Positions 1 through 47,597 of a stretch of 47,597 nt of DNA are shown here, one piece after another. The notes under the pieces are model-generated. The model was not told the origin of the DNA. It was given only the letters and a program-made list of their open reading frames with translations, and made no database searches. The translations under genes and the position numbers were made by a program. The DNA comes from a virus, in IMG/VR virus record IMGVR_UViG_3300047667_000608, positions 1-47,597 of that record; one strand, given 5' to 3'. Within the stretch, counting starts at the first letter, position 1; every line of letters starts with the position of its first letter.

Positions 1-270
1 GGGGGGTGGGGGGGGGGCCCCCCCCTCGGCCCCTAGTCATTTCACCGCGTCCCCGATACCCCTCCCTGCATAGTCCCCTCCACCCTACTACATGGACGCC
101 CTGTGCCCCCGTGCCCCTGCGCACCCGCCTAGCTATGTGTACCGCCCACTATGCCGCCTGTGCACCCGTACCCCCACGGGGCTGGCCCGCGTGCGCCCCT
201 GTGCCCCTGTGCACCTGCCCGCGTGCGCCCCCGTGTACATGCAGCACTTCCCGTGGCCCCTCGTGTATAC
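1..270. other. Gene-free C-rich low-complexity left end
   Basis: No credible gene lies here. The segment begins with a G-run/C-run and continues as C-rich sequence in which short units of the kind GTGCCCC and TGCGCACC recur between about 90 and 250. With the ends joined it continues the gene-free stretch after 47345, placing a non-coding region of over 500 bp just upstream of nusG-like and terS. A packaging site near terS would be a natural occupant, but nothing in the sequence proves it. Confidence 0.5.
26..151. repeat. Terminal direct repeat, left copy (126 bp)
   Basis: Bases 26-151 are identical to bases 47472-47597 at the other end of the window. This shows that the contig closes on itself, either as a circular assembly with an overlap or as a molecule with terminal redundancy. 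Upstream of the repeat the two copies differ: the left copy is preceded by a G-run followed by a C-run, the right copy by a short T. The length is close to a common assembler k-mer overlap, so it need not be a biological terminal repeat. Confidence 0.9.
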
Positions 271-299
271 TTGACAGCCCCGTCTTCACGTGGTATGGT
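271..299 (+). promoter_or_regulatory. Predicted late promoter (-35 TTGACA, -10 TATGGT)
   Basis: TTGACA at 271-276 and TATGGT at 294-299 are separated by 17 bp, and the spacer ends in ACGTGG, as in many other promoters of this genome. Transcription would begin at about 305-307, at the start codon of the NusG-like gene. It is the only clear rightward promoter found ahead of the late block. Confidence 0.7.
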
Positions 300-305
300 A
301 CATGT

Positions 306-839
306 ATGGAACAGTCGCCTAAGAAATCATGGTATATTATGCGAGTGGCCTCGGGTTCCGAGGCTGATGTTTATGAGATGTTGAGTCCGTTGTTCCCCGT
401 GGTTGTGCCAATGATGGTACGTACAGACGTTATACGAAAAATGCGAATCATCCGACGCGTGTTGGCTCCAATGCTTGCAGGCTACGTGTTCATCCGTCTG
501 ACCTCCCCAGCCGACGTTGTACACCGCCCCATGAAGTCGTATGGCTTCCTACGCAGCGACACGGGTCGGATGGTGTCATTAACTGATACCCAAATGGACG
601 ACCTAATTGAACTGGAAGAGGGCCTCACAGCCGTTCTCCCGAAATTGTCTAAAGAGGCCCTGATCCAAAAACAGATTGCTTTCGCGGTGGGTCAGGACTT
701 ACAATGGACGTCACTTTTCGGGGGCCTCGTCATGAGAATCCTCGAAGTCCTAAAAGATGCAATCGTGGTCTCTGCACCCGTTCCAAGTGGACGGTTGAAG
801 ATAGCACGGGATCATTATGGGGCGCTCGAAGCCATCTGA
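306..839 (+). CDS. NusG/RfaH-like transcription elongation factor
   Basis: The 177-residue product carries an NGN-type domain: SWYIMRVASGSE at residues 8-19 matches the WYvv....G.E opening of NusG, and the stretch LAPMLAGYVFIRL followed by a SYGFLRSD segment matches the PLFPGYvFv...GV.gFl core. The C-terminal third could be a KOW-like beta domain. Such proteins bind RNA polymerase and suppress pausing or termination. Start: ATG at 306 is in frame, but no Shine-Dalgarno precedes it and the -10 box ends at 299, so the message may be leaderless. An upstream in-frame extension would be C-rich, repetitive and not protein-like. As first gene of the late operon it may act as a processivity or antitermination factor for the 22-kb transcript; that role is inferred. 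Confidence 0.75.
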   Translation: MEQSPKKSWYIMRVASGSEADVYEMLSPLFPVVVPMMVRTDVIRKMRIIRRVLAPMLAGYVFIRLTSPADVVHRPMKSYGFLRSDTGRMVSLTDTQMDDLIELEEGLTAVLPKLSKEALIQKQIAFAVGQDLQWTSLFGGLVMRILEVLKDAIVVSAPVPSGRLKIARDHYGALEAI

Positions 840-906
840 TGGGGGCCTTCGGGCTTGCCACGGGCTTCTGCCTTCGGGCACAACCGATCAACTCGGAGTT
901 GGAATT

Positions 907-1395
907 ATGGAAGTACAGTCGATCTTTGAGGAATACCCCGACTTGCTGGAGCCAAACTTCATCAACGACTATAGCTTTCGTGACTGTCATTCACGTATGG
1001 GTTCTGGGGCCAACGACTTCTCTACACTCGATGTTGCGGTGGCGCTGATCCGCTCCGAGGGGGAAATCAAGGGCTCCGCAGACTATTTGGGTCGTTCGCG
1101 TACTGCTACGGCCAATTTCGTGGCAAAGGACCGCATGCTTCGCGAGCTGCAAGGGGAAATCGAAGAGAGCTTCTTGGACGTAGTGGAATCCAACGCCCGC
1201 ATCTTGGCGCTCAAGGGCGACAAAGAAATGATCAAGTTTACCCTGCAGACGCGCGGTAAAGCACGGGGTTACTCCACACGGACCGAGACAACCGGACCGG
1301 AAGGTGGCCCACTGCAAATGATCCACTCCGACATGGATGCGAAAGAAGCCGCCGAGGCTTACGCTGCGAGTTTGAATAACACAGATGGCGCTTGA
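907..1395 (+). CDS. terS: Terminase small subunit
   Basis: The 162-residue protein begins at ATG 907, eight bases after GGAG (895-898); longer upstream extensions are not protein-like. The middle has the helix-rich pattern of phage TerS proteins, with a DNA-binding-like segment (SADYLGRSRTATANFVAKD) and a helical oligomerisation region followed by LALKGDKEMIKFTLQTRGKARGY, a common C-terminal TerS signature. TerS recognises the packaging site and loads TerL. The terL start codon lies inside the last codons, so the two are translationally coupled. Family placement rests on position and pattern, as TerS sequences diverge strongly. Confidence 0.85.
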   Translation: MEVQSIFEEYPDLLEPNFINDYSFRDCHSRMGSGANDFSTLDVAVALIRSEGEIKGSADYLGRSRTATANFVAKDRMLRELQGEIEESFLDVVESNARILALKGDKEMIKFTLQTRGKARGYSTRTETTGPEGGPLQMIHSDMDAKEAAEAYAASLNNTDGA

Positions 1396-3115
1396 TCGGA
1401 CATTCGTTCCGGCCCCCATGGCTGCGACCCACGAAACGTGGCCACCGAATTACACCACGGTGTTCCAGTGGCGTCAGCAGCAATTAGAGAAGATGCGGAA
1501 CGATCCCGACATCATGGCAGGGGCCTTGGAATACTACCGGACGCGCCCAGTCGAGTTCATCCTGCATTGGGTAGACACATACGACCCTCGGAAGGCCTCA
1601 CAGGGGCTCCCAACGTACATGCCTTTCATCATGTTCGAGCGTCAGGTGCAGTACATTGAGTTCCTAGAGCGGCTGCAAAAAGCAGAAGCCAACGGCCTCG
1701 TAGAAAAATGCCGCGATGCTGGCGTGACTTGGATTTCGGTGGCCTATTCGTGGCACTCGTGGCGCTTCAAAACAGGCGTTTCGATCGGTTGGGGCTCACG
1801 CAAGGAACAGTTGGTCGATAAGATCGGCGACGTAGATAGCATACTCGAAAAGATGCGTGTGATTTCGAAGCGCATGCCAAAAGAATTCTTACCTAGGGAC
1901 TTTAACCCACGGATACACCAAGGGTACATGAAGTTCGTCAACCCCGAGAAAGGTTCCACCGTTACAGGTGAAGCCGGAGACAACATCGGGCGTGGTGGCC
2001 GTAAGTCGATCTACTTTAAAGACGAAAGCGCGCACTACGAACGGCCCGAGTTGATCGAAGCCTCCTTGGGGGACAACACGAACACACAAGTGGACATTTC
2101 GTCCGTCAACGGCCTAGGTAACGTGTTCCATAGACGCCGCGAATCAGGAGTCGACTGGGACGAAACAGTAGTGATGGAAAAGGCCGAGACGTACGTTTTC
2201 GTTTTCGATTGGTCCGACCACCCCGACAAAGATCAGGTATGGTACGACCGACGCAAGGCCAAAGCCCGCGCGGATGGTTTGCTCCACATCTTCGCGCAAG
2301 AGGTCGACCGGAAATACGACTCGTCTGTTGTAGGTACTATTATCCCCTCTGAGTGGGTGGACGCAGCAGTAGACGCGCACTTGAAACTAGGGTTTACGGC
2401 GTCTGGGAAGGCCTACGCGGGTCTGGACGTGGCCGATGGGGGCAGCGACAGCAACGCCCTAGCAGGTCGGAAGGGCCCAGTGCTCCTATTTTGTGACGGC
2501 TGGGGGTCCTCAGACGTTGACGACACGGGGGAATCAACCCGACGCGTTGTCGAAGGGCTTGAGGGCCTCAACGAGCCTTGGAGCGTACAATACGACTGCA
2601 TCGGGGTCGGTTCCGGTGTGAAAGCCGAAGTTAATCGTCTCACGGCCCTGCCAAAAAATGACCCGAAGCGCATGCCCGACCACATTGAGTTCGCCCCTTG
2701 GGCAGCTTCGGCAGAGCCTCTCGACAAAGACAAGCACATCGCGACACTGGAGAATGGCCTACCCGATCGTAAATCCCCCAAGAATGGCGATGTTTTCTTT
2801 GGTATGAAAGATCAGGGCTGGTTCAAGCTAGCAGACAGGTTCCGCAAGACGTGGCGGATGATTAACGAGGGCGTTGAATACCCACACGAGGAACTCATCA
2901 GTCTCCCTTCGGACCTTGAGAACCTAGAGCAGATCAAGAAAGAATTGTCCCAAGCCACCATGGGCCATTCGTTCGGCGCTCACAAAATGCGCGTGAACAA
3001 GTCGCCAAAAGGCACGAAATCGCCGAACAACGCAGACGCTATTGTGATGGCGTTCTGGCCCGTAACAACTGCCGAATTCCACTTTGGCATGATATTGAGC
3101 AAGAGGAACCGATGA
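1385..3115 (+). CDS. terL: Terminase large subunit (packaging ATPase-nuclease)
   Basis: The 576-residue motor protein has a degenerate Walker A (KCRDAGVTW, residues 108-116), a Walker B with catalytic Glu (SIYFKDESAH, 208-217) and a C-terminal RNase H-like nuclease starting GLDVADGGSDSNA (346-358), with a later NADAIVMAFW segment. It translocates DNA into the prohead and cuts it. ATG 1385 overlaps the terS stop by 11 bp and has no clear ribosome site of its own, which suggests coupling; ATG 1418 is an alternative start. Its stop overlaps the portal start as ATGA. Confidence 0.95.
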   Translation: MALDRTFVPAPMAATHETWPPNYTTVFQWRQQQLEKMRNDPDIMAGALEYYRTRPVEFILHWVDTYDPRKASQGLPTYMPFIMFERQVQYIEFLERLQKAEANGLVEKCRDAGVTWISVAYSWHSWRFKTGVSIGWGSRKEQLVDKIGDVDSILEKMRVISKRMPKEFLPRDFNPRIHQGYMKFVNPEKGSTVTGEAGDNIGRGGRKSIYFKDESAHYERPELIEASLGDNTNTQVDISSVNGLGNVFHRRRESGVDWDETVVMEKAETYVFVFDWSDHPDKDQVWYDRRKAKARADGLLHIFAQEVDRKYDSSVVGTIIPSEWVDAAVDAHLKLGFTASGKAYAGLDVADGGSDSNALAGRKGPVLLFCDGWGSSDVDDTGESTRRVVEGLEGLNEPWSVQYDCIGVGSGVKAEVNRLTALPKNDPKRMPDHIEFAPWAASAEPLDKDKHIATLENGLPDRKSPKNGDVFFGMKDQGWFKLADRFRKTWRMINEGVEYPHEELISLPSDLENLEQIKKELSQATMGHSFGAHKMRVNKSPKGTKSPNNADAIVMAFWPVTTAEFHFGMILSKRNR

Positions 3116-4524
3116 AAACTGTTGAAGCCCTCATGAACAGAGTACGGGACGTGTCCCGTATGTTCCCAGGATTCTTGGGGGATCGTACTGGTCACACGCA
3201 CAAGGCTGATTTCAAGTGGCCCGATGTCGTTACGTTCCAGATGGCCTTCGACATGTACAACCGCAATGGTCTTGCCGAAGCGGCTATTGAGCGCACTGTG
3301 TTGAAGACTTGGGCTACTACGCCACGTTTTCAAGAGGATTCCGATCCTGAGGAGACCCCCAGTGAAAAGACCGTGCGCGAGCATTTGGCTTCGATCCGGT
3401 TCTGGCAGCGTGTAGCAGATGCCGACCGCCGTTCCATGGTCGGGGGCTATGCAGGTGTGATACTCCGTGTGGCCGATGGGAAGTTGTGGGATCAGCCCCT
3501 GAGTTCCAGTAATGGCGGCGTCGAGAATCTTGTCGAGGTCATCCCAGCGTGGCGCAGTCAGCTGACAGTAGAATCGTGGGACTATGACCAGAAGTCAGAC
3601 ACCTACGGCGAACCACTCATGTACCATTTCAGAGAGATTGAAGTGGCTACTACTAACGATCCTGATTCGGTCAATCCCAAGTCCCGTCAGGTTAAGATTC
3701 ACCCAAGTCGGGTCGTGATTTTTTCAAAAGATGGTACTGTCGAAGCTCGTTCGGCGCTGACGGCAGGCTACAACGCGCTAATGGACTGTGAGAAGATCAG
3801 TGGCGCAGGTGGCGAGGGCTTTTGGAAGATCGCCAAGGCGTCACCCTACATCGAGATTGATAAGGAAGTCAGCCTCGACGAGTTGGCTAAGGGCATGGGC
3901 GTCAAGGCCGACGAAGTACTCGACAAGATGAACGACCAGTTGGACGATTACCAAAAAGGCTTCGACAAGATGATGTTGTTGCACGGCTTGAAAGCAACGA
4001 ACCCGCAGATTATCATGCCCTCGCCCGAGCATTTCTTCGGTACGTCTCTGCAGATTTTCGCGGCGTCTTTTCTGATCCCCGTCAAAATCCTCGTAGGGTC
4101 ACAAACTGGCGAACGTGCCAGCCAAGAAGACGGCAAGGAATGGGTCACAGTTAACACGGCCCGTCGTGCGGATTCCGTGTTGCCCGTAATCCAAGAAATC
4201 CTCACGAGGCTTAAGTCTCACGGGCTGATGCCTTCGGGAGACTGGTTCATCGATTGGGAGCCACTTTCGGCTAACGGGGCTGAACAACGTTCCAGCCGTG
4301 CACAATCTATGGCCGACGTCAACTTCAAGTCCGGACAGTACGGCGACATTATTGTGTTTACGGACGATGAAATCCGTGAAGTCTCGGGCTTCCCACCACT
4401 CACGACAGAACAGCGTAATACACTGGCCAAGTTAAAAGCAGCCAGCGACGCAGCTAAGACAGAGCCCGACCCGACAAACGAAGACCCTGACCCTGAGGAG
4501 ACTAGCGATGCCGATACTGAGTAG
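3112..4524 (+). CDS. Portal protein (DUF1073-like)
   Basis: The 470-residue protein matches the DUF1073-type portal family: an N-terminal FQMAFDMYNRNGLAEAAIERTVLKTWATTPRF segment, a RRSMVGGYAGVILRV strand region, and a central stretch with a LVGSQTGERASQEDGKEW signature. The C-terminal tail is acidic and rich in Pro, Asp and Glu. Portals form the dodecameric DNA gate at one capsid vertex and dock TerL and the neck proteins. Position directly after terL and before the protease gene supports the call. The start overlaps the terL stop by 4 bp and the end overlaps the next gene by 17 bp. Confidence 0.9.
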   Translation: MKTVEALMNRVRDVSRMFPGFLGDRTGHTHKADFKWPDVVTFQMAFDMYNRNGLAEAAIERTVLKTWATTPRFQEDSDPEETPSEKTVREHLASIRFWQRVADADRRSMVGGYAGVILRVADGKLWDQPLSSSNGGVENLVEVIPAWRSQLTVESWDYDQKSDTYGEPLMYHFREIEVATTNDPDSVNPKSRQVKIHPSRVVIFSKDGTVEARSALTAGYNALMDCEKISGAGGEGFWKIAKASPYIEIDKEVSLDELAKGMGVKADEVLDKMNDQLDDYQKGFDKMMLLHGLKATNPQIIMPSPEHFFGTSLQIFAASFLIPVKILVGSQTGERASQEDGKEWVTVNTARRADSVLPVIQEILTRLKSHGLMPSGDWFIDWEPLSANGAEQRSSRAQSMADVNFKSGQYGDIIVFTDDEIREVSGFPPLTTEQRNTLAKLKAASDAAKTEPDPTNEDPDPEETSDADTE

Positions 4525-5704
4525 CCCACCAGCAACAGTTCGAGTTAACATCGCGTCTGTGGCTAATTCCATTGCCGCGTACAAGACCGTACTGAATAAT
4601 CGAGACATTTGGGTCTTGCCTTCGGTGACCATGCCCGACGATATCATCATGAATGACGTCAAGTACCCTGCTGATGAGATTAAGAATTCTTTCATGTCCT
4701 TGGATCAGACGCCTGCGCCGATGGGCCACCCTCTGGTAGACGGGAAATTTGTAAGCGCGTCCCACCCCTTGGGTCTGAACCTCGCCTACGCAGGCGCTTG
4801 GAACTCCAACCCCCGTCAGAAAAATGGCCGTGTTTTCATGGACAAAATGGTGGACATTGAAGTGGCCCAACAGTCTGAGAAAGGTCGCCGCCTTCTTAAT
4901 GCTATTGAACAGGGGGAGCCGATCCACACTTCTACAGGGCTGTATTGTTGGCTTGAGAACTCTGAGAACGCCGATCACAAGTTCATCGCACGTGGGATCA
5001 AGTTCGACCACGACGCGATTTTGCTGGACGAGGAAGGCGCTGCCACCCCCGAGAAGGGTGTGGGTATATTTGTCAACCGCGAGGGCTCACAAGAAGTCAG
5101 CGTCATCAATTCATCCCTCAATTGGGATGAAAACGGTCTAGACTGGGCGGGTCTGGACATACTCAACGAACTGAAAAATGCGGACCCCAAGACCGCATGG
5201 GAAAACATCACGCTGCAGCTAAAAGCTTTGTTCCACAAGGCTGCTGAAACCACTGAAACCACTGAAACTGGAGACTTAGATATGACTACCGAAAACCCAA
5301 TCCTCAAGCAAATCCTTGACCAAATCAACACCGTGGCTGCGTCTGTTGCGACGCTGGCTACAACTGTTGGCGACCAGAACGTTACCACCAACGCGGCTTT
5401 GAAGACAGTCACCGACGATGTTACGACGCTTACCACCGCACATAACGCCGCTGCGGAATTGGGCAAAGCCGCTGAATTGAAAGTGCACTCAGACGCTGCC
5501 GCCAAAGTTGTGAAAGCTGGCCTCTTGCCTGCCGAAGCCGCTGCCGAGGCACCTATCGGAACGCTGAACGCTTTGATCAATACAATCAAAGACCCGAAGA
5601 AGGCCACCCCTTTGAACGCTTTCGGGGGCGCTAGCACGGACGATACCGACGAGTTCGCGAGCATGGACTTGAACGCGCACTTCGACGACAAAAAGACGGC
5701 CTAA
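4508..5704 (+). CDS. Capsid maturation protease-scaffold fusion (DUF2213-like)
   Basis: The 398-residue product has two parts. Residues 1 to about 190 resemble DUF2213-type prohead proteases, with TPAPMGHPLVDGKFVSASHPLG early on and STGLYCWLENSE followed by KFDHDAILLDEEGAATP later. Residues from about 240 on are low-complexity, Thr/Ala-rich and helical, as expected of a scaffold. The enzyme trims head proteins during assembly. The two parts are joined by a Thr/Glu-rich linker just before an internal start at 5282. Catalytic residues cannot be assigned with certainty; His and Ser within the first 130 residues are candidates. Confidence 0.8.
   Translation: MPILSSPPATVRVNIASVANSIAAYKTVLNNRDIWVLPSVTMPDDIIMNDVKYPADEIKNSFMSLDQTPAPMGHPLVDGKFVSASHPLGLNLAYAGAWNSNPRQKNGRVFMDKMVDIEVAQQSEKGRRLLNAIEQGEPIHTSTGLYCWLENSENADHKFIARGIKFDHDAILLDEEGAATPEKGVGIFVNREGSQEVSVINSSLNWDENGLDWAGLDILNELKNADPKTAWENITLQLKALFHKAAETTETTETGDLDMTTENPILKQILDQINTVAASVATLATTVGDQNVTTNAALKTVTDDVTTLTTAHNAAAELGKAAELKVHSDAAAKVVKAGLLPAEAAAEAPIGTLNALINTIKDPKKATPLNAFGGASTDDTDEFASMDLNAHFDDKKTA
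5282..5704 (+). CDS. Nested scaffold protein from an internal in-frame start
   Basis: ATG 5282 is in frame with the protease gene (residue 259, MTTENPILKQILDQ) and is preceded by GGAGA at 5270-5274 with seven bases of spacing, a better ribosome site than many true starts here. The 140-residue product would be the scaffold half alone: helical, Ala/Thr-rich, predicted coiled coil. This matches the lambda C/Nu3 design, in which free scaffold is made from within the protease gene. Only the start signal and gene design are visible; expression is inferred. Confidence 0.65.
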   Translation: MTTENPILKQILDQINTVAASVATLATTVGDQNVTTNAALKTVTDDVTTLTTAHNAAAELGKAAELKVHSDAAAKVVKAGLLPAEAAAEAPIGTLNALINTIKDPKKATPLNAFGGASTDDTDEFASMDLNAHFDDKKTA

Positions 5705-5757
5705 GCCCCCGTCGCTAAACGGCTTAATAGGCCCCCCCTTCCAATTGGAGAAACACA

Positions 5758-6192
5758 ATGGCTAATCGCATCTATCGCGGACCCCTCAACAAGCCCTTCA
5801 CTTCGCGCAATTTGCCCGTAGCAGGGGCCTACCTTCCAGGTATTCTGGTCATCACGAGTGGCGCTGCTCTTACTATGGCCGTCGCTGCTGACATGACTAA
5901 GCGTTTGCTCGTTCTGGCGAATGTTGACTTTGCAGCCCAAGACGTTAACACGGCGTACACGAACGGCGACACGGGCATCGCAATTGAACTCAACCCGAAT
6001 GACCAAGTTCAGTGCCGCTTCGCTGCGGGCACTTACGCCTATGGTGCCGCCCTTACCGTGGGTGCCCTTGGTCGGGTAATCGCCGCTGCCACGGGCAATA
6101 CCATTATCGGTTATTACGATCAGACAGGTGCCACCCTCGCGGCTGGCGACCTTGGCGACGTGATCATTGCCAATGGCACAATCTCAGCTTAA
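5758..6192 (+). CDS. Head decoration/cement protein
   Basis: The 144-residue protein lies between scaffold and major capsid genes, where head decoration proteins normally sit. It is rich in Ala, Gly and Thr, with alternating hydrophobic strands (GAYLPGILVITSG, GALGRVIAAATGNTIIGYY) resembling the beta-barrel cement proteins annotated DUF2190 or gpD-like. It would bind the capsid surface and stabilise the expanded head. GGAGA precedes ATG 5758 with good spacing. The exact family is not certain. Confidence 0.7.
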   Translation: MANRIYRGPLNKPFTSRNLPVAGAYLPGILVITSGAALTMAVAADMTKRLLVLANVDFAAQDVNTAYTNGDTGIAIELNPNDQVQCRFAAGTYAYGAALTVGALGRVIAAATGNTIIGYYDQTGATLAAGDLGDVIIANGTISA

Positions 6193-6199
6193 ATCGGCG

Positions 6200-6223
6200 G
6201 GGCCGCGTCTTTCGGCGTGGCCC
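6200..6223 (+). other. RNA hairpin between decoration and capsid genes
   Basis: GGGCCGCG (6200-6207) pairs with CGTGGCCC (6216-6223), eight pairs with one G-U, around an 8-base loop. No U-tract follows, so it is more likely an mRNA-stabilising or processing hairpin than a terminator. It lies 34 bases before the major capsid start. Confidence 0.5.
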
Positions 6224-6257
6224 TACTTCATACTGGCCTCAAATTAGGAGAGCAAAC

Positions 6258-7244
6258 ATGCTCCGTTTTACACCCACCCAGCAGGCGCTCCTGTTGAATA
6301 ACCGCCGTGGATTCAACCAGCGCCAAGCGCATTTGAATTCTTCGGGCATTTCTATGCTTGGCAATGCCCTCCCTTTGCCCCGTGACGTTTGGGGCCAGTG
6401 GGACCGCGAAGGCGTCGAATTGCAGCGCCAATTGCTGACTGTTTTCAATGACCTCTCGGGCCTGTCGAAAGCCATCCCAATTGGTAAGCTGATGGCGCAC
6501 TTCCAAACGATCAGTGATTCCAGTACGGTCAACGTTTCGTTGGACGGTCGTTCCAAGGCGAAGTCTGACCAGCCTACTTTCGAGTACTTTGGCACGCCAA
6601 TCCCAATCGTCGACAGCACGTTCAGCTTTGGCTGGCGTCAGGTAGAGGCCGCACAAACAGAAGGCGTTGACCTCGAAAGCGCAGGCCGCACGAACGCCAA
6701 CTTCAAGGTCCTCGAAAAGGCCGAGAGCCTCGTTCTGAATGGCGACGCGACGATTGTTTACAACGCTCAGCCGTTGTATGGTCTTCGTAATTACCCATTC
6801 CGCAACACACGCACCACAGGTGTTGCTCTGAATGGCGCAACTGGTCTGCAATGGGTCGCCGAAATCACTGCTACGCTTGGTTTGTTGCACGCGGACAACT
6901 TCAAGGTCCCTGCGGTCTTGTACCTGAACTGGGATGACTGGTTCTACGCGAGCAACACGGACTTCTCGGCGGCGTACCCGAACAAGACCATCGCCCAGCG
7001 CGTTATGGAAACGATGGGTATTGAGCGTATCCTTCCTTCTGACAGCATTGTGGCCAGTGAAATCATCGCTTTGGTTCGTGACCGCCGTGTCGTCGAAGTC
7101 CTGAATGCGATGCCTTTCAGCACTCGTGCACAATACCGCGCCAACCCAGAAGACGAATACGACTTCGTCGTTATGATGGCCGCTGCGTTGCAGATCAAGC
7201 ACGACGCCGAGCAAAATTGCGGCCTTGCGCATTCCACCATCTAA
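6258..7244 (+). CDS. Major capsid protein
   Basis: The 328-residue product starts at ATG 6258 after AGGAG (6246-6250); the open frame extends upstream to 6012 but that part is a shadow of the decoration gene. Length, place after protease and decoration genes, and composition fit an HK97-fold coat. Segments such as FWRQ-type FGWRQVEAAQTEGVDLESAGRT, followed by a LEKAESLVLNGD region and a C-terminal YRANPEDEYDFVVMMAAALQIK, resemble encapsulin-like coat proteins. No fold-defining motif can be proved by eye. A strong hairpin follows the stop. Confidence 0.85.
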   Translation: MLRFTPTQQALLLNNRRGFNQRQAHLNSSGISMLGNALPLPRDVWGQWDREGVELQRQLLTVFNDLSGLSKAIPIGKLMAHFQTISDSSTVNVSLDGRSKAKSDQPTFEYFGTPIPIVDSTFSFGWRQVEAAQTEGVDLESAGRTNANFKVLEKAESLVLNGDATIVYNAQPLYGLRNYPFRNTRTTGVALNGATGLQWVAEITATLGLLHADNFKVPAVLYLNWDDWFYASNTDFSAAYPNKTIAQRVMETMGIERILPSDSIVASEIIALVRDRRVVEVLNAMPFSTRAQYRANPEDEYDFVVMMAAALQIKHDAEQNCGLAHSTI

Positions 7245-7256
7245 ACCCTGAAACCC

Positions 7257-7281
7257 GCCCCAAGGTAATATGCCTTGGGGC
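7257..7281 (+). other. RNA hairpin after the major capsid gene
   Basis: GCCCCAAGG (7257-7265) and CCTTGGGGC (7273-7281) form a perfect 9-bp stem with a 7-base loop. It sits 12 bases after the capsid stop and lacks a U-tract, so partial termination or 3'-end protection of capsid mRNA is more likely than full termination. Confidence 0.6.
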
Positions 7282-7296
7282 CACACGGAGATTGTT

Positions 7297-7515
7297 ATGA
7301 AAATCAAAATCACAAACAAGGGCGTCTACGCCCCCGATCGGGACGGCAAAGAACAGCGCGTCCCAGTTGGCACGGTTATCGACCTCGGAAGCACAACCAC
7401 CCTCCCGCAGAACGTTGTCAACAAATGCGTCATCATCGACACGATCCCCAAACCGGACGACGACGAAGCCGAAGACGCCCCCGCGAAAACGGCTGTTACT
7501 AACCCTAAGAAATAA
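7297..7515 (+). CDS. Small head-associated protein, unknown
   Basis: The 72-residue product starts at ATG 7297 after GGAG (7287-7290); an earlier in-frame start at 7270 lies inside the hairpin loop. The first half looks like a small beta domain (MKIKITNKGVYAPDR, VPVGTVIDLG); the second half is charged and ends in a Lys-rich tail. Similar short proteins between coat and connector genes are common in siphoviruses and often unassigned. Function is not known. Confidence 0.6.
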   Translation: MKIKITNKGVYAPDRDGKEQRVPVGTVIDLGSTTTLPQNVVNKCVIIDTIPKPDDDEAEDAPAKTAVTNPKK

Positions 7516-7532
7516 CCTGATTGGAGGCCCTC

Positions 7533-7973
7533 GTGTACGGAACAACTACAAATATGGTAGCTTACGCTACAGTGCGAGGTCTCACGGTGTTCGATGGAGC
7601 CTCAGCCGAAGTGTTGACGGCTGTTCTGACGAGGGCCTCCGATTACGTAAAGTACCGCTATGTAGCGTATTTTATTAGTGGGTATGACGACACCCTACCA
7701 ATAGTGGAAGAAGCTGCTTATCTGGTGGCCATTGCGGGCATGCAGTCGGCTAGTTTCTTCGACGCTCAGTTCGTGCCTTCAAAGGCCAAGACCCTCGTGC
7801 AGGTGAGCAAAATCCGTTGGCAGCCCAATGTTTCGGAGTTGGGGAATCGGGGGCTAGGTTTCGACGGCCAGTTCAATACGTTGGCACTGGTCGAGGCCAT
7901 GTTCGATCCGTACATCGTGAAAGCGAACGCCATTAAGGCAGGGTTCTGGGTCGTGGGAGGGCCCGCAGCATGA
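7533..7973 (+). CDS. Head-tail connector, DnaT-like family
   Basis: The 146-residue protein resembles the family labelled putative DnaT-like ssDNA-binding protein in phage annotations, which sits at the head-tail connector position: ATVRGLTVFDGASAEVLTAVLTRASDYV, then a hydrophobic helix with YLVAIAGMQ. In phages it most probably acts as the portal adaptor (HK97 gp6-like) rather than in replication. GTG 7533 is chosen because TTGGAGG (7521-7527) precedes it; a TTG at 7521 lies within that ribosome site. It overlaps the next gene as ATGA. Confidence 0.65.
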   Translation: MYGTTTNMVAYATVRGLTVFDGASAEVLTAVLTRASDYVKYRYVAYFISGYDDTLPIVEEAAYLVAIAGMQSASFFDAQFVPSKAKTLVQVSKIRWQPNVSELGNRGLGFDGQFNTLALVEAMFDPYIVKANAIKAGFWVVGGPAA

Positions 7974-8362
7974 GCGCTGAGGAAATCCGTCGAGACGTCC
8001 AAGAGGGCCTGATTGAAGCCGCAATTGCCACGGGCACGGGCGAGCTCAATGCCACCTTGGTCAAGCCCGCTTCGCGTACGGGTCCGGTCAACAGGCCCGT
8101 TTTTGGTCCGTCAGAAGAATTCACTGTGACCTGCGTGATCACGGACAACGAAGAATTCGGACGGCCAAGCTTGGTCCCTATTGAGGGCCTCATGCTAATG
8201 ATTGCAGCCTACGGGAAGAATTCCGCAGGCGCAGAAGTACTCATCGATATTACCACGTTGGACCGTATCCAAATGGGCGGGAAGACCTACACACCCCACG
8301 ACGTGAACCGAGTGTCCAACGGGGGCTTGGTGCTCATGTGGGAAGTCATGACGAAAACGTAG
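7970..8362 (+). CDS. Head-closure / stopper protein candidate
   Basis: The 130-residue product occupies the position of head-closure proteins (connector, stopper, neck, terminator order). The sequence is helical at the N-terminus (MSAEEIRRDVQEGLIEAAIATG) and beta-rich later (EFTVTCVITDNEEF, VLIDITTLDRIQMGGKTYTPHDVNRV), in keeping with small stopper beta barrels. It starts within the preceding stop (ATGA), and the next gene begins right after its stop. The assignment rests on order. Confidence 0.6.
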   Translation: MSAEEIRRDVQEGLIEAAIATGTGELNATLVKPASRTGPVNRPVFGPSEEFTVTCVITDNEEFGRPSLVPIEGLMLMIAAYGKNSAGAEVLIDITTLDRIQMGGKTYTPHDVNRVSNGGLVLMWEVMTKT

Positions 8363-8764
8363 ATGGGAACCTTTGGTGTAGAATTGGGGCGCAACGTCGT
8401 TCGGGCTAAAAAAGCCTCGCATGCGGTCATTGCGCTGTCCATTGAACAGATGATCACTCTGGCACAGTTGCCTATTCATCAGGGCGGGCGCATGCCCATT
8501 CTTACAGGAGCCCTTCGGGCTTCGCTCCGTATTCAGTTGATGGGTAGTGGGGCCATGTTTCAAGGGCTTGGTGCGCAATACCCCGCAATGCGCGCAATGG
8601 CAAACAGAGACGTAGTTCGTATTAGGTGGATGGCCCGCTACGCGTCATTCCAAGAGAAAGGGTGGAAAGGTAACGTGGGCAAGCACTTTGCGTCTAATGC
8701 CACGGCCCAATTCCCGAGGTTGTTGCGCATAAACACGGAAAGGTTCAACCAAAATGGCCTCTGA
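8363..8764 (+). CDS. Neck / tail-completion protein (gp10-like)
   Basis: The 133-residue protein has the pattern of HK97 gp10-type neck proteins: an N-terminal helix, a central segment of the type H.GRMPILTGALRASLRI, and YASFQEKGWKGNVGKHFASNATAQFP near the C-terminus. Such proteins join the capped head to the tail. The start codon immediately follows the previous stop, so translation is likely coupled, and its end overlaps the next gene by 11 bp. Confidence 0.65.
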   Translation: MGTFGVELGRNVVRAKKASHAVIALSIEQMITLAQLPIHQGGRMPILTGALRASLRIQLMGSGAMFQGLGAQYPAMRAMANRDVVRIRWMARYASFQEKGWKGNVGKHFASNATAQFPRLLRINTERFNQNGL

Positions 8765-9137
8765 AACGTTCGCCCAAGCCTGTGACACGCGCCTGCTCAC
8801 GTTAGTGGGGCTGCCCATGGTTCGTTGGCCCGCAGACGAGATTTCACAAGTAGTACCACGTTTCGAGGTGGACTTCACGGAGTTTGATTCTGACCCTGTG
8901 TCCTTAGGCGGCACGCACAAAGAAATGTACTTGTACCAAATCACCATCGTGGTGGCACGCGGGTCGGGACAATGGTACGCGCTACAAATGGTCGACAAGA
9001 TCAAGGCTTTGTTCCCCTACAACGATGTTATCACAGCGGGGCTTAAAGTTTCGGTTCGCCCTTCGGGGGGACCAACGCTAACCGATGACACTGAAATCGG
9101 AACTGTGGTGGGCATTCGCCTCCACTCATTCAACTAA
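8754..9137 (+). CDS. Tail terminator protein (DUF4128-like)
   Basis: The 127-residue product fits tail terminators by size, position before the tail tube gene, and alternating strands (PRFEVDFTEFDSDPVSLGG, HKEMYLYQITIVVARGSG) with a central helix ALQMVDKIKALFP. These proteins cap the growing tail and set its final length with the tape measure. The family label is by resemblance only. Confidence 0.6.
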   Translation: MASETFAQACDTRLLTLVGLPMVRWPADEISQVVPRFEVDFTEFDSDPVSLGGTHKEMYLYQITIVVARGSGQWYALQMVDKIKALFPYNDVITAGLKVSVRPSGGPTLTDDTEIGTVVGIRLHSFN

Positions 9138-9148
9138 GAGGATGCATC

Positions 9149-9427
9149 ATGCTCACCCCAACAACGAAAACTATCCCTGACACTCCAACACCACCCAAGA
9201 CCCGCCCGAATAAGGCCATGGTCACAACCCTCGAACTAATCTCAATCACGTCCCGCGACAATGCGCCTTTGGTAGTGTGCGGACGATGTGACGTGTCCAA
9301 GGGCGACAAAATTTCTGTGATTTTGCCCAACGATGTGACTTACGTCGGGACCGTTGCTACTGCCGAAGAACAGGGCGCGAACACAGCCGTTACTTTTGGA
9401 GGCACTTTCGAACCCGCCCCCAAGTAA
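9149..9427 (+). CDS. Small tail-region protein, unknown
   Basis: The 92-residue protein begins at ATG 9149 after AGAGGAT. Residues 1-25 are Pro/Thr-rich and probably disordered; the rest suggests a small beta barrel (VSKGDKISVILPNDVTYVG, TAVTFGGTFE). It lies between the tail terminator and tail tube genes. No family is recognised; an accessory neck or tail protein is possible. Confidence 0.55.
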   Translation: MLTPTTKTIPDTPTPPKTRPNKAMVTTLELISITSRDNAPLVVCGRCDVSKGDKISVILPNDVTYVGTVATAEEQGANTAVTFGGTFEPAPK

Positions 9428-9465
9428 ACTTCCGATAAACCCCAATCCCCATAATGGAGAATACC

Positions 9466-9912
9466 ATGTCTTTTGATACCGCAGCTGGTGCAGTCATTTC
9501 GTTTTCGGCAGCCCTCCCAGCAACCGTCGATGCAGCGGGCTACGTTGCCCTTACCTTCACAGCAGCTGTTGAAGTAACCGCCGTTGGCGAATTCGGGCGC
9601 ATGTATGCCCTCGTCAAGCACCAGCCTTTGGCCACCCGTGGCGTTAAGAAGGCCAAGGGTTCTTTCGACGATGGCCAGATCAAGCCCACAATGGCCTTCG
9701 ACAAAGCCGACGCAGGACAGCTCATTCTTGAGACTGCTGAACTGTCCGATTTGGCGATTTCTATCAAGATCATACTCGACGGTGGGGAAATCTTCTACAT
9801 GCAGGGCCTCGTTATGGGCCTGAGCCGCAGCATTGGTGAAAGCGATTCTATCGTGATCATGACGCCAACTATCGAAGTGGTGTCGGATTCGATCGTAGAG
9901 GTCGCTGCCTAA
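9466..9912 (+). CDS. Major tail tube protein
   Basis: The 148-residue product starts at ATG 9466; the earlier ATG at 9454 overlaps the TGGAGA ribosome site. It is beta-rich (VISFSAALPATVDAAGYVALTFT) and contains a LVKHQPLATRGVKKAKGSFDDG segment followed by LSDLAISIKIILDGGEIFYMQGLVMGL, typical of siphovirus tail tube proteins, which stack as hexameric rings. Place directly before the chaperone pair and tape measure supports the call. Confidence 0.8.
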   Translation: MSFDTAAGAVISFSAALPATVDAAGYVALTFTAAVEVTAVGEFGRMYALVKHQPLATRGVKKAKGSFDDGQIKPTMAFDKADAGQLILETAELSDLAISIKIILDGGEIFYMQGLVMGLSRSIGESDSIVIMTPTIEVVSDSIVEVAA

Positions 9913-9933
9913 GAAATCCAGAGGAATCTGGAC

Positions 9934-9967
9934 GGGGCTCGGTGTTTTTCAGGTTGCGCTGAGCCCC
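9934..9967 (+). other. RNA hairpin after the tail tube gene
   Basis: GGGGCTC (9934-9940) pairs with GAGCCCC (9961-9967), and the stem can extend inward by about four pairs with wobbles. A T-run lies in the loop and not after the stem, so it is not a standard terminator. It lies between the abundant tail tube message and the low-level chaperone genes. Confidence 0.5.
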
Positions 9968-10001
9968 ACTATTACAGACCTGAGTTATCTGGAGAATTAA
10001 C

Positions 10002-10466
10002 ATGACTAACATCACCAAGCACGACGTTCGTAAATCAGCCACTGAGGGCGCGAATTTTTACCTTCGGGACCCCGTCACATTTAAAGTCATCGAGGTCGTC
10101 ATCGACGCAGACGAGAACTCGGACTATTCCAAAACGCCAACTTTCCGCATGCAAGGCATGGACAGCCCCGCGTATCGTCGGGCCGTGGCGCACCGTTCGG
10201 CTATGCGCCAGAACCGCCGCAAGCAGAAAGACGTTACGACAGGCACCGTGATCCTTGAGATTGCTGATGGCATGTACGACGATGAGTGTCGCAACCTTTC
10301 GGCGGTTGTGGATTCTTGGTCCAACATCGAAGATGATAATGGGTCCATTGAGTTCACGCGCGAAGCCGCGTACAAACTGTTCGCAGATTTCCCGTGGATC
10401 AAAGAACAAGCTGAGGCGTTTATCTCGGATCGGGCGAATTTCTTGGGAAACGACGAGAAGCCCTAG
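10002..10466 (+). CDS. Tail assembly chaperone (gpG-like)
   Basis: The 154-residue protein occupies the lambda G position between tail tube and tape measure. It is mostly helical in the second half (SIEFTREAAYKLFADFPWIKEQAEAFISDRANF). It starts at ATG 10002 after TGGAGAA. A slippery heptamer GGGAAAC at 10445-10451, read in frame as G GGA AAC, lies 15 bases before the stop and lets some ribosomes continue in the -1 frame. The chaperone coats the tape measure during tail assembly. Confidence 0.75.
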   Translation: MTNITKHDVRKSATEGANFYLRDPVTFKVIEVVIDADENSDYSKTPTFRMQGMDSPAYRRAVAHRSAMRQNRRKQKDVTTGTVILEIADGMYDDECRNLSAVVDSWSNIEDDNGSIEFTREAAYKLFADFPWIKEQAEAFISDRANFLGNDEKP

Positions 10467-10507
10467 AATTATGGGCTCGACAAAGGGGGTGGCTTGACGC
10501 CACCCCC
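10445..10507 (+). promoter_or_regulatory. Programmed -1 frameshift site (GGGAAAC) with downstream hairpin
   Basis: G GGA AAC at 10445-10451 fits the X XXY YYZ rule, and the shifted codons GGG AAA keep tRNA pairing; lambda uses the close variant GGGAAAG. The arms GGGGGTGGC (10485-10493) and GCCACCCCC (10499-10507) make a perfect 9-bp GC-rich stem, somewhat farther away than classical stimulatory structures. Confidence 0.75.
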
Positions 10508-10873
10508 TTAAACGGAACCACGCGTAACGGAATCCCAAGTCGCGACACGTTGCCTCCAATAGACTGCTTGGACGTCCCCGTGGCAGAAGACTTGTTACGC
10601 TTGGGCATGATGGTCAACACCCCAATGGGCAGCACTTCTCTCACGTACGCTGACATCAATGAGTGGGCCAAAGCCCTACAAATTGAAGTTACGGGAACTC
10701 AAGCCGAGACCATGGTTATGATGAGCGAACACTACACGCATGAGTTTAAGATCGCGTCTAATACGAAGGGGTCACACACGAGGCCTTACCGTGTTAGCAC
10801 TGACAAAGAAGACGTATCCAATCGCTTAAAGACGTTCTTTAGGTCGTCCAAGAAAGTGAAAAACAATGGCTAA
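10451..10873 (+). CDS. Tail assembly chaperone extension by -1 frameshift (gpGT-like)
   Basis: The -1 frame is open from 10451 to the stop at 10873 with no good ATG start near its beginning, as expected for the T part of a G-T pair. Slippage at GGGAAAC (10445-10451) would make a fusion of about 290 residues: 150 from the G frame and 140 from this frame. A strong hairpin (10485-10507) stands 33 bases downstream. The C-terminus has a Lys/Arg-rich tail. The last 8 bp overlap the tape measure start. Fusion is inferred from sequence design. Confidence 0.75.
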   Translation, partial: RREALELWARQRGWLDATPLNGTTRNGIPSRDTLPPIDCLDVPVAEDLLRLGMMVNTPMGSTSLTYADINEWAKALQIEVTGTQAETMVMMSEHYTHEFKIASNTKGSHTRPYRVSTDKEDVSNRLKTFFRSSKKVKNNG

Positions 10874-13800
10874 TCTCAACTTGCTGGACATTGAAGTTCG
10901 TTCCTCGGGGGCCCAAGAGGCAGCTCGGGAATTGGACGCTCTTACGGCCTCGGGCATCCGCGCGGAAGGCGCAGCCCTGCGTATGGGCAATGCGTTAGGG
11001 ACGGCCTCGAACAGGGCCAAGACGTATCAGGGGCAAGTCCAAAAAGCGGGCATGCACACCACAAACCTTACATGGCAGTTGAACGACATCGGGGTCATGT
11101 TGGCTTCGGGTCAGAACCCCTTCATGCTTGCGATGCAACAAGGTACTCAGATCACCCAGATTTTCTCTCAAATGGGTGGTACAGGCAAGCAGGCTTTCGC
11201 AGGGATTGTGGCTGCGGCAAAGAGTATGATTACGCCTCTTAACGTAATGACTATCGGGGCAATCGCAGGGGGCGCAGCGCTACTGTATTGGGCCCGCTCC
11301 GCGATAAACGGGGGCGAGGAAGCTATGACCCTCGAAGACCGGATTGAGGACCTTTCCAGCACTCTTAAGGAATGGGGCGACGACCTAGACAAAATGGCCG
11401 ACAATAGTGCCCTTGCAGACAGGTTTGGTAAAGACGCGGAAGCTGCTAGGCAGTTCCTGAGCGAAATATCTAGTATCACGTCTGGGGAACTGCAACGGAG
11501 TTTCACAACCGCGCTTGGGGACCTCAATGACCCCTTCGGTTTGGAAAACACCATGAAGGGCTTACAGCTTGGGTCAGTCGCGGACCAGTTGGGCTTGGAC
11601 AGGGCTTTCTTCGTATTCACGGATAACGCTCGCGAAGCACGGGAAGTAGTAGACGGGATCGCCCAAGCGGGCATCAACGTGGCCAACGGCCTGAATTCGG
11701 CTCTTGCCACGGGGTCTTTCGCAGCGCAGAGAGAAGCCGCCGAAAACTTACTCGCTACGTACACTGAGTTAGCTGACGCGAACGGGGTCCGTACCGCGTC
11801 TGAGAATGAGTACATCAGAAAGCTGACGGACGTAGTTACCCTGATGCAGGAGTTCAGGGCCTCCACGGAAGAACTCAGCGTGGCGAATCGTACGTTCGTT
11901 GATCAAATGGAGAAATCCCTCGACGTGGCCGAAGACCGCCTTGAGAGCGAACTCGAAATGACCACGGACATGCAGCAACGCAGCCGTTTACAAAACGCCC
12001 TGAATAACCTCGGGTCGGAAAGCTTGGGCTATCTGCGGGAACAAGCCGCCGTAGAGCGCCAGATTTTCGCTACCCTGCTCGATCAACAAGGCACCAAGGG
12101 TGTTCAAAAGGCTGACCTGTTGGCACAATTCGACGCGTTGAAAGCGATCGAAGAAACTACCTTTAACATTGCAGCGGCTAAAGCCGCGTCGGACACTGCC
12201 GCCAAAGAACTCACGGAAATTATGGGGATCAGCGCCGAATTGAAGGGGCAAATCGACTTACAGCGGACCCTGAACACGTACGGGGAAGAGAGCCTGCAGT
12301 ACAGGCAGGCGTCGTTGCAGGCGTCCCAAGACGCTCTGGAAGCCGAATTGGACCTAGTGAACGCGACACAGACCCAAAAAGACGCCATTCTCGCCTTGAA
12401 CGCGACTTGGTGGATGATGTCTAACCCCATTGAACAAGCGACCGAACGCACGCGTGGTCTCACTAGCATGATTTCTGGGGCGAACTCCATGGCTATCGCC
12501 TTGGTCCGCAATCTGGGCATGGTCCCTACGGCAATGGCCGGACTGGGCAACGACGTCGTCGCTCAAATTTCAGCTATGCGTCAGGCCAACGCTTCCTTGA
12601 CGGATCAGATACAGAATGGCTCCGACGCGCGTGTTGCGGCTGTGAGAGCTGAACGCGACGCGATCTTGAACCGTATGGAAATTGACGGCGTGGACATGGT
12701 CGCGCAAACGGCACGCATTGCCACGATGGACCGTGAGATTGAAACCCTTGAGGGTTTGGCTACTCAAAACAATGCCCTTGCGGGCACCTTAGACGACATG
12801 AATAGTTCCACTAAGGACGCCGCAGGGGGCACAGCCGCACTGTCGGACGCCGCGAAAGACGCCACGAAATCTCTGGAGGAGCTTGAGACCTCGATGCGTC
12901 GGGCACTGGAAGATGCACGTACACCCCTTGAGGTTTTCAATGAGGGCCTAGCTGAATTAGCTCTGCTGGCTGATTATGCCGCTAGCAAAGGTGTCGATTT
13001 CGGGCAGGCGTATAGCGTGGCCCTGCGTGAGTTACAACAGGAGCTGGGCAACAGCGTCCCCATGGTGGGCGAGCTTTCAGATGCTTTCGGGGATTGGGTC
13101 GCTGGGGGCTTCAACGATTTCGATGACATGTTGAGAAACATGCTGAACAGCTTCAAGTCTACGATTTCGCAGATGGTCTCCACAGCTGTTTCCAACCCAA
13201 TCAAGCTGACCCTGACGGGTGCTGGGGGCTCGGCGGGCGCATTGGCAGGCGGCGGTGGCGGTGGCGGTGGCGGTGGCATTCTGGGCAACATTGGCATGGG
13301 CGGTGGCATCTTGGGCTCGTTTATGTCTGGGGGCGCGGGTCTTGTCACGTCTATGATGGGTGGTGGCGGTCTGGCAAGCGCAGGCACTTACATGAGCGCA
13401 GTTCTGGGCGGCGCGACCAGCAGCTTGGCGGGCTTCGCAGCGGCGGCGGGCGCGATTGCTTTACCATTGCTCGCCGTGGCCGCTGTGTTCTCGTTCTTCC
13501 AAAAGAAGACCAAACAACTCGACGCAGGTATACGCCTGACGGTCGACGGCATGGACACGCTGGTCGAGACATTCAACAAGACTGAAACCAAGAAATTCTG
13601 GGGTCTGTCGAAGAAGACCAGCACGGATTTCGACCCAGCCGAGGCAAGCCTTGCAGACCCACTCACCCTAATTGTTAACGAAATTCAAAAGTCAGTCCTG
13701 AACATGGCGGGCGTGCTCGGCGTTGGGGCTGACGCTTACGAAGACTTTACACATCAGATCAAGCTGTCAACCAAAGGCATGTCAGACGAGGAAGCGCAAC

Positions 13801-16800
13801 AGGCTGTTTCTGAGGCACTGCAGGGCGTCGGGGATGCTTTCGCGGGTATGACGCCTGACCTTGGTCGGTTCACGCGGGAAGGCGAAACGTTTAGTGGGAC
13901 GCTCACGCGTATCGTGGGGGACCTAGGCGCAGTCAACTTAATAATGGACACCCTTAGCCACACCCTACAGGACGCTTCAGTCATTGGGGCGGGCACCGCG
14001 TCAGATTTCGTGGCAATGTTCGGCGGCATCCAAGCTATGAACACGGCGACAACGGAGTTCTTCATGGGCTTTTACTCGGACGCAGAACGGTTCGCCACGG
14101 CATCACGTCAGATTGAGGCCCAATTCGCCGCACTGAATGTTTCGATGCCACGGAGCCGTACGGAATTCCGTGCAATGGTAGACGCTCTGGACCTAAACAC
14201 GCTTTCGGGTCGCCAGATGTACGCCAGTCTTGTTTCGATGTCGGGTGCCCTGAATAACGTGTTACCATTGGTCGCCGACTTCACAGCTGCGATGGAAACC
14301 ATGGTGGGTTCAATCACTACGGAAATCGACGTGATGATTGGTAACACAAGTAGTTCCATGCGAGCCAACGAACAGGCGGCGGCACTCTGGTACAACACGG
14401 CCACAACCCTACGCGAATTCATCGCTGACTTGCGTGGAACGTCATCTGAGCTCACCAGCGCAACACAGGCACGGGCATTCGCTGAGACCCGCTTCCAAGC
14501 CCTTCTTGCGGCAACGCTCGCTGGGGACAACGAAGCGGCGTCTAATCTGAGTGGCGCGGCTTCCACGTTGCTGAGTAACACACGAGCCACGGCGAACACG
14601 GCGCTCGAAGTTGCCCGTGCGGAAGCTCGTATCCTGAGCGACCTCCAGCTTGCTTCGGGGGTGTCCGACATCGAAGGTGCTCGTCATGATGCTGTCGCGG
14701 GTCTTCTCGGTCAGCAGGTCGAATTGCTTAATACGGTGCGCGACGCGATCAACAACGGCGACCCAATTTCACCGACTGACATTGATGGCTTAAACGCTCA
14801 ACTTGGTGCGTTGGAAGCGGCCATCGCAGAGGCTGAAATGATCAACTACGCGTTCCTCAAAGAGCGCATGAATGTCGCTGTTGACCTCGTCGCAGACGCG
14901 GACATTCCTGCAGCGCTACGCACTATGCTGGATAACGCTGCGACGGGCATTGTTGCGAACATAACGTACATTGCACGCGCGGAAGGCCTAACGCCTGATC
15001 TACGGTGGTTAGCGCTGACGTCGTCTTCGCAGCTTATCAAAACCATTGACCTCGTTGTAGGTAAAGAGCTCGACGCGAACACGTCTCGTATCGCGCTCAA
15101 TCAAGTCGGGTCACTGACCAAGACAGTCAACATGATTGTAGGCACAACCTTGAGCCCGATAGACAAGCGCATCGCCCTTGCGGGGTCGTCCGAGCTTGCA
15201 CGCGTGGTGAACGTGACTCTTGATTCCGGTTCAAACGATAACGCCATGCGTTTGGCCTTGGGTAACTTGGGGACATACGCGGTTGCGGTCCAAGCATCCC
15301 TGTCCGCATCAGAAGATGTTCGACAGATCGTATTCGGGGACGCAGGCCCATACGCAGCAATGGTAGAGGCGTCGTTCTCTGGTCTTTCCAACCACGCGCA
15401 GCGGGTATTGCTAGAACAGCAGGGCGATTACTCGGTCAGGGTTCTTGGCGTGTTGTTCAGTGGCATTTCGGCCCCTCTTAAAGCCCTGATGCTGAACGCC
15501 AACACAACAGCAATCCGGAACGTGACCGTCGCTGCTGTGCTTCCGAATTCCATGACAGACGAGCAGCGCGAACTATTGCTGGCTCAATCCCAAAGCCTCA
15601 CCAAGACAATAAATGGCATTCTTAATCTTGTCGGGTTTGGCCCTGATGAGTTGGCTATGCTTCGCAGTGAGGACGGGGTCGTGAACAACAAATGGCTTCG
15701 GGGCCACCTTGAGCTTATCGCTATGGGGCCTGATGAGTTGGCAATGCTTCGGATGCAGAATCAAACCCGCCGAAAGGACATCGTGGGCAACGTTGCTTTC
15801 CGCGACATGCAAGCTAATGACTGGAAGCTCTTCCATATGCGCTACGAGAAAAGCGGCAAGGACATCGTGGGCAACGTTGCTTTCCGCGACATGAAAGCTA
15901 ATGACTGGAAGCTCTTCCATATGCGCTACGAGAAAAGCGGCAAAGATATCCTCGGCAACGTGGCCTTCCGTGACATGTCAGTTAACGACTGGGCGCTGTT
16001 TCACATGGAGAACCAAGAATTCTACAAGTCCATTCTCGGCAACGTGGAATTCGAAGGTATGAACGGTGAAACTTGGAAGCTGTTCGACATGGAGGACGAA
16101 CGTTACGGCAAGGACATCGTGGGCAACGTTGCTTTCCGTGGTATGAGCGCTAATGACTGGAAGCTCTTCCATATGCGCTACGAGAAAAGCGGCAAGGATA
16201 TCATTGGTAACGTTGGTTTCCGTGACATGAGCCGAACAGACTGGGACCTGTTCTTTATGGAGGATGAAGACTACGTCAAGACGATTTCTGGTGACGTGAA
16301 CACAGCGTCTATCACCAAGAAAGATCAAGCGTTGTTGGACATGAGCAACCAACTTCGCGTCAAGACGATTTCTGGTGTGGTGAACCTGTCTTCTATCACC
16401 GCACAACAGCAAAAGTTCCTTGACGCTGTGTCTGGCAGTACAAGCGGCCAGATCACTCTGGGGGGTTCGTTCAAGTTCGATCCAGCAAGTGGGTTCTCGT
16501 CTTGGTTCAGTGATACAACTAAGACTAACATTAGTAACCCAATGACGGCCCTTAAGGAGTCCCTTACTGCCCTGTCCGACACGCTCCACGAACAGGCTGG
16601 AACCACACCAGAGAATCCGGATGCTGCTCGCTGGCAGAACCTTCTGGGTCTGGCTACGTCCGAGCGTGGAGACACGATGGCTCAGGCGAACAGGGTCATC
16701 GGGAACATCGAAACTCTTGAACGCAATACGGGCGTGTCCCTGCGCAACGGTTCGGAGGACGCACGGCTCGGCCTGAACGCAAACGGGGGCATAGATTACA

Positions 16801-17255
16801 AAGCCACCAGTTTCGCCTATAGCGCTGGTTCTGACATTGACGCATTTCGGGATGCGTTTTACGGGCCGGAAGGTCTGGAAGCGCAACTCAACGCAATCGG
16901 ACAACGGCCCATGTGGCAGCAACTCAGGATTGAACAGTTGCGAGAGCAGTTGCGCAGCGTGGGTGCGATTCCGGCATACGCGAACGGCACGGATTTTCAC
17001 GCTGGCGGGATAGCGAGCGTGGGCGAAAACGGGCAGGAATATGTGGACTTGCCACGCGGGTCTAGGGTGCACACTGCCGAAGCCTCACGGGCGATGGGGG
17101 ACAACACAAGACTTGAGCTACAAGTTGCAGAATTAACCGCAGAGGTAGTGAAAATGGCGGACGTAAACAAACAACTTATGGTGAATGGCAACCGCGACCT
17201 TCGCAAGATTCGCACAATCGAAGAAACCAGACAATCGGAGGCCGTGGTAGTATGA
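10866..17255 (+). CDS. Tail tape measure protein
   Basis: At 2,129 residues this is the longest gene. The N-terminus (LNLLDIEVRSSGAQEAARELDALTAS) and a NLTWQLNDIGVMLASGQNPFMLAMQQGTQI segment are typical of tape measures. A Gly-run and hydrophobic region follow near residues 790-880. From about 1,364 to 1,860 it consists of repeats of about 28 residues (strand, then DWKLFHM-type helix). The C-terminus has the usual GTDFHAGGIASVGENGQEY followed by VDLPRGSRV. It sets tail length and may enter the host envelope. By the usual residue-to-length rule a very long tail, of the order of 300 nm, would follow. Confidence 0.95.
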   Translation: MANLNLLDIEVRSSGAQEAARELDALTASGIRAEGAALRMGNALGTASNRAKTYQGQVQKAGMHTTNLTWQLNDIGVMLASGQNPFMLAMQQGTQITQIFSQMGGTGKQAFAGIVAAAKSMITPLNVMTIGAIAGGAALLYWARSAINGGEEAMTLEDRIEDLSSTLKEWGDDLDKMADNSALADRFGKDAEAARQFLSEISSITSGELQRSFTTALGDLNDPFGLENTMKGLQLGSVADQLGLDRAFFVFTDNAREAREVVDGIAQAGINVANGLNSALATGSFAAQREAAENLLATYTELADANGVRTASENEYIRKLTDVVTLMQEFRASTEELSVANRTFVDQMEKSLDVAEDRLESELEMTTDMQQRSRLQNALNNLGSESLGYLREQAAVERQIFATLLDQQGTKGVQKADLLAQFDALKAIEETTFNIAAAKAASDTAAKELTEIMGISAELKGQIDLQRTLNTYGEESLQYRQASLQASQDALEAELDLVNATQTQKDAILALNATWWMMSNPIEQATERTRGLTSMISGANSMAIALVRNLGMVPTAMAGLGNDVVAQISAMRQANASLTDQIQNGSDARVAAVRAERDAILNRMEIDGVDMVAQTARIATMDREIETLEGLATQNNALAGTLDDMNSSTKDAAGGTAALSDAAKDATKSLEELETSMRRALEDARTPLEVFNEGLAELALLADYAASKGVDFGQAYSVALRELQQELGNSVPMVGELSDAFGDWVAGGFNDFDDMLRNMLNSFKSTISQMVSTAVSNPIKLTLTGAGGSAGALAGGGGGGGGGGILGNIGMGGGILGSFMSGGAGLVTSMMGGGGLASAGTYMSAVLGGATSSLAGFAAAAGAIALPLLAVAAVFSFFQKKTKQLDAGIRLTVDGMDTLVETFNKTETKKFWGLSKKTSTDFDPAEASLADPLTLIVNEIQKSVLNMAGVLGVGADAYEDFTHQIKLSTKGMSDEEAQQAVSEALQGVGDAFAGMTPDLGRFTREGETFSGTLTRIVGDLGAVNLIMDTLSHTLQDASVIGAGTASDFVAMFGGIQAMNTATTEFFMGFYSDAERFATASRQIEAQFAALNVSMPRSRTEFRAMVDALDLNTLSGRQMYASLVSMSGALNNVLPLVADFTAAMETMVGSITTEIDVMIGNTSSSMRANEQAAALWYNTATTLREFIADLRGTSSELTSATQARAFAETRFQALLAATLAGDNEAASNLSGAASTLLSNTRATANTALEVARAEARILSDLQLASGVSDIEGARHDAVAGLLGQQVELLNTVRDAINNGDPISPTDIDGLNAQLGALEAAIAEAEMINYAFLKERMNVAVDLVADADIPAALRTMLDNAATGIVANITYIARAEGLTPDLRWLALTSSSQLIKTIDLVVGKELDANTSRIALNQVGSLTKTVNMIVGTTLSPIDKRIALAGSSELARVVNVTLDSGSNDNAMRLALGNLGTYAVAVQASLSASEDVRQIVFGDAGPYAAMVEASFSGLSNHAQRVLLEQQGDYSVRVLGVLFSGISAPLKALMLNANTTAIRNVTVAAVLPNSMTDEQRELLLAQSQSLTKTINGILNLVGFGPDELAMLRSEDGVVNNKWLRGHLELIAMGPDELAMLRMQNQTRRKDIVGNVAFRDMQANDWKLFHMRYEKSGKDIVGNVAFRDMKANDWKLFHMRYEKSGKDILGNVAFRDMSVNDWALFHMENQEFYKSILGNVEFEGMNGETWKLFDMEDERYGKDIVGNVAFRGMSANDWKLFHMRYEKSGKDIIGNVGFRDMSRTDWDLFFMEDEDYVKTISGDVNTASITKKDQALLDMSNQLRVKTISGVVNLSSITAQQQKFLDAVSGSTSGQITLGGSFKFDPASGFSSWFSDTTKTNISNPMTALKESLTALSDTLHEQAGTTPENPDAARWQNLLGLATSERGDTMAQANRVIGNIETLERNTGVSLRNGSEDARLGLNANGGIDYKATSFAYSAGSDIDAFRDAFYGPEGLEAQLNAIGQRPMWQQLRIEQLREQLRSVGAIPAYANGTDFHAGGIASVGENGQEYVDLPRGSRVHTAEASRAMGDNTRLELQVAELTAEVVKMADVNKQLMVNGNRDLRKIRTIEETRQSEAVVV
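15774..16277 (+). repeat. Six 84-bp tandem repeats in the tape measure gene
   Basis: Six units of 84 bp (28 codons) start at 15774, 15858, 15942, 16026, 16110 and 16194. Units 1 and 2 are almost identical in DNA, unit 5 is close to them, and units 3, 4 and 6 have diverged. The encoded unit is KDIVGNVAFRDM followed by a linker and DWKLFHMRYEKSG. More diverged protein repeats flank the block on both sides. The pattern suggests recent unequal recombination that changes tail length in 28-residue steps. Confidence 0.9.
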
Positions 17256-18172
17256 GCGACGCAACCTTAATAATCCCCTTCCCCGTGACTGACGCCAACT
17301 TCACGTCGTCCAACGTCCCAGAAACCGACTACGCCGCGTGGTTGATTGGCACCACCTACGCGGCGGGGGCACGGGTAATTTCAGTGGCGACGCATCTGAT
17401 TTATGAAAGTGTGGCAGGGGGAAACACGGGCAACGACCCCACCACAGCGGCCAACGTGCCTAGTTTGTGGTTCGTGGTCGGCAGCACGAACCGCTGGCGT
17501 CCTTTCGACAACACGCTTGGCCAAGCAACAACGAACCTGAACACAATAGAATACATCTTCGGTGCGACCACGAGGCTGGACGCTATTGCATTCATCGGCC
17601 TTGTCGCAACGTCGGTTCAAGTTATTGTCAGAAATGCGGCCACCGTTATCACCTACAACGTCACGAAAAACTTAATCGACGTTAGTGGTGTACAAGATTG
17701 GCTTGACTTCGTTACTTTTGAGGGCGTCTTCGACCCTGAGATTGTCTTCGAGGATATAAGCGCCGTTTCGGGTTCAAGCGTCCAAGTAATAATCACCACA
17801 GTGTCGGGTGGCGTAGCCGAAGTGGCAGAGATTGTCGCTGGTCGGTCCGAATACTTGGGGATAGTCACTGAGAATTCCCGCAGCGGTTTCACTGATTACA
17901 GCCGCAAAGAAATCGACGCTTTCGGTAACATCACGATTGTGAAACGCCCGACTGCTCGTAAAGCCGAGTGGGAATTCATCTTCCTGACGCAGTCAAATCG
18001 ACGCATCCAGCGGGCACTAGAAGAAGCCCGTGGTGCACCCGCCTTTTTCTACGCGGGTGCTGAGCTGGCGGCACTAGACCTAAACGTCTACGGCGTGGTG
18101 GACGACTTTTTCCCAGCGCTGAAAACAGGCGCGTACACCGAATCAACCCTAACTCTGACAGGAGCGTCATAA
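17252..18172 (+). CDS. Tail tip protein, possible distal tail / carbohydrate-binding protein
   Basis: The 306-residue product follows the tape measure with an ATGA overlap. Residues 25-75 (YAAWLIGTTYAAGARVISVATHLIYESVAGG followed by PSLWFVVG) resemble the short carbohydrate-binding 5/12-like modules of tail proteins. The C-terminal half (FTDYSRKEIDAFGNITIVKRPTARK followed by WEFIFLTQS) resembles siphovirus distal tail proteins. It probably joins the tail tube to the fibre. No separate hub or tail-endopeptidase gene was seen. Confidence 0.6.
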   Translation: MSDATLIIPFPVTDANFTSSNVPETDYAAWLIGTTYAAGARVISVATHLIYESVAGGNTGNDPTTAANVPSLWFVVGSTNRWRPFDNTLGQATTNLNTIEYIFGATTRLDAIAFIGLVATSVQVIVRNAATVITYNVTKNLIDVSGVQDWLDFVTFEGVFDPEIVFEDISAVSGSSVQVIITTVSGGVAEVAEIVAGRSEYLGIVTENSRSGFTDYSRKEIDAFGNITIVKRPTARKAEWEFIFLTQSNRRIQRALEEARGAPAFFYAGAELAALDLNVYGVVDDFFPALKTGAYTESTLTLTGAS

Positions 18173-18173
18173 A

Positions 18174-20276
18174 ATGGCCCTACGCCCTTCGCCTTACTCA
18201 TTCAGCATCACACCCCCTACCATCGGTGACCCAAATTTCCCCGCTGAGGCCCAAACCGTCTGGGGGGAGTTGCCTGCCGCGTTTACCTACATAGAGGAAG
18301 CAAACGATTGGAATGCGTCCTTTGCCCTAGCACTTGCTGGTGGAACAATGACTGGCAGCATAGTCTACGGGACCAACCGTGCGCGATTTGGCGCGGCTAA
18401 TGAGTTTGATATCTATCTAGCAGGTGCCATTGCTTTGATAACGGCAGAAATAGGCGACGTGTGGATACGCAACACATCAACAGACGGAGTTATCCAGCTT
18501 CAATCTGACAACGGGTCTGGCGGCAACGCCAACTATGTGACGTGTGATGGCTCGACTGGCGAAGTGCAGTTGAAGCACTACGGCGTCGAGAAGCTGGCGA
18601 CCAAGGCTGGCGGTGTGGATATCACTGGCGACATGACGTTCGGCGACAACGACAAGGCCAACTTTGGTGCTGGGTCTGACCTACAGATTTTCCACGATGG
18701 CTCGAACAGCTATATCGTTGATAATGGCACTGGTGATCTATTCCTCAGGGCGTCTAGTAATATATATTTGCAAAGTGCGGGCGGAACTAAGTATTTAGAT
18801 GCTACGGCGTCAGGTGATGTAAATCTCTATTATGCAAACGCCCTTAAAATCTCCACCACAGCCACAGGAGTTAGTGTAATTGGTGGCGTGGACATCACGG
18901 GCAACCTTGGCTTGCCGGATAATGGCGTGATTAACATTGGCGCAGGTGATGATCTGACACTCCAGCATAATGGCACGAACACTTTCATAGACAACAACAC
19001 CGGCCTTCTTTTAATTCGCTCTCAAGCGACAGATGAATTCGTCCGTATTCTGGCAGATGATGGTGCAGGCGGGGTTACAAGATACTTTGAAGCAGACGGC
19101 TCGACTGGCGCAGCGGCGATGTATCACTACGGCGTTACGAAGCTGACGACTGCGGCTGGCGGCGTTGATATCACTGGTGACCTTAGTTTGCCGGATAGTG
19201 GCATGGTTAACCTCGGCACGGGCGACGACCTTCAACTATACCACAACGGCTCAGACTCTTTCATAGACAACAACGTGGGCAGGTTAATTCTTAGGAACTA
19301 TACGAACAACGAAGGCATTCTGCTTCAAGCAGACGATGGCGCTGGCGGCTTGGCTTCTTATGTGTTCGCGGATGGCGCAACTGGTGAGGTTTCGATTAGG
19401 CACTATGGCGCAATAAAGCTGACGACTAAGGCTGATGGCGTTGACATAACGGGTATTTTGAGAGCTACACGAGATAGTGCACAAAGCCTCTCCCTTAACC
19501 GCACAGGGACAGACGGTGCTGTTACTGTTTTTCAAAACGATGGGGTTTTGGTAGGCACCATTTCGGTCACAGCAGCGGCCACCGCCTACAACACGTCCTC
19601 GGATTACCGCCTGAAAGAAAACATCGTCCCAATTCAGGGTGCAGCCGATATCGTGAAAGCGATGAAGCCTTGCACCTACACATTCAAAGCAGACGGGTCT
19701 TGGGCGGATGGTTTCATTGCGCATGAAATGCAAGAGCTGCACCCCCAAGCTGTCACTGGCACTAAGGACGCAATGCGGGATGAGGAATACCAAGTCTCGC
19801 CTGCATTGGGTGTCGTGTTTACCGCTGCTGTCGAGGAAGTCACTGCGGAAGTCCCCGTCAAGGAAACGGTCGAAAGCTCATACGTCAACCTTGCGGGCGA
19901 AACCGTCATTGAGACCAAAGAGCAGGACGCATTCGATGAGGTGATCGAGACTGTCGTAAAGCGGCAGGATATCGAGGGCGTGCTGACTGAGGTCGAAGTT
20001 GAAATCGTTCGCCAAGTCCCAATCATGGAAACGATCATCACGACGAAAGCGGTCGCTGAGATAGTTCATGGCGTGGACGTTGAACGGCCTGCGGACCTAG
20101 AGGGTGGTCAGCAGTGGCGGAAGACTACGGAGGCTGTAATGGCCACCCGATCCGTCCCAGATCATCAGGGGGTGGACTATTCCAAACTGACGCCAATCCT
20201 GACTGCGGCACTTAAGGAAGCCCTCGATAAGATCGACGACTTGCAAACACGTTTGGCGGCACTGGAAGCGGTCTAA
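18174..20276 (+). CDS. Tail fibre with S74-type intramolecular chaperone
   Basis: The 700-residue protein has repeated modules of about 80-100 residues (LQLYHNGSDSFIDNN, ILLQADDGAGG, a YGVTKLTTAAGGVDITGDLSLP unit) seen in long fibres. Near residue 478 the segment YNTSSDYRLKENI opens a Peptidase_S74 domain (endosialidase-type chaperone), followed by GFIAHEMQELHPQAV. S74 domains drive trimerisation and then cleave themselves off; the Ser before DYRLKEN is the expected nucleophile. Unusually, about 200 residues follow, with Val/Glu-rich strands and a coiled coil at the end. AGGAG precedes ATG 18174. It is the likely receptor-binding protein. Confidence 0.85.
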   Translation: MALRPSPYSFSITPPTIGDPNFPAEAQTVWGELPAAFTYIEEANDWNASFALALAGGTMTGSIVYGTNRARFGAANEFDIYLAGAIALITAEIGDVWIRNTSTDGVIQLQSDNGSGGNANYVTCDGSTGEVQLKHYGVEKLATKAGGVDITGDMTFGDNDKANFGAGSDLQIFHDGSNSYIVDNGTGDLFLRASSNIYLQSAGGTKYLDATASGDVNLYYANALKISTTATGVSVIGGVDITGNLGLPDNGVINIGAGDDLTLQHNGTNTFIDNNTGLLLIRSQATDEFVRILADDGAGGVTRYFEADGSTGAAAMYHYGVTKLTTAAGGVDITGDLSLPDSGMVNLGTGDDLQLYHNGSDSFIDNNVGRLILRNYTNNEGILLQADDGAGGLASYVFADGATGEVSIRHYGAIKLTTKADGVDITGILRATRDSAQSLSLNRTGTDGAVTVFQNDGVLVGTISVTAAATAYNTSSDYRLKENIVPIQGAADIVKAMKPCTYTFKADGSWADGFIAHEMQELHPQAVTGTKDAMRDEEYQVSPALGVVFTAAVEEVTAEVPVKETVESSYVNLAGETVIETKEQDAFDEVIETVVKRQDIEGVLTEVEVEIVRQVPIMETIITTKAVAEIVHGVDVERPADLEGGQQWRKTTEAVMATRSVPDHQGVDYSKLTPILTAALKEALDKIDDLQTRLAALEAV

Positions 20277-20310
20277 AATTAGACGCTCAATAAAAGGTTA
20301 AAGAATTAAC

Positions 20311-20520
20311 ATGACAACTCCGCCAGACGGCAGCAAAGCCCCACTCACCGAAAGCGAATTAGTGGCCATTCGGAAAGTAATCCTACAGGAAGCGCGTCGT
20401 GCTTGGTTATTTGGCTCTATTCGAGCTTCGGCCTCTTGGATCGTAATCACTCTCGGCGCAATCGCACTTAGCTACGACAGCGTGGTCAAGGCAATCAAAT
20501 CAATGGTAGGTTCAGAATGA
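20311..20520 (+). CDS. Small membrane protein in the lysis cassette
   Basis: The 69-residue product has a charged N-terminal helix (LTESELVAIRKVILQEARRAW) and one membrane segment at about residues 38-55 (SASWIVITLGAIALSY). Its position at the head of the lysis region makes a holin or antiholin role possible, but one membrane segment and no motif cannot decide. It overlaps the next gene as ATGA. Confidence 0.6.
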   Translation: MTTPPDGSKAPLTESELVAIRKVILQEARRAWLFGSIRASASWIVITLGAIALSYDSVVKAIKSMVGSE

Positions 20521-21050
20521 CCCGTAAATTTGTAAGGTGGATCAATAACGTGGCTTTTGCAGGGGCTTTATCCCTGCTGCTTCTAAGTAGTGTGGCCTAC
20601 GTTTATTCGTGGGTGGAAGGCTACGTTGATCCGGTTATGTCCCCGATGGAAATCAGCAACGCACGACGGGGGCCAACAGAATTTTCGACCACCTTTGACA
20701 GCGCCTCGACCAAGCTGCGCGAATGCGTTTGGTTGGAAAGCAACTGGTACATCGGTGAGCGGGGGGGACCTAGCGTTCGAACTCTCTGGCAGTTTTCTGG
20801 TCCCCCCACCATTCGTACAACCGGAGAACTTGAGTGGCTGGATCAGACCGTGAATATGTCCCCGCAAGAGCTATTCCAGAACTCACACGCCAACGTCATT
20901 CACCAATGTCCTTGGCGTCTGTGGTACACTGTGACCCCGCTATACGACAGCAACGACGACGTTCCCGTGCCCGAATTGGGAGCGCCAATTACGCTCGATT
21001 TGCAGCAGCAGATTGATAAATTAACCCTCGAATTGGAGAACCTGAAATGA
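20517..21050 (+). CDS. Membrane-anchored protein, unknown, in the lysis cassette
   Basis: The 177-residue protein has a basic start (MTRKFVRW), a membrane segment or uncleaved signal anchor at about 13-32, and a soluble domain with two Cys residues (RECVWLESN, HQCPWRLWY) that could form a disulfide in the periplasm. The C-terminus is a short coiled coil (LQQQIDKLTLELENLK). No family is recognised. It is coupled to both neighbours by overlaps, so it probably acts in lysis or envelope modification. Confidence 0.6.
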   Translation: MTRKFVRWINNVAFAGALSLLLLSSVAYVYSWVEGYVDPVMSPMEISNARRGPTEFSTTFDSASTKLRECVWLESNWYIGERGGPSVRTLWQFSGPPTIRTTGELEWLDQTVNMSPQELFQNSHANVIHQCPWRLWYTVTPLYDSNDDVPVPELGAPITLDLQQQIDKLTLELENLK

Positions 21051-21232
21051 AAACTACAATAATCAATACTCCGTTGAAATCAAAGATCAACTATACAGGT
21101 CTACTGATTGCGGCGGTAGGAATCCTCGCTGGGTACGACATCATACCCTCCAAAATTGAAGACGACGTTGTTCAGTTCGCGCTGATCGGCGGAGGTGCGT
21201 TAGTCACCATATTCCGCACGTGGTTCACCTAA
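21047..21232 (+). CDS. Holin candidate
   Basis: The 61-residue protein has two hydrophobic segments (YTGLLIAAVGILAGY and FALIGGGALVTIFRTW) separated by a short charged turn, a holin-like topology. It ends one base into the endolysin start (TAATG). Holins make the inner-membrane lesion that lets endolysin out. Location and topology support the call; sequence family is not recognised. Confidence 0.65.
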   Translation: MKTTIINTPLKSKINYTGLLIAAVGILAGYDIIPSKIEDDVVQFALIGGGALVTIFRTWFT

Positions 21233-21897
21233 TGGGATATACAGTAAGAGACATGCAAGCACGCGTTAACGCGCTGTTATTTGCTGATCACCCGTTTGGT
21301 CTTCTGGTCGTTGACGGAATGAACGGGCCAAACACTCGTGCCGGAATTGCGCAAGCAATGGAGTTGCGCAAGGTCAAACATCAACACCTTCTGTTCAATC
21401 AGTCCGGCCTCCACGGGACAGTCTGGCACTGGGCAGCTAGCTCGTACAAGGTGACGGAGGAAGTGCTGAGCCACTACAACGACGGGCACGACTACCTCGG
21501 CAACTCGTATGATGGCGGAGCGCGGGCTGAGCATCAGGCGAATTATGACTGGCGCAAAGGCGTCGGCGTATCCCACTCCAAGAACGCTAACACTGGCCGC
21601 ATCGGACAAGCTGTGATCGCGATGGGTAACGCCGAAGGCTGGCCGCTCGACGTGGGCAAATACCCTATGACGTGGGCAGGGATTGACGCAATGCTGAGGC
21701 GGTCTATCGACTACCACTACGAGTTTGATATCCCGATCACGCCTTGGAGTATGCTGACGCACGCGGAGATACAGCCAACACTGGGCATCAAGCAGAATGG
21801 CAAGTGGGACATTCGGTGGTTGCCACACGATGCAGGGGTCACGGACGCTGTTGCGGCTGGCGACATTCTTCGCGCTCGTATGCGGGGGATGCTGTAA
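21232..21897 (+). CDS. Endolysin: N-acetylmuramoyl-L-alanine amidase with PG-binding-like N-terminus
   Basis: The 221-residue enzyme starts with a segment resembling a peptidoglycan-binding domain (VRDMQARVNALLF followed by DGMNGPNTRAGIAQAM). An Amidase_2-like catalytic part follows: WHWAASSY supplies the first zinc His, THAEIQPTLG the second, and KWDIRWLP the third ligand. It would cut the bond between MurNAc and L-Ala in the host wall. No signal peptide is seen, so release should depend on the holin. The start codon overlaps the holin stop; the end overlaps the next gene. Confidence 0.8.
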   Translation: MGYTVRDMQARVNALLFADHPFGLLVVDGMNGPNTRAGIAQAMELRKVKHQHLLFNQSGLHGTVWHWAASSYKVTEEVLSHYNDGHDYLGNSYDGGARAEHQANYDWRKGVGVSHSKNANTGRIGQAVIAMGNAEGWPLDVGKYPMTWAGIDAMLRRSIDYHYEFDIPITPWSMLTHAEIQPTLGIKQNGKWDIRWLPHDAGVTDAVAAGDILRARMRGML

Positions 21898-21980
21898 TGT
21901 GGGATATTATTGGTCGGATCGTCTGTGGCCTTGGCGTCGTGATGATTATCTTCTTCCTGTTCATCTGGACAGACACATGA
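21897..21980 (+). CDS. 27-residue membrane peptide
   Basis: A short gene begins in the endolysin stop (TAATG) and ends in the next start (ATGA). The product MWDIIGRIVCGLGVVMIIFF continues with LFIWTDT and is one membrane span. Overlaps on both sides and unbroken hydrophobicity argue that it is real. It may be a lysis modulator; no homologue is recognised. Confidence 0.5.
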   Translation: MWDIIGRIVCGLGVVMIIFFLFIWTDT

Positions 21981-22306
21981 TGCGCCTTGCGCCATACATC
22001 GCACTGATCCTGCTCGGTGGTGGCGGTGTGTGGTACGTCATGAACCTACGAGCAACAGTCGCAGCGCAGGGTGTTGAAATCAGCAGTCTAACGAGGTCAA
22101 ACGCGGCGTTGATAGCTCAGAACACTCAATCAGCCGTTGCCAGAGAAGTGGACGCGGTTCGCGCGTCGCTTGAATTGAAACAGGCAAGAGAAGCCACGGC
22201 GTCTGTCGAGGCGATACTTACTGCCGAACTTGGGGAGTGTGCCGATGAGCCGCTTGATCCTGCTATTGCCGATATTCTTAATGGCTTGCGTCCAGCCACC
22301 GACTGA
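21977..22306 (+). CDS. Inner-membrane spanin (Rz-like)
   Basis: The 109-residue protein has an N-terminal membrane anchor (RLAPYIALILLGGGGVWYVM) followed by a coiled coil rich in Ala, Glu and Arg, the classical i-spanin build. The o-spanin gene starts within its C-terminal coding region in another frame, as for lambda Rz/Rz1. Two adjacent ATGs (21977 and 21980) are possible starts; the first overlaps the upstream stop. Confidence 0.8.
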   Translation: MMRLAPYIALILLGGGGVWYVMNLRATVAAQGVEISSLTRSNAALIAQNTQSAVAREVDAVRASLELKQAREATASVEAILTAELGECADEPLDPAIADILNGLRPATD

Positions 22307-22478
22307 ATACGTCTATGTCTCGCCGGACATTCCACAGGCGACTTTGACGCCATGCGAGCGACAACCCCGCGACATCAGCACTCCGCGCAATCTGGCGGTC
22401 GCTTACGTCGAGGCGGTCCAGAGCGATGACTGCAACCGTGGCAAGGTAGTCGCTATCGCCACAATCTTAGCCTCTTAA
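22245..22478 (+). CDS. Outer-membrane spanin lipoprotein (Rz1-like)
   Basis: The 77-residue product begins inside the i-spanin gene in a different frame. It has a short signal peptide ending in a lipobox (LILLLPIFLMAC, Cys at residue 15) and then a Pro-containing segment, as expected for an o-spanin lipoprotein. GGGAG at 22233-22237 serves ATG 22245. Both spanins together fuse the inner and outer membranes at lysis, which marks the host as Gram-negative. Confidence 0.85.
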   Translation: MSRLILLLPIFLMACVQPPTEYVYVSPDIPQATLTPCERQPRDISTPRNLAVAYVEAVQSDDCNRGKVVAIATILAS

Positions 22479-22489
22479 ACCAACTATTA

Positions 22490-22525
22490 GCCCGCGCCCT
22501 TTGATTTAGGGTGCGGGCTTTTCTG
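22490..22525 (+). terminator. Rho-independent terminator of the late operon
   Basis: GCCCGCGCCCT (22490-22500) pairs with AGGGTGCGGGC (22508-22518), eleven pairs with one G-U, a 7-base loop, and then TTTTCTG. It lies between the end of the rightward block and the end of the leftward block and may also limit leftward transcripts less efficiently. Confidence 0.9.
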
Positions 22526-22527
22526 TA

Positions 22528-22938
22528 TTAAGGCTTCGGTGGGGGCGTGAACGTCAACGAGCTTTGGACGAATCCCACCAGCATCTTCATGACCACCAAC
22601 CACACGGGGGCCGGAAACACACGCCGAAACTTGCGCCCTCCGAATGTGGGGTTGATGTTATCAATCCACCCCTTACCCCGTACCCAGAGCATCAGGTGGG
22701 GCTCACCTTGGGGCGTCTTGGTGTACCAGAACACCTGCTGTCGTGTGACCAACCGCCACCAGAACCGCAGCCAACTCGATCCGCTATCGAGGTAGGCAAC
22801 CGTCACGGCGTAGTCGTCACAGTCCCCCTTGAATCTGCCACTAATGTTGTCGCGTAGTAACCTCCAACTGTCGAGGCGACCATCGGACGTCCATTTGAAG
22901 TTTGCGTTGAAGTGCGCGAGGTCTTTTGGTTTAAACAT
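22528..22938 (-). CDS. Transglutaminase-like cysteine peptidase domain protein
   Basis: The 136-residue product has GDCDDYAVTVAYLD, the nucleophile-Cys motif of transglutaminase-like peptidases, and a HLMLWVRGKGWIDNINP segment supplying the expected His and Asp. The C-terminus is hydrophobic (VWLVVMKMLVGFV), so it may be membrane-associated. The start at 22938 is preceded by AGGGA; a second ATG two codons upstream overlaps that site. Similar small proteins occur in phage lysis or tail regions, but its substrate is unknown. It is the last gene of the leftward block. Confidence 0.65.
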   Translation of the reverse strand: MFKPKDLAHFNANFKWTSDGRLDSWRLLRDNISGRFKGDCDDYAVTVAYLDSGSSWLRFWWRLVTRQQVFWYTKTPQGEPHLMLWVRGKGWIDNINPTFGGRKFRRVFPAPVWLVVMKMLVGFVQSSLTFTPPPKP

Positions 22939-22954
22939 TTTCATTCCCTTTGGG

Positions 22955-23167
22955 TTAAACTTTGGTCCAATGTACACCGAAGCACACGCGCCAGAAGAAG
23001 CGTCGAACAAAGCCGAAGCCCTTGGTGCTGTGAATGCAGAACGACACGTTCGTGTCCAGCAACGTCCCTTGCCAGTTGGTGGGGGGCGGGGCCACAAGAC
23101 GTAGGGGTTCCTCGCTTAGGAATTTGTAGCCGTCCATGAATTCCATATCATTTGTTACTTCCGCCAT
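22955..23167 (-). CDS. Small protein, unknown
   Basis: The 70-residue product starts 4 bases after the helicase stop, with GGGAG upstream. It has an acidic N-terminus and an aromatic, basic C-terminus (FVRRFFWRVCFGVHWTKV). No family is recognised. Tight packing in the operon supports expression. Confidence 0.5.
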   Translation of the reverse strand: MAEVTNDMEFMDGYKFLSEEPLRLVAPPPTNWQGTLLDTNVSFCIHSTKGFGFVRRFFWRVCFGVHWTKV

Positions 23168-23171
23168 TTGT

Positions 23172-24692
23172 TTAGTCTCCCACCTTTGTTTCGTCGTCCC
23201 ACGCCACAGCTTCGGCGCGGTCTTTTCCGTAATAACCCAGCACGGCCTCAGTCATACTGGTTTTCGCCACGAGGGCTTTGATGAACGATGCGTCCGTGGG
23301 GCACGACATGAAATCTATGTATCGCGGCTCCACTGATTGGTGCGCGGTTATGGTGCGCATTTCGGTCTGGGAACGGGTGTCCAAGGAGTACGTGTTCTCG
23401 TAGTACACCGTCAGGCTGCAAACCACGTCTTTCTTGTTGCCCGAAAGATCGTGGCCGTACTTTGTGCGGTCCAACTGGGCGATCATAACGCGGTGCTTCG
23501 GGTCGTTGTTGAACTTACGTTTTTCTTCTTCGACGTCCAGCCCCTCTGCGTCCATACGCTGTTTAGATCGGATGACGCAGGGACTGAAACCCTTTAGGGC
23601 CTCGATTAACATGTCCGCCGACGCGTTGTAGTGATAGAACACCACCGTTTTGGGTGAATTCTCCACGATGTCGATCACCCGTTGCAATTTCGGCAGGTTC
23701 TTCGGCTCCTCGATCGGGTGGATTTCCCCGTGCTCGTCGTACATGAAACCAGAGGCGATTTGCTGCTGTTTCATCATCTTGGTCATAACGTGTGCGGCTG
23801 AAACGGGTTCCCCACTGTCCAAGAACGTGACGAAATCCTCCTCCATTTCAGCATAGTGGGCTTTCTGCTTGGGCGTTAGGTCGAGCTTGTCTACGAAGAA
23901 CCGCGCCTTTGCGCCCTTAGCCCATACATCAAGCTTAGCCACAAAACTGCATTTTTCGAGGGCCTCTTTCAAGATGTGCTCATTCTTGACGCCCTTGGTG
24001 GACTTGCCCTTAAAACCCCCCATCTTACAGAATTTATTCCTAAATGCGTAAAAATTAACTCCCGAAAACTGGCGTATGGCACGCAACTGGGGGTAGAGGT
24101 CCTGTGGCCCCTGTGAATAAGGGAGGCCACTCAACAACCGGATGAATTTCGCGTCTTTCGCCATTTCACGGATCGCCATAGACGCAGGCGAAGTGTTGTT
24201 TTTGATCTTAATTGACTCGTCTAACACAAGCCCGAATTTTGGGACGTTGTTGAGGACGTTGAAAATCTTCTCGACTAAGTGCGTGTGCTGGAACACCTCA
24301 TAGTTGATCGAAAGATATCCCCCCTCCTTTTTAAATTTTGCTAGGGTCCTGTCGCACTGGGCACTATCGAACACGTGTATCGGCAGATTAAATCCGAACG
24401 TTTCGCCTTCGTTCTGCCACGCCTGCTTGTACGTATTAGGGGCCACGATCACGCCGTGGTTTATATCATAGTCGAACTTAAACAGGGCCATTTCATTCAG
24501 GGCCGTGGGCGTCTTGCCCATACGCATTTCGAGGAAATGGCCCCACCCGACTGCGGGACCTTTTCGTATGCTGCGATATTCTGCTTCGGCGTCAGGTCCG
24601 TCTAGTAACGCGTAGCCATAATACGACCTACGTAGGGCTTCGAGTTGCACCGGACGTGGGTCGCCTTTAAGCAGCCATTCAACCTCTTTCAC
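23172..24692 (-). CDS. SNF2/DEAD-type superfamily 2 helicase
   Basis: The 506-residue protein has motif I FLEMRMGKTPTALNE (residues about 53-67), motif Ia VIVAPNTYKQAW, motif II LVLDESIKIKN, motif III LLSGLPYSQGP, and the C-terminal RecA-like domain with VVFYHYNASADMLI and a TRSQTEMRTI arginine motif, all as in SNF2-like phage helicases. It probably remodels DNA in replication or recombination. GTG 24692 overlaps the datZ stop, which couples it to the Z cassette. DExx reads DES, and motif III has LSG-P in place of TGTP. Confidence 0.9.
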   Translation of the reverse strand: MKEVEWLLKGDPRPVQLEALRRSYYGYALLDGPDAEAEYRSIRKGPAVGWGHFLEMRMGKTPTALNEMALFKFDYDINHGVIVAPNTYKQAWQNEGETFGFNLPIHVFDSAQCDRTLAKFKKEGGYLSINYEVFQHTHLVEKIFNVLNNVPKFGLVLDESIKIKNNTSPASMAIREMAKDAKFIRLLSGLPYSQGPQDLYPQLRAIRQFSGVNFYAFRNKFCKMGGFKGKSTKGVKNEHILKEALEKCSFVAKLDVWAKGAKARFFVDKLDLTPKQKAHYAEMEEDFVTFLDSGEPVSAAHVMTKMMKQQQIASGFMYDEHGEIHPIEEPKNLPKLQRVIDIVENSPKTVVFYHYNASADMLIEALKGFSPCVIRSKQRMDAEGLDVEEEKRKFNNDPKHRVMIAQLDRTKYGHDLSGNKKDVVCSLTVYYENTYSLDTRSQTEMRTITAHQSVEPRYIDFMSCPTDASFIKALVAKTSMTEAVLGYYGKDRAEAVAWDDETKVGD

Positions 24693-25222
24693 AGGACCCC
24701 CTCCATTCCAGGATGTTCATGGACCGAAGCCAAAGCCTCATCCAGAAGTTCGCGAGGATCGAGGCCGTACCACTTGAACAGTCCCGCACTGGGGACTAGG
24801 TCGAGTTTATGGCGAAGGTCTTGAGCCACGGGGCCCTCGGGTCGGGCGTAGTAATTGCCGAAACGATGTTCTTCCTGCAAAAATTGGCGAGCCTCCAACC
24901 AGTCCACCATTTTTACGATGGCTTTCTTCTGGCAAGAGGGCAGCACATTCGGTTTGCCCTTGGACGGGGACGGGGCATCGCCTGTCATGGCCTCGTCTTC
25001 ATCATGTTCGAGCCATTCCTCCAATACCTGTGAGAACACTAACCAACTAATATTCAGATGGGGCTTGAGGAACATGAGGATCACGGCCCCACGTTGAATG
25101 TGGCCCCCCACGGTCTGTTTCTGGACTGTCGGAACCACGGCCCAACGGGGCACCGTGTTAACACGGAGCCCCATCGCCAGTTTCATCGTTTTGGTGTATG
25201 TAGAAATTGCGCTAGTGGACAT
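24689..25222 (-). CDS. datZ: DatZ: HD-domain dATP triphosphohydrolase
   Basis: The 177-residue protein has the YfbR-like HD pattern: PRWAVVPTVQKQTVGGHIQRG (His 41), LEHDEDEAMTGDAPSPSK (His 73, Asp 74, then the TGD.P loop) and a later Asp (about 107, KMVDWLEA). DatZ enzymes of Z-genome phages remove phosphates from dATP so that it is not used by the polymerase. The call rests on the HD motif and on direct coupling with mazZ and purZ; a general 5'-nucleotidase is the alternative. The start overlaps the mazZ stop as TAATG. Confidence 0.85.
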   Translation of the reverse strand: MSTSAISTYTKTMKLAMGLRVNTVPRWAVVPTVQKQTVGGHIQRGAVILMFLKPHLNISWLVFSQVLEEWLEHDEDEAMTGDAPSPSKGKPNVLPSCQKKAIVKMVDWLEARQFLQEEHRFGNYYARPEGPVAQDLRHKLDLVPSAGLFKWYGLDPRELLDEALASVHEHPGMEGVL

Positions 25223-25650
25223 TAGGTTTCCCCTGCTACTGGAGGGTTGTGTGGGACCATGCGGTGGCGCGGGGCCTCTGGGGGCTTTTCCCCCACGTGC
25301 GTGGAGGTAGCGCCAGCGTACGGCGGTGCAGCCGCTGAGGGCATGGGAAGGCTCAGTGAGCGCTCACTATTGAAACTGGGACGCGTCATGTGCAGAACTC
25401 GCATACCCAAGAGTAATGCCACATTGGCCACGTCGGCGGCTTCAACGGCGGCTTCGAACTGTCCCTCCTTTTCGAGGGCTGTTTTCAATTCAAGGATTTC
25501 AGCCTCCAACAACTTGAACTGGGCCCCTACGGTGGTGTTGTCCGCGAAGCCCTTGTGACGGTTGGTGTGGAGCTTTCGCACCATTAGCTCCATGAAGAAC
25601 TTAATCTCGGGCTCGTGTTCGAGCATTTCTTTGGGCAGGTGGATTTTCAT
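25222..25650 (-). CDS. mazZ: MazZ: MazG-like nucleotide pyrophosphohydrolase
   Basis: The 142-residue product has the MazG metal-binding pattern: LLEAEILELKTALE (residues 48-61) and EAADVAN (70-76). In Z-genome phages MazZ turns (d)GTP into (d)GMP, the substrate of PurZ. The C-terminal 50 residues are Pro/Ala-rich and probably disordered, an unusual addition. ATG 25650 overlaps the purZ stop (ATGA); an in-frame TTG at 25662 is less likely. A second pyrophosphohydrolase-like gene (27007-27381) lies in the same operon, so the division of labour is unsettled. Confidence 0.8.
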   Translation of the reverse strand: MKIHLPKEMLEHEPEIKFFMELMVRKLHTNRHKGFADNTTVGAQFKLLEAEILELKTALEKEGQFEAAVEAADVANVALLLGMRVLHMTRPSFNSERSLSLPMPSAAAPPYAGATSTHVGEKPPEAPRHRMVPHNPPVAGET

Positions 25651-26717
25651 AGTGTGTTCCAAACTCTTACGTCAGCGTTGCGGGGGCCGTGACCTGTCAG
25701 GATCAAGCTAGGGCGACGCCCGAGGACAAGACAATACGGCAAGAATAGTTTTTCGTGCACGAAATTAGCAATCGCATCACTTTTGGGGTCTTCGCTGATG
25801 TAGTTACAGAAGTTCAAGAACAGCACGTCGGGCTGGTTGACTTCGATGGCCTCCCTAAATTGGGCCCCCGACCATGTGAAAATGCGCCGCACTTTCTGGG
25901 TCACCGTGGTCAGCTCCGGTTCGAAGCCTAGGCCCTCCCAGCTGAGTTCTTTCTGGTCGGGGTACACAGGGCCCGAGTTGCCCGCCACGCGGATTGGGTA
26001 AGTGCGCAGCGACATGAAAGACCCCCGATAGTCCTTCGGGTGGACGCCCGCATCGGCCAAGCCTTGCTGGACACCACAATCACGGGACGTACAGAACGGG
26101 TAGAAGCCTTGGTTGATCCCGAGGCTGTGGCCCTGTGACACCTCAACGAAGACAGACTGGGCACGAGTGGGATAGGTGCCTTTCTTCAAGGAGTCTAGGG
26201 CCACGTTGTTTTTCGCAACAGCCCCCGAGTGACGCAATATTTTCCGCGTCATAGCGGCCCCCGTGCCCTTACCCGTGGACCCGATAAGACCGACCAGATT
26301 CTTCTGTTCGTATTCTAAATCCATGTCACCGACGACAGCGGCGGTAGGGTGAATCGCAACGCTTGGGTGGTACGCGTGGTCACGGACTTCTTGGATCAGT
26401 TTCGCAGGAGTGAGAACCGACCCAGCGTTCATCTGGATGCGCGTTCCGCTGTAACCCAGCTTATGGAGGTGAACGCCTGCAGTCGGTAATTGGGTCAGGA
26501 TGATTTTTTCGTCCCCGAAGTATGACGTGTGCCCACTGTTCGGACCCGCACTGCTGGTCACGGTGTCAATACGCCCCTCAGACGCTTCGGCGATTACAGC
26601 GGCTAGGAGCCCCTTGCCCGTGGACCCGAATTGCCCGTCCATAAGGACCGTGGCACCCTTGCCCGATAGCAACCCAGTCTTAATGATTGCGTCTTTGGTG
26701 TCTTGTCTCGAATTCAT
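25647..26717 (-). CDS. purZ: PurZ: adenylosuccinate synthetase-like dZ synthesis enzyme
   Basis: The 356-residue enzyme is clearly of the PurA family, with the glycine-rich loop GQFGSTGKG (residues 28-36), SSAGPNSGHTSYF, LPTAGVHLHK and GSTGKGTGAA. In PurA the loop reads GDEGKGK and its Asp is catalytic; here Ser stands at that place, a hallmark of viral PurZ, which joins aspartate to dGMP on the way to dZTP (2-amino-dATP). At about 356 residues it is shorter than bacterial PurA (about 430). ATG 26717 follows GGAGAACGG and overlaps the upstream stop. Confidence 0.92.
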   Translation of the reverse strand: MNSRQDTKDAIIKTGLLSGKGATVLMDGQFGSTGKGLLAAVIAEASEGRIDTVTSSAGPNSGHTSYFGDEKIILTQLPTAGVHLHKLGYSGTRIQMNAGSVLTPAKLIQEVRDHAYHPSVAIHPTAAVVGDMDLEYEQKNLVGLIGSTGKGTGAAMTRKILRHSGAVAKNNVALDSLKKGTYPTRAQSVFVEVSQGHSLGINQGFYPFCTSRDCGVQQGLADAGVHPKDYRGSFMSLRTYPIRVAGNSGPVYPDQKELSWEGLGFEPELTTVTQKVRRIFTWSGAQFREAIEVNQPDVLFLNFCNYISEDPKSDAIANFVHEKLFLPYCLVLGRRPSLILTGHGPRNADVRVWNTL

Positions 26718-27010
26718 GTCCGTTCTCCAGTTAGAATGAGAAACGCAGGGACGTCCCACGTTTGAGTTGGTTGGTTTTTAGCGTGACACACGAGAACTCG
26801 GCCATCTTCTTCTATGAAAGCCGACCTGAATGCAGCCTCAGTCCATGAAGGCTCGTCGCACACTAAGAGTTGTTGTCCGTTGTATCCCGACATCGAAAAT
26901 GACCCAAGTGCCGTGGGTAACACGAACGCGGGCCCAATCGAATCCACCATTTTGGCCAGTTTAGTAGACTTGCCCGATTGTCTTGGGCCCAGAATGTACA
27001 AAGTGATCAT
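26714..27010 (-). CDS. Small P-loop NTPase coupled to purZ
   Basis: The 98-residue protein opens with a Walker A (LYILGPRQSGKSTKLAK, residues 4-20) and has a Walker B-like LLVCDEPSW near 48-56. It is too short for a full nucleoside monophosphate kinase and has no visible LID. It overlaps both neighbours (ATGA at each end), so it is made with PurZ and the upstream hydrolase. It could be a minimal regulatory ATPase. Function is not known. Confidence 0.7.
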   Translation of the reverse strand: MITLYILGPRQSGKSTKLAKMVDSIGPAFVLPTALGSFSMSGYNGQQLLVCDEPSWTEAAFRSAFIEEDGRVLVCHAKNQPTQTWDVPAFLILTGERT

Positions 27011-27381
27011 GTCCGTTCTCCTTTGTGGCGATCGTCTTCGCCCGTTTGTCTAGCCTCGTATGCTATCAACATCATAACACATGCGCCCATGTGCCACAAG
27101 TGTGACATTTTCGTCTCGTCGTCAAGGTCCCCGAAAGCAAAACTAACGGACGTAGGCGCGGAACCACCCCACCACGCCCAACCGTGGCGCATCGCAGCCC
27201 CGAAGACACGGCCCCATTTCATGCCCTCTTCCCAGTTGCGCTCACCATATTTAGCGGCCCCCGTACCGAGGGCTAGAGCCGTACCGAACAGAGCCTCCGG
27301 TGGGATCAATTCTAGGCGGGCCTTACCCGTGTCGTCCTTACGCCCTGCCATGGCAGTTGAAGTCGAGTTTTTCGAGGTCAT
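27007..27381 (-). CDS. dATP/dGTP pyrophosphohydrolase-like protein (DUF5664)
   Basis: The 124-residue product shows the family pattern RKDDTGKARLELIPPEALFG, followed by GAAKYGERNWEEGMKWGRVFGAAMRHGWAWW and then DDETKMSHLWHMGACVMML. This all-alpha family is annotated as dATP/dGTP diphosphohydrolase in phages. In this operon it may lower dATP or supply dGMP. ATG 27381 follows AAAGGA; the gene overlaps the nuclease gene upstream by 44 bp, and ATG 27351 is an alternative start that also overlaps. Confidence 0.75.
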   Translation of the reverse strand: MTSKNSTSTAMAGRKDDTGKARLELIPPEALFGTALALGTGAAKYGERNWEEGMKWGRVFGAAMRHGWAWWGGSAPTSVSFAFGDLDDETKMSHLWHMGACVMMLIAYEARQTGEDDRHKGERT

Positions 27382-27781
27382 ATCCTAGTCCTTTCGTGTA
27401 TGGGACCCATTGGCCGTCGTCTGGATTAAAATGGGAACTATTCGGGTCAAACAGCGCAAATTCGGAATCGAGTACCTTATCCCCGCCACCTCGGATGATA
27501 CCAAGGTAAACACGGTTATCAGCCCCGCCATTCATGTAATTCTCAGCGTACTCCAGTTGCTTCTCTTCCATCGGGTTCTGGATTGTGAACTTCCACGTGG
27601 GGCGGTGCTTCACTTCGATCAGGTGGAGCCCGATGATTGGGTACGCGCACACCAGATCGGGTGGCCCCTTTACCCATTCATTGTTCCATCGTTCACAGAA
27701 GCCGCCTTGCTTCCGGTAGCTGTTCACGATTACTTTCTGATACTTAAGCTCTTGTTGGCGGATTTTCGATGGGGCCTTCAT
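27338..27781 (-). CDS. PD-(D/E)XK-like nuclease
   Basis: The 147-residue protein has a nuclease-like core: CERWNNEWVKGPPDLVCAYP supplies Asp, and GLHLIEVKHRP supplies the ExK pair, as in PD-(D/E)XK resolvases and VRR-type nucleases. The rest of the sequence (EEKQLEYAENYMNGGADNRVYLGIIRGG) fits the helix-strand end of that fold. It could resolve replication intermediates. It overlaps neighbours on both sides. Confidence 0.65.
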   Translation of the reverse strand: MKAPSKIRQQELKYQKVIVNSYRKQGGFCERWNNEWVKGPPDLVCAYPIIGLHLIEVKHRPTWKFTIQNPMEEKQLEYAENYMNGGADNRVYLGIIRGGGDKVLDSEFALFDPNSSHFNPDDGQWVPYTKGLGYDLEKLDFNCHGRA

Positions 27782-28029
27782 ATTTCAGACATCCTTTCGA
27801 TTGCTGCCTCGTCGTAGGCCGTGAATTCCTGCAAGTCGTTCTTTTTACAGAGCCAGTCCTTCACCTTGATGACGTGGGTGTCCTCGCCATCTGGCGTCAC
27901 AATGCTTTGGGAAATAGGAAACCACAGGGGCCCAGCCCAATAATAGGACTGAAACATGAACGCTCTCGCCGTTCGTACCGTGATTATGCCCTCGAAAGTG
28001 CTCCAAGTGTCAACGCGGTTATACGCCAT
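27778..28029 (-). CDS. Small protein, unknown
   Basis: The 83-residue product is probably a beta-rich fold (FEGIITVRTARAFMFQSYYW, HVIKVKDWLC) with an acidic C-terminal helix (AYDEAAIERMSEI). It overlaps the nuclease start as ATGA and the upstream gene by 11 bp. No family is recognised; the C-terminal region lacks motifs. Confidence 0.55.
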   Translation of the reverse strand: MAYNRVDTWSTFEGIITVRTARAFMFQSYYWAGPLWFPISQSIVTPDGEDTHVIKVKDWLCKKNDLQEFTAYDEAAIERMSEI

Positions 28030-28321
28030 CGTCGATCACCTCGCCGCCTTCGTAGTAAGTACCCTGCTCAAGGGACTGCAGCATCTTGATGATTTCGTCC
28101 CGTCCGTAAACGGCCTTTTCGCGGTTCACGTTGGCTTTATTGGCGCAGGGCCAGAAGTTGACTTGGTTCCCCTTGACGATGGCCTGCACGTGCCATGGTG
28201 AAGCCTCGTAATTAGGCCACGTGTACTCAAGGTCCAACAGCTTGGCCAACGACAAGAAAGCGTCCACGTGGATGCGGTGCGAGGGTTTGTTCGGGTTAAT
28301 GTAGTGGGTCTTGTTTGACAT
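28019..28321 (-). CDS. Small protein, unknown
   Basis: The 100-residue product starts at ATG 28321 after GGAGG; an in-frame TTG four codons upstream is part of that ribosome site. It contains HVDAFLSLAKLLDLEYTWPNYEAS and a VKGNQVNFWPCANKANVNRE segment, and ends acidic. The pattern suggests a small mixed alpha/beta protein. No family is recognised. Confidence 0.55.
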   Translation of the reverse strand: MSNKTHYINPNKPSHRIHVDAFLSLAKLLDLEYTWPNYEASPWHVQAIVKGNQVNFWPCANKANVNREKAVYGRDEIIKMLQSLEQGTYYEGGEVIDDGV

Positions 28322-28322
28322 T

Positions 28323-28694
28323 TCAGCCTCCAAAATGGTCTAGGGTTTCTTGGTCGAAAATCGGCGTGTCAACCTCGGTTGTGCGTTTCCCCGACTTGAA
28401 CTTTTGGTTGCGTTTGTGCGTCACCATCTGCAAGTGCGCCGGATTAACGCACAAACGGTTTTCACATCGGTGGTCGATTTGTTTCTTGGGCGGAATGTAC
28501 CCATGCACTTGGGTCCACATTACCCGATGCACGGCCACGGTGCCCCCGTCGAGAGACATACGCGGGTAGCCACCGCCCCTTCCCGTGCCACTGTGACCCC
28601 CTTGCCAGACCCAGCAGGGCGACGGTAGGGGCCCTTCGATTTCCAAGGTTGTTAGGGCCACCTTGGCATAGATTGCTGAAATTCGGGCACTCAT
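28323..28694 (-). CDS. HNH endonuclease
   Basis: The 123-residue protein has the phage HNH pattern: PCWVWQGG, then YPRMSLDGGTVAVHRVMW, and PKKQIDHRCENRLCVNPAHLQMV supplying the His-Asn-His core and Cys residues. It could be a homing-type or replication-linked nickase. ATG 28694 overlaps the polymerase stop (ATGA) and lacks its own ribosome site, so it is translated by coupling. Its place between polymerase and the Z cassette raises the question whether it cuts Z-DNA or only unmodified DNA. Confidence 0.85.
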   Translation of the reverse strand: MSARISAIYAKVALTTLEIEGPLPSPCWVWQGGHSGTGRGGGYPRMSLDGGTVAVHRVMWTQVHGYIPPKKQIDHRCENRLCVNPAHLQMVTHKRNQKFKSGKRTTEVDTPIFDQETLDHFGG

Positions 28695-30640
28695 GATTTG
28701 GCCTCGATCTTTGCGACGGTTTCGGCACCGAAAGATGCCACTGCCCAATCCGGACCCTCGAAACCCTCGGACACGAAAGGCACCCGCAAGTTGAACGGTG
28801 CGCCTTGGACATCTTCCATTATCGCATCCAACTGTGCCAGAAGCGCCTTGGCCTCGGGGGTGTCTTCGCGCTGCCCGTTGAATGAGTCATGAACAGTCAT
28901 CAAAATTTGTACAATGTCCCCGTTCTCCTCACAGAGCCGATCCATTTCGAGCAGCTTGTATTTCACGATGTCCGCGTTGGACCCTTGGATGATCTTGGAC
29001 GTGCCCCTGTAAGCGAAGCGCCGATCCTCAAGGCGACACTTGCGGCCCAGAAGCGTGTATACGAAACCTCGGTTAAGCAGTCGGGCTTTGGCCTTGTTCT
29101 GAAACGCGCGGACCTCGGGGAACTCATTGAACCATGCGCGGTGGGCCTTGGTTGCCCTGTCTAGGTCCCAATTCATGTGACCCGCGAAGGATTTGGCCTG
29201 CATCCCTGTGAAAATCCCCATGTTCATGCGTTTCGCGGTAGGGTCACGCTCGACGTTTAGCAGGTCCGCAACGACTTGGTGCGCGTCGCGGAAGGGCTTA
29301 GCGTTGTACCCCTCCGTTAGGTTAGCGTCACCAGAGTAATGCGCGAAAAGGCGCGGCTCACATTGTGACCAGTCACGCTCCCAGAAGATCATATCGTCAT
29401 CGGGGATGAACAACTTGCGGAACGGGATCGCAAGGCTCTTGTCGCGCTTCGGGACTTGCTGCAGGTTGGGGTTGTTACACGAGAAACGCCCAGAAATCGT
29501 GCCCTTGTCGTCGGACTTGAGCTGGTTCAGGGTGGGGTGCACGCGGCCTTTGAACATGTGACGTTCTTCAAGTGGCGTGATGAAACTGTTCACCAGCGTA
29601 ATCGCACGACGAATGTCGATGATTTTGCGCCCAGCCTCGGTGGTTTTCAGCCATCTTTCGGCGAACGAGGGGTTACCTTTTTCAGTGATCGGGTAGTCTG
29701 TTTCACCCACGTCATCGAAGTAAGCCTTGAGCATCTTAGGTGAATTGACGTTGAACCCCACGTGAATCGCGTTCACCATACGTTCAATCTCTTGCTCGGT
29801 TTTCCGCTTGAGCACGGCGATGGCGTCCTTGTCCACCTTGGTGCCCTTGCGCTCCATCCGGAACACTGTCCATATCAGGTCGCTTTCGAGCTCCGTCACT
29901 ACTTCAATCCCTTCCTCTTCGACCGCCTTACGGGCCTCGAAATAAGACTGGAGCGTTGAGACCCCATCGCCAATAGCATAGTCATAACCAATGGGGTCAA
30001 CGCCCGACAGACGCCAATAGTTACTCATCTGTTTTCTGTTGTCGGCTCCGCCGAAAAGCTTGGCCAAGTGCGCATAGAGCTCTTCGCCTTTTTTCGCCTC
30101 GACCCCGAAACTCTCCGAAACTGCGCTCAGGCTGAAACTGCGCCGATACTCGTCCAATAACGCGGCGATGTCTTGGGTATCAGCGAGGCGGTGACCCAAC
30201 ATGATTCCAGCGTTGGCTGAAAAGTGTGCGTCGAATTTGATGTGGTGGCCCACGACACGATCTTCACGTTCGGGGTCCTGCCATTTTTCGTCTCGTTCAG
30301 CGAAAGCTTTGGCTAGGGCAATCTCGAAATCGTGCACCTGCCACTCGCCATCGGGTTCCGTCATAGGCCGACCGCCCATAAGATTCCCACCCCCTCCGTG
30401 GCGCACGGGGACATATACCACGTCCTGCGCGGCTATACACATACCCCGCCATGTGCCCACAGTGCCACCCTGCGCACCGTCTGCGGGTGGCGTGGCCGTA
30501 CGGGGCGCACCCACCACATACCCTATGGGGACGTTTACGCGCCAGTCCAATCCGGTGGTCTCGGTGTCGTACGAGAGGAATTTGGCCTCGCGAACCATGC
30601 GCAGGGCCCGTTCGGCGTTGTCAGCTACGTCAATAATCAT
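28691..30640 (-). CDS. dpoZ: Family A DNA polymerase with 3'-5' exonuclease (DpoZ type)
   Basis: The 649-residue protein has Exo I (FLSYDTETTG, Asp 25/Glu 27), Exo II (GHHIKFDAHF, Asp 137) and Exo III (YAIGDGVSTL, Asp 225). Polymerase motif A is ERDWSQCEPR (Asp 423), motif B RDPTAKRMNMGIFTGM (465-480), and motif C TVHDSFNG (584-586 HDS). Motif C normally reads HDE; Ser replaces Glu. Motif A has CEPR where IELR is common. In Z-genome phages DpoZ copies with dZTP. The gene shares an operon with purZ, which supports the dpoZ label; general PolA is the alternative. Confidence 0.85.
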   Translation of the reverse strand: MIIDVADNAERALRMVREAKFLSYDTETTGLDWRVNVPIGYVVGAPRTATPPADGAQGGTVGTWRGMCIAAQDVVYVPVRHGGGGNLMGGRPMTEPDGEWQVHDFEIALAKAFAERDEKWQDPEREDRVVGHHIKFDAHFSANAGIMLGHRLADTQDIAALLDEYRRSFSLSAVSESFGVEAKKGEELYAHLAKLFGGADNRKQMSNYWRLSGVDPIGYDYAIGDGVSTLQSYFEARKAVEEEGIEVVTELESDLIWTVFRMERKGTKVDKDAIAVLKRKTEQEIERMVNAIHVGFNVNSPKMLKAYFDDVGETDYPITEKGNPSFAERWLKTTEAGRKIIDIRRAITLVNSFITPLEERHMFKGRVHPTLNQLKSDDKGTISGRFSCNNPNLQQVPKRDKSLAIPFRKLFIPDDDMIFWERDWSQCEPRLFAHYSGDANLTEGYNAKPFRDAHQVVADLLNVERDPTAKRMNMGIFTGMQAKSFAGHMNWDLDRATKAHRAWFNEFPEVRAFQNKAKARLLNRGFVYTLLGRKCRLEDRRFAYRGTSKIIQGSNADIVKYKLLEMDRLCEENGDIVQILMTVHDSFNGQREDTPEAKALLAQLDAIMEDVQGAPFNLRVPFVSEGFEGPDWAVASFGAETVAKIEAKS

Positions 30641-30915
30641 GTGAGTTCCAGCTCTTTTTCTTCTTCGGTTTCGTCGATTTGGCTAATTAGGCGCTTGCGC
30701 CATTTAACCACGCCCCATTTCTTACCATTAAGCGACGGGGGCTCAGAAGGTGCTAGGGTTACCTGAGTACCCTTGACGCATGTCACTAAGGCTTCGTGCA
30801 AATGGTAGTGATTGTAGTCGCTTGTAGCCATAACGATTTGAATGTAATCCCCGATACTCGGCAGGTTGTCTGCTGAATACCACGGCGACCAAGTAATTTC
30901 CTCGCGCGAGCCCAT
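30637..30915 (-). CDS. Small protein upstream of the polymerase, unknown
   Basis: The 92-residue product overlaps the polymerase start as ATGA and the upstream stop as TGATG. It has a SIGDYIQIVMATSDYNHYHL segment and a KKWGVVKWRKR strand, a likely small beta barrel, with a Glu-rich C-terminus (ETEEEKELELT). No family is recognised. Strict coupling suggests function with the polymerase. Confidence 0.55.
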   Translation of the reverse strand: MGSREEITWSPWYSADNLPSIGDYIQIVMATSDYNHYHLHEALVTCVKGTQVTLAPSEPPSLNGKKWGVVKWRKRLISQIDETEEEKELELT

Positions 30916-31259
30916 CAGAACGGGATTTCTTCGTCAAAGATATCGTCGGGGTGTGAAAGCGGTGGGCGTTCCTCGTCGCCCATTGGGTCTTCGGCGTCTA
31001 TGGGGTCCTCGTAGTGGGACACTGTCAAGGCGTCCGCGTTCCACCGCTCGTTCATGTGGTTTTTGTCGTAAATCCACTCGGCAATATCCGCCGTGAAATA
31101 AGCTGAACTCGGTTCGCTTTGTACGTCTCTGATGGTGGATTTCGGGACCCATACGGCGTTGTCGTTGTCGTCATTGGGGCTGATCAGCAGCGCTTTCGCT
31201 GTGTCCGCGTGGACTGCGTAGCGTATATTAGTATAGGTGGTTTCTGGCTTGGCTCTCAT
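30915..31259 (-). CDS. Protein with an SSB-like acidic C-terminal tip
   Basis: The 114-residue product starts at ATG 31259 after AAGGAG. Its N-terminal 75 residues look like a small alpha/beta domain (IRYAVHADTAKALLISPNDDNDNAVWVPKSTIRDV); the C-terminal 40 are acidic and end HPDDIFDEEIPF, very like the DFDDDIPF tip through which bacterial SSB recruits partners. No OB-fold signature is seen. It may use host or phage SSB-binding pockets. Confidence 0.6.
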   Translation of the reverse strand: MRAKPETTYTNIRYAVHADTAKALLISPNDDNDNAVWVPKSTIRDVQSEPSSAYFTADIAEWIYDKNHMNERWNADALTVSHYEDPIDAEDPMGDEERPPLSHPDDIFDEEIPF

Positions 31260-31277
31260 AATGGGCTCCTTGAAAGC

Positions 31278-31305
31278 GGGACGCCAGTGACCAAACTGAC
31301 GTCCC
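31278..31305 (-). other. Intergenic hairpin between two DNA-binding protein genes
   Basis: GGGACG (31278-31283) pairs with CGTCCC (31300-31305), and inner CAGT with ACTG after one mismatch, giving a 10-bp stem around a 6-base loop. It lies in the 82-bp gap after the ssDNA-binding gene. No U-run follows on the - strand; it may tune expression between the two genes. Confidence 0.5.
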
Positions 31306-31341
31306 TAGTATACGACCCCACAGGAGGAGGGCCGTGCTCAG

Positions 31342-32187
31342 TTAGAAATTGCCCGAGCCATCATCGGCGGATTCGGGGTCTTTCTGATCGGTGTCGGCCT
31401 CGTCTTTGATCTTGAGATTCGACAGGGCCCCACGGTGTTCGCGCATCTGATCGAACAGCGCCTTATCCGTAACATAGCCACCCGACTGGAACGAGAAGTT
31501 CTTGTAAGGACCCTCGTCGCCGCTCTCTTCGATCGACTTGGCTTTGAAAATCAAGGACTGCATCGGACGGCCATTGTCGCCATGCATCTTGATCTTGTCA
31601 TTCAGGCCCTTACGCGCGGGCTTGATCTGGGATCGCGCCAACGAGAGAACCGCCATGCCCATGTCGGGATGCTCTGGCAAATAAACGAGGTAGTCGTAGA
31701 ACAACGTCGCGGCTGGTGGGCTGTCCTCGTCACCTTCGACAGATGTACCCCAATCGGTGAGGCCCGACTTGTCGACGTCGAGGTTCGTAATCTCCCACGT
31801 AACGGGCTGTTTGACGCCTTTGATTTTGACCTCCCACTTACCCAGCGTGTTCCATGTCTTGGCGTCATCAGCGCGGGCGAGGATACCCTGACCATCGGCC
31901 AAGGGCGCTGCCAGCAGGTACTTTTTCCGGCGATCGGCAACGATGAACTGGATTTCGGGACCAAGGTCAACGTCGAGGCCCGTGTGCCAGAAATTACCCG
32001 AGCGCGCGTGGTCGAAAGTCTCGACCTCTTTGGACAAGCCCTGCAACAGCTTGATGCGGGGGATTGCCACGTCGTCAAGGTCGAAATTGTCCTCGTTCAC
32101 GTTGCCCGTGAAGTCCTGCAGGTACGCGGGCAAGTCTGATTGTGACTGGTCTGTCGTGGTGATGTCGGTTTTTTTCGTCGTGGTCAT
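31342..32187 (-). CDS. ssDNA-binding protein (gp2.5-like in design)
   Basis: The 281-residue product has a conserved-looking middle (DLDDVAIPRIKLLQGLSKEV, FWHTGLDVDLGPEIQFIVADRRKKYLL) that is beta-rich and found in phage ssDNA-binding annotations, and an acidic tail ending ADDGSGNF with a terminal Phe, as in T7 gp2.5. It should cover single strands in replication. Start ATG 32187 follows AAGGAG, with its own promoter at 32231-32259. The family is inferred. Confidence 0.65.
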   Translation of the reverse strand: MTTTKKTDITTTDQSQSDLPAYLQDFTGNVNEDNFDLDDVAIPRIKLLQGLSKEVETFDHARSGNFWHTGLDVDLGPEIQFIVADRRKKYLLAAPLADGQGILARADDAKTWNTLGKWEVKIKGVKQPVTWEITNLDVDKSGLTDWGTSVEGDEDSPPAATLFYDYLVYLPEHPDMGMAVLSLARSQIKPARKGLNDKIKMHGDNGRPMQSLIFKAKSIEESGDEGPYKNFSFQSGGYVTDKALFDQMREHRGALSNLKIKDEADTDQKDPESADDGSGNF

Positions 32188-32225
32188 GTTTGTCTCCTTG
32201 TCATGATCCGGTGTGGATTGTCCAC

Positions 32226-32248
32226 GCTACACTATACCACAGTGTAGC
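32226..32248. promoter_or_regulatory. Palindromic operator over the -10 box
   Basis: GCTACACT (32226-32233) and AGTGTAGC (32241-32248) form a perfect 8-bp inverted repeat with a 7-base centre, covering the -10 box of the leftward promoter at 32231-32259. A regulator bound here would block that promoter. The same symmetry is not seen at the neighbouring promoters. Confidence 0.6.
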
Positions 32249-32259
32249 GCGGGTATCAA
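32231..32259 (-). promoter_or_regulatory. Leftward promoter for the ssDNA-binding gene
   Basis: On the - strand TTGATA (32259-32254) and TATAGT (32236-32231) are 17 bp apart, and the spacer ends in GTGG like its family. It lies between the upstream gene's stop and the ATG at 32187. A GTGGA/TCCAC hairpin follows in the leader. Confidence 0.7.
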
Positions 32260-32531
32260 GTGTCTTTTTTCTTGGCGAGTTCGGCTATCTTCTCCTTCGC
32301 GACGTTCGGGGCCCAGTTACCTGCGATTTCAGCGGCTTCTTTCAGGGCGGTGTTACGTACCAACCAGTATGAAAACTGGAGGGGATTTGTAGCATCGTTG
32401 AGCATGCGGGCCACATTTTTGGCCTGTTCCTCAGTGAATTTGACGCCTTGGACTGCGGCGACGGGTGCCACGTGCCAATCCTTGCAGATCGGGTCCCCAC
32501 AGGGGCAAGGCTTCGCTGTGTGGTGTGTCAT
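32256..32531 (-). CDS. Small Cys-cluster protein, unknown
   Basis: The 91-residue product starts at ATG 32531 after GGAG and overlaps the GHKL gene's stop. The N-terminus has CPCGDPICKDWH, a possible metal-binding knuckle; the rest is helical (FTEEQAKNVARMLNDAT, KEAAEIAGNWAPNVAKEKIAELAKKK). It could bind nucleic acid. No family is recognised. Confidence 0.55.
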   Translation of the reverse strand: MTHHTAKPCPCGDPICKDWHVAPVAAVQGVKFTEEQAKNVARMLNDATNPLQFSYWLVRNTALKEAAEIAGNWAPNVAKEKIAELAKKKDT

Positions 32532-33595
32532 TCGATCACTCCTGCTTTTCTCAGATCGACCTTGGCGTAATTTAAGGACGAGATTATTTTCTCTCGTTGC
32601 GCTTCGGACACTTGTCGCCCGTTGCACATGTCAGCCCAGTCCTGAATACTCATGGCAACTGGGTGTCTCGAAGTCCGGTCAACTGTCGTGACTGCGCGGT
32701 GGTTGGCCGTGGCACGACTGAACGTGCCCCCGCCATATTCCACGGCATACGTGAGCCTGTTGCGGTACTCGGGTGACGTGTCGCGGCCAGCCTGATCGAA
32801 ATCTAGACGGGTCTCGAAAAACTTGCCGTCTTCTATCCCGAACAACTCATCAAGGCGGTCGTTGTCTTTCATCTTCTTGAGGGCCTCCAACAGATGATAG
32901 CTTACCATGAAGATGGACTTGGGGGTCCGGTCTTCGGTCAGCTCAAGATTTTGCTTGATGTTGTACGTGAATTTCGAAGGCTGCTCGGGGGTGTACACCC
33001 TGATGCCGTTCATATACACGTAGTCATTCTGACCCGACCAAATCTGTACGTAATAACCTTCATGGATCAGCTTGCGATCGGCCTTATCAAAGAAAATCGT
33101 ACCGTCATTGAAGGCCGTTTCCATGTGGGGACAGTCAATCACGATCCGCGTGATGTCTTTAGCTGGTTCGAGAACGTTTAAGCCCGACATGCCTGCGGGC
33201 GATTCCGAGTCGTAATAATCACTGCTGCCGCCTTCTTCGTCCCGTGTGTTGCTCTCCAACTCGCGCACGGCCATCCAAGGTTCCCAGTTCTTGCCCAGCT
33301 CAAGCGTAAAGGGAAGTGCTATGCTGCGTCCCCACTTGCCTAGCGTCGTGCGCTTACGCATCCGGACGTCTTGGAAGTCTTTACCACGGAATTTTTGGGG
33401 TGAGGTGTAAAATTCGTACTCGTCCAACCCGCGATCCAGCCGAAACGTGCCCCCGAGACGCAGCGTGATGGCAACGGCATATTTCAAGCCCGTACCGAAG
33501 AAGCCAATCGGGTTATCGTTCAGCTTGGCGTTGAGGCCGAACGTGGTGAAAGCGGGCAACGGGATCAAACCGTCCGTCTGGAAAACAAGAGTCAT
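32528..33595 (-). CDS. GHKL-type ATP-binding protein
   Basis: The 355-residue protein has an N-box-to-G-box-like segment NPIGFFGTGLKYAVAITLRLGG near residues 27-48, of the kind found in GHKL ATPases (gyrase B, MutL, Hsp90), and a MSGLNVLEPAKDITRIVIDCPHM segment later. Large phage proteins with this segment are often annotated as ATP-binding. It could remodel DNA or protein complexes. It lies in the replication operon, with ATGA overlaps at both ends. Confidence 0.6.
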   Translation of the reverse strand: MTLVFQTDGLIPLPAFTTFGLNAKLNDNPIGFFGTGLKYAVAITLRLGGTFRLDRGLDEYEFYTSPQKFRGKDFQDVRMRKRTTLGKWGRSIALPFTLELGKNWEPWMAVRELESNTRDEEGGSSDYYDSESPAGMSGLNVLEPAKDITRIVIDCPHMETAFNDGTIFFDKADRKLIHEGYYVQIWSGQNDYVYMNGIRVYTPEQPSKFTYNIKQNLELTEDRTPKSIFMVSYHLLEALKKMKDNDRLDELFGIEDGKFFETRLDFDQAGRDTSPEYRNRLTYAVEYGGGTFSRATANHRAVTTVDRTSRHPVAMSIQDWADMCNGRQVSEAQREKIISSLNYAKVDLRKAGVIE

Positions 33596-33813
33596 GACAC
33601 CACCGACTTGTGCTCATGTGTGTACTCGATGACGTCGAGGTTTTTCTCGGACCACTCGACCCACGGGCGGTACTTGTTCAGGCCTATTTTGCGTAATTCG
33701 GTCCAGCCCTCGTTAACTAGGGCAGCTCCCGTCAGCATTTTGTCAAGGGATGTAAGCTCGGGAGTCGGTGGTGCGCCCCCGAGTTTGCGGATGAGAAAAG
33801 TACGTATGGTCAT
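33592..33813 (-). CDS. Small protein, unknown
   Basis: The 73-residue product begins at ATG 33813 after AAGGAAG; the longer in-frame version to 33891 has poorer support. It is helical and basic early (MTIRTFLIRKLGG), with a WTELRKIGLNKYRPWVEWSEK segment. It ends in the GHKL start (ATGA). No family is recognised. Confidence 0.5.
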   Translation of the reverse strand: MTIRTFLIRKLGGAPPTPELTSLDKMLTGAALVNEGWTELRKIGLNKYRPWVEWSEKNLDVIEYTHEHKSVVS

Positions 33814-33921
33814 CAATTCTTCCTTCGTTTGATAAGGCGGTCTCTCCCTGCTGTCACTGTCATGCGAGGTCGTCGCCACAGTCGCTACCATCCTATCCGG
33901 CGATTCGCTTCCGGCCTCGGA

Positions 33922-34416
33922 TCAGGTTTTCTTCGGCGTGTATCGCGTCATCGTAGTGTTGCGGTACGTCGAAGTTCTGAAGATGTCGTCGGGCAGGTCC
34001 ATGCCCTCTTCCAATAGTAGGGACTTGGCGAACGCGGCCAGCGTGGAGGCGTTGACTGTCGGTTGGATCAGGTCGCCGTGGCCCTCGTCCCTGAGCCATT
34101 TCATGCCCACCTCTTTGTCGATCATGGACACCGACATCTTAGACGTGAAGCCAAACGAGCGGCCAATTTCGGGGATACGGATCAGGTCGCCGCCATTCGC
34201 GTCCAGAGCTTCGGGCATCATGGCTTTGTTCATCTTGTCGACCAGTGCGTATACGCGCTTCCGTGCCGCGTCCAAATGGTCGTAGTCGGTCTTGAGGCGA
34301 AAGTACACGGGGGCCAGCTGAAACGGGTCCTCTTTCGGCAGGGCGTCTATTTCGGCCTGCAGCGCGTCGGCGGTTTTGTTCAGAACGTTGATGAGGTCTT
34401 TGAGTGCGTCGGACAT
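33922..34416 (-). CDS. Unknown protein, coiled-coil N-terminus
   Basis: The 164-residue product begins with a long helix (MSDALKDLINVLNKTADALQAEIDAL followed by YDHLDAARKRVYALVDKMNK), probably a coiled coil, and has a compact C-terminal part (DLIRIPEIGRSFGFTSKMSV, MKWLRDEGHGDLI). Similar proteins are found beside recombination genes in phages but no activity is known. It has its own promoter at 34523-34551, a 100-nt leader, and GGAGAC before ATG 34416. Confidence 0.55.
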   Translation of the reverse strand: MSDALKDLINVLNKTADALQAEIDALPKEDPFQLAPVYFRLKTDYDHLDAARKRVYALVDKMNKAMMPEALDANGGDLIRIPEIGRSFGFTSKMSVSMIDKEVGMKWLRDEGHGDLIQPTVNASTLAAFAKSLLLEEGMDLPDDIFRTSTYRNTTMTRYTPKKT

Positions 34417-34516
34417 TTAAGTCTCCTGTGTGTGTTGGCGCTAGGTGGGCCTTGCCTAGCTAGCTGGGGGATGTCAGCGCCTGACCCTCGGACGCCCCAA
34501 ATGCGCCCCCAATCTA
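34417..34516 (-). promoter_or_regulatory. Structured 100-nt leader with alternative stems
   Basis: In the untranslated leader of the gene ending at 33922, GCTAGG/CCTAGC (arms near 34440-34445 and 34455-34460) and GGCGCT/AGCGCC (near 34437-34442 and 34476-34481) share bases, so the two stems exclude each other. This could act as a switch or attenuator. No known riboswitch class is recognised. Confidence 0.35.
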
Positions 34517-34522
34517 TAGTAC

Positions 34523-34551
34523 ATCATACCACGGGGTTAACGTGTCGTCAA
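34523..34551 (-). promoter_or_regulatory. Leftward promoter (TTGACG-17-TATGAT)
   Basis: On the - strand TTGACG (34551-34546) and TATGAT (34528-34523) are separated by 17 bp ending in CCCGTGG. It overlaps the end of the DUF2786 gene and drives the genes from 34416 leftward. Confidence 0.8.
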
Positions 34552-35288
34552 GCCCCCAGTTTCGTGTTGTGGGAACTCCGGTCGTTCAATGGGCGCTCCA
34601 GTGAAACACCCCCACCTTCGGCCTTGCCCGCGTTGTAGGCATTGTGGTCGATGTTGGCCCGCGCTCGGCGGGGTGTATGCAACGACAGGCCCATTTCGGC
34701 TATTTTGTCTTGCACTAGGGCGGATTTCACGATCACTAGTTCGGACCCTGTGGCGGCGGTTTTCCGTTGGGCGAGGCGCATTTCAGCCGCTTCCATCATC
34801 ATTTCGCCTACCCGTGACCCGAAACCAAGCATAAAGCTCTCCCGATTTGGGCGGGGTGCCCCATAGTCGAAAGCTTCACCGCAAACACGGTGATAGCCCC
34901 ACTTGGCTGAAATCTGAAAAAGGCCGTAGAGGTATAGTGCCATTTCGACGTCGTGAGCCTGACCAATGAAATTGGGCGTAGCCAATTTCTTGTTTGTGTT
35001 GTCCCTGTAGAACTTGACCTCACAGAATGTCTCCATGCCATCCCAGCACCCTCGCATCAGGTCCTCCATGCGGTCCTTGCCGAACGCAACGCCCGTGGCG
35101 TGAACGGCGCTCGACTGGTCCGCGCCCTTGAGCTCCCATTCTGCAATGTCGTGCTCGGCGATCATTTTGGCCAGACGCTTGGTCGCGGCCTTTACTTCTT
35201 CCTCGGACGACGCGTCGTCGTCTGCTCGGGCTTTCAGAGCCTTGATACGGTCAACGATCGTGTCGCGTGATTTGATTGGCTTGGTCAT
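34548..35288 (-). CDS. DUF2786 domain protein
   Basis: The 246-residue product has the DUF2786 N-terminal pattern (TIVDRIKALKARADDDASSEEEVKAATKRLAKMIAEHDI), a helical unit common in phage proteins, then a larger domain with HDVEMALYLYGLFQISAKWGYHRV and a FMLGFGSRVGEMM segment. Its job is not known. GGAGAG precedes ATG 35288, with a short leader from the promoter at 35312-35340. Confidence 0.7.
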   Translation of the reverse strand: MTKPIKSRDTIVDRIKALKARADDDASSEEEVKAATKRLAKMIAEHDIAEWELKGADQSSAVHATGVAFGKDRMEDLMRGCWDGMETFCEVKFYRDNTNKKLATPNFIGQAHDVEMALYLYGLFQISAKWGYHRVCGEAFDYGAPRPNRESFMLGFGSRVGEMMMEAAEMRLAQRKTAATGSELVIVKSALVQDKIAEMGLSLHTPRRARANIDHNAYNAGKAEGGGVSLERPLNDRSSHNTKLGA

Positions 35289-35311
35289 TGGTCTCTCCTG
35301 TGTTACCCCTT

Positions 35312-35340
35312 ATTTTAACACGCAAACGCCCCCATGTCAA
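35312..35340 (-). promoter_or_regulatory. Leftward promoter (TTGACA-17-TAAAAT)
   Basis: On the - strand TTGACA (35340-35335) and TAAAAT (35317-35312) are separated by 17 bp, close to consensus. It lies 24 bp upstream of the DUF2786 start and 25 bp after the previous gene's stop. Confidence 0.8.
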
Positions 35341-35364
35341 TAGTCCACGGGGGCGTCAGTTCTC

Positions 35365-35754
35365 TTAGCCGAAAGGCACGAGTGGGACCTTGTGACCCCT
35401 GAATAGGGCCTTTGGGTTGGAGTTTTTCGTGTTGATTGCCACCACGACATAGAGGTTGCCCGACTTGGACATAATCACTTCGTCCACGGCCACTTGGCCC
35501 TCAGTGCATTCATAATGGCAATCGTAGGCGGGTTCGTTGCGGGCACGGTGCCCCAAGGCTTGGACCTTGAAAGTGTACGGGCAGACCTCTGTTAGGTCGG
35601 AGGGGTCGAACGCGCGGACATCACAAGAGCCCTTAATTTCGATCACAACTTGGCTTTTGCTATTGCGACCGATGTCGTGCCCGTACTGCTCTTCGCCGTG
35701 CAGGCCCTTGAACGTGTAGAGCTTCTTCTTATCGTTAATGTATCCGTGTGCCAT
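35365..35754 (-). CDS. Possible short form from an internal start
   Basis: ATG 35754 (MAHGYINDKKK) is preceded by AAGGAGAG with seven bases of spacing, better than most starts here, and would give a 129-residue protein equal to the second domain. Since the join lies exactly at a linker, a dual product is plausible. Another reading is that two once-separate genes fused. Expression is not proven. Confidence 0.45.
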   Translation of the reverse strand: MAHGYINDKKKLYTFKGLHGEEQYGHDIGRNSKSQVVIEIKGSCDVRAFDPSDLTEVCPYTFKVQALGHRARNEPAYDCHYECTEGQVAVDEVIMSKSGNLYVVVAINTKNSNPKALFRGHKVPLVPFG

Positions 35755-36030
35755 AGTGTTCTCTCCTTCAAGAGTTTTGTTGTTTTCTTTGTGCCAGCGT
35801 TTAGTTCTCTTCTGCGTGTTGTTGGCGTCGCCTCCGTCCCAGTGTACGAAATCTTTTGCGCTACGAAAGTCCGTCTTTTCAACCCCCCACTCGGTAGAAT
35901 AATGCTTGAGGGGTTGAAGGTCGTGCCCAGTGTATACGGCCTTCACCAAACCGGACCTCGCGCCTATAACGATCATCCGTGTGTGCCCGTATTTCAGCCG
36001 AACTAGGTCTCCCCTGTGAAAATCGCTCAT
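35365..36030 (-). CDS. Unknown two-part protein with internal start
   Basis: The 221-residue product has an N-terminal part (MSDFHRGDLVRLKYGHTRMIVIGARSG, KOW/SH3-like) and a basic linker (NNTQKRTKRWHKENNK), then a second part beginning MAHGYINDKKK and containing GSCDVRAFDPSDLTEVCPYTFKV and repeated GNLYVVVAINTKN strands. A strong ribosome site lies at the join (see 35365-35754). No family is recognised. It has its own promoter (36056-36085). Confidence 0.6.
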   Translation of the reverse strand: MSDFHRGDLVRLKYGHTRMIVIGARSGLVKAVYTGHDLQPLKHYSTEWGVEKTDFRSAKDFVHWDGGDANNTQKRTKRWHKENNKTLEGENTMAHGYINDKKKLYTFKGLHGEEQYGHDIGRNSKSQVVIEIKGSCDVRAFDPSDLTEVCPYTFKVQALGHRARNEPAYDCHYECTEGQVAVDEVIMSKSGNLYVVVAINTKNSNPKALFRGHKVPLVPFG

Positions 36031-36055
36031 TGGTCTCTCTCCTGTGTCATACTAC

Positions 36056-36085
36056 ACTATACCACGTGTTGATGGGTACTGTCAA
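36056..36085 (-). promoter_or_regulatory. Leftward promoter (TTGACA-18-TATAGT)
   Basis: On the - strand TTGACA (36085-36080) and TATAGT (36061-36056) are separated by 18 bp ending in CACGTGG. It lies between the terminator at 36105-36138 and the ATG at 36030, so it starts a new transcription unit. Confidence 0.8.
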
Positions 36086-36103
36086 TCGCCACAGTTCTGA
36101 CAT

Positions 36104-36138
36104 CAAAAAGCCCCCGTTGCGGACAGACAACGGGGGCT
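36104..36138 (-). terminator. Rho-independent terminator (leftward)
   Basis: Read on the - strand, AGCCCCCGTTG (36138-36128) pairs perfectly with CAACGGGGGCT (36119-36109), and the second arm runs into a U-run (A-run on the + strand at 36105-36109). It ends the unit containing the gene at 36197-36712. Confidence 0.9.
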
Positions 36139-36196
36139 TAGGAACCCTTGGGAGGGCAGGCAATTGAAGCGGGCGGACAGTCCCGCTTCAATGTTC

Positions 36197-36712
36197 TTAC
36201 GCGTCTTCGGCTTCTTCGTCGGCTTCAACTTCGGGTTGTTCAACCACGATCTTGCTGCCATCGGGGTGTTGCGTCTTAGGGTGTTCACCCACAAAATCCG
36301 CATCGGCCTCGATAAAAGTGCCTTCAAGGTCGTTCAAGCCATGGCGCTTGCGCGCACGTGCACGTAGCATATTGCCGATGGTCATGCGCAAACGACCTGT
36401 CGCATTTGGACGTTCGATCTGGTCGCCGTAACGCTCTTCGGCGTCGATACCATTGGCTGCAGCCAGCGCGAACAATTTCGTGATGTCAACGGGCTTTTGG
36501 CCAGTCGCAACGGATTTCGTGGTCTCGTTGCCGTCTTCATCTTTGGTTGTTTTGTTTTTGAACTCAGGCACTTGAACCTGACCATCGATCATGGCTGCGA
36601 GCCAGTCGCCAGCACCAGTGTATTTGCCACGGTATTTTTCGCCAATGATCGATTTGTTCTCAGCAACAGCCGTGGTATCTTCGACGGGTACGGCTTCATT
36701 ATCGTTTTTCAT
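36197..36712 (-). CDS. Acidic protein, unknown
   Basis: The 171-residue product starts at ATG 36712 after GGAGAAGACC; an earlier ATG four codons upstream overlaps that site. Both ends are acidic (NDNEAVPVEDTTAVAEN; PEVEADEEAEDA). The middle has DITKLFALAAANGIDAEERYGDQIERPNATGRLRMTIGNMLRARARKRHGL, a helical DNA-binding-like segment. It has its own promoter and terminator, so it is a single-gene unit and probably abundant. Confidence 0.6.
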   Translation of the reverse strand: MKNDNEAVPVEDTTAVAENKSIIGEKYRGKYTGAGDWLAAMIDGQVQVPEFKNKTTKDEDGNETTKSVATGQKPVDITKLFALAAANGIDAEERYGDQIERPNATGRLRMTIGNMLRARARKRHGLNDLEGTFIEADADFVGEHPKTQHPDGSKIVVEQPEVEADEEAEDA

Positions 36713-36771
36713 GGTCTTCTCCATTCAGGTTGATAGGCGAGGGGCTGTGATACCCCCGATTGTGTAAAACC

Positions 36772-36800
36772 ACTTTATCATATAAAAGACGTGCTGTCAA
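36772..36800 (-). promoter_or_regulatory. Leftward promoter (TTGACA-17-TAAAGT)
   Basis: On the - strand TTGACA (36800-36795) and TAAAGT (36777-36772) are 17 bp apart. An alternative TATGAT lies closer but at poor spacing. It overlaps the stop of the upstream gene and serves the acidic protein gene. Confidence 0.75.
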
Positions 36801-37162
36801 GTGGCTCGGGAAATGAGATAAAAGGTTCTATTCACAACGACAGAAACCACAGTGCCTCCAAGCACCTGCTCTCGTCTGGACACGAGGATTTTGGTGGGCC
36901 GTACTGTTTTCATCACGTGGCCCAGTTCCCCATTGTTGGCCACGATACACCCCCTCTGGCACAGTTCTTCACGTAGGGTATCTCCTGATATGAACAGCCC
37001 CGCAGGGGTGACGTGGTAGTCTAGGTCCACTTCCCAAAAAGGGCCGATGTACCAGCCACGCTCCAGCACGTCCAGCCACGCCCTACGGAAGACGTGAGCA
37101 CGCAACCAAATTCGCTCACGTTGATCACGAGCTTTACAGCGGTACGTGAGTTTCGACAACAT
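36797..37162 (-). CDS. Unknown basic protein downstream of primase
   Basis: The 121-residue product has a basic N-terminus (LSKLTYRCKARDQRERIWLRAHVFRRAW) and a beta-rich rest (VDLDYHVTPAGLFISGD, GTVVSVVVNRTFYLI). It overlaps the primase stop as TGATG, so it is coupled to it. No family is recognised. Confidence 0.55.
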   Translation of the reverse strand: MLSKLTYRCKARDQRERIWLRAHVFRRAWLDVLERGWYIGPFWEVDLDYHVTPAGLFISGDTLREELCQRGCIVANNGELGHVMKTVRPTKILVSRREQVLGGTVVSVVVNRTFYLISRAT

Positions 37163-39576
37163 CAGAACTCGTCCTTTTGGGTAAGGTCGTAGTCGTGGGT
37201 CGCTTCGTCAACTCGGAACCCGAACTTGGTGTCTAGGTATTGTTCTACGTCCTTGCGCGAAGGAAAATCCGACACTCGGACGCGGTGATTTGTGATGCCA
37301 TCGTTCGTTTCTTCTTTGTACCGGATGCGGTGGACTTCGTTTTTGGTAACCCGAAGGATGCCGCGTCGTTTCAGCTCGTCTTTCAGCTGCTGCGCGTTGT
37401 ATGCGGGTGTAGACCCGACGACCCCACGTTTTCGGCGGTATGCCTCGTACGCCTCTTCCAGACGGGTATAACTAATGTGCGTCGGCCAGTCGTCCGTAAC
37501 TTTGATGAAGTGACCCAGATTGTCTTTCTTGAAGGCTGCGGGTACACCGTCGCGCGAGTTCATGGAGTCGAAAGGAGATTCACTGTTGATGATCTGCATC
37601 AAGAAGTCATCTAACCCGCGCTGGGAGTGCTGGGACAGGTTGCGCTTCATTTGGGTTTCGAGTGGTATCCGGATATCGGCTTCGTCGTACTCATAATCGA
37701 TCAGATAGCGATGCAGCTTAGATAGGTTCTCGACGTGGGGCTTGTTGTGTTCTAGCTCGGCCCATTCGTAGATTGGCCCCCAGAAGTTCTGTTTCTCTTG
37801 GGCAGTAGCACGGGGGTCTTGGGTTGCGTAGACATTGAGGGTTTCGAGGACTGTGAAGCGGCGATCGTCGTTGCCGTCTAAGATGGCTAGCGCGTCGTCG
37901 TATTCATTTGATGTGAAAGAGTACCTAGCGTAATCGGGCTGCTGGTACGCGTTAATCCCCTTGGGTTCGATCCGCCTCATTTCGTCCGTGATCATAGACT
38001 TCAGACGCATGGCGTCGGCTTTGCGTCGGGAGTTAGTAGCCTCGTCGCACTGCACCAGAAGCATACACCCACTGTCGGCGTTAAAGTTACCCACGAGGCT
38101 TTCAAGCGTGTTAGTGGCCATGGAGTGATTTCGACCAATGATGGGCCGTAGGAACTTGGCCCCTAGCATTGACTTGCCTGATCCAGGCTTCCCGATCAGC
38201 GCCAGCGCCGTACCCGATTTACGGTGAGGCTTTTGAAACATGTCCGCGATCCAAGCCAAGACCCAGTGGTATCGGGCCGTGTCCTGTTGCGCTAGGATTT
38301 CCCACACGTACGTTAGGAATGGCTGCACGTCGGCTTTCGTTACTTCGTCTTCGTGTGGCGGTATGTCGTGGCCCTGCCACTGGTTGACCCATAGGCCTCC
38401 ATGTTCTTCGACCAACTTTTCGGTGGTGCGGGGGTCGAAAGTGAACCCCTCCACCCTGATCGCCCGTGACGAGGCTAACAAGAGTCCCACCATAGATGTC
38501 TTACCCGAAGGCCCCTGCACGTACTTATGCATGTAACTGTTGCGAAAGTCGTTCACGGTCATGATGGACACGGCGTTCCGGTCACCAGCTTTTTCCAGAT
38601 CGATCACGTTGGACGTGTTGTTGCGCACAGCGTACCGCGACATAAAGTCATCGAGTTCCACCAGCGCGGGGGTGTCGGCCATTAGCGTGTACAGCAAGGC
38701 GATGATTTCTTTGTCGCCCGTGATCTTCTCAATCGTTGACGCACCCGAAACTGGGTCGCCTGCTTCGGCCTTGTCCCATGTTTTCTCGAACGTCCGTATG
38801 CGCATCTGTTCGTCGGCCTCGTCGTCGTTCGCGATGGTCATGACGGTGCGCAGAATATCCAGCGCCTCGGCTTTACCAAAGTATAGACCGGACGTTGACC
38901 CCATGTCTTCGATGTGCTGGCACGCACGGAACAGGAACCCAGAGAACGCCATACATAGGCTGTTTCGTGACCCCTCGTTCCAGTACTCGGCGATCTTAGC
39001 TGCCACGCAGGCGAAGCGCACCCCGTTCACGACCCGCATAAGGTCCGTGGCCACAGGCGTCACATTCGCCCCGTGGATATCGTCCCATTCATACTCCTCA
39101 CCCGAGGGGTGTAATGACCCAGGAAGTAGTGAGTACTGGCCCGACTTCATTTCACCGCCACGCACCTCGACTTTCAGATTTTCATCGGCTTCGAGCACTT
39201 GCAGGAATGGAAAATCGCGCGGGTGAAACGCGGGGGTACTGGGAGACAACACGACCTCGTAGAAGCGATGCGTGCGGGGTCGAGACTTCCTGCCCCAGAT
39301 GTGCGGGGTGAACGGCAGCATCAGGTCCAACGCTTCCATCAGTAGGGGGTTGTCGGTGTCGATGTCCACGTCCAGCGAATTGCCGAACAGGTGTACACCC
39401 AAATTGTCGGTGTTTCGGCTCAACTCGTAAATGATGGCCTCGGACTTGGTCTTCGTGTTGGAACGTGGGTCCCAACGCATGTGTCCAGGGTCTTTCTGTC
39501 CGCGTGGTGTCCGTACCGCAAACGAACTGATTGATTTCAGTAGATCAATCGATACTTTTCTGTGTAATTCGCTCAT
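37162..39576 (-). CDS. PrimPol-helicase (primase-polymerase with SF3/AAA helicase)
   Basis: The 804-residue protein has an N-terminal PrimPol-like domain: GVHLFGNSLDVDIDTDN with the D.D pair (about 39350-39370) and VEVRGGEMKSGQYSLLPGSLHPSG. The C-terminal helicase has Walker A ALIGKPGSGKSML (about 38170-38200) and Walker B CMLLVQCDEATNS, followed by FTSNEYDDALAI, as in D5/P4-type helicases. It primes and unwinds for replication. ATG 39576 with GAGG is chosen; a GTG at 39603 lies in the -10 box of the promoter and cannot be in the message. Confidence 0.88.
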   Translation of the reverse strand: MSELHRKVSIDLLKSISSFAVRTPRGQKDPGHMRWDPRSNTKTKSEAIIYELSRNTDNLGVHLFGNSLDVDIDTDNPLLMEALDLMLPFTPHIWGRKSRPRTHRFYEVVLSPSTPAFHPRDFPFLQVLEADENLKVEVRGGEMKSGQYSLLPGSLHPSGEEYEWDDIHGANVTPVATDLMRVVNGVRFACVAAKIAEYWNEGSRNSLCMAFSGFLFRACQHIEDMGSTSGLYFGKAEALDILRTVMTIANDDEADEQMRIRTFEKTWDKAEAGDPVSGASTIEKITGDKEIIALLYTLMADTPALVELDDFMSRYAVRNNTSNVIDLEKAGDRNAVSIMTVNDFRNSYMHKYVQGPSGKTSMVGLLLASSRAIRVEGFTFDPRTTEKLVEEHGGLWVNQWQGHDIPPHEDEVTKADVQPFLTYVWEILAQQDTARYHWVLAWIADMFQKPHRKSGTALALIGKPGSGKSMLGAKFLRPIIGRNHSMATNTLESLVGNFNADSGCMLLVQCDEATNSRRKADAMRLKSMITDEMRRIEPKGINAYQQPDYARYSFTSNEYDDALAILDGNDDRRFTVLETLNVYATQDPRATAQEKQNFWGPIYEWAELEHNKPHVENLSKLHRYLIDYEYDEADIRIPLETQMKRNLSQHSQRGLDDFLMQIINSESPFDSMNSRDGVPAAFKKDNLGHFIKVTDDWPTHISYTRLEEAYEAYRRKRGVVGSTPAYNAQQLKDELKRRGILRVTKNEVHRIRYKEETNDGITNHRVRVSDFPSRKDVEQYLDTKFGFRVDEATHDYDLTQKDEF

Positions 39577-39601
39577 GCTGTCCTCATGTTTGTCCTCAGA
39601 C

Positions 39602-39631
39602 ACCGTAGCACGGGCAGCGCCACGGTGTCAA
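39602..39631 (-). promoter_or_regulatory. Leftward promoter with flanking inverted repeat
   Basis: On the - strand TTGACA (39631-39626) and TACGGT (39607-39602) are 18 bp apart. ACACCGT and ACGGTGT form a 7-bp inverted repeat spanning the spacer and both boxes, a likely operator. It drives the PrimPol-helicase gene. Confidence 0.7.
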
Positions 39632-39655
39632 GATTTAGCTTTTAGCTAGTGCCCG

Positions 39656-39862
39656 TCAGGATTTCTTGTGGCCGTATACAACGTACCACGCGGCCCACAT
39701 GTGTATTATCCAAGAAAAGCCATAACTCACAAACTGTCCAACAGTCAGCGTGGACATTAGCTGTTGTGACTCTAGACCAATCCGAAAGCCCATGACCCAA
39801 TAAAGGCCCCAGACTATGAGAATTGCAATTACGCTCACGACGATTTCGATGATCTGTTTCAT
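39656..39862 (-). CDS. Small membrane protein
   Basis: The 68-residue product starts at ATG 39862 after GGAGGAAAT. It has two hydrophobic segments (IIEIVVSVIAILIVWGLYWVMGF and VSYGFSWIIHMWAAWYVVY) and a basic end (GHKKS). It could act at the host membrane during takeover or exclusion. No family is recognised. Confidence 0.6.
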   Translation of the reverse strand: MKQIIEIVVSVIAILIVWGLYWVMGFRIGLESQQLMSTLTVGQFVSYGFSWIIHMWAAWYVVYGHKKS

Positions 39863-40059
39863 AGTATTTCCTCCCACTCGGGGCCTAAGTCGTGCCAACC
39901 AAAGCACCACAAATTTTTATGTTCTGCGCGTATGCGCCAGTCTTCCTTGCCGTCGAGTTGCACGAGGCCCTCGGCGTTCATCAGAGCTTCAAACCCCGTT
40001 CTCAGGTAACACTGGGACCCTTGATTGCGATTTTTACCCGTGTACCGGACCCTTTTCAT
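39859..40059 (-). CDS. Small protein, unknown
   Basis: The 66-residue product contains MKRVRYTGKNRNQGSQCYLRTGFEALM and later KNLWCFGWHDLGPEWEEIL, likely a small beta domain of the SH3 kind. It overlaps both neighbours by 4 bp. No family is recognised. Confidence 0.55.
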   Translation of the reverse strand: MKRVRYTGKNRNQGSQCYLRTGFEALMNAEGLVQLDGKEDWRIRAEHKNLWCFGWHDLGPEWEEIL

Positions 40060-40334
40060 GATTTTGGGTCCACCATGTGCGCGTTGATCCGCCCCACCGT
40101 CGACAATAGTCCCTTCGATGCGTTCAGATGGTTAAGAGCTTCGGTCCGCAAGCCCTCGTTGCTGCAGAGGATGACCGCCTGCCGAAGGTATGTTGGCGCG
40201 GGGTCCGTGAAGTCGAGGTCCGTACGGGGGTTGCCCTCGAACGCCGCCTTGAAAAGCACGCACGCGAGGCCGTGGATTTCGGGGGCTTGGGACGCTACTC
40301 TCTTGTCGATGATGTTTTGCACTAGGCCGCTCAT
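40056..40334 (-). CDS. Small protein, unknown
   Basis: The 92-residue product has helices (SGLVQNIIDKRVASQAPEIHGLACVLFKAAFEG and YLRQAVILCSNEGLRTEALNHLNASKGLLS) and no motifs. GGAGAG precedes ATG 40334, with the promoter at 40359-40388 just upstream. It is first of a three-gene unit. Confidence 0.55.
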   Translation of the reverse strand: MSGLVQNIIDKRVASQAPEIHGLACVLFKAAFEGNPRTDLDFTDPAPTYLRQAVILCSNEGLRTEALNHLNASKGLLSTVGRINAHMVDPKS

Positions 40335-40358
40335 TTAGTCTCTCCTATCTGATATTGT

Positions 40359-40388
40359 ACTATACCACGCCTTAGGTAGGGTTGGCAA
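40359..40388 (-). promoter_or_regulatory. Leftward promoter (TTGCCA-18-TATAGT)
   Basis: On the - strand TTGCCA (40388-40383) and TATAGT (40364-40359) are separated by 18 bp ending in GGCGTGG. It overlaps the 3' end of the regulator gene. Confidence 0.65.
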
Positions 40389-40836
40389 TGGCAACAGTTC
40401 CGCGATGGGCCCAAGAATTACCATCCACGCGGACGAACTTGGCTAGGATTTCGGTCAGGGTGCGGCTGAAATGAACACTCTCGGTGTTCCTTAGCCTGTA
40501 CGTTACCATTGGTTCGAGGTCTTCTGCACGTAGGGTTTGCCCCCGAACGAGGTACACCGCGCCAGTGCGCACATGTCGAATAGGCATCCCATAGGGGACG
40601 ATTGAGTGCAGTATTTCCATCCGGATGCGCAGCTGATCTACGGTTTCACGCTCTGGTCGGCGGGGTTTTTTGTTGTTCGTGGGCAGGGCGCAACAGGGGC
40701 AAAAGTCACGAAAACGCAACATCTTGACGGCTGTGTCGAGCATTACGTTCTCGCCCCGCAGGAAGCGCTGGACGGCAGACGGAGTGACCCCGATCTGTTC
40801 GGCCATATCACGCACGCTATTTGGTTTTCTAGTCAT
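40372..40836 (-). CDS. HTH regulator with a Cys cluster
   Basis: The 154-residue protein opens with a Cro/XRE-like helix-turn-helix (SVRDMAEQIGVTPSAVQRFLRGENVMLDTAVKML, residues about 7-40), followed by CPCCALPTNNKKPRRPE, a likely zinc knuckle. The C-terminal part (AVYLVRGQTLRAEDLEPMVTYRL) is beta-rich and resembles DUF1653-type domains. It is the best candidate in this genome for a transcription regulator of the palindromic operators. ATG 40836 follows AAGGA. Confidence 0.7.
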   Translation of the reverse strand: MTRKPNSVRDMAEQIGVTPSAVQRFLRGENVMLDTAVKMLRFRDFCPCCALPTNNKKPRRPERETVDQLRIRMEILHSIVPYGMPIRHVRTGAVYLVRGQTLRAEDLEPMVTYRLRNTESVHFSRTLTEILAKFVRVDGNSWAHRGTVAIANPT

Positions 40837-40848
40837 TAAGGGTCCTTC

Positions 40849-41010
40849 CTAGGACTTTGGCCGCGCTATCGGGCGCAGCGAGGTGATGGGGGCTGTGGGA
40901 GCCTCGTCCGCGAGAAGGCAATACGCTTCAGCGGCTTCAGGTATGTGACGGATTTGGGGTTCACAGGTCACTTGGCCGTGCAAGACGATGACCAAAACTG
41001 CAGCGTTCAT
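40849..41010 (-). CDS. Short gene, 53 residues, unknown
   Basis: ATG 41010 lies in the stop of the upstream gene (ATGA) and the frame runs to TAG at 40849, just before the regulator's ribosome site. The product starts MNAAVLVIVLHGQVTCEP and continues with a helical, Ala-rich segment. Tight coupling and the filled gap support it; no family is recognised. Confidence 0.5.
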   Translation of the reverse strand: MNAAVLVIVLHGQVTCEPQIRHIPEAAEAYCLLADEAPTAPITSLRPIARPKS

Positions 41011-41330
41011 TGTGACACCCGATTGTAGTACGCGGCCAAGTGGCCTTCCAGCAATTCACGCTCTCGGGGTCCTTTGGCAAGCATGCTACCGATGTACTGA
41101 CGATTGAAACCTAGGGCCCTCGAAGCAGCAGACTGGCTTGGCCAGCTCAGGTCGCGATAGGTAAACCTTCGCCTGCGACCCTGCACACCATCTTGACCCA
41201 GATTCTCGGTTGTGCCTTTGTCGATGGCGTAGTAAACCGAGGAACGCAAAATCCCGAAATGATCCGCGCAGGCTTGGCTACTCGGGAACGTTCGGCCCCG
41301 CACCTTGACTGTCATGATGTGGCGTGTCAT
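41007..41330 (-). CDS. Small DNA-binding protein with two HTH-like repeats (NUMOD1-like)
   Basis: The 107-residue product has two helix-turn-helix-like units: FPSSQACADHFGILRSSVYYAIDKG (about 15-39) and WPSQSAASRALGFNRQYIGSMLAKG (about 63-87), each like the DNA-binding repeats of homing endonucleases (NUMOD1/IENR1), but no nuclease domain is attached. It may be a remnant or a regulator. It overlaps the upstream gene as ATGA. Confidence 0.6.
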   Translation of the reverse strand: MTRHIMTVKVRGRTFPSSQACADHFGILRSSVYYAIDKGTTENLGQDGVQGRRRRFTYRDLSWPSQSAASRALGFNRQYIGSMLAKGPRERELLEGHLAAYYNRVSQ

Positions 41331-41566
41331 GTGACCTCCTTGGTTGGCGCTGGGGGGCGTGTCGGGTACTGCTGAATACAGTCCTTACGCTTGAGGGCAC
41401 GGACCCAGTGTGTCTGGTTGTTGGCTTTCTGATGGAGGGCCACCCAGTAATCTTCGCCCCAAATCCACTCCCCAGAGGCCATTTGCGTGGGCCACCATGC
41501 GAAAGCTGACACTCCTGCCCGAAGACGAGCCTCGCGATCGCGTTTAGTTTCACCCGACCATTTCAT
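41327..41566 (-). CDS. Small protein, unknown
   Basis: The 79-residue product starts at ATG 41566 after AAGGAGA. It is basic early (MKWSGETKRDREARLRAG) and Trp-rich (FAWWPTQMASGEWIWGEDYWVAL). No family is recognised. It overlaps both neighbours. Confidence 0.55.
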   Translation of the reverse strand: MKWSGETKRDREARLRAGVSAFAWWPTQMASGEWIWGEDYWVALHQKANNQTHWVRALKRKDCIQQYPTRPPAPTKEVT

Positions 41567-41733
41567 TGGGTATCTCCTTGGGGCAATTTCCGGATGCAAC
41601 GGGTAAGTTCTTCCTCCCGTTCCTTTATATGCACTTTCATCAGGCGGTCGCCCTCGATGCGCATTTTGCCAGCGTTAATGGCCTTCAATTCACGGCGTGT
41701 GAGGGCCGATGGTTTTGGGTGTAGGGTGCTCAA
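41563..41733 (-). CDS. Small helical protein with a TTG start
   Basis: The frame starts best at TTG 41733, overlapping the upstream stop, with AAAGGAA upstream. The 56-residue product is helical and charged (LTRRELKAINAGKMRIEGDRLMKVHIKEREEELTR). ATG codons within it are alternative starts. The longer frame upstream is a shadow of the neighbour. No family is recognised. Confidence 0.45.
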   Translation of the reverse strand: MSTLHPKPSALTRRELKAINAGKMRIEGDRLMKVHIKEREEELTRCIRKLPQGDTQ

Positions 41734-41945
41734 TGCATGGTTCCTTTCGGGGTTTTGAAACTGAGTTCGACAGGGTTCAGTAGTTGGACTTCTAGCACGT
41801 GTTGACCGTCTAGGGTGCGTGAAGGTGTCACTACCGTGAGAAACCCGTAGCCAACGGCCTCGTCTAGGAGAATCGTCAACGCGTCTCGGGCCATAGCGAT
41901 ATGGAGGCACAAGAGATGTTTTTGGGCTTCGTTCAGTTTAGCCAC
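41730..41945 (-). CDS. Small protein, unknown
   Basis: The 71-residue product has a helix (NEAQKHLLCLHIAMARDALTILLDEAVGYG) and then two strands (LTVVTPSRTLDGQHVLEVQLL). It overlaps the upstream gene by 8 bp. No family is recognised. Confidence 0.55.
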   Translation of the reverse strand: MAKLNEAQKHLLCLHIAMARDALTILLDEAVGYGFLTVVTPSRTLDGQHVLEVQLLNPVELSFKTPKGTMH

Positions 41946-42267
41946 GGTCTGCGTCCTCCAGATTGGCCTGCCACATAGCGAACAGGACGCGGATTGTAGA
42001 AGGGCTTAAGTGCGCCACGGCACTTCCACCCCACAAGTAGAGCCCATCATCGGCGTTGGACATAAGCTCCATGCTTTCACTGAGGCCTGAGGTTGCCCAT
42101 GTAAGAGTGTCCACGAAACCTGCCCCGAAAGGCACCAGCTCCATTTCACGGTGCGTGCCCCGCGTCCCACGGGCTACCTCCGAATGGGTGAACGCGTCAT
42201 CGAACATGATGCCATGAAACTTTACCACCTCGGGGGCTTGTAACGACTGAAAGAGTACGTACTTCAT
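41938..42267 (-). CDS. Unknown protein at the head of a leftward unit
   Basis: The 109-residue product starts at ATG 42267 after TAGGAGAG. It has beta-type and helical stretches (YVLFQSLQAPEVVKFHGIMFDDAFTHSEVARG; STIRVLFAMWQANLEDA) without a known motif. It is transcribed from 42291-42319. Confidence 0.55.
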   Translation of the reverse strand: MKYVLFQSLQAPEVVKFHGIMFDDAFTHSEVARGTRGTHREMELVPFGAGFVDTLTWATSGLSESMELMSNADDGLYLWGGSAVAHLSPSTIRVLFAMWQANLEDADRG

Positions 42268-42290
42268 CTATCTCTCCTATTTGATGGTCC

Positions 42291-42319
42291 ATTGTAGCAT
42301 GGGGGCGACTGTCGGTCAA
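42291..42319 (-). promoter_or_regulatory. Leftward promoter (TTGACC-17-TACAAT)
   Basis: On the - strand TTGACC (42319-42314) and TACAAT (42296-42291) are separated by 17 bp. It faces away from the rightward promoter at 42436-42464, with a recurring operator-like element between them. Confidence 0.75.
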
Positions 42320-42382
42320 TCCCCCCTCTGAAATGACGTAGGCGGAGCTTCGGGCGACGGTGGCAAGGTTTCCGGAGGCCAT

Positions 42383-42435
42383 GTCACAGTCGGGTAACGG
42401 GGTCGTGATTTTGCTGTAACACGGTGTGAGGGGGG
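42383..42435. promoter_or_regulatory. Recurring operator-like element, copy G
   Basis: This copy holds GTCACAG near its left end, GGTAACGG and TCGTGATT in the middle, and CTGTAACAC at 42414-42422 in inverted orientation, between divergent promoters. It is the most diverged of seven copies. Confidence 0.5.
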
Positions 42436-42464
42436 TTGACCCTCGGGGGCCATCGTGTTATGGT
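42436..42464 (+). promoter_or_regulatory. Rightward promoter (TTGACC-17-TATGGT)
   Basis: TTGACC (42436-42441) and TATGGT (42459-42464) are 17 bp apart and preceded by the operator-like element. It drives the small gene at 42500. Confidence 0.7.
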
Positions 42465-42499
42465 GGTGTACGGGATATTTCGTCCCACAGGAGACTATC

Positions 42500-42685
42500 A
42501 TGGCCGACCAGACTGACACCATAGCACTATTGGAAAAAATGGAGGCTGCACGGGCGGCTGGAGACTACGTGGACTGCGCGATCGGCCACCAGATCACCCG
42601 TGCGATCGCTGACGCGGGGGGTGCGCCATGGTGCGGTGATGCTGCCGATCGGCTGCACGCCTTGAAATGGTGGATGGTAGACTAG
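42500..42685 (+). CDS. Small orphan protein
   Basis: The 61-residue product starts at ATG 42500 after AGGAGA (42489-42494). It is helical (LLEKMEAARAAGDYVDCAIGHQITRAIADAGG) and ends with WCGDAADRLHALKWWMVD. No family is recognised. It is one of several single-gene rightward units with near-identical leader sequences at this end. Confidence 0.6.
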   Translation: MADQTDTIALLEKMEAARAAGDYVDCAIGHQITRAIADAGGAPWCGDAADRLHALKWWMVD

Positions 42686-42701
42686 CCAGCCCCGCGTGGG
42701 C

Positions 42702-42748
42702 CCGTGTTACAGCGCGATCACGGGCCCGTTACCTCGTGTTACAGTGGG
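42702..42748. promoter_or_regulatory. Recurring operator-like element, copy F
   Basis: Two direct GTGTTACAG sites flank a centre with GATCACGG and CCCGTTACC. The downstream site ends a few bases before the -35 box of the rightward promoter at 42749. Confidence 0.6.
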
Positions 42749-42777
42749 TTGCATTGACGGGCCCGCCGTGTTAGACT
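42749..42777 (+). promoter_or_regulatory. Rightward promoter (TTGCAT-17-TAGACT)
   Basis: TTGCAT (42749-42754) and TAGACT (42772-42777) are 17 bp apart; the spacer ends in GCCGTGT. An overlapping TTGACG has poor spacing. It serves the gene at 42812. Confidence 0.6.
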
Positions 42778-42811
42778 GGACCTAGGGCAATCAAGCCCGA
42801 TGGAGACCGAA

Positions 42812-42973
42812 ATGACCACCCCACATCGCCCATGCCACGTACCTTCCCACGCTGATTACTACCCTGCAACCGAGGATTGGGCCGGACTGGGACACGTGCA
42901 CGAAATGTGGGCGTGGGACGATGCCGAAGGCGTACCCCGTTCGACCGTGCTGGTCGATGGGTTCTGGGTCTAG
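42812..42973 (+). CDS. Short orphan protein, 53 residues
   Basis: ATG 42812 follows TGGAGACC with good spacing. The product begins MTTPHRPCHVPSHADYYPAT and goes on with an acidic, Trp-containing segment (EDWAGLGHVHEMWAWDDAEG) and a strand VPRSTVLVDGFWV. It has its own promoter. No family is recognised. Confidence 0.6.
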   Translation: MTTPHRPCHVPSHADYYPATEDWAGLGHVHEMWAWDDAEGVPRSTVLVDGFWV

Positions 42974-42985
42974 GCCCTTCCCGAT

Positions 42986-43005
42986 ACAACTGGGACGTGT
43001 GTGCG
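42986..43005. repeat. 20-bp direct repeat, left copy
   Basis: The sequence ACAACTGGGACGTGTGTGCG recurs exactly at 43499-43518. The two copies bound a gene-free block of about 490 bp. Confidence 0.9.
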
Positions 43006-43498
43006 AAAACCCCCTAGGATAGCGCGGCCTGATTACAGTGGCTGGAAAGTATCTAGTAGTATAGTGGACTGGCGGTCACCCTGCTGGCCACCCTATGGCC
43101 CGTGGCCACCCTATAGCATGACCGTTAGCGCTAACATTGGAGACTGTTGGGGGGTGACCCAAGGGGCAATGGGAGGTAATGCTGGCCAATGATAGCGCTA
43201 ACAGGACACCCAGAGCGAGTGGCCCAAGAGGTAGAGTGACCGCATAGAGTGACCGATAGTGGGGTATACTAGTCTAGGGCACGTGGACACGGGGACCCAA
43301 GCATAGGTCGAATACTGCCGCTGGCCACCCTACCACCCACCCCCAAAAAAAGAGAGAGGGAGAGAGGGGGGAGTATAACCTCCTTAAACCCCCTACGGAC
43401 GGGGCGGGGTGGGCCCACAGGGTGGTAGGGTGGCCACCCTGCCTATCAGGCCACCACGCCCCACCCCATGTGTTGCTTTCGTGCCACATGTCCATAAC
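43006..43498. other. Gene-free block, candidate replication origin
   Basis: No credible gene lies here. The block holds TGGCCACCCT four times (43085, 43103, 43322, 43431), the palindrome GTTAGCGCTAAC (43124-43135) with a second TAGCGCTAAC (43193-43202), TAGAGTGACCG twice at 13-bp spacing (43232, 43245), a perfect 17-bp inverted repeat (43322-43338 with 43420-43436), and an A/G-only run at 43345-43372. Such iterons, palindromes and strand-asymmetric tracts are usual at replication origins. Packaging or recombination functions are possible too. Confidence 0.55.
43322..43436. repeat. 17-bp inverted repeat around a polypurine run
   Basis: TGGCCACCCTACCACCC (43322-43338) is the exact reverse complement of 43420-43436, with 81 bp between. 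The interior includes an uninterrupted A/G tract and a C-rich end. A further palindrome AGGGTGGCCACCCT (43427-43440) overlaps the right arm. Such a structure could extrude a cruciform or serve as a protein-binding pair. Confidence 0.85.
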
Positions 43499-43518
43499 AC
43501 AACTGGGACGTGTGTGCG
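43499..43518. repeat. 20-bp direct repeat, right copy
   Basis: This is an exact copy of 42986-43005. It ends 9 bp before the stop of the leftward gene at 43527. Confidence 0.9.
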
Positions 43519-43526
43519 GCTGTTTC

Positions 43527-43790
43527 TTAAACGAACTCGTTATACCAGTCGAACGCGCTTTGCTCAGCTTCGGCCAGCGTGTCCTTTCCCACGGGGGCAT
43601 ACCACCATGCAACCGCCCAAAACTTGCCGTCCATTTCAAATAGGTAGCAGGTTTCGGCGTATTGGAACAGCGGGGCCCCAACGAACTCGGGCATGTCGGC
43701 GTAGAAGCTCTCTGACTCAGAATCCACGGGCGCAGTGGCCTCCTTGCGGGATGCGACGAAGGCTTCACGGGTGATTGGTGGAAGGTTCAT
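43527..43790 (-). CDS. Small orphan protein
   Basis: The 87-residue product starts at ATG 43790 after AGGAGAC. It contains an acidic, aromatic-rich segment (DSESESFYADMPEFVGAPLFQYAETCYLFEMDGKFWAVAWWYAP) and a short helix. No family is recognised. The promoter at 43826-43854 serves it. Confidence 0.6.
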   Translation of the reverse strand: MNLPPITREAFVASRKEATAPVDSESESFYADMPEFVGAPLFQYAETCYLFEMDGKFWAVAWWYAPVGKDTLAEAEQSAFDWYNEFV

Positions 43791-43825
43791 GGTAGTCTCC
43801 TATGGGGCGTTATTGCCCTATGACT

Positions 43826-43854
43826 ATTGTAACACGGGGCGCAAATGGGCGCAA
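43826..43854 (-). promoter_or_regulatory. Leftward promoter (TTGCGC-17-TACAAT)
   Basis: On the - strand TTGCGC (43854-43849) and TACAAT (43831-43826) are 17 bp apart with the spacer ending CCGTGT; GTGTTACA overlaps the -10 box. It lies between the genes starting at 43790 and ending at 43862. Confidence 0.7.
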
Positions 43855-43861
43855 TCCCCTA

Positions 43862-44137
43862 TTACGCTTGGGTGAAATGCGTCAGGGCCTCGGCTCTCAG
43901 TCTGGTCCGGTCGCATGCCCACCATACCTTCGACCCAGAAGGCAACGCTGATATAATGGCCTCGCATGACGGAAACAGCACGTAGAAATGCCACCAGAGC
44001 GCGTCGAGGTCTTCATCCTCCAGAAGCTCGATCATCGTCAGTCCCTGTGGTATTCCCTGCCGAACGGCCACTGCGTTCCAGACAGCCAGTTGGGTGGAAC
44101 CCGATTTCAGTCGGAGGACTTCTACAGCAGTGATCAT
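43862..44137 (-). CDS. Small orphan protein
   Basis: The 91-residue product has a helical N-terminus (MITAVEVLRLKSGSTQLAVWNAVAV), an acidic helix (MIELLEDEDLDALWWHFYVLF) and basic end (TRLRAEALTHF). It overlaps the upstream stop as ATGA. No family is recognised. Confidence 0.55.
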   Translation of the reverse strand: MITAVEVLRLKSGSTQLAVWNAVAVRQGIPQGLTMIELLEDEDLDALWWHFYVLFPSCEAIISALPSGSKVWWACDRTRLRAEALTHFTQA

Positions 44138-44388
44138 GTGGGTTTTCCATCTATGGCTGGGATTTCGAGGGGGGCCTGCTTCGGGTCGCTTCCAACGGCT
44201 GCGTTTCGTTTCGCCTTCGGGCAGCGCTTTCGATCGGCTGCGACGACTGCTTGGGCCCGTTCCCAGAGGTACTTGGAAAGCTGGTACGCGATTAGGTCGC
44301 GCTCCTCGGGGGTTTCGGCGTTGTTGCCCGCGTCGCGCATTCGCTGCTCGTCGGGGTCGGAAGCCTTAATCGCCTTGTAGCCAGCCAT
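44134..44388 (-). CDS. Small charged protein
   Basis: The 84-residue product starts at ATG 44388 in the upstream stop (TGATG). It is helical and charged (DPDEQRMRDAGNNAETPEERDLIAYQLSKYLWERAQAVVAADRKRC). The longer frame upstream is a shadow. No family is recognised. Confidence 0.55.
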   Translation of the reverse strand: MAGYKAIKASDPDEQRMRDAGNNAETPEERDLIAYQLSKYLWERAQAVVAADRKRCPKAKRNAAVGSDPKQAPLEIPAIDGKPT

Positions 44389-44570
44389 CACAGAAGGCCC
44401 TCGGGGCCGTGGTCGAACTCGCACGATAGAACGAAATGTGGGGCCACGTGGGCGTCGGCTTCCAACATAGCGGCGATGCATTCCGCCCCTGTCAGCTGGG
44501 TGGCCATGACTTGCGTGTCGATCGGGCTGTCATAGCCCCAGAAGGTCGCGAGCAACATAAAAGTCTTCAT
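44388..44570 (-). CDS. Small protein, unknown
   Basis: The 60-residue product starts at ATG 44570 after TAGGAGATAT. It has a hydrophobic start (MKTFMLLATFWGYDSP) that is too short for a clear signal peptide, and later QLTGAECIAAMLEADAHVAPHF. No family is recognised. Confidence 0.5.
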   Translation of the reverse strand: MKTFMLLATFWGYDSPIDTQVMATQLTGAECIAAMLEADAHVAPHFVLSCEFDHGPEGLL

Positions 44571-44619
44571 GGAATATCTCCTAGGTGGGTTGGGAGGGGG
44601 ACCGAAGCCCCCCATGCGA

Positions 44620-45324
44620 TCAGGCTTCGGCGAGTGCGTCGGCTGCGGCTTCGGCCTTGGCCTCCTTTGCCAGCCACTTGGCGTGTTTCGTGCGCAGGGT
44701 AGTCAGGAATTCTGGATCGGCGTCGTGGCTCGTCCCATTGTGGTCGATCGCCTTGCCAGTCTTGGCGACCACCTTCTCCAGTGCGATGCGGCCACTCATG
44801 CGATACCGTCCGGTCCATCCGCGCGACTGCTTGCTTTCGTTGTCGTAGACTAGGGCCCATTTCGCTGTCAGGTCCAGCTCGTTGGCTGAGAAGAGCGCGT
44901 GCAGCGCCTCGATATCGAGCTTGCCGCCCACGGTGGTATTCGCTACCAGCCATTCCGCTAGCCAGTCACCGCATGTCTGCCCGTTGGAAGACTGCTCCTT
45001 GTACTGGCTCTTGTACATCGTGTCCACTACGCTGCTGCTGTTCCGCTTGGTCTCCTCGACCTCCAGCGCCTCCGGATCGACATCGGCGTCTTCACAGGCC
45101 GCGAATACGTCGGCCAGCTCGGGCACCTTCTTGGTGGACATCAGCGGCGTGTCGACTGGCTCGTCCTGCTCGTTCGGGGCGCAGTGCCAAGTCGTGAAGT
45201 GGGTCAGCTTGCCGATTTCGTCGCCGATCGGGCTGATGTGGAGGGCTGGATACTCGCCGACGAACATGGCGACTAGGCGCTCGTATTTCGCTTGGGTCGC
45301 GTGGTGCATGGTGACTTCGGTCAT
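44620..45324 (-). CDS. Unknown 234-residue protein, largest of the right-end block
   Basis: The product starts at ATG 45324 after GGAGACGACCA, a leader shared with other genes here. It holds YPALHISPIGDEIGKLTHFTTWHC, an acidic middle (ACEDADVDPEALEVEETK), VSSVVDTMYKSQYKEQSS-like and ALEKVVAKTGKAI segments, and an Ala/Glu/Lys-rich end (AKWLAKEAKAEAAADALAEA). No family is recognised. It is transcribed from 45370-45398. Confidence 0.55.
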   Translation of the reverse strand: MTEVTMHHATQAKYERLVAMFVGEYPALHISPIGDEIGKLTHFTTWHCAPNEQDEPVDTPLMSTKKVPELADVFAACEDADVDPEALEVEETKRNSSSVVDTMYKSQYKEQSSNGQTCGDWLAEWLVANTTVGGKLDIEALHALFSANELDLTAKWALVYDNESKQSRGWTGRYRMSGRIALEKVVAKTGKAIDHNGTSHDADPEFLTTLRTKHAKWLAKEAKAEAAADALAEA

Positions 45325-45369
45325 TGGTCGTCTCCTGATTGGGGCCGCATCGTGCCGCCCTGTACCACC

Positions 45370-45398
45370 ACAATACCACGGGGAGAACGGAGGGGCAA
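45370..45398 (-). promoter_or_regulatory. Leftward promoter (TTGCCC-17-TATTGT)
   Basis: On the - strand TTGCCC (45398-45393) and TATTGT (45375-45370) are 17 bp apart, and the spacer ends CCCGTGG. It is divergent to the promoter at 45456, across operator-like copy A. Confidence 0.65.
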
Positions 45399-45410
45399 GT
45401 GTCGCGTGTC

Positions 45411-45454
45411 CGTGTTACAGTCGAGTAACGAACGCGTGATTCTGTGTTACAGGG
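45411..45454. promoter_or_regulatory. Recurring operator-like element, copy A
   Basis: GTGTTACAG sites lie at both ends in direct orientation, with GAGTAACGA and CGCGTGATTC between. It sits between divergent promoters. Confidence 0.65.
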
Positions 45455-45455
45455 G

Positions 45456-45485
45456 TTGACAGGATACCCGACGACGTGTTAGACT
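45456..45485 (+). promoter_or_regulatory. Rightward promoter without a following gene
   Basis: TTGACA (45456-45461) and TAGACT (45480-45485) are 18 bp apart (or TTAGAC at 17). No credible open frame starts in the next 150 bp, so it may make a non-coding RNA. Confidence 0.6.
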
Positions 45486-45489
45486 GGAC

Positions 45490-45640
45490 TGACGACATAT
45501 GTTCGACGGCGGGTTCACGGGACGTAGTCCATAGTTCGACTCCGCCAGCTAACGGGGGTCTGGGTGTTCCGTCTCGCCCTTCTCTACGGGGGCTGTTTCG
45601 AGCTATGTTCGTCGGTGGCGGGGGCTAGCCCCGCCCTTCC
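45490..45640 (+). ncRNA. Candidate small RNA ending in a GC hairpin
   Basis: A transcript from the promoter at 45456-45485 would run through the conserved element starting at 45541 and end after the hairpin GGCGGGG/CCCCGCC (45617-45636). No open frame of note fits in. The last stem lacks a long U-tail. Homology to the second copy at 46867-46980 argues for a conserved structure, but a role as shared 3' end of leftward genes is equally possible. Confidence 0.35.
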
Positions 45641-45647
45641 GGCCTAG
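45541..45647. repeat. Conserved element of about 105 bp, copy 1
   Basis: The stretch matches 46867-46970 over nearly its whole length with small indels and substitutions, sharing TCCGCCAGCT at the start, CTGGGTGTTCCGTCTCGCCC in the middle and a GGCGGGG/CCCCGCC stem before a CTAG. Both copies end at the stop of a leftward gene. Confidence 0.8.
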
Positions 45648-45853
45648 ATGCGCACCAGAATCAGGGCACCGTCGGCAATGTCGGCGGCGACATCGGCGGC
45701 GAGCTCGGCGTAGGCTTCCGTGTCGTGGCGGCTGGTCGTGATTTCGCAGTATCGAACGATCGCGGTCGCGTCGGCGTCGGCGGCGGTGCGTCCGGTCCCC
45801 ATCGCGATGCCCGTGGAAGTGTTGTCGCAGTGCACTATGATCGTGGTAGCCAT
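45644..45853 (-). CDS. Small orphan protein
   Basis: The 69-residue product starts at ATG 45853 after AGGAGAC. It alternates strands and Ala-rich helices (MATTIIVHCDNTSTGIAMGTG; AEAELAADVAADIADG-type segment near the end), as in a dodecin- or DUF-sized fold. No family is recognised. Confidence 0.55.
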   Translation of the reverse strand: MATTIIVHCDNTSTGIAMGTGRTAADADATAIVRYCEITTSRHDTEAYAELAADVAADIADGALILVRI

Positions 45854-45890
45854 GGTAGTCTCCTAGTGGGGCGGAATGCCCCGTACCACC

Positions 45891-45919
45891 AGAATACCAC
45901 GCCCCGCGATCGGGCGCAA
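45891..45919 (-). promoter_or_regulatory. Leftward promoter (TTGCGC-17-TATTCT)
   Basis: On the - strand TTGCGC (45919-45914) and TATTCT (45896-45891) are 17 bp apart with the spacer ending GCGTGG. It is divergent to 45977 across copy E. Confidence 0.7.
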
Positions 45920-45931
45920 TGCCCGCGTGCC

Positions 45932-45974
45932 CGTGTTACAGCCCATTCACGAGCCTGTGATTCTGTGTTACAGG
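45932..45974. promoter_or_regulatory. Recurring operator-like element, copy E
   Basis: Direct GTGTTACAG sites flank TTCACGAGCCTGTGATTC, whose TCACG and TGTGA arms are nearly symmetric. The right site is three bases from the -35 box of the rightward promoter. Confidence 0.65.
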
Positions 45975-45976
45975 GA

Positions 45977-46006
45977 TTGACAGCATGGGGGTCGCCGTGG
46001 TATAAT
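45977..46006 (+). promoter_or_regulatory. Consensus rightward promoter (TTGACA-18-TATAAT)
   Basis: TTGACA (45977-45982) and TATAAT (46001-46006) match the sigma-70 consensus exactly at 18 bp. It faces the leftward promoter at 46057-46086, and no gene starts between them. Confidence 0.8.
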
Positions 46007-46056
46007 AAGGTAGTGTGCCTGATTCCGGTGCCCCCCCGAGCATAGGTCGTCAATCC

Positions 46057-46086
46057 AGTTTAACACGGCTGATGCCGTACTGTCAA
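46057..46086 (-). promoter_or_regulatory. Leftward promoter (TTGACA-18-TAAACT)
   Basis: On the - strand TTGACA (46086-46081) and TAAACT (46062-46057) are 18 bp apart with the spacer ending GCCGTGT. It converges with the promoter at 45977 and diverges from that at 46134. Confidence 0.65.
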
Positions 46087-46089
46087 CCC

Positions 46090-46131
46090 CTGTAACACGA
46101 GGTAACGAGCCCGTGATTCCGTGTTACAGGG
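46090..46131. promoter_or_regulatory. Recurring operator-like element, copy C
   Basis: CTGTAACAC on the left and GTGTTACAG on the right are inverted, enclosing GGTAACGAGCCCGTGATTC. It lies between divergent promoters. Confidence 0.65.
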
Positions 46132-46133
46132 GG

Positions 46134-46162
46134 TTGCGCCCGCTCCCGCCCCGTGGTATTCT
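46134..46162 (+). promoter_or_regulatory. Rightward promoter (TTGCGC-17-TATTCT)
   Basis: TTGCGC (46134-46139) and TATTCT (46157-46162) are 17 bp apart and the spacer ends CCCGTGG. It drives the gene at 46190. Confidence 0.75.
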
Positions 46163-46189
46163 GGTGGTACACCAATCAGGAGACGACCA

Positions 46190-46444
46190 ATGACCATGAC
46201 CACCCCCGAAATCAGCCCCGCCCTCGCAGTCGCCCTATGCGAGGATCGCTATACCGGAACCGACGCGTACGGCGACAACAACTGGCTGGGCGCACCCGAG
46301 GGCGCACGCTGCGCGTACCACGAGGAGTGGGCGTACTGCTGGGATCGCGCCACCAGTCGCCTATCCGCGCAGCACTCCGAGGGCCACGGCACGATAGCCC
46401 ACGGCCACTGGGAATCGCCCGCGCGGGAGTGGGAGGCCCTGTAA
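46190..46444 (+). CDS. Small orphan protein
   Basis: The 84-residue product starts at ATG 46190 after CAGGAGACGACCA. It has segments rich in Ala, Trp, Tyr and His (LAVALCEDRYTGTDAYGDNNWLGAPEGARCAYHEEWAYCWDRATS) and two Cys residues. No family is recognised. The next operator element overlaps its stop. Confidence 0.6.
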   Translation: MTMTTPEISPALAVALCEDRYTGTDAYGDNNWLGAPEGARCAYHEEWAYCWDRATSRLSAQHSEGHGTIAHGHWESPAREWEAL

Positions 46445-46480
46445 CACAAGGTAACGAGGGCGTGATTCCGTGTTACAGGG
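46441..46480. promoter_or_regulatory. Recurring operator-like element, copy D
   Basis: TGTAACAC at the end of the previous gene and GTGTTACAG before the promoter enclose GGTAACGAGGGCGTGATTC. It is like copy C in arrangement. Confidence 0.65.
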
Positions 46481-46482
46481 GA

Positions 46483-46511
46483 TTGCGCCCGCCCCCGCCC
46501 CGTGATATAGT
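46483..46511 (+). promoter_or_regulatory. Rightward promoter (TTGCGC-17-TATAGT)
   Basis: TTGCGC (46483-46488) and TATAGT (46506-46511) are 17 bp apart, with the spacer ending CCCGTGA. It drives the gene at 46540. Confidence 0.75.
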
Positions 46512-46539
46512 GGTGGTACACCAACTCAGGAGACGACCA

Positions 46540-46752
46540 ATGACCAACCCCACAGACGACCAGCTAGTCGCGGCATTCCTCGCAGGCAGGGGCGCGACCA
46601 TCGTGCCCGAGGGCAAGTCCGTGCTAGAGGAGCGCAAGCAGGCCCGCGCGCAGGCCCGCGACTACGCACGCGGACGCCGCGAGGCCCGCGAGAATCGTGC
46701 CAGCGATCGCGCGGACTACCGCCACGAGAGCGGCATGCTCGGCGAGGAATAG
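46540..46752 (+). CDS. Small charged helical protein
   Basis: The 70-residue product starts at ATG 46540 after CAGGAGACGACCA, the same leader as 46190. It is helical with an Arg/Glu/Ala-rich stretch (KSVLEERKQARAQARDYARGRREARENRASDRADYRHE), perhaps nucleic-acid-binding. No family is recognised. Confidence 0.6.
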   Translation: MTNPTDDQLVAAFLAGRGATIVPEGKSVLEERKQARAQARDYARGRREARENRASDRADYRHESGMLGEE

Positions 46753-46759
46753 GCACAGG

Positions 46760-46784
46760 GCGGGGGGCCTGTCAACCCCCCCGC
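46760..46784 (+). other. GC hairpin after the last rightward gene
   Basis: GCGGGGGG (46760-46767) pairs with CCCCCC and GC (46777-46784) with one bulged C. No U-run follows, so it is at most a weak terminator. Confidence 0.4.
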
Positions 46785-46799
46785 GTCGGCTCGGGCTCG

Positions 46800-46839
46800 G
46801 GCTCGTCCGTTCGTGGGTTCTGGCTCGTCCGTTCGTGGG
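46800..46839. repeat. Two 18-bp direct repeats at 22-bp spacing
   Basis: GGCTCGTCCGTTCGTGGG occurs at 46800-46817 and 46822-46839. The stretch 46753-46966 between two converging genes is otherwise gene-free apart from hairpins and the conserved element. Confidence 0.75.
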
Positions 46840-46866
46840 GTGTTCGAACGTGGCTCATCCCTCGCC

Positions 46867-46970
46867 TCCGCCAGCTTTCGGGTCCTGGGTGTTCCGTCTC
46901 GCCCGTCGCTGTTCGGGGGCTGCTGCGTGTTATGGGTGGCTGGCGGGGGCTGGCCCCGCCCCGCTCCTAG
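46867..46970. repeat. Conserved element of about 105 bp, copy 2
   Basis: See 45541-45647 for the match. This copy keeps the GGCGGGG/CCCCGCC stem and the middle CTGGGTGTTCCGTCTCGCCC, and has a GCCC...GGGC stem in place of the shorter one in copy 1. It lies between converging genes. Confidence 0.8.
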
Positions 46971-47266
46971 TTGTCGTAGATCGCGGCGTCGATGTCGGCG
47001 CTCCAGCCCTGCCGCCCCGTGCTGCCTCCGGCGGCTGCGAACGCGGCGTAGGCTTCGGCGGTGGCGGCTTCGGCCCGCTCCTCGGCGGCTTGCTCGGCCT
47101 CCTCGTCGCCGTTCGCGCGGGCCTGCTCGGCCTCCTCGCTGGCGGCTCGTGCGGCCTCGATCTGGGGCGTCGCGGCGACGATGGCGTTGGCGTGGGCGTC
47201 GTCGCGGGCCTGCTCGGCTGCGTCGTCGTGGGCGTGGGCGTTTGTGTGTGTCTGGGCGTTTGTCAT
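46967..47266 (-). CDS. Ala/Glu-rich helical protein
   Basis: The 99-residue product starts at ATG 47266 after AAAGGCA. It is His-rich early (MTNAQTHTNAHAHDD), then a long helix rich in Ala, Glu and Arg (AARAASEEAEQARANGDEEAEQAAEERAEAATAEAYAAFAAAGG), probably a coiled coil. Low complexity makes family search unreliable. It is transcribed from 47317-47345. Confidence 0.5.
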   Translation of the reverse strand: MTNAQTHTNAHAHDDAAEQARDDAHANAIVAATPQIEAARAASEEAEQARANGDEEAEQAAEERAEAATAEAYAAFAAAGGSTGRQGWSADIDAAIYDN

Positions 47267-47316
47267 TGGGGTGCCTTTCGGGCTGGGGTTGGGGGCTCTC
47301 GCTTGGCCCTGCCCCC

Positions 47317-47345
47317 AGAATATCACATCTCGAGCCCGAGCGCAA
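47317..47345 (-). promoter_or_regulatory. Leftward promoter (TTGCGC-17-TATTCT)
   Basis: On the - strand TTGCGC (47345-47340) and TATTCT (47322-47317) are 17 bp apart. Operator-like copy B lies just upstream. Confidence 0.65.
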
Positions 47346-47358
47346 CCCCCGAGTTCCC

Positions 47359-47402
47359 GTGTTACAGTCGAATCACGAACCCGTGAATCCGTGTTACAGG
47401 GG
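47359..47402. promoter_or_regulatory. Recurring operator-like element, copy B
   Basis: Direct GTGTTACAG sites flank ATCACGAACCCGTGAAT, the clearest inner inverted repeat (TCACG, 4 bases, CGTGA). A TTGCGC follows on the right, but no good -10 box was found, so only the leftward promoter is supported. Confidence 0.65.
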
Positions 47403-47471
47403 GTTGCGCCCGCGTCGCGGCTGTGCTTGGGGTGCCCCCCTTGGGTCTGCGTGCTGGGTGGGGGGGTGGGT

Positions 47472-47597
47472 TCGGCCCCTAGTCATTTCACCGCGTCCCC
47501 GATACCCCTCCCTGCATAGTCCCCTCCACCCTACTACATGGACGCCCTGTGCCCCCGTGCCCCTGCGCACCCGCCTAGCTATGTGTACCGCCCACTA
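47472..47597. repeat. Terminal direct repeat, right copy (126 bp)
   Basis: Identical to 26-151. The 69 bp before it are gene-free, G-rich sequence. Confidence 0.9.

What the first reader, a model, noticed from the sequence alone, without database searches (positions are those of the whole stretch)
24689..30640. Complete Z-genome (2-aminoadenine) cassette
Seen: coupled purZ, mazZ-like and HD-domain datZ genes, with a family A polymerase with exonuclease in the same operon. Established: in Z-genome phages (S-2L, phiVC8, SH-Ab 15497 groups) PurZ, MazZ, DatZ and DpoZ together replace adenine by 2-aminoadenine. Inference: the virion DNA here carries Z in place of A, giving three hydrogen bonds per pair and resistance to many restriction enzymes. 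This is the strongest candidate in the window for a special system.
Basis: partly seen in the sequence, partly recalled or inferred. Interest (0 to 1): 0.88.

Follow-up and report, generated by a model that had tools for sequence, protein, structure and literature searches.

The report
Phage 2-aminoadenine genome cassette, divergent polymerase
This uncultured phage carries the full gene set that known phages use to replace adenine with 2-aminoadenine in their DNA, and its DNA polymerase belongs to a little-studied branch with a different active-site residue, which gives a concrete new test of how such polymerases prefer the unusual base.

Summary
On the minus strand lie a polymerase A with 3'-5' exonuclease (28691-30640), PurZ (true start probably ATG 26717), a MazZ-2-type pyrophosphohydrolase and a DatZ-like HD hydrolase, in the published Z-cluster order purZ-mazZ-datZ. 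PurZ has the diagnostic Ser (GSTGKG) and falls inside the PurZ clade, away from PurA. The cassette is known in kind. Its nearest named relative is Ochrobactrum phage vB_OspP_OH, already listed in the Z-cluster literature. What is less ordinary is the polymerase. It belongs to a fully supported 'OH-like' clade that, wherever the contig is long enough, always sits beside purZ. It lacks two of the three insertions that define phiVC8-like DpoZ. At the E. coli Pol I Tyr766 site, conserved in 45 of 47 purZ-free PolA sampled, it has Thr; both described DpoZ groups have Phe. The clade forms a ladder at this site: basal members keep Tyr, derived ones have Thr. A stand-alone DUF5664 gene (homologous to a dATP/dGTP hydrolase) sits one small gene upstream of purZ. 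Z-DNA has not been shown for this virus or, in the papers I could read, for OH. New variant of a known kind.

The parts
28691..30640 (-). family A DNA polymerase with 3'-5' exonuclease, OH-like DpoZ branch; M474, T478, S548 at the E. coli Pol I F762/Y766/N845 sites, E428 (E710) kept
29207..29209 (-). codon for Thr478, equivalent of E. coli Pol I Tyr766 (phiVC8 DpoZ F459)
28323..28748 (-). HNH endonuclease overlapping the polymerase 3' end, probably a mobile insertion; real start may be ATG 28694
27338..27781 (-). VRR-NUC-like nuclease gene of the conserved run
   Evidence: phrog_93; orthologues in L024, L104, L002
27007..27381 (-). stand-alone DUF5664 (PF18909) protein, putative extra dATP/dGTP pyrophosphohydrolase
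   Evidence: activity of the Wayne homologue in PMC12884076
26714..27010 (-). small P-loop-like ORF between DUF5664 and purZ, function unknown
   Evidence: weak AAA hits only
25647..26717 (-). purZ, succino-aminodeoxyadenylate synthase, ATG start overlapping the upstream stop (ATGA); ORF extends to GTG 26759
25222..25650 (-). mazZ (MazZ-2 type), MazG-like (d)GTP pyrophosphohydrolase, with a non-conserved C-terminal tail of about 45 residues
24689..25222 (-). datZ-like HD phosphohydrolase (putative dATP triphosphohydrolase)
23172..24692 (-). SNF2-type helicase, next gene of the conserved run, coupled start
37162..39603 (-). PrimPol/primase-helicase (possible second polymerase of the replisome)
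   Evidence: orthologues in L002, L024 and OH p22

Best explanation
This is the replication and base-replacement module of a phage whose DNA most likely carries 2-aminoadenine (Z) in place of adenine. Proposed path: MazZ-2 (perhaps helped by DUF5664) cuts dGTP to dGMP. PurZ joins dGMP to aspartate. Host PurB and host kinases finish dZTP. DatZ (and perhaps DUF5664) removes dATP. The linked PolA copies the genome using dZTP. Shown here: the genes, their order and coupling, their family placement and intact catalytic residues, and strict purZ linkage of this polymerase branch. Inferred from homologues: every enzymatic activity. Further inference: because the polymerase replaces the Tyr that pairs with Glu710 in ordinary PolA, as phiVC8-like and Wayne-like DpoZ also do but with Phe, I think it loosens the closed state so that weaker A:T ends go to the exonuclease more often than Z:T ends. 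Confidence is about 0.9 for a working Z-genome pathway, 0.7 that the polymerase itself prefers dZTP, and 0.35 for the Glu710-Tyr766 mechanism.
For: PurZ: NCBIfam PurZ 223.5 bits far above PurA models; best solved matches are the phiVC8-group synthetase entries (6fm1 and relatives) and S-2L PurZ 7odx; PurZ-clade placement with full support and GSTGKG Ser. MazZ: E=1e-11 to OH MazZ-2, four acidic metal-site residues E55/E58/E74/D77 invariant in 18 proteins, predicted MazG/HisE-like helical fold. DatZ: S-2L metal ligands H34/H66/D67/D119 and phosphate ligands R19/K81/K116 all have counterparts (H41/H73/D74/D107, R26/K88/K104), model matches the YfbR/OxsA/DatZ fold at Z about 10. Polymerase: best PDB match phiVC8 DpoZ 7pbk; OH-like clade 100/100 in two careful trees made without the signature columns; of the OH-like polymerases fetched by polymerase search alone, every one has purZ nearby except L039, whose contig is 6.3 kb. 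Linkage: synteny with OH, L002, L024, L104. Tyr766 site: Y in 45 of 47 purZ-free PolA; F in 19 of 19 phiVC8/SH-Ab-like; T23/N2/S1/Y1 in the OH-like set.
Against: No biochemistry or nucleoside analysis exists for this virus, and none was found for OH. PurZ and polymerase scores are below the curated NCBIfam cut-offs (300 and 500 bits), so these are divergent members. Basal OH-like polymerases beside purZ keep Tyr766 and Asn845 (L052, L131, L134, L135, L171), and contigs L125, L153, L163 pair purZ with ordinary-looking PolA, so the Tyr change is not required for purZ linkage. Window DatZ has GGH where the other 18 proteins aligned have A/E before the metal His. The DatZ model is only moderate (pLDDT 74), and OxsA and YfbR tie with DatZ.
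Confidence: 0.88

Rival explanations
1. The phage makes Z-DNA, but the polymerase does not discriminate. As in S-2L, adenine is kept out only by clearing dATP (DatZ and DUF5664), and the Thr478/Ser548 changes merely let the enzyme tolerate Z:T pairs.
For: Insertions 2 and 3 of phiVC8 DpoZ are absent. S-2L uses a non-selective PrimPol plus DatZ (PMC8065100). A PrimPol gene is also present. Basal clade members beside purZ keep Tyr766/Asn845. The window has an extra dATP/dGTP-hydrolase-type gene.
Against: All members of this polymerase branch on long enough contigs carry purZ; the conserved site is altered in the crown, as in both proven selective DpoZ groups; the exonuclease needed for the proposed selection is intact.
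Confidence: 0.25
2. Only partial replacement: the set makes some dZTP, and virion DNA is a mix of A and Z.
For: Expressing the S-2L Z-cluster in E. coli converted a significant amount, not all, of the adenine (PMC8342488); window DatZ is divergent with a GGH motif.
Against: Synteny and intact catalytic residues in all four genes suggest selection on the full pathway; described Z-phages with this set have complete replacement (PMC12884076 abstract).
Confidence: 0.12
3. Ordinary nucleotide-salvage cassette: PurA-like enzyme, 5'-nucleotidase and pyrophosphatase recycling host purines, no Z (the reading given for OH in PMC7139368).
For: The OH paper reads the homologous three genes as nucleotide salvage.
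Against: PurZ clade placement, Ser in place of Asp, purZ-mazZ-datZ order and linkage to a dedicated PolA branch.
Confidence: 0.03

Closest known systems
Ochrobactrum phage vB_OspP_OH (Wolominvirus OH) Z-cluster
   Same: same order pol-(small ORFs)-nuclease-purZ-mazZ-2-datZ-helicase; PurZ 43%, polymerase 38%, helicase 34% identity; MazZ-2 of OH named in PMC8342488
   Different: podovirus against a genome with a tape-measure tail here; window has stand-alone DUF5664 and an HNH insertion; OH has Ser, window Thr, at the Tyr766 site
phiVC8 / SH-Ab 15497 type Z-phages (PurZ, MazZ, DatZ, DpoZ-2)
   Same: same four functions, PurZ clade, shared PolA superclade, insertion-1-like loop
   Different: polymerase lacks insertions 2 and 3; signature sites M-T-S instead of L-F-G; SH-Ab MazZ is a DUF5664-DUF550 fusion (PMC12884076), here DUF5664 and MazZ-2 are separate genes
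Cyanophage S-2L Z-cluster
   Same: adjacent purZ-mazZ-datZ triad
   Different: S-2L has MazZ-1 and no DpoZ, only a PrimPol
Wayne-type phages (PurZ0, DpoZ-1, DutZ, DmtZ)
   Same: 2-aminoadenine pathway, DUF5664 present in Wayne
   Different: PurZ0 with GSEAKG, Dut-like/NDT enzymes instead of DatZ/MazZ, separate PolA branch

Membership tests
PurZ | catalytic Asp of PurA replaced by Ser in the GDEGKG loop | tested here: met
   Ser46 in FGSTGKG; E. coli PurA WGDEGKG in the same alignment
PurZ | falls in the PurZ clade, not with PurA | tested here: met
   OH-like PurZ 100/100 inside PurZ; PurA outgroup of two sequences
PurZ | uses dGMP as substrate | not testable with these tools
   needs enzyme assay
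PurZ | NCBIfam curated cut-off of 300 bits (a naming threshold, not a biochemical feature) | tested here: not met
   223.5 bits over positions 37-308, still the best of all models
MazZ-2 | four acidic metal-site residues and location between purZ and datZ | tested here: met
   E55, E58, E74, D77 invariant; gene order
MazZ-2 | all-alpha NTP pyrophosphatase fold | tested here: inconclusive
   Foldseek E>0.3 but list led by AF_0060, MazG and HisE proteins; VIA Z 11.4 for 2p06, 8.0 for MazG 1vmg
DatZ | HD metal ligands and phosphate-binding residues of S-2L DatZ | tested here: met
   H41, H73, D74, D107, R26, K88, K104 (against PMC8065100)
DatZ | Ile22 that excludes the 2-amino group | tested here: inconclusive
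   aligned residue is Val29, conservative but smaller
phiVC8-like DpoZ | three insertions in palm/fingers | tested here: not met
   insertion-1-like loop present, insertions 2 and 3 absent by alignment
phiVC8-like DpoZ | L455, F459, G548 | tested here: not met
   M474, T478, S548 instead
DpoZ in the broad sense (PurZ-linked PolA selective for dZTP) | strict linkage to purZ | tested here: met
DpoZ in the broad sense (PurZ-linked PolA selective for dZTP) | one clade with phiVC8-like DpoZ, purZ-free PolA outside | tested here: inconclusive
   joined at 93/76; separated by purZ-free PolA at 99/92; one clade not rejected, AU p 0.085
DpoZ in the broad sense (PurZ-linked PolA selective for dZTP) | prefers dZTP over dATP | not testable with these tools
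   needs primer-extension assay

The most novel reading that the evidence does not exclude
The OH-like polymerases are a separate solution to Z-over-A selection. Within one purZ-linked clade the near-universal PolA Tyr (E. coli Y766) was replaced by Thr/Ser/Asn independently of the Phe found in both described DpoZ groups, without insertions 2 and 3, so loss of the Tyr766-Glu710 contact is a common route to Z preference. Living basal members that still have Tyr preserve the before-and-after states.
Probability: 0.4. Interest if true: 0.75.

Novelty: new variant of a known kind. Interest (0 to 1): 0.52.

Why it matters
What makes DpoZ prefer 2-aminoadenine is unsolved: PMC8599892 found no single determinant and noted that the only substitution shared by both described DpoZ groups is Tyr to Phe at this helix O position. 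A branch with Thr at that position, no insertions 2 and 3, and close relatives that keep Tyr turns the question into a small set of assays. It would also help in engineering polymerases for Z-DNA. The stand-alone DUF5664 beside MazZ-2 and DatZ adds a combination not described in the survey I could read (PMC12884076).

Tried and rejected
PurZ as ordinary PurA: rejected by tree and residues. MazZ by library HMMs: no hit; settled by blastp to OH/ZP6 MazZ-2 and motif. Profile hit of alignment A4 to DatZ 6zpa was discarded as evidence because A4 contains S-2L DatZ itself. phiJL001 PolA, the known purZ-free relative of phiVC8 DpoZ, was not held under two accessions; Queuovirinae-like PolA were used instead. 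Polymerase search patterns contain the F762 site, which biases the M count; the PurZ-anchored sample was used as the unbiased check. tRNA scan: none. Claim that the two DpoZ lineages are certainly independent: dropped, since the trees disagree.
Full report
OBSERVATION. The window is a single virus record of 47,597 bases. A 126-base exact direct repeat joins positions 26-151 and 47472-47597, so it is probably a complete genome of about 47.4 kb. It has portal, terminase and tape-measure genes on the plus strand, so I read it as a tailed phage with a long tail. The finding lies in a minus-strand run. Reading downstream: polymerase A (28691-30640), HNH gene, three small ORFs including a VRR-NUC-like one, a DUF5664 gene (27007-27381), a small P-loop-like ORF, purZ, a MazG-like gene, an HD gene and a SNF2-type helicase. 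Several junctions are translationally coupled: the ATG candidates for purZ (26717) and mazZ (25650), and the GTG of the helicase (24692), overlap the preceding stop by coordinates. I therefore take ATG 26717 and ATG 25650 as starts rather than the longer ORFs.

PURZ. The protein scores 223.5 bits with the NCBI PurZ model, against 122.5 for the archaeal-type PurA model and 75.3 for TIGR00184. This is below the PurZ cut-off of 300, so it is divergent. The best solved structures are the group of phage synthetase entries 6fm1/6fko (6fm1 is phiVC8 PurZ according to PMC8342488), then S-2L PurZ. The diagnostic Ser is there (FGSTGKG; PurA has WGDEGKG). Of 53 columns invariant in twelve PurZ, two differ (Pro178 to Ser, Pro240 to His), and both also vary in relatives. 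In a careful tree the window PurZ sits with OH, L002, L024 and L041 in a clade of support 100/100, inside PurZ, with two PurA as outgroup.

MAZZ AND DATZ. The mazZ product had no library hit. It matches OH p33 (E=1e-11), and its L002 homologue matches the MazZ-2 of phage ZP6. E55, E58, E74 and D77 are invariant in 18 proteins, in line with the four acidic residues reported for MazZ-2 in PMC8342488. A predicted model (pLDDT 83) is led by AF_0060, MazG and HisE proteins, with weak Foldseek E-values. The HD protein matches DatZ families weakly (phrog_7076, 2e-10; 6zpa, 0.0013), but all metal and phosphate ligands listed for S-2L DatZ in PMC8065100 are kept. Its model fits the YfbR/OxsA/DatZ fold at Z about 10, tied among them. 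Oddities are Val for Ile22 and GGH for the usual AEH.

EXTRA HYDROLASE. The DUF5664 gene is a stand-alone copy. The Wayne homologue turns dATP, dGTP and dUTP into monophosphates, and in purZ phages this domain is often fused to DUF550 (PMC12884076). Stand-alone copies also occur in L002 (53% identity) and directly before purZ in L110, L115, L121 and L123.

RELATIVES. Gene order is shared with OH, L002, L024 and L104. A polymerase-only search of IMG/VR returned a block of OH-like polymerases at 35% identity or more, and then a drop to about 28-30%. Each block member carries purZ close by, except L039, a 6.3 kb contig. Four purZ-free Queuovirinae-like or similar records were searched whole and have no purZ.

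POLYMERASE. Two careful trees, built without the signature columns, give the OH-like polymerases 100/100 support. Their relation to phiVC8/SH-Ab DpoZ is unsettled: 99/92 for purZ-free PolA lying between, 93/76 for a joint clade, and AU p 0.085. At the E. coli Pol I sites F762/Y766/N845 the window has M474/T478/S548. Counts at Y766 in the first alignment: purZ-free Y45 F2; phiVC8 plus SH-Ab F19; OH-like T23 N2 S1 Y1; PurZ0-linked Y4 F2. In the PurZ-anchored sample I count T21, F31, Y7 among 59. Within the OH-like tree the basal rows read L-Y-N, then M-N-N, Q-T-N and finally M-T-S. Glu710 and the four exonuclease residues are kept. Insertions 2 and 3 of phiVC8 DpoZ (PMC8599892) are missing; the loop at insertion 1 is present, but it also occurs in purZ-free relatives.

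MECHANISM. The pathway MazZ, PurZ, host PurB and kinases, dZTP, with DatZ clearing dATP, follows from the published homologues. For the polymerase, PMC4882331 describes Tyr766 and Glu710 as a hydrogen-bonded pair that shapes the nascent base-pair pocket, with alanine changes lowering fidelity. PMC8599892 proposes that DpoZ sends weak A:T ends to its exonuclease. Replacing Tyr by Thr, or by Phe, would remove or alter that contact. This is inference; the basal Tyr-bearing members show that the change is not needed for a polymerase beside purZ.

VERDICT. A real, probably functional Z-genome module of the PurZ/MazZ-2/DatZ type, new as a member. Its polymerase branch is a variant not described in the papers I could read. 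The Pezo 2021 Science paper was not available to me, so prior notice of this branch cannot be excluded.

Noticed in passing
window 42414-47399: CGTGTTACAG occurs 14 times here (up to one mismatch), often as pairs about 30 bases apart in repeats D2/D3 near promoter-like sequence; 15 in the whole window against 2.8 expected. Looks like a phage operator or promoter element of an early region.
   Followed up: partly
window 26-151 and 47472-47597: Exact 126-base terminal direct repeat, so the record is probably a complete genome.
   Followed up: partly
window 15690-16424: Tandem 84-base (28-residue) repeats inside the tape-measure gene.
   Followed up: no
window 3-839: First ORF has a NusG-type domain (PF02357, 6.6e-9), unusual as a phage gene.
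   Followed up: no
window 28323-28748: HNH gene overlaps the polymerase 3' end and is the only part of the region with nucleotide similarity (about 70%) to named phages, mostly Pseudomonas; likely recently mobile.
   Followed up: partly
L178:1-11793: An OH-like Z-cluster with M-T-S polymerase sits on a contig of a Candidatus Gottesmanbacteria MAG; either a mis-binned phage contig or a Z-phage of a CPR bacterium.
   Followed up: no
L125, L153, L163: Viral contigs of 111, 161 and 47 kb have purZ with an ordinary-looking PolA (Tyr766, Asn845) and no MazZ or DatZ found in the held flanks; how they exclude adenine, if they do, is open.
   Followed up: no
L029, L036, L117, L122: OH-like phages with purZ and MazZ-2 but no detectable DatZ in the held sequence; a replacement enzyme may be present.
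   Followed up: no
L030, L031, L052, L131, L178: MazZ-like genes with altered metal motif (for example ELMDQANF); in L052, L131 and L178 they are about 260 residues long with a C-terminal extension.
   Followed up: no
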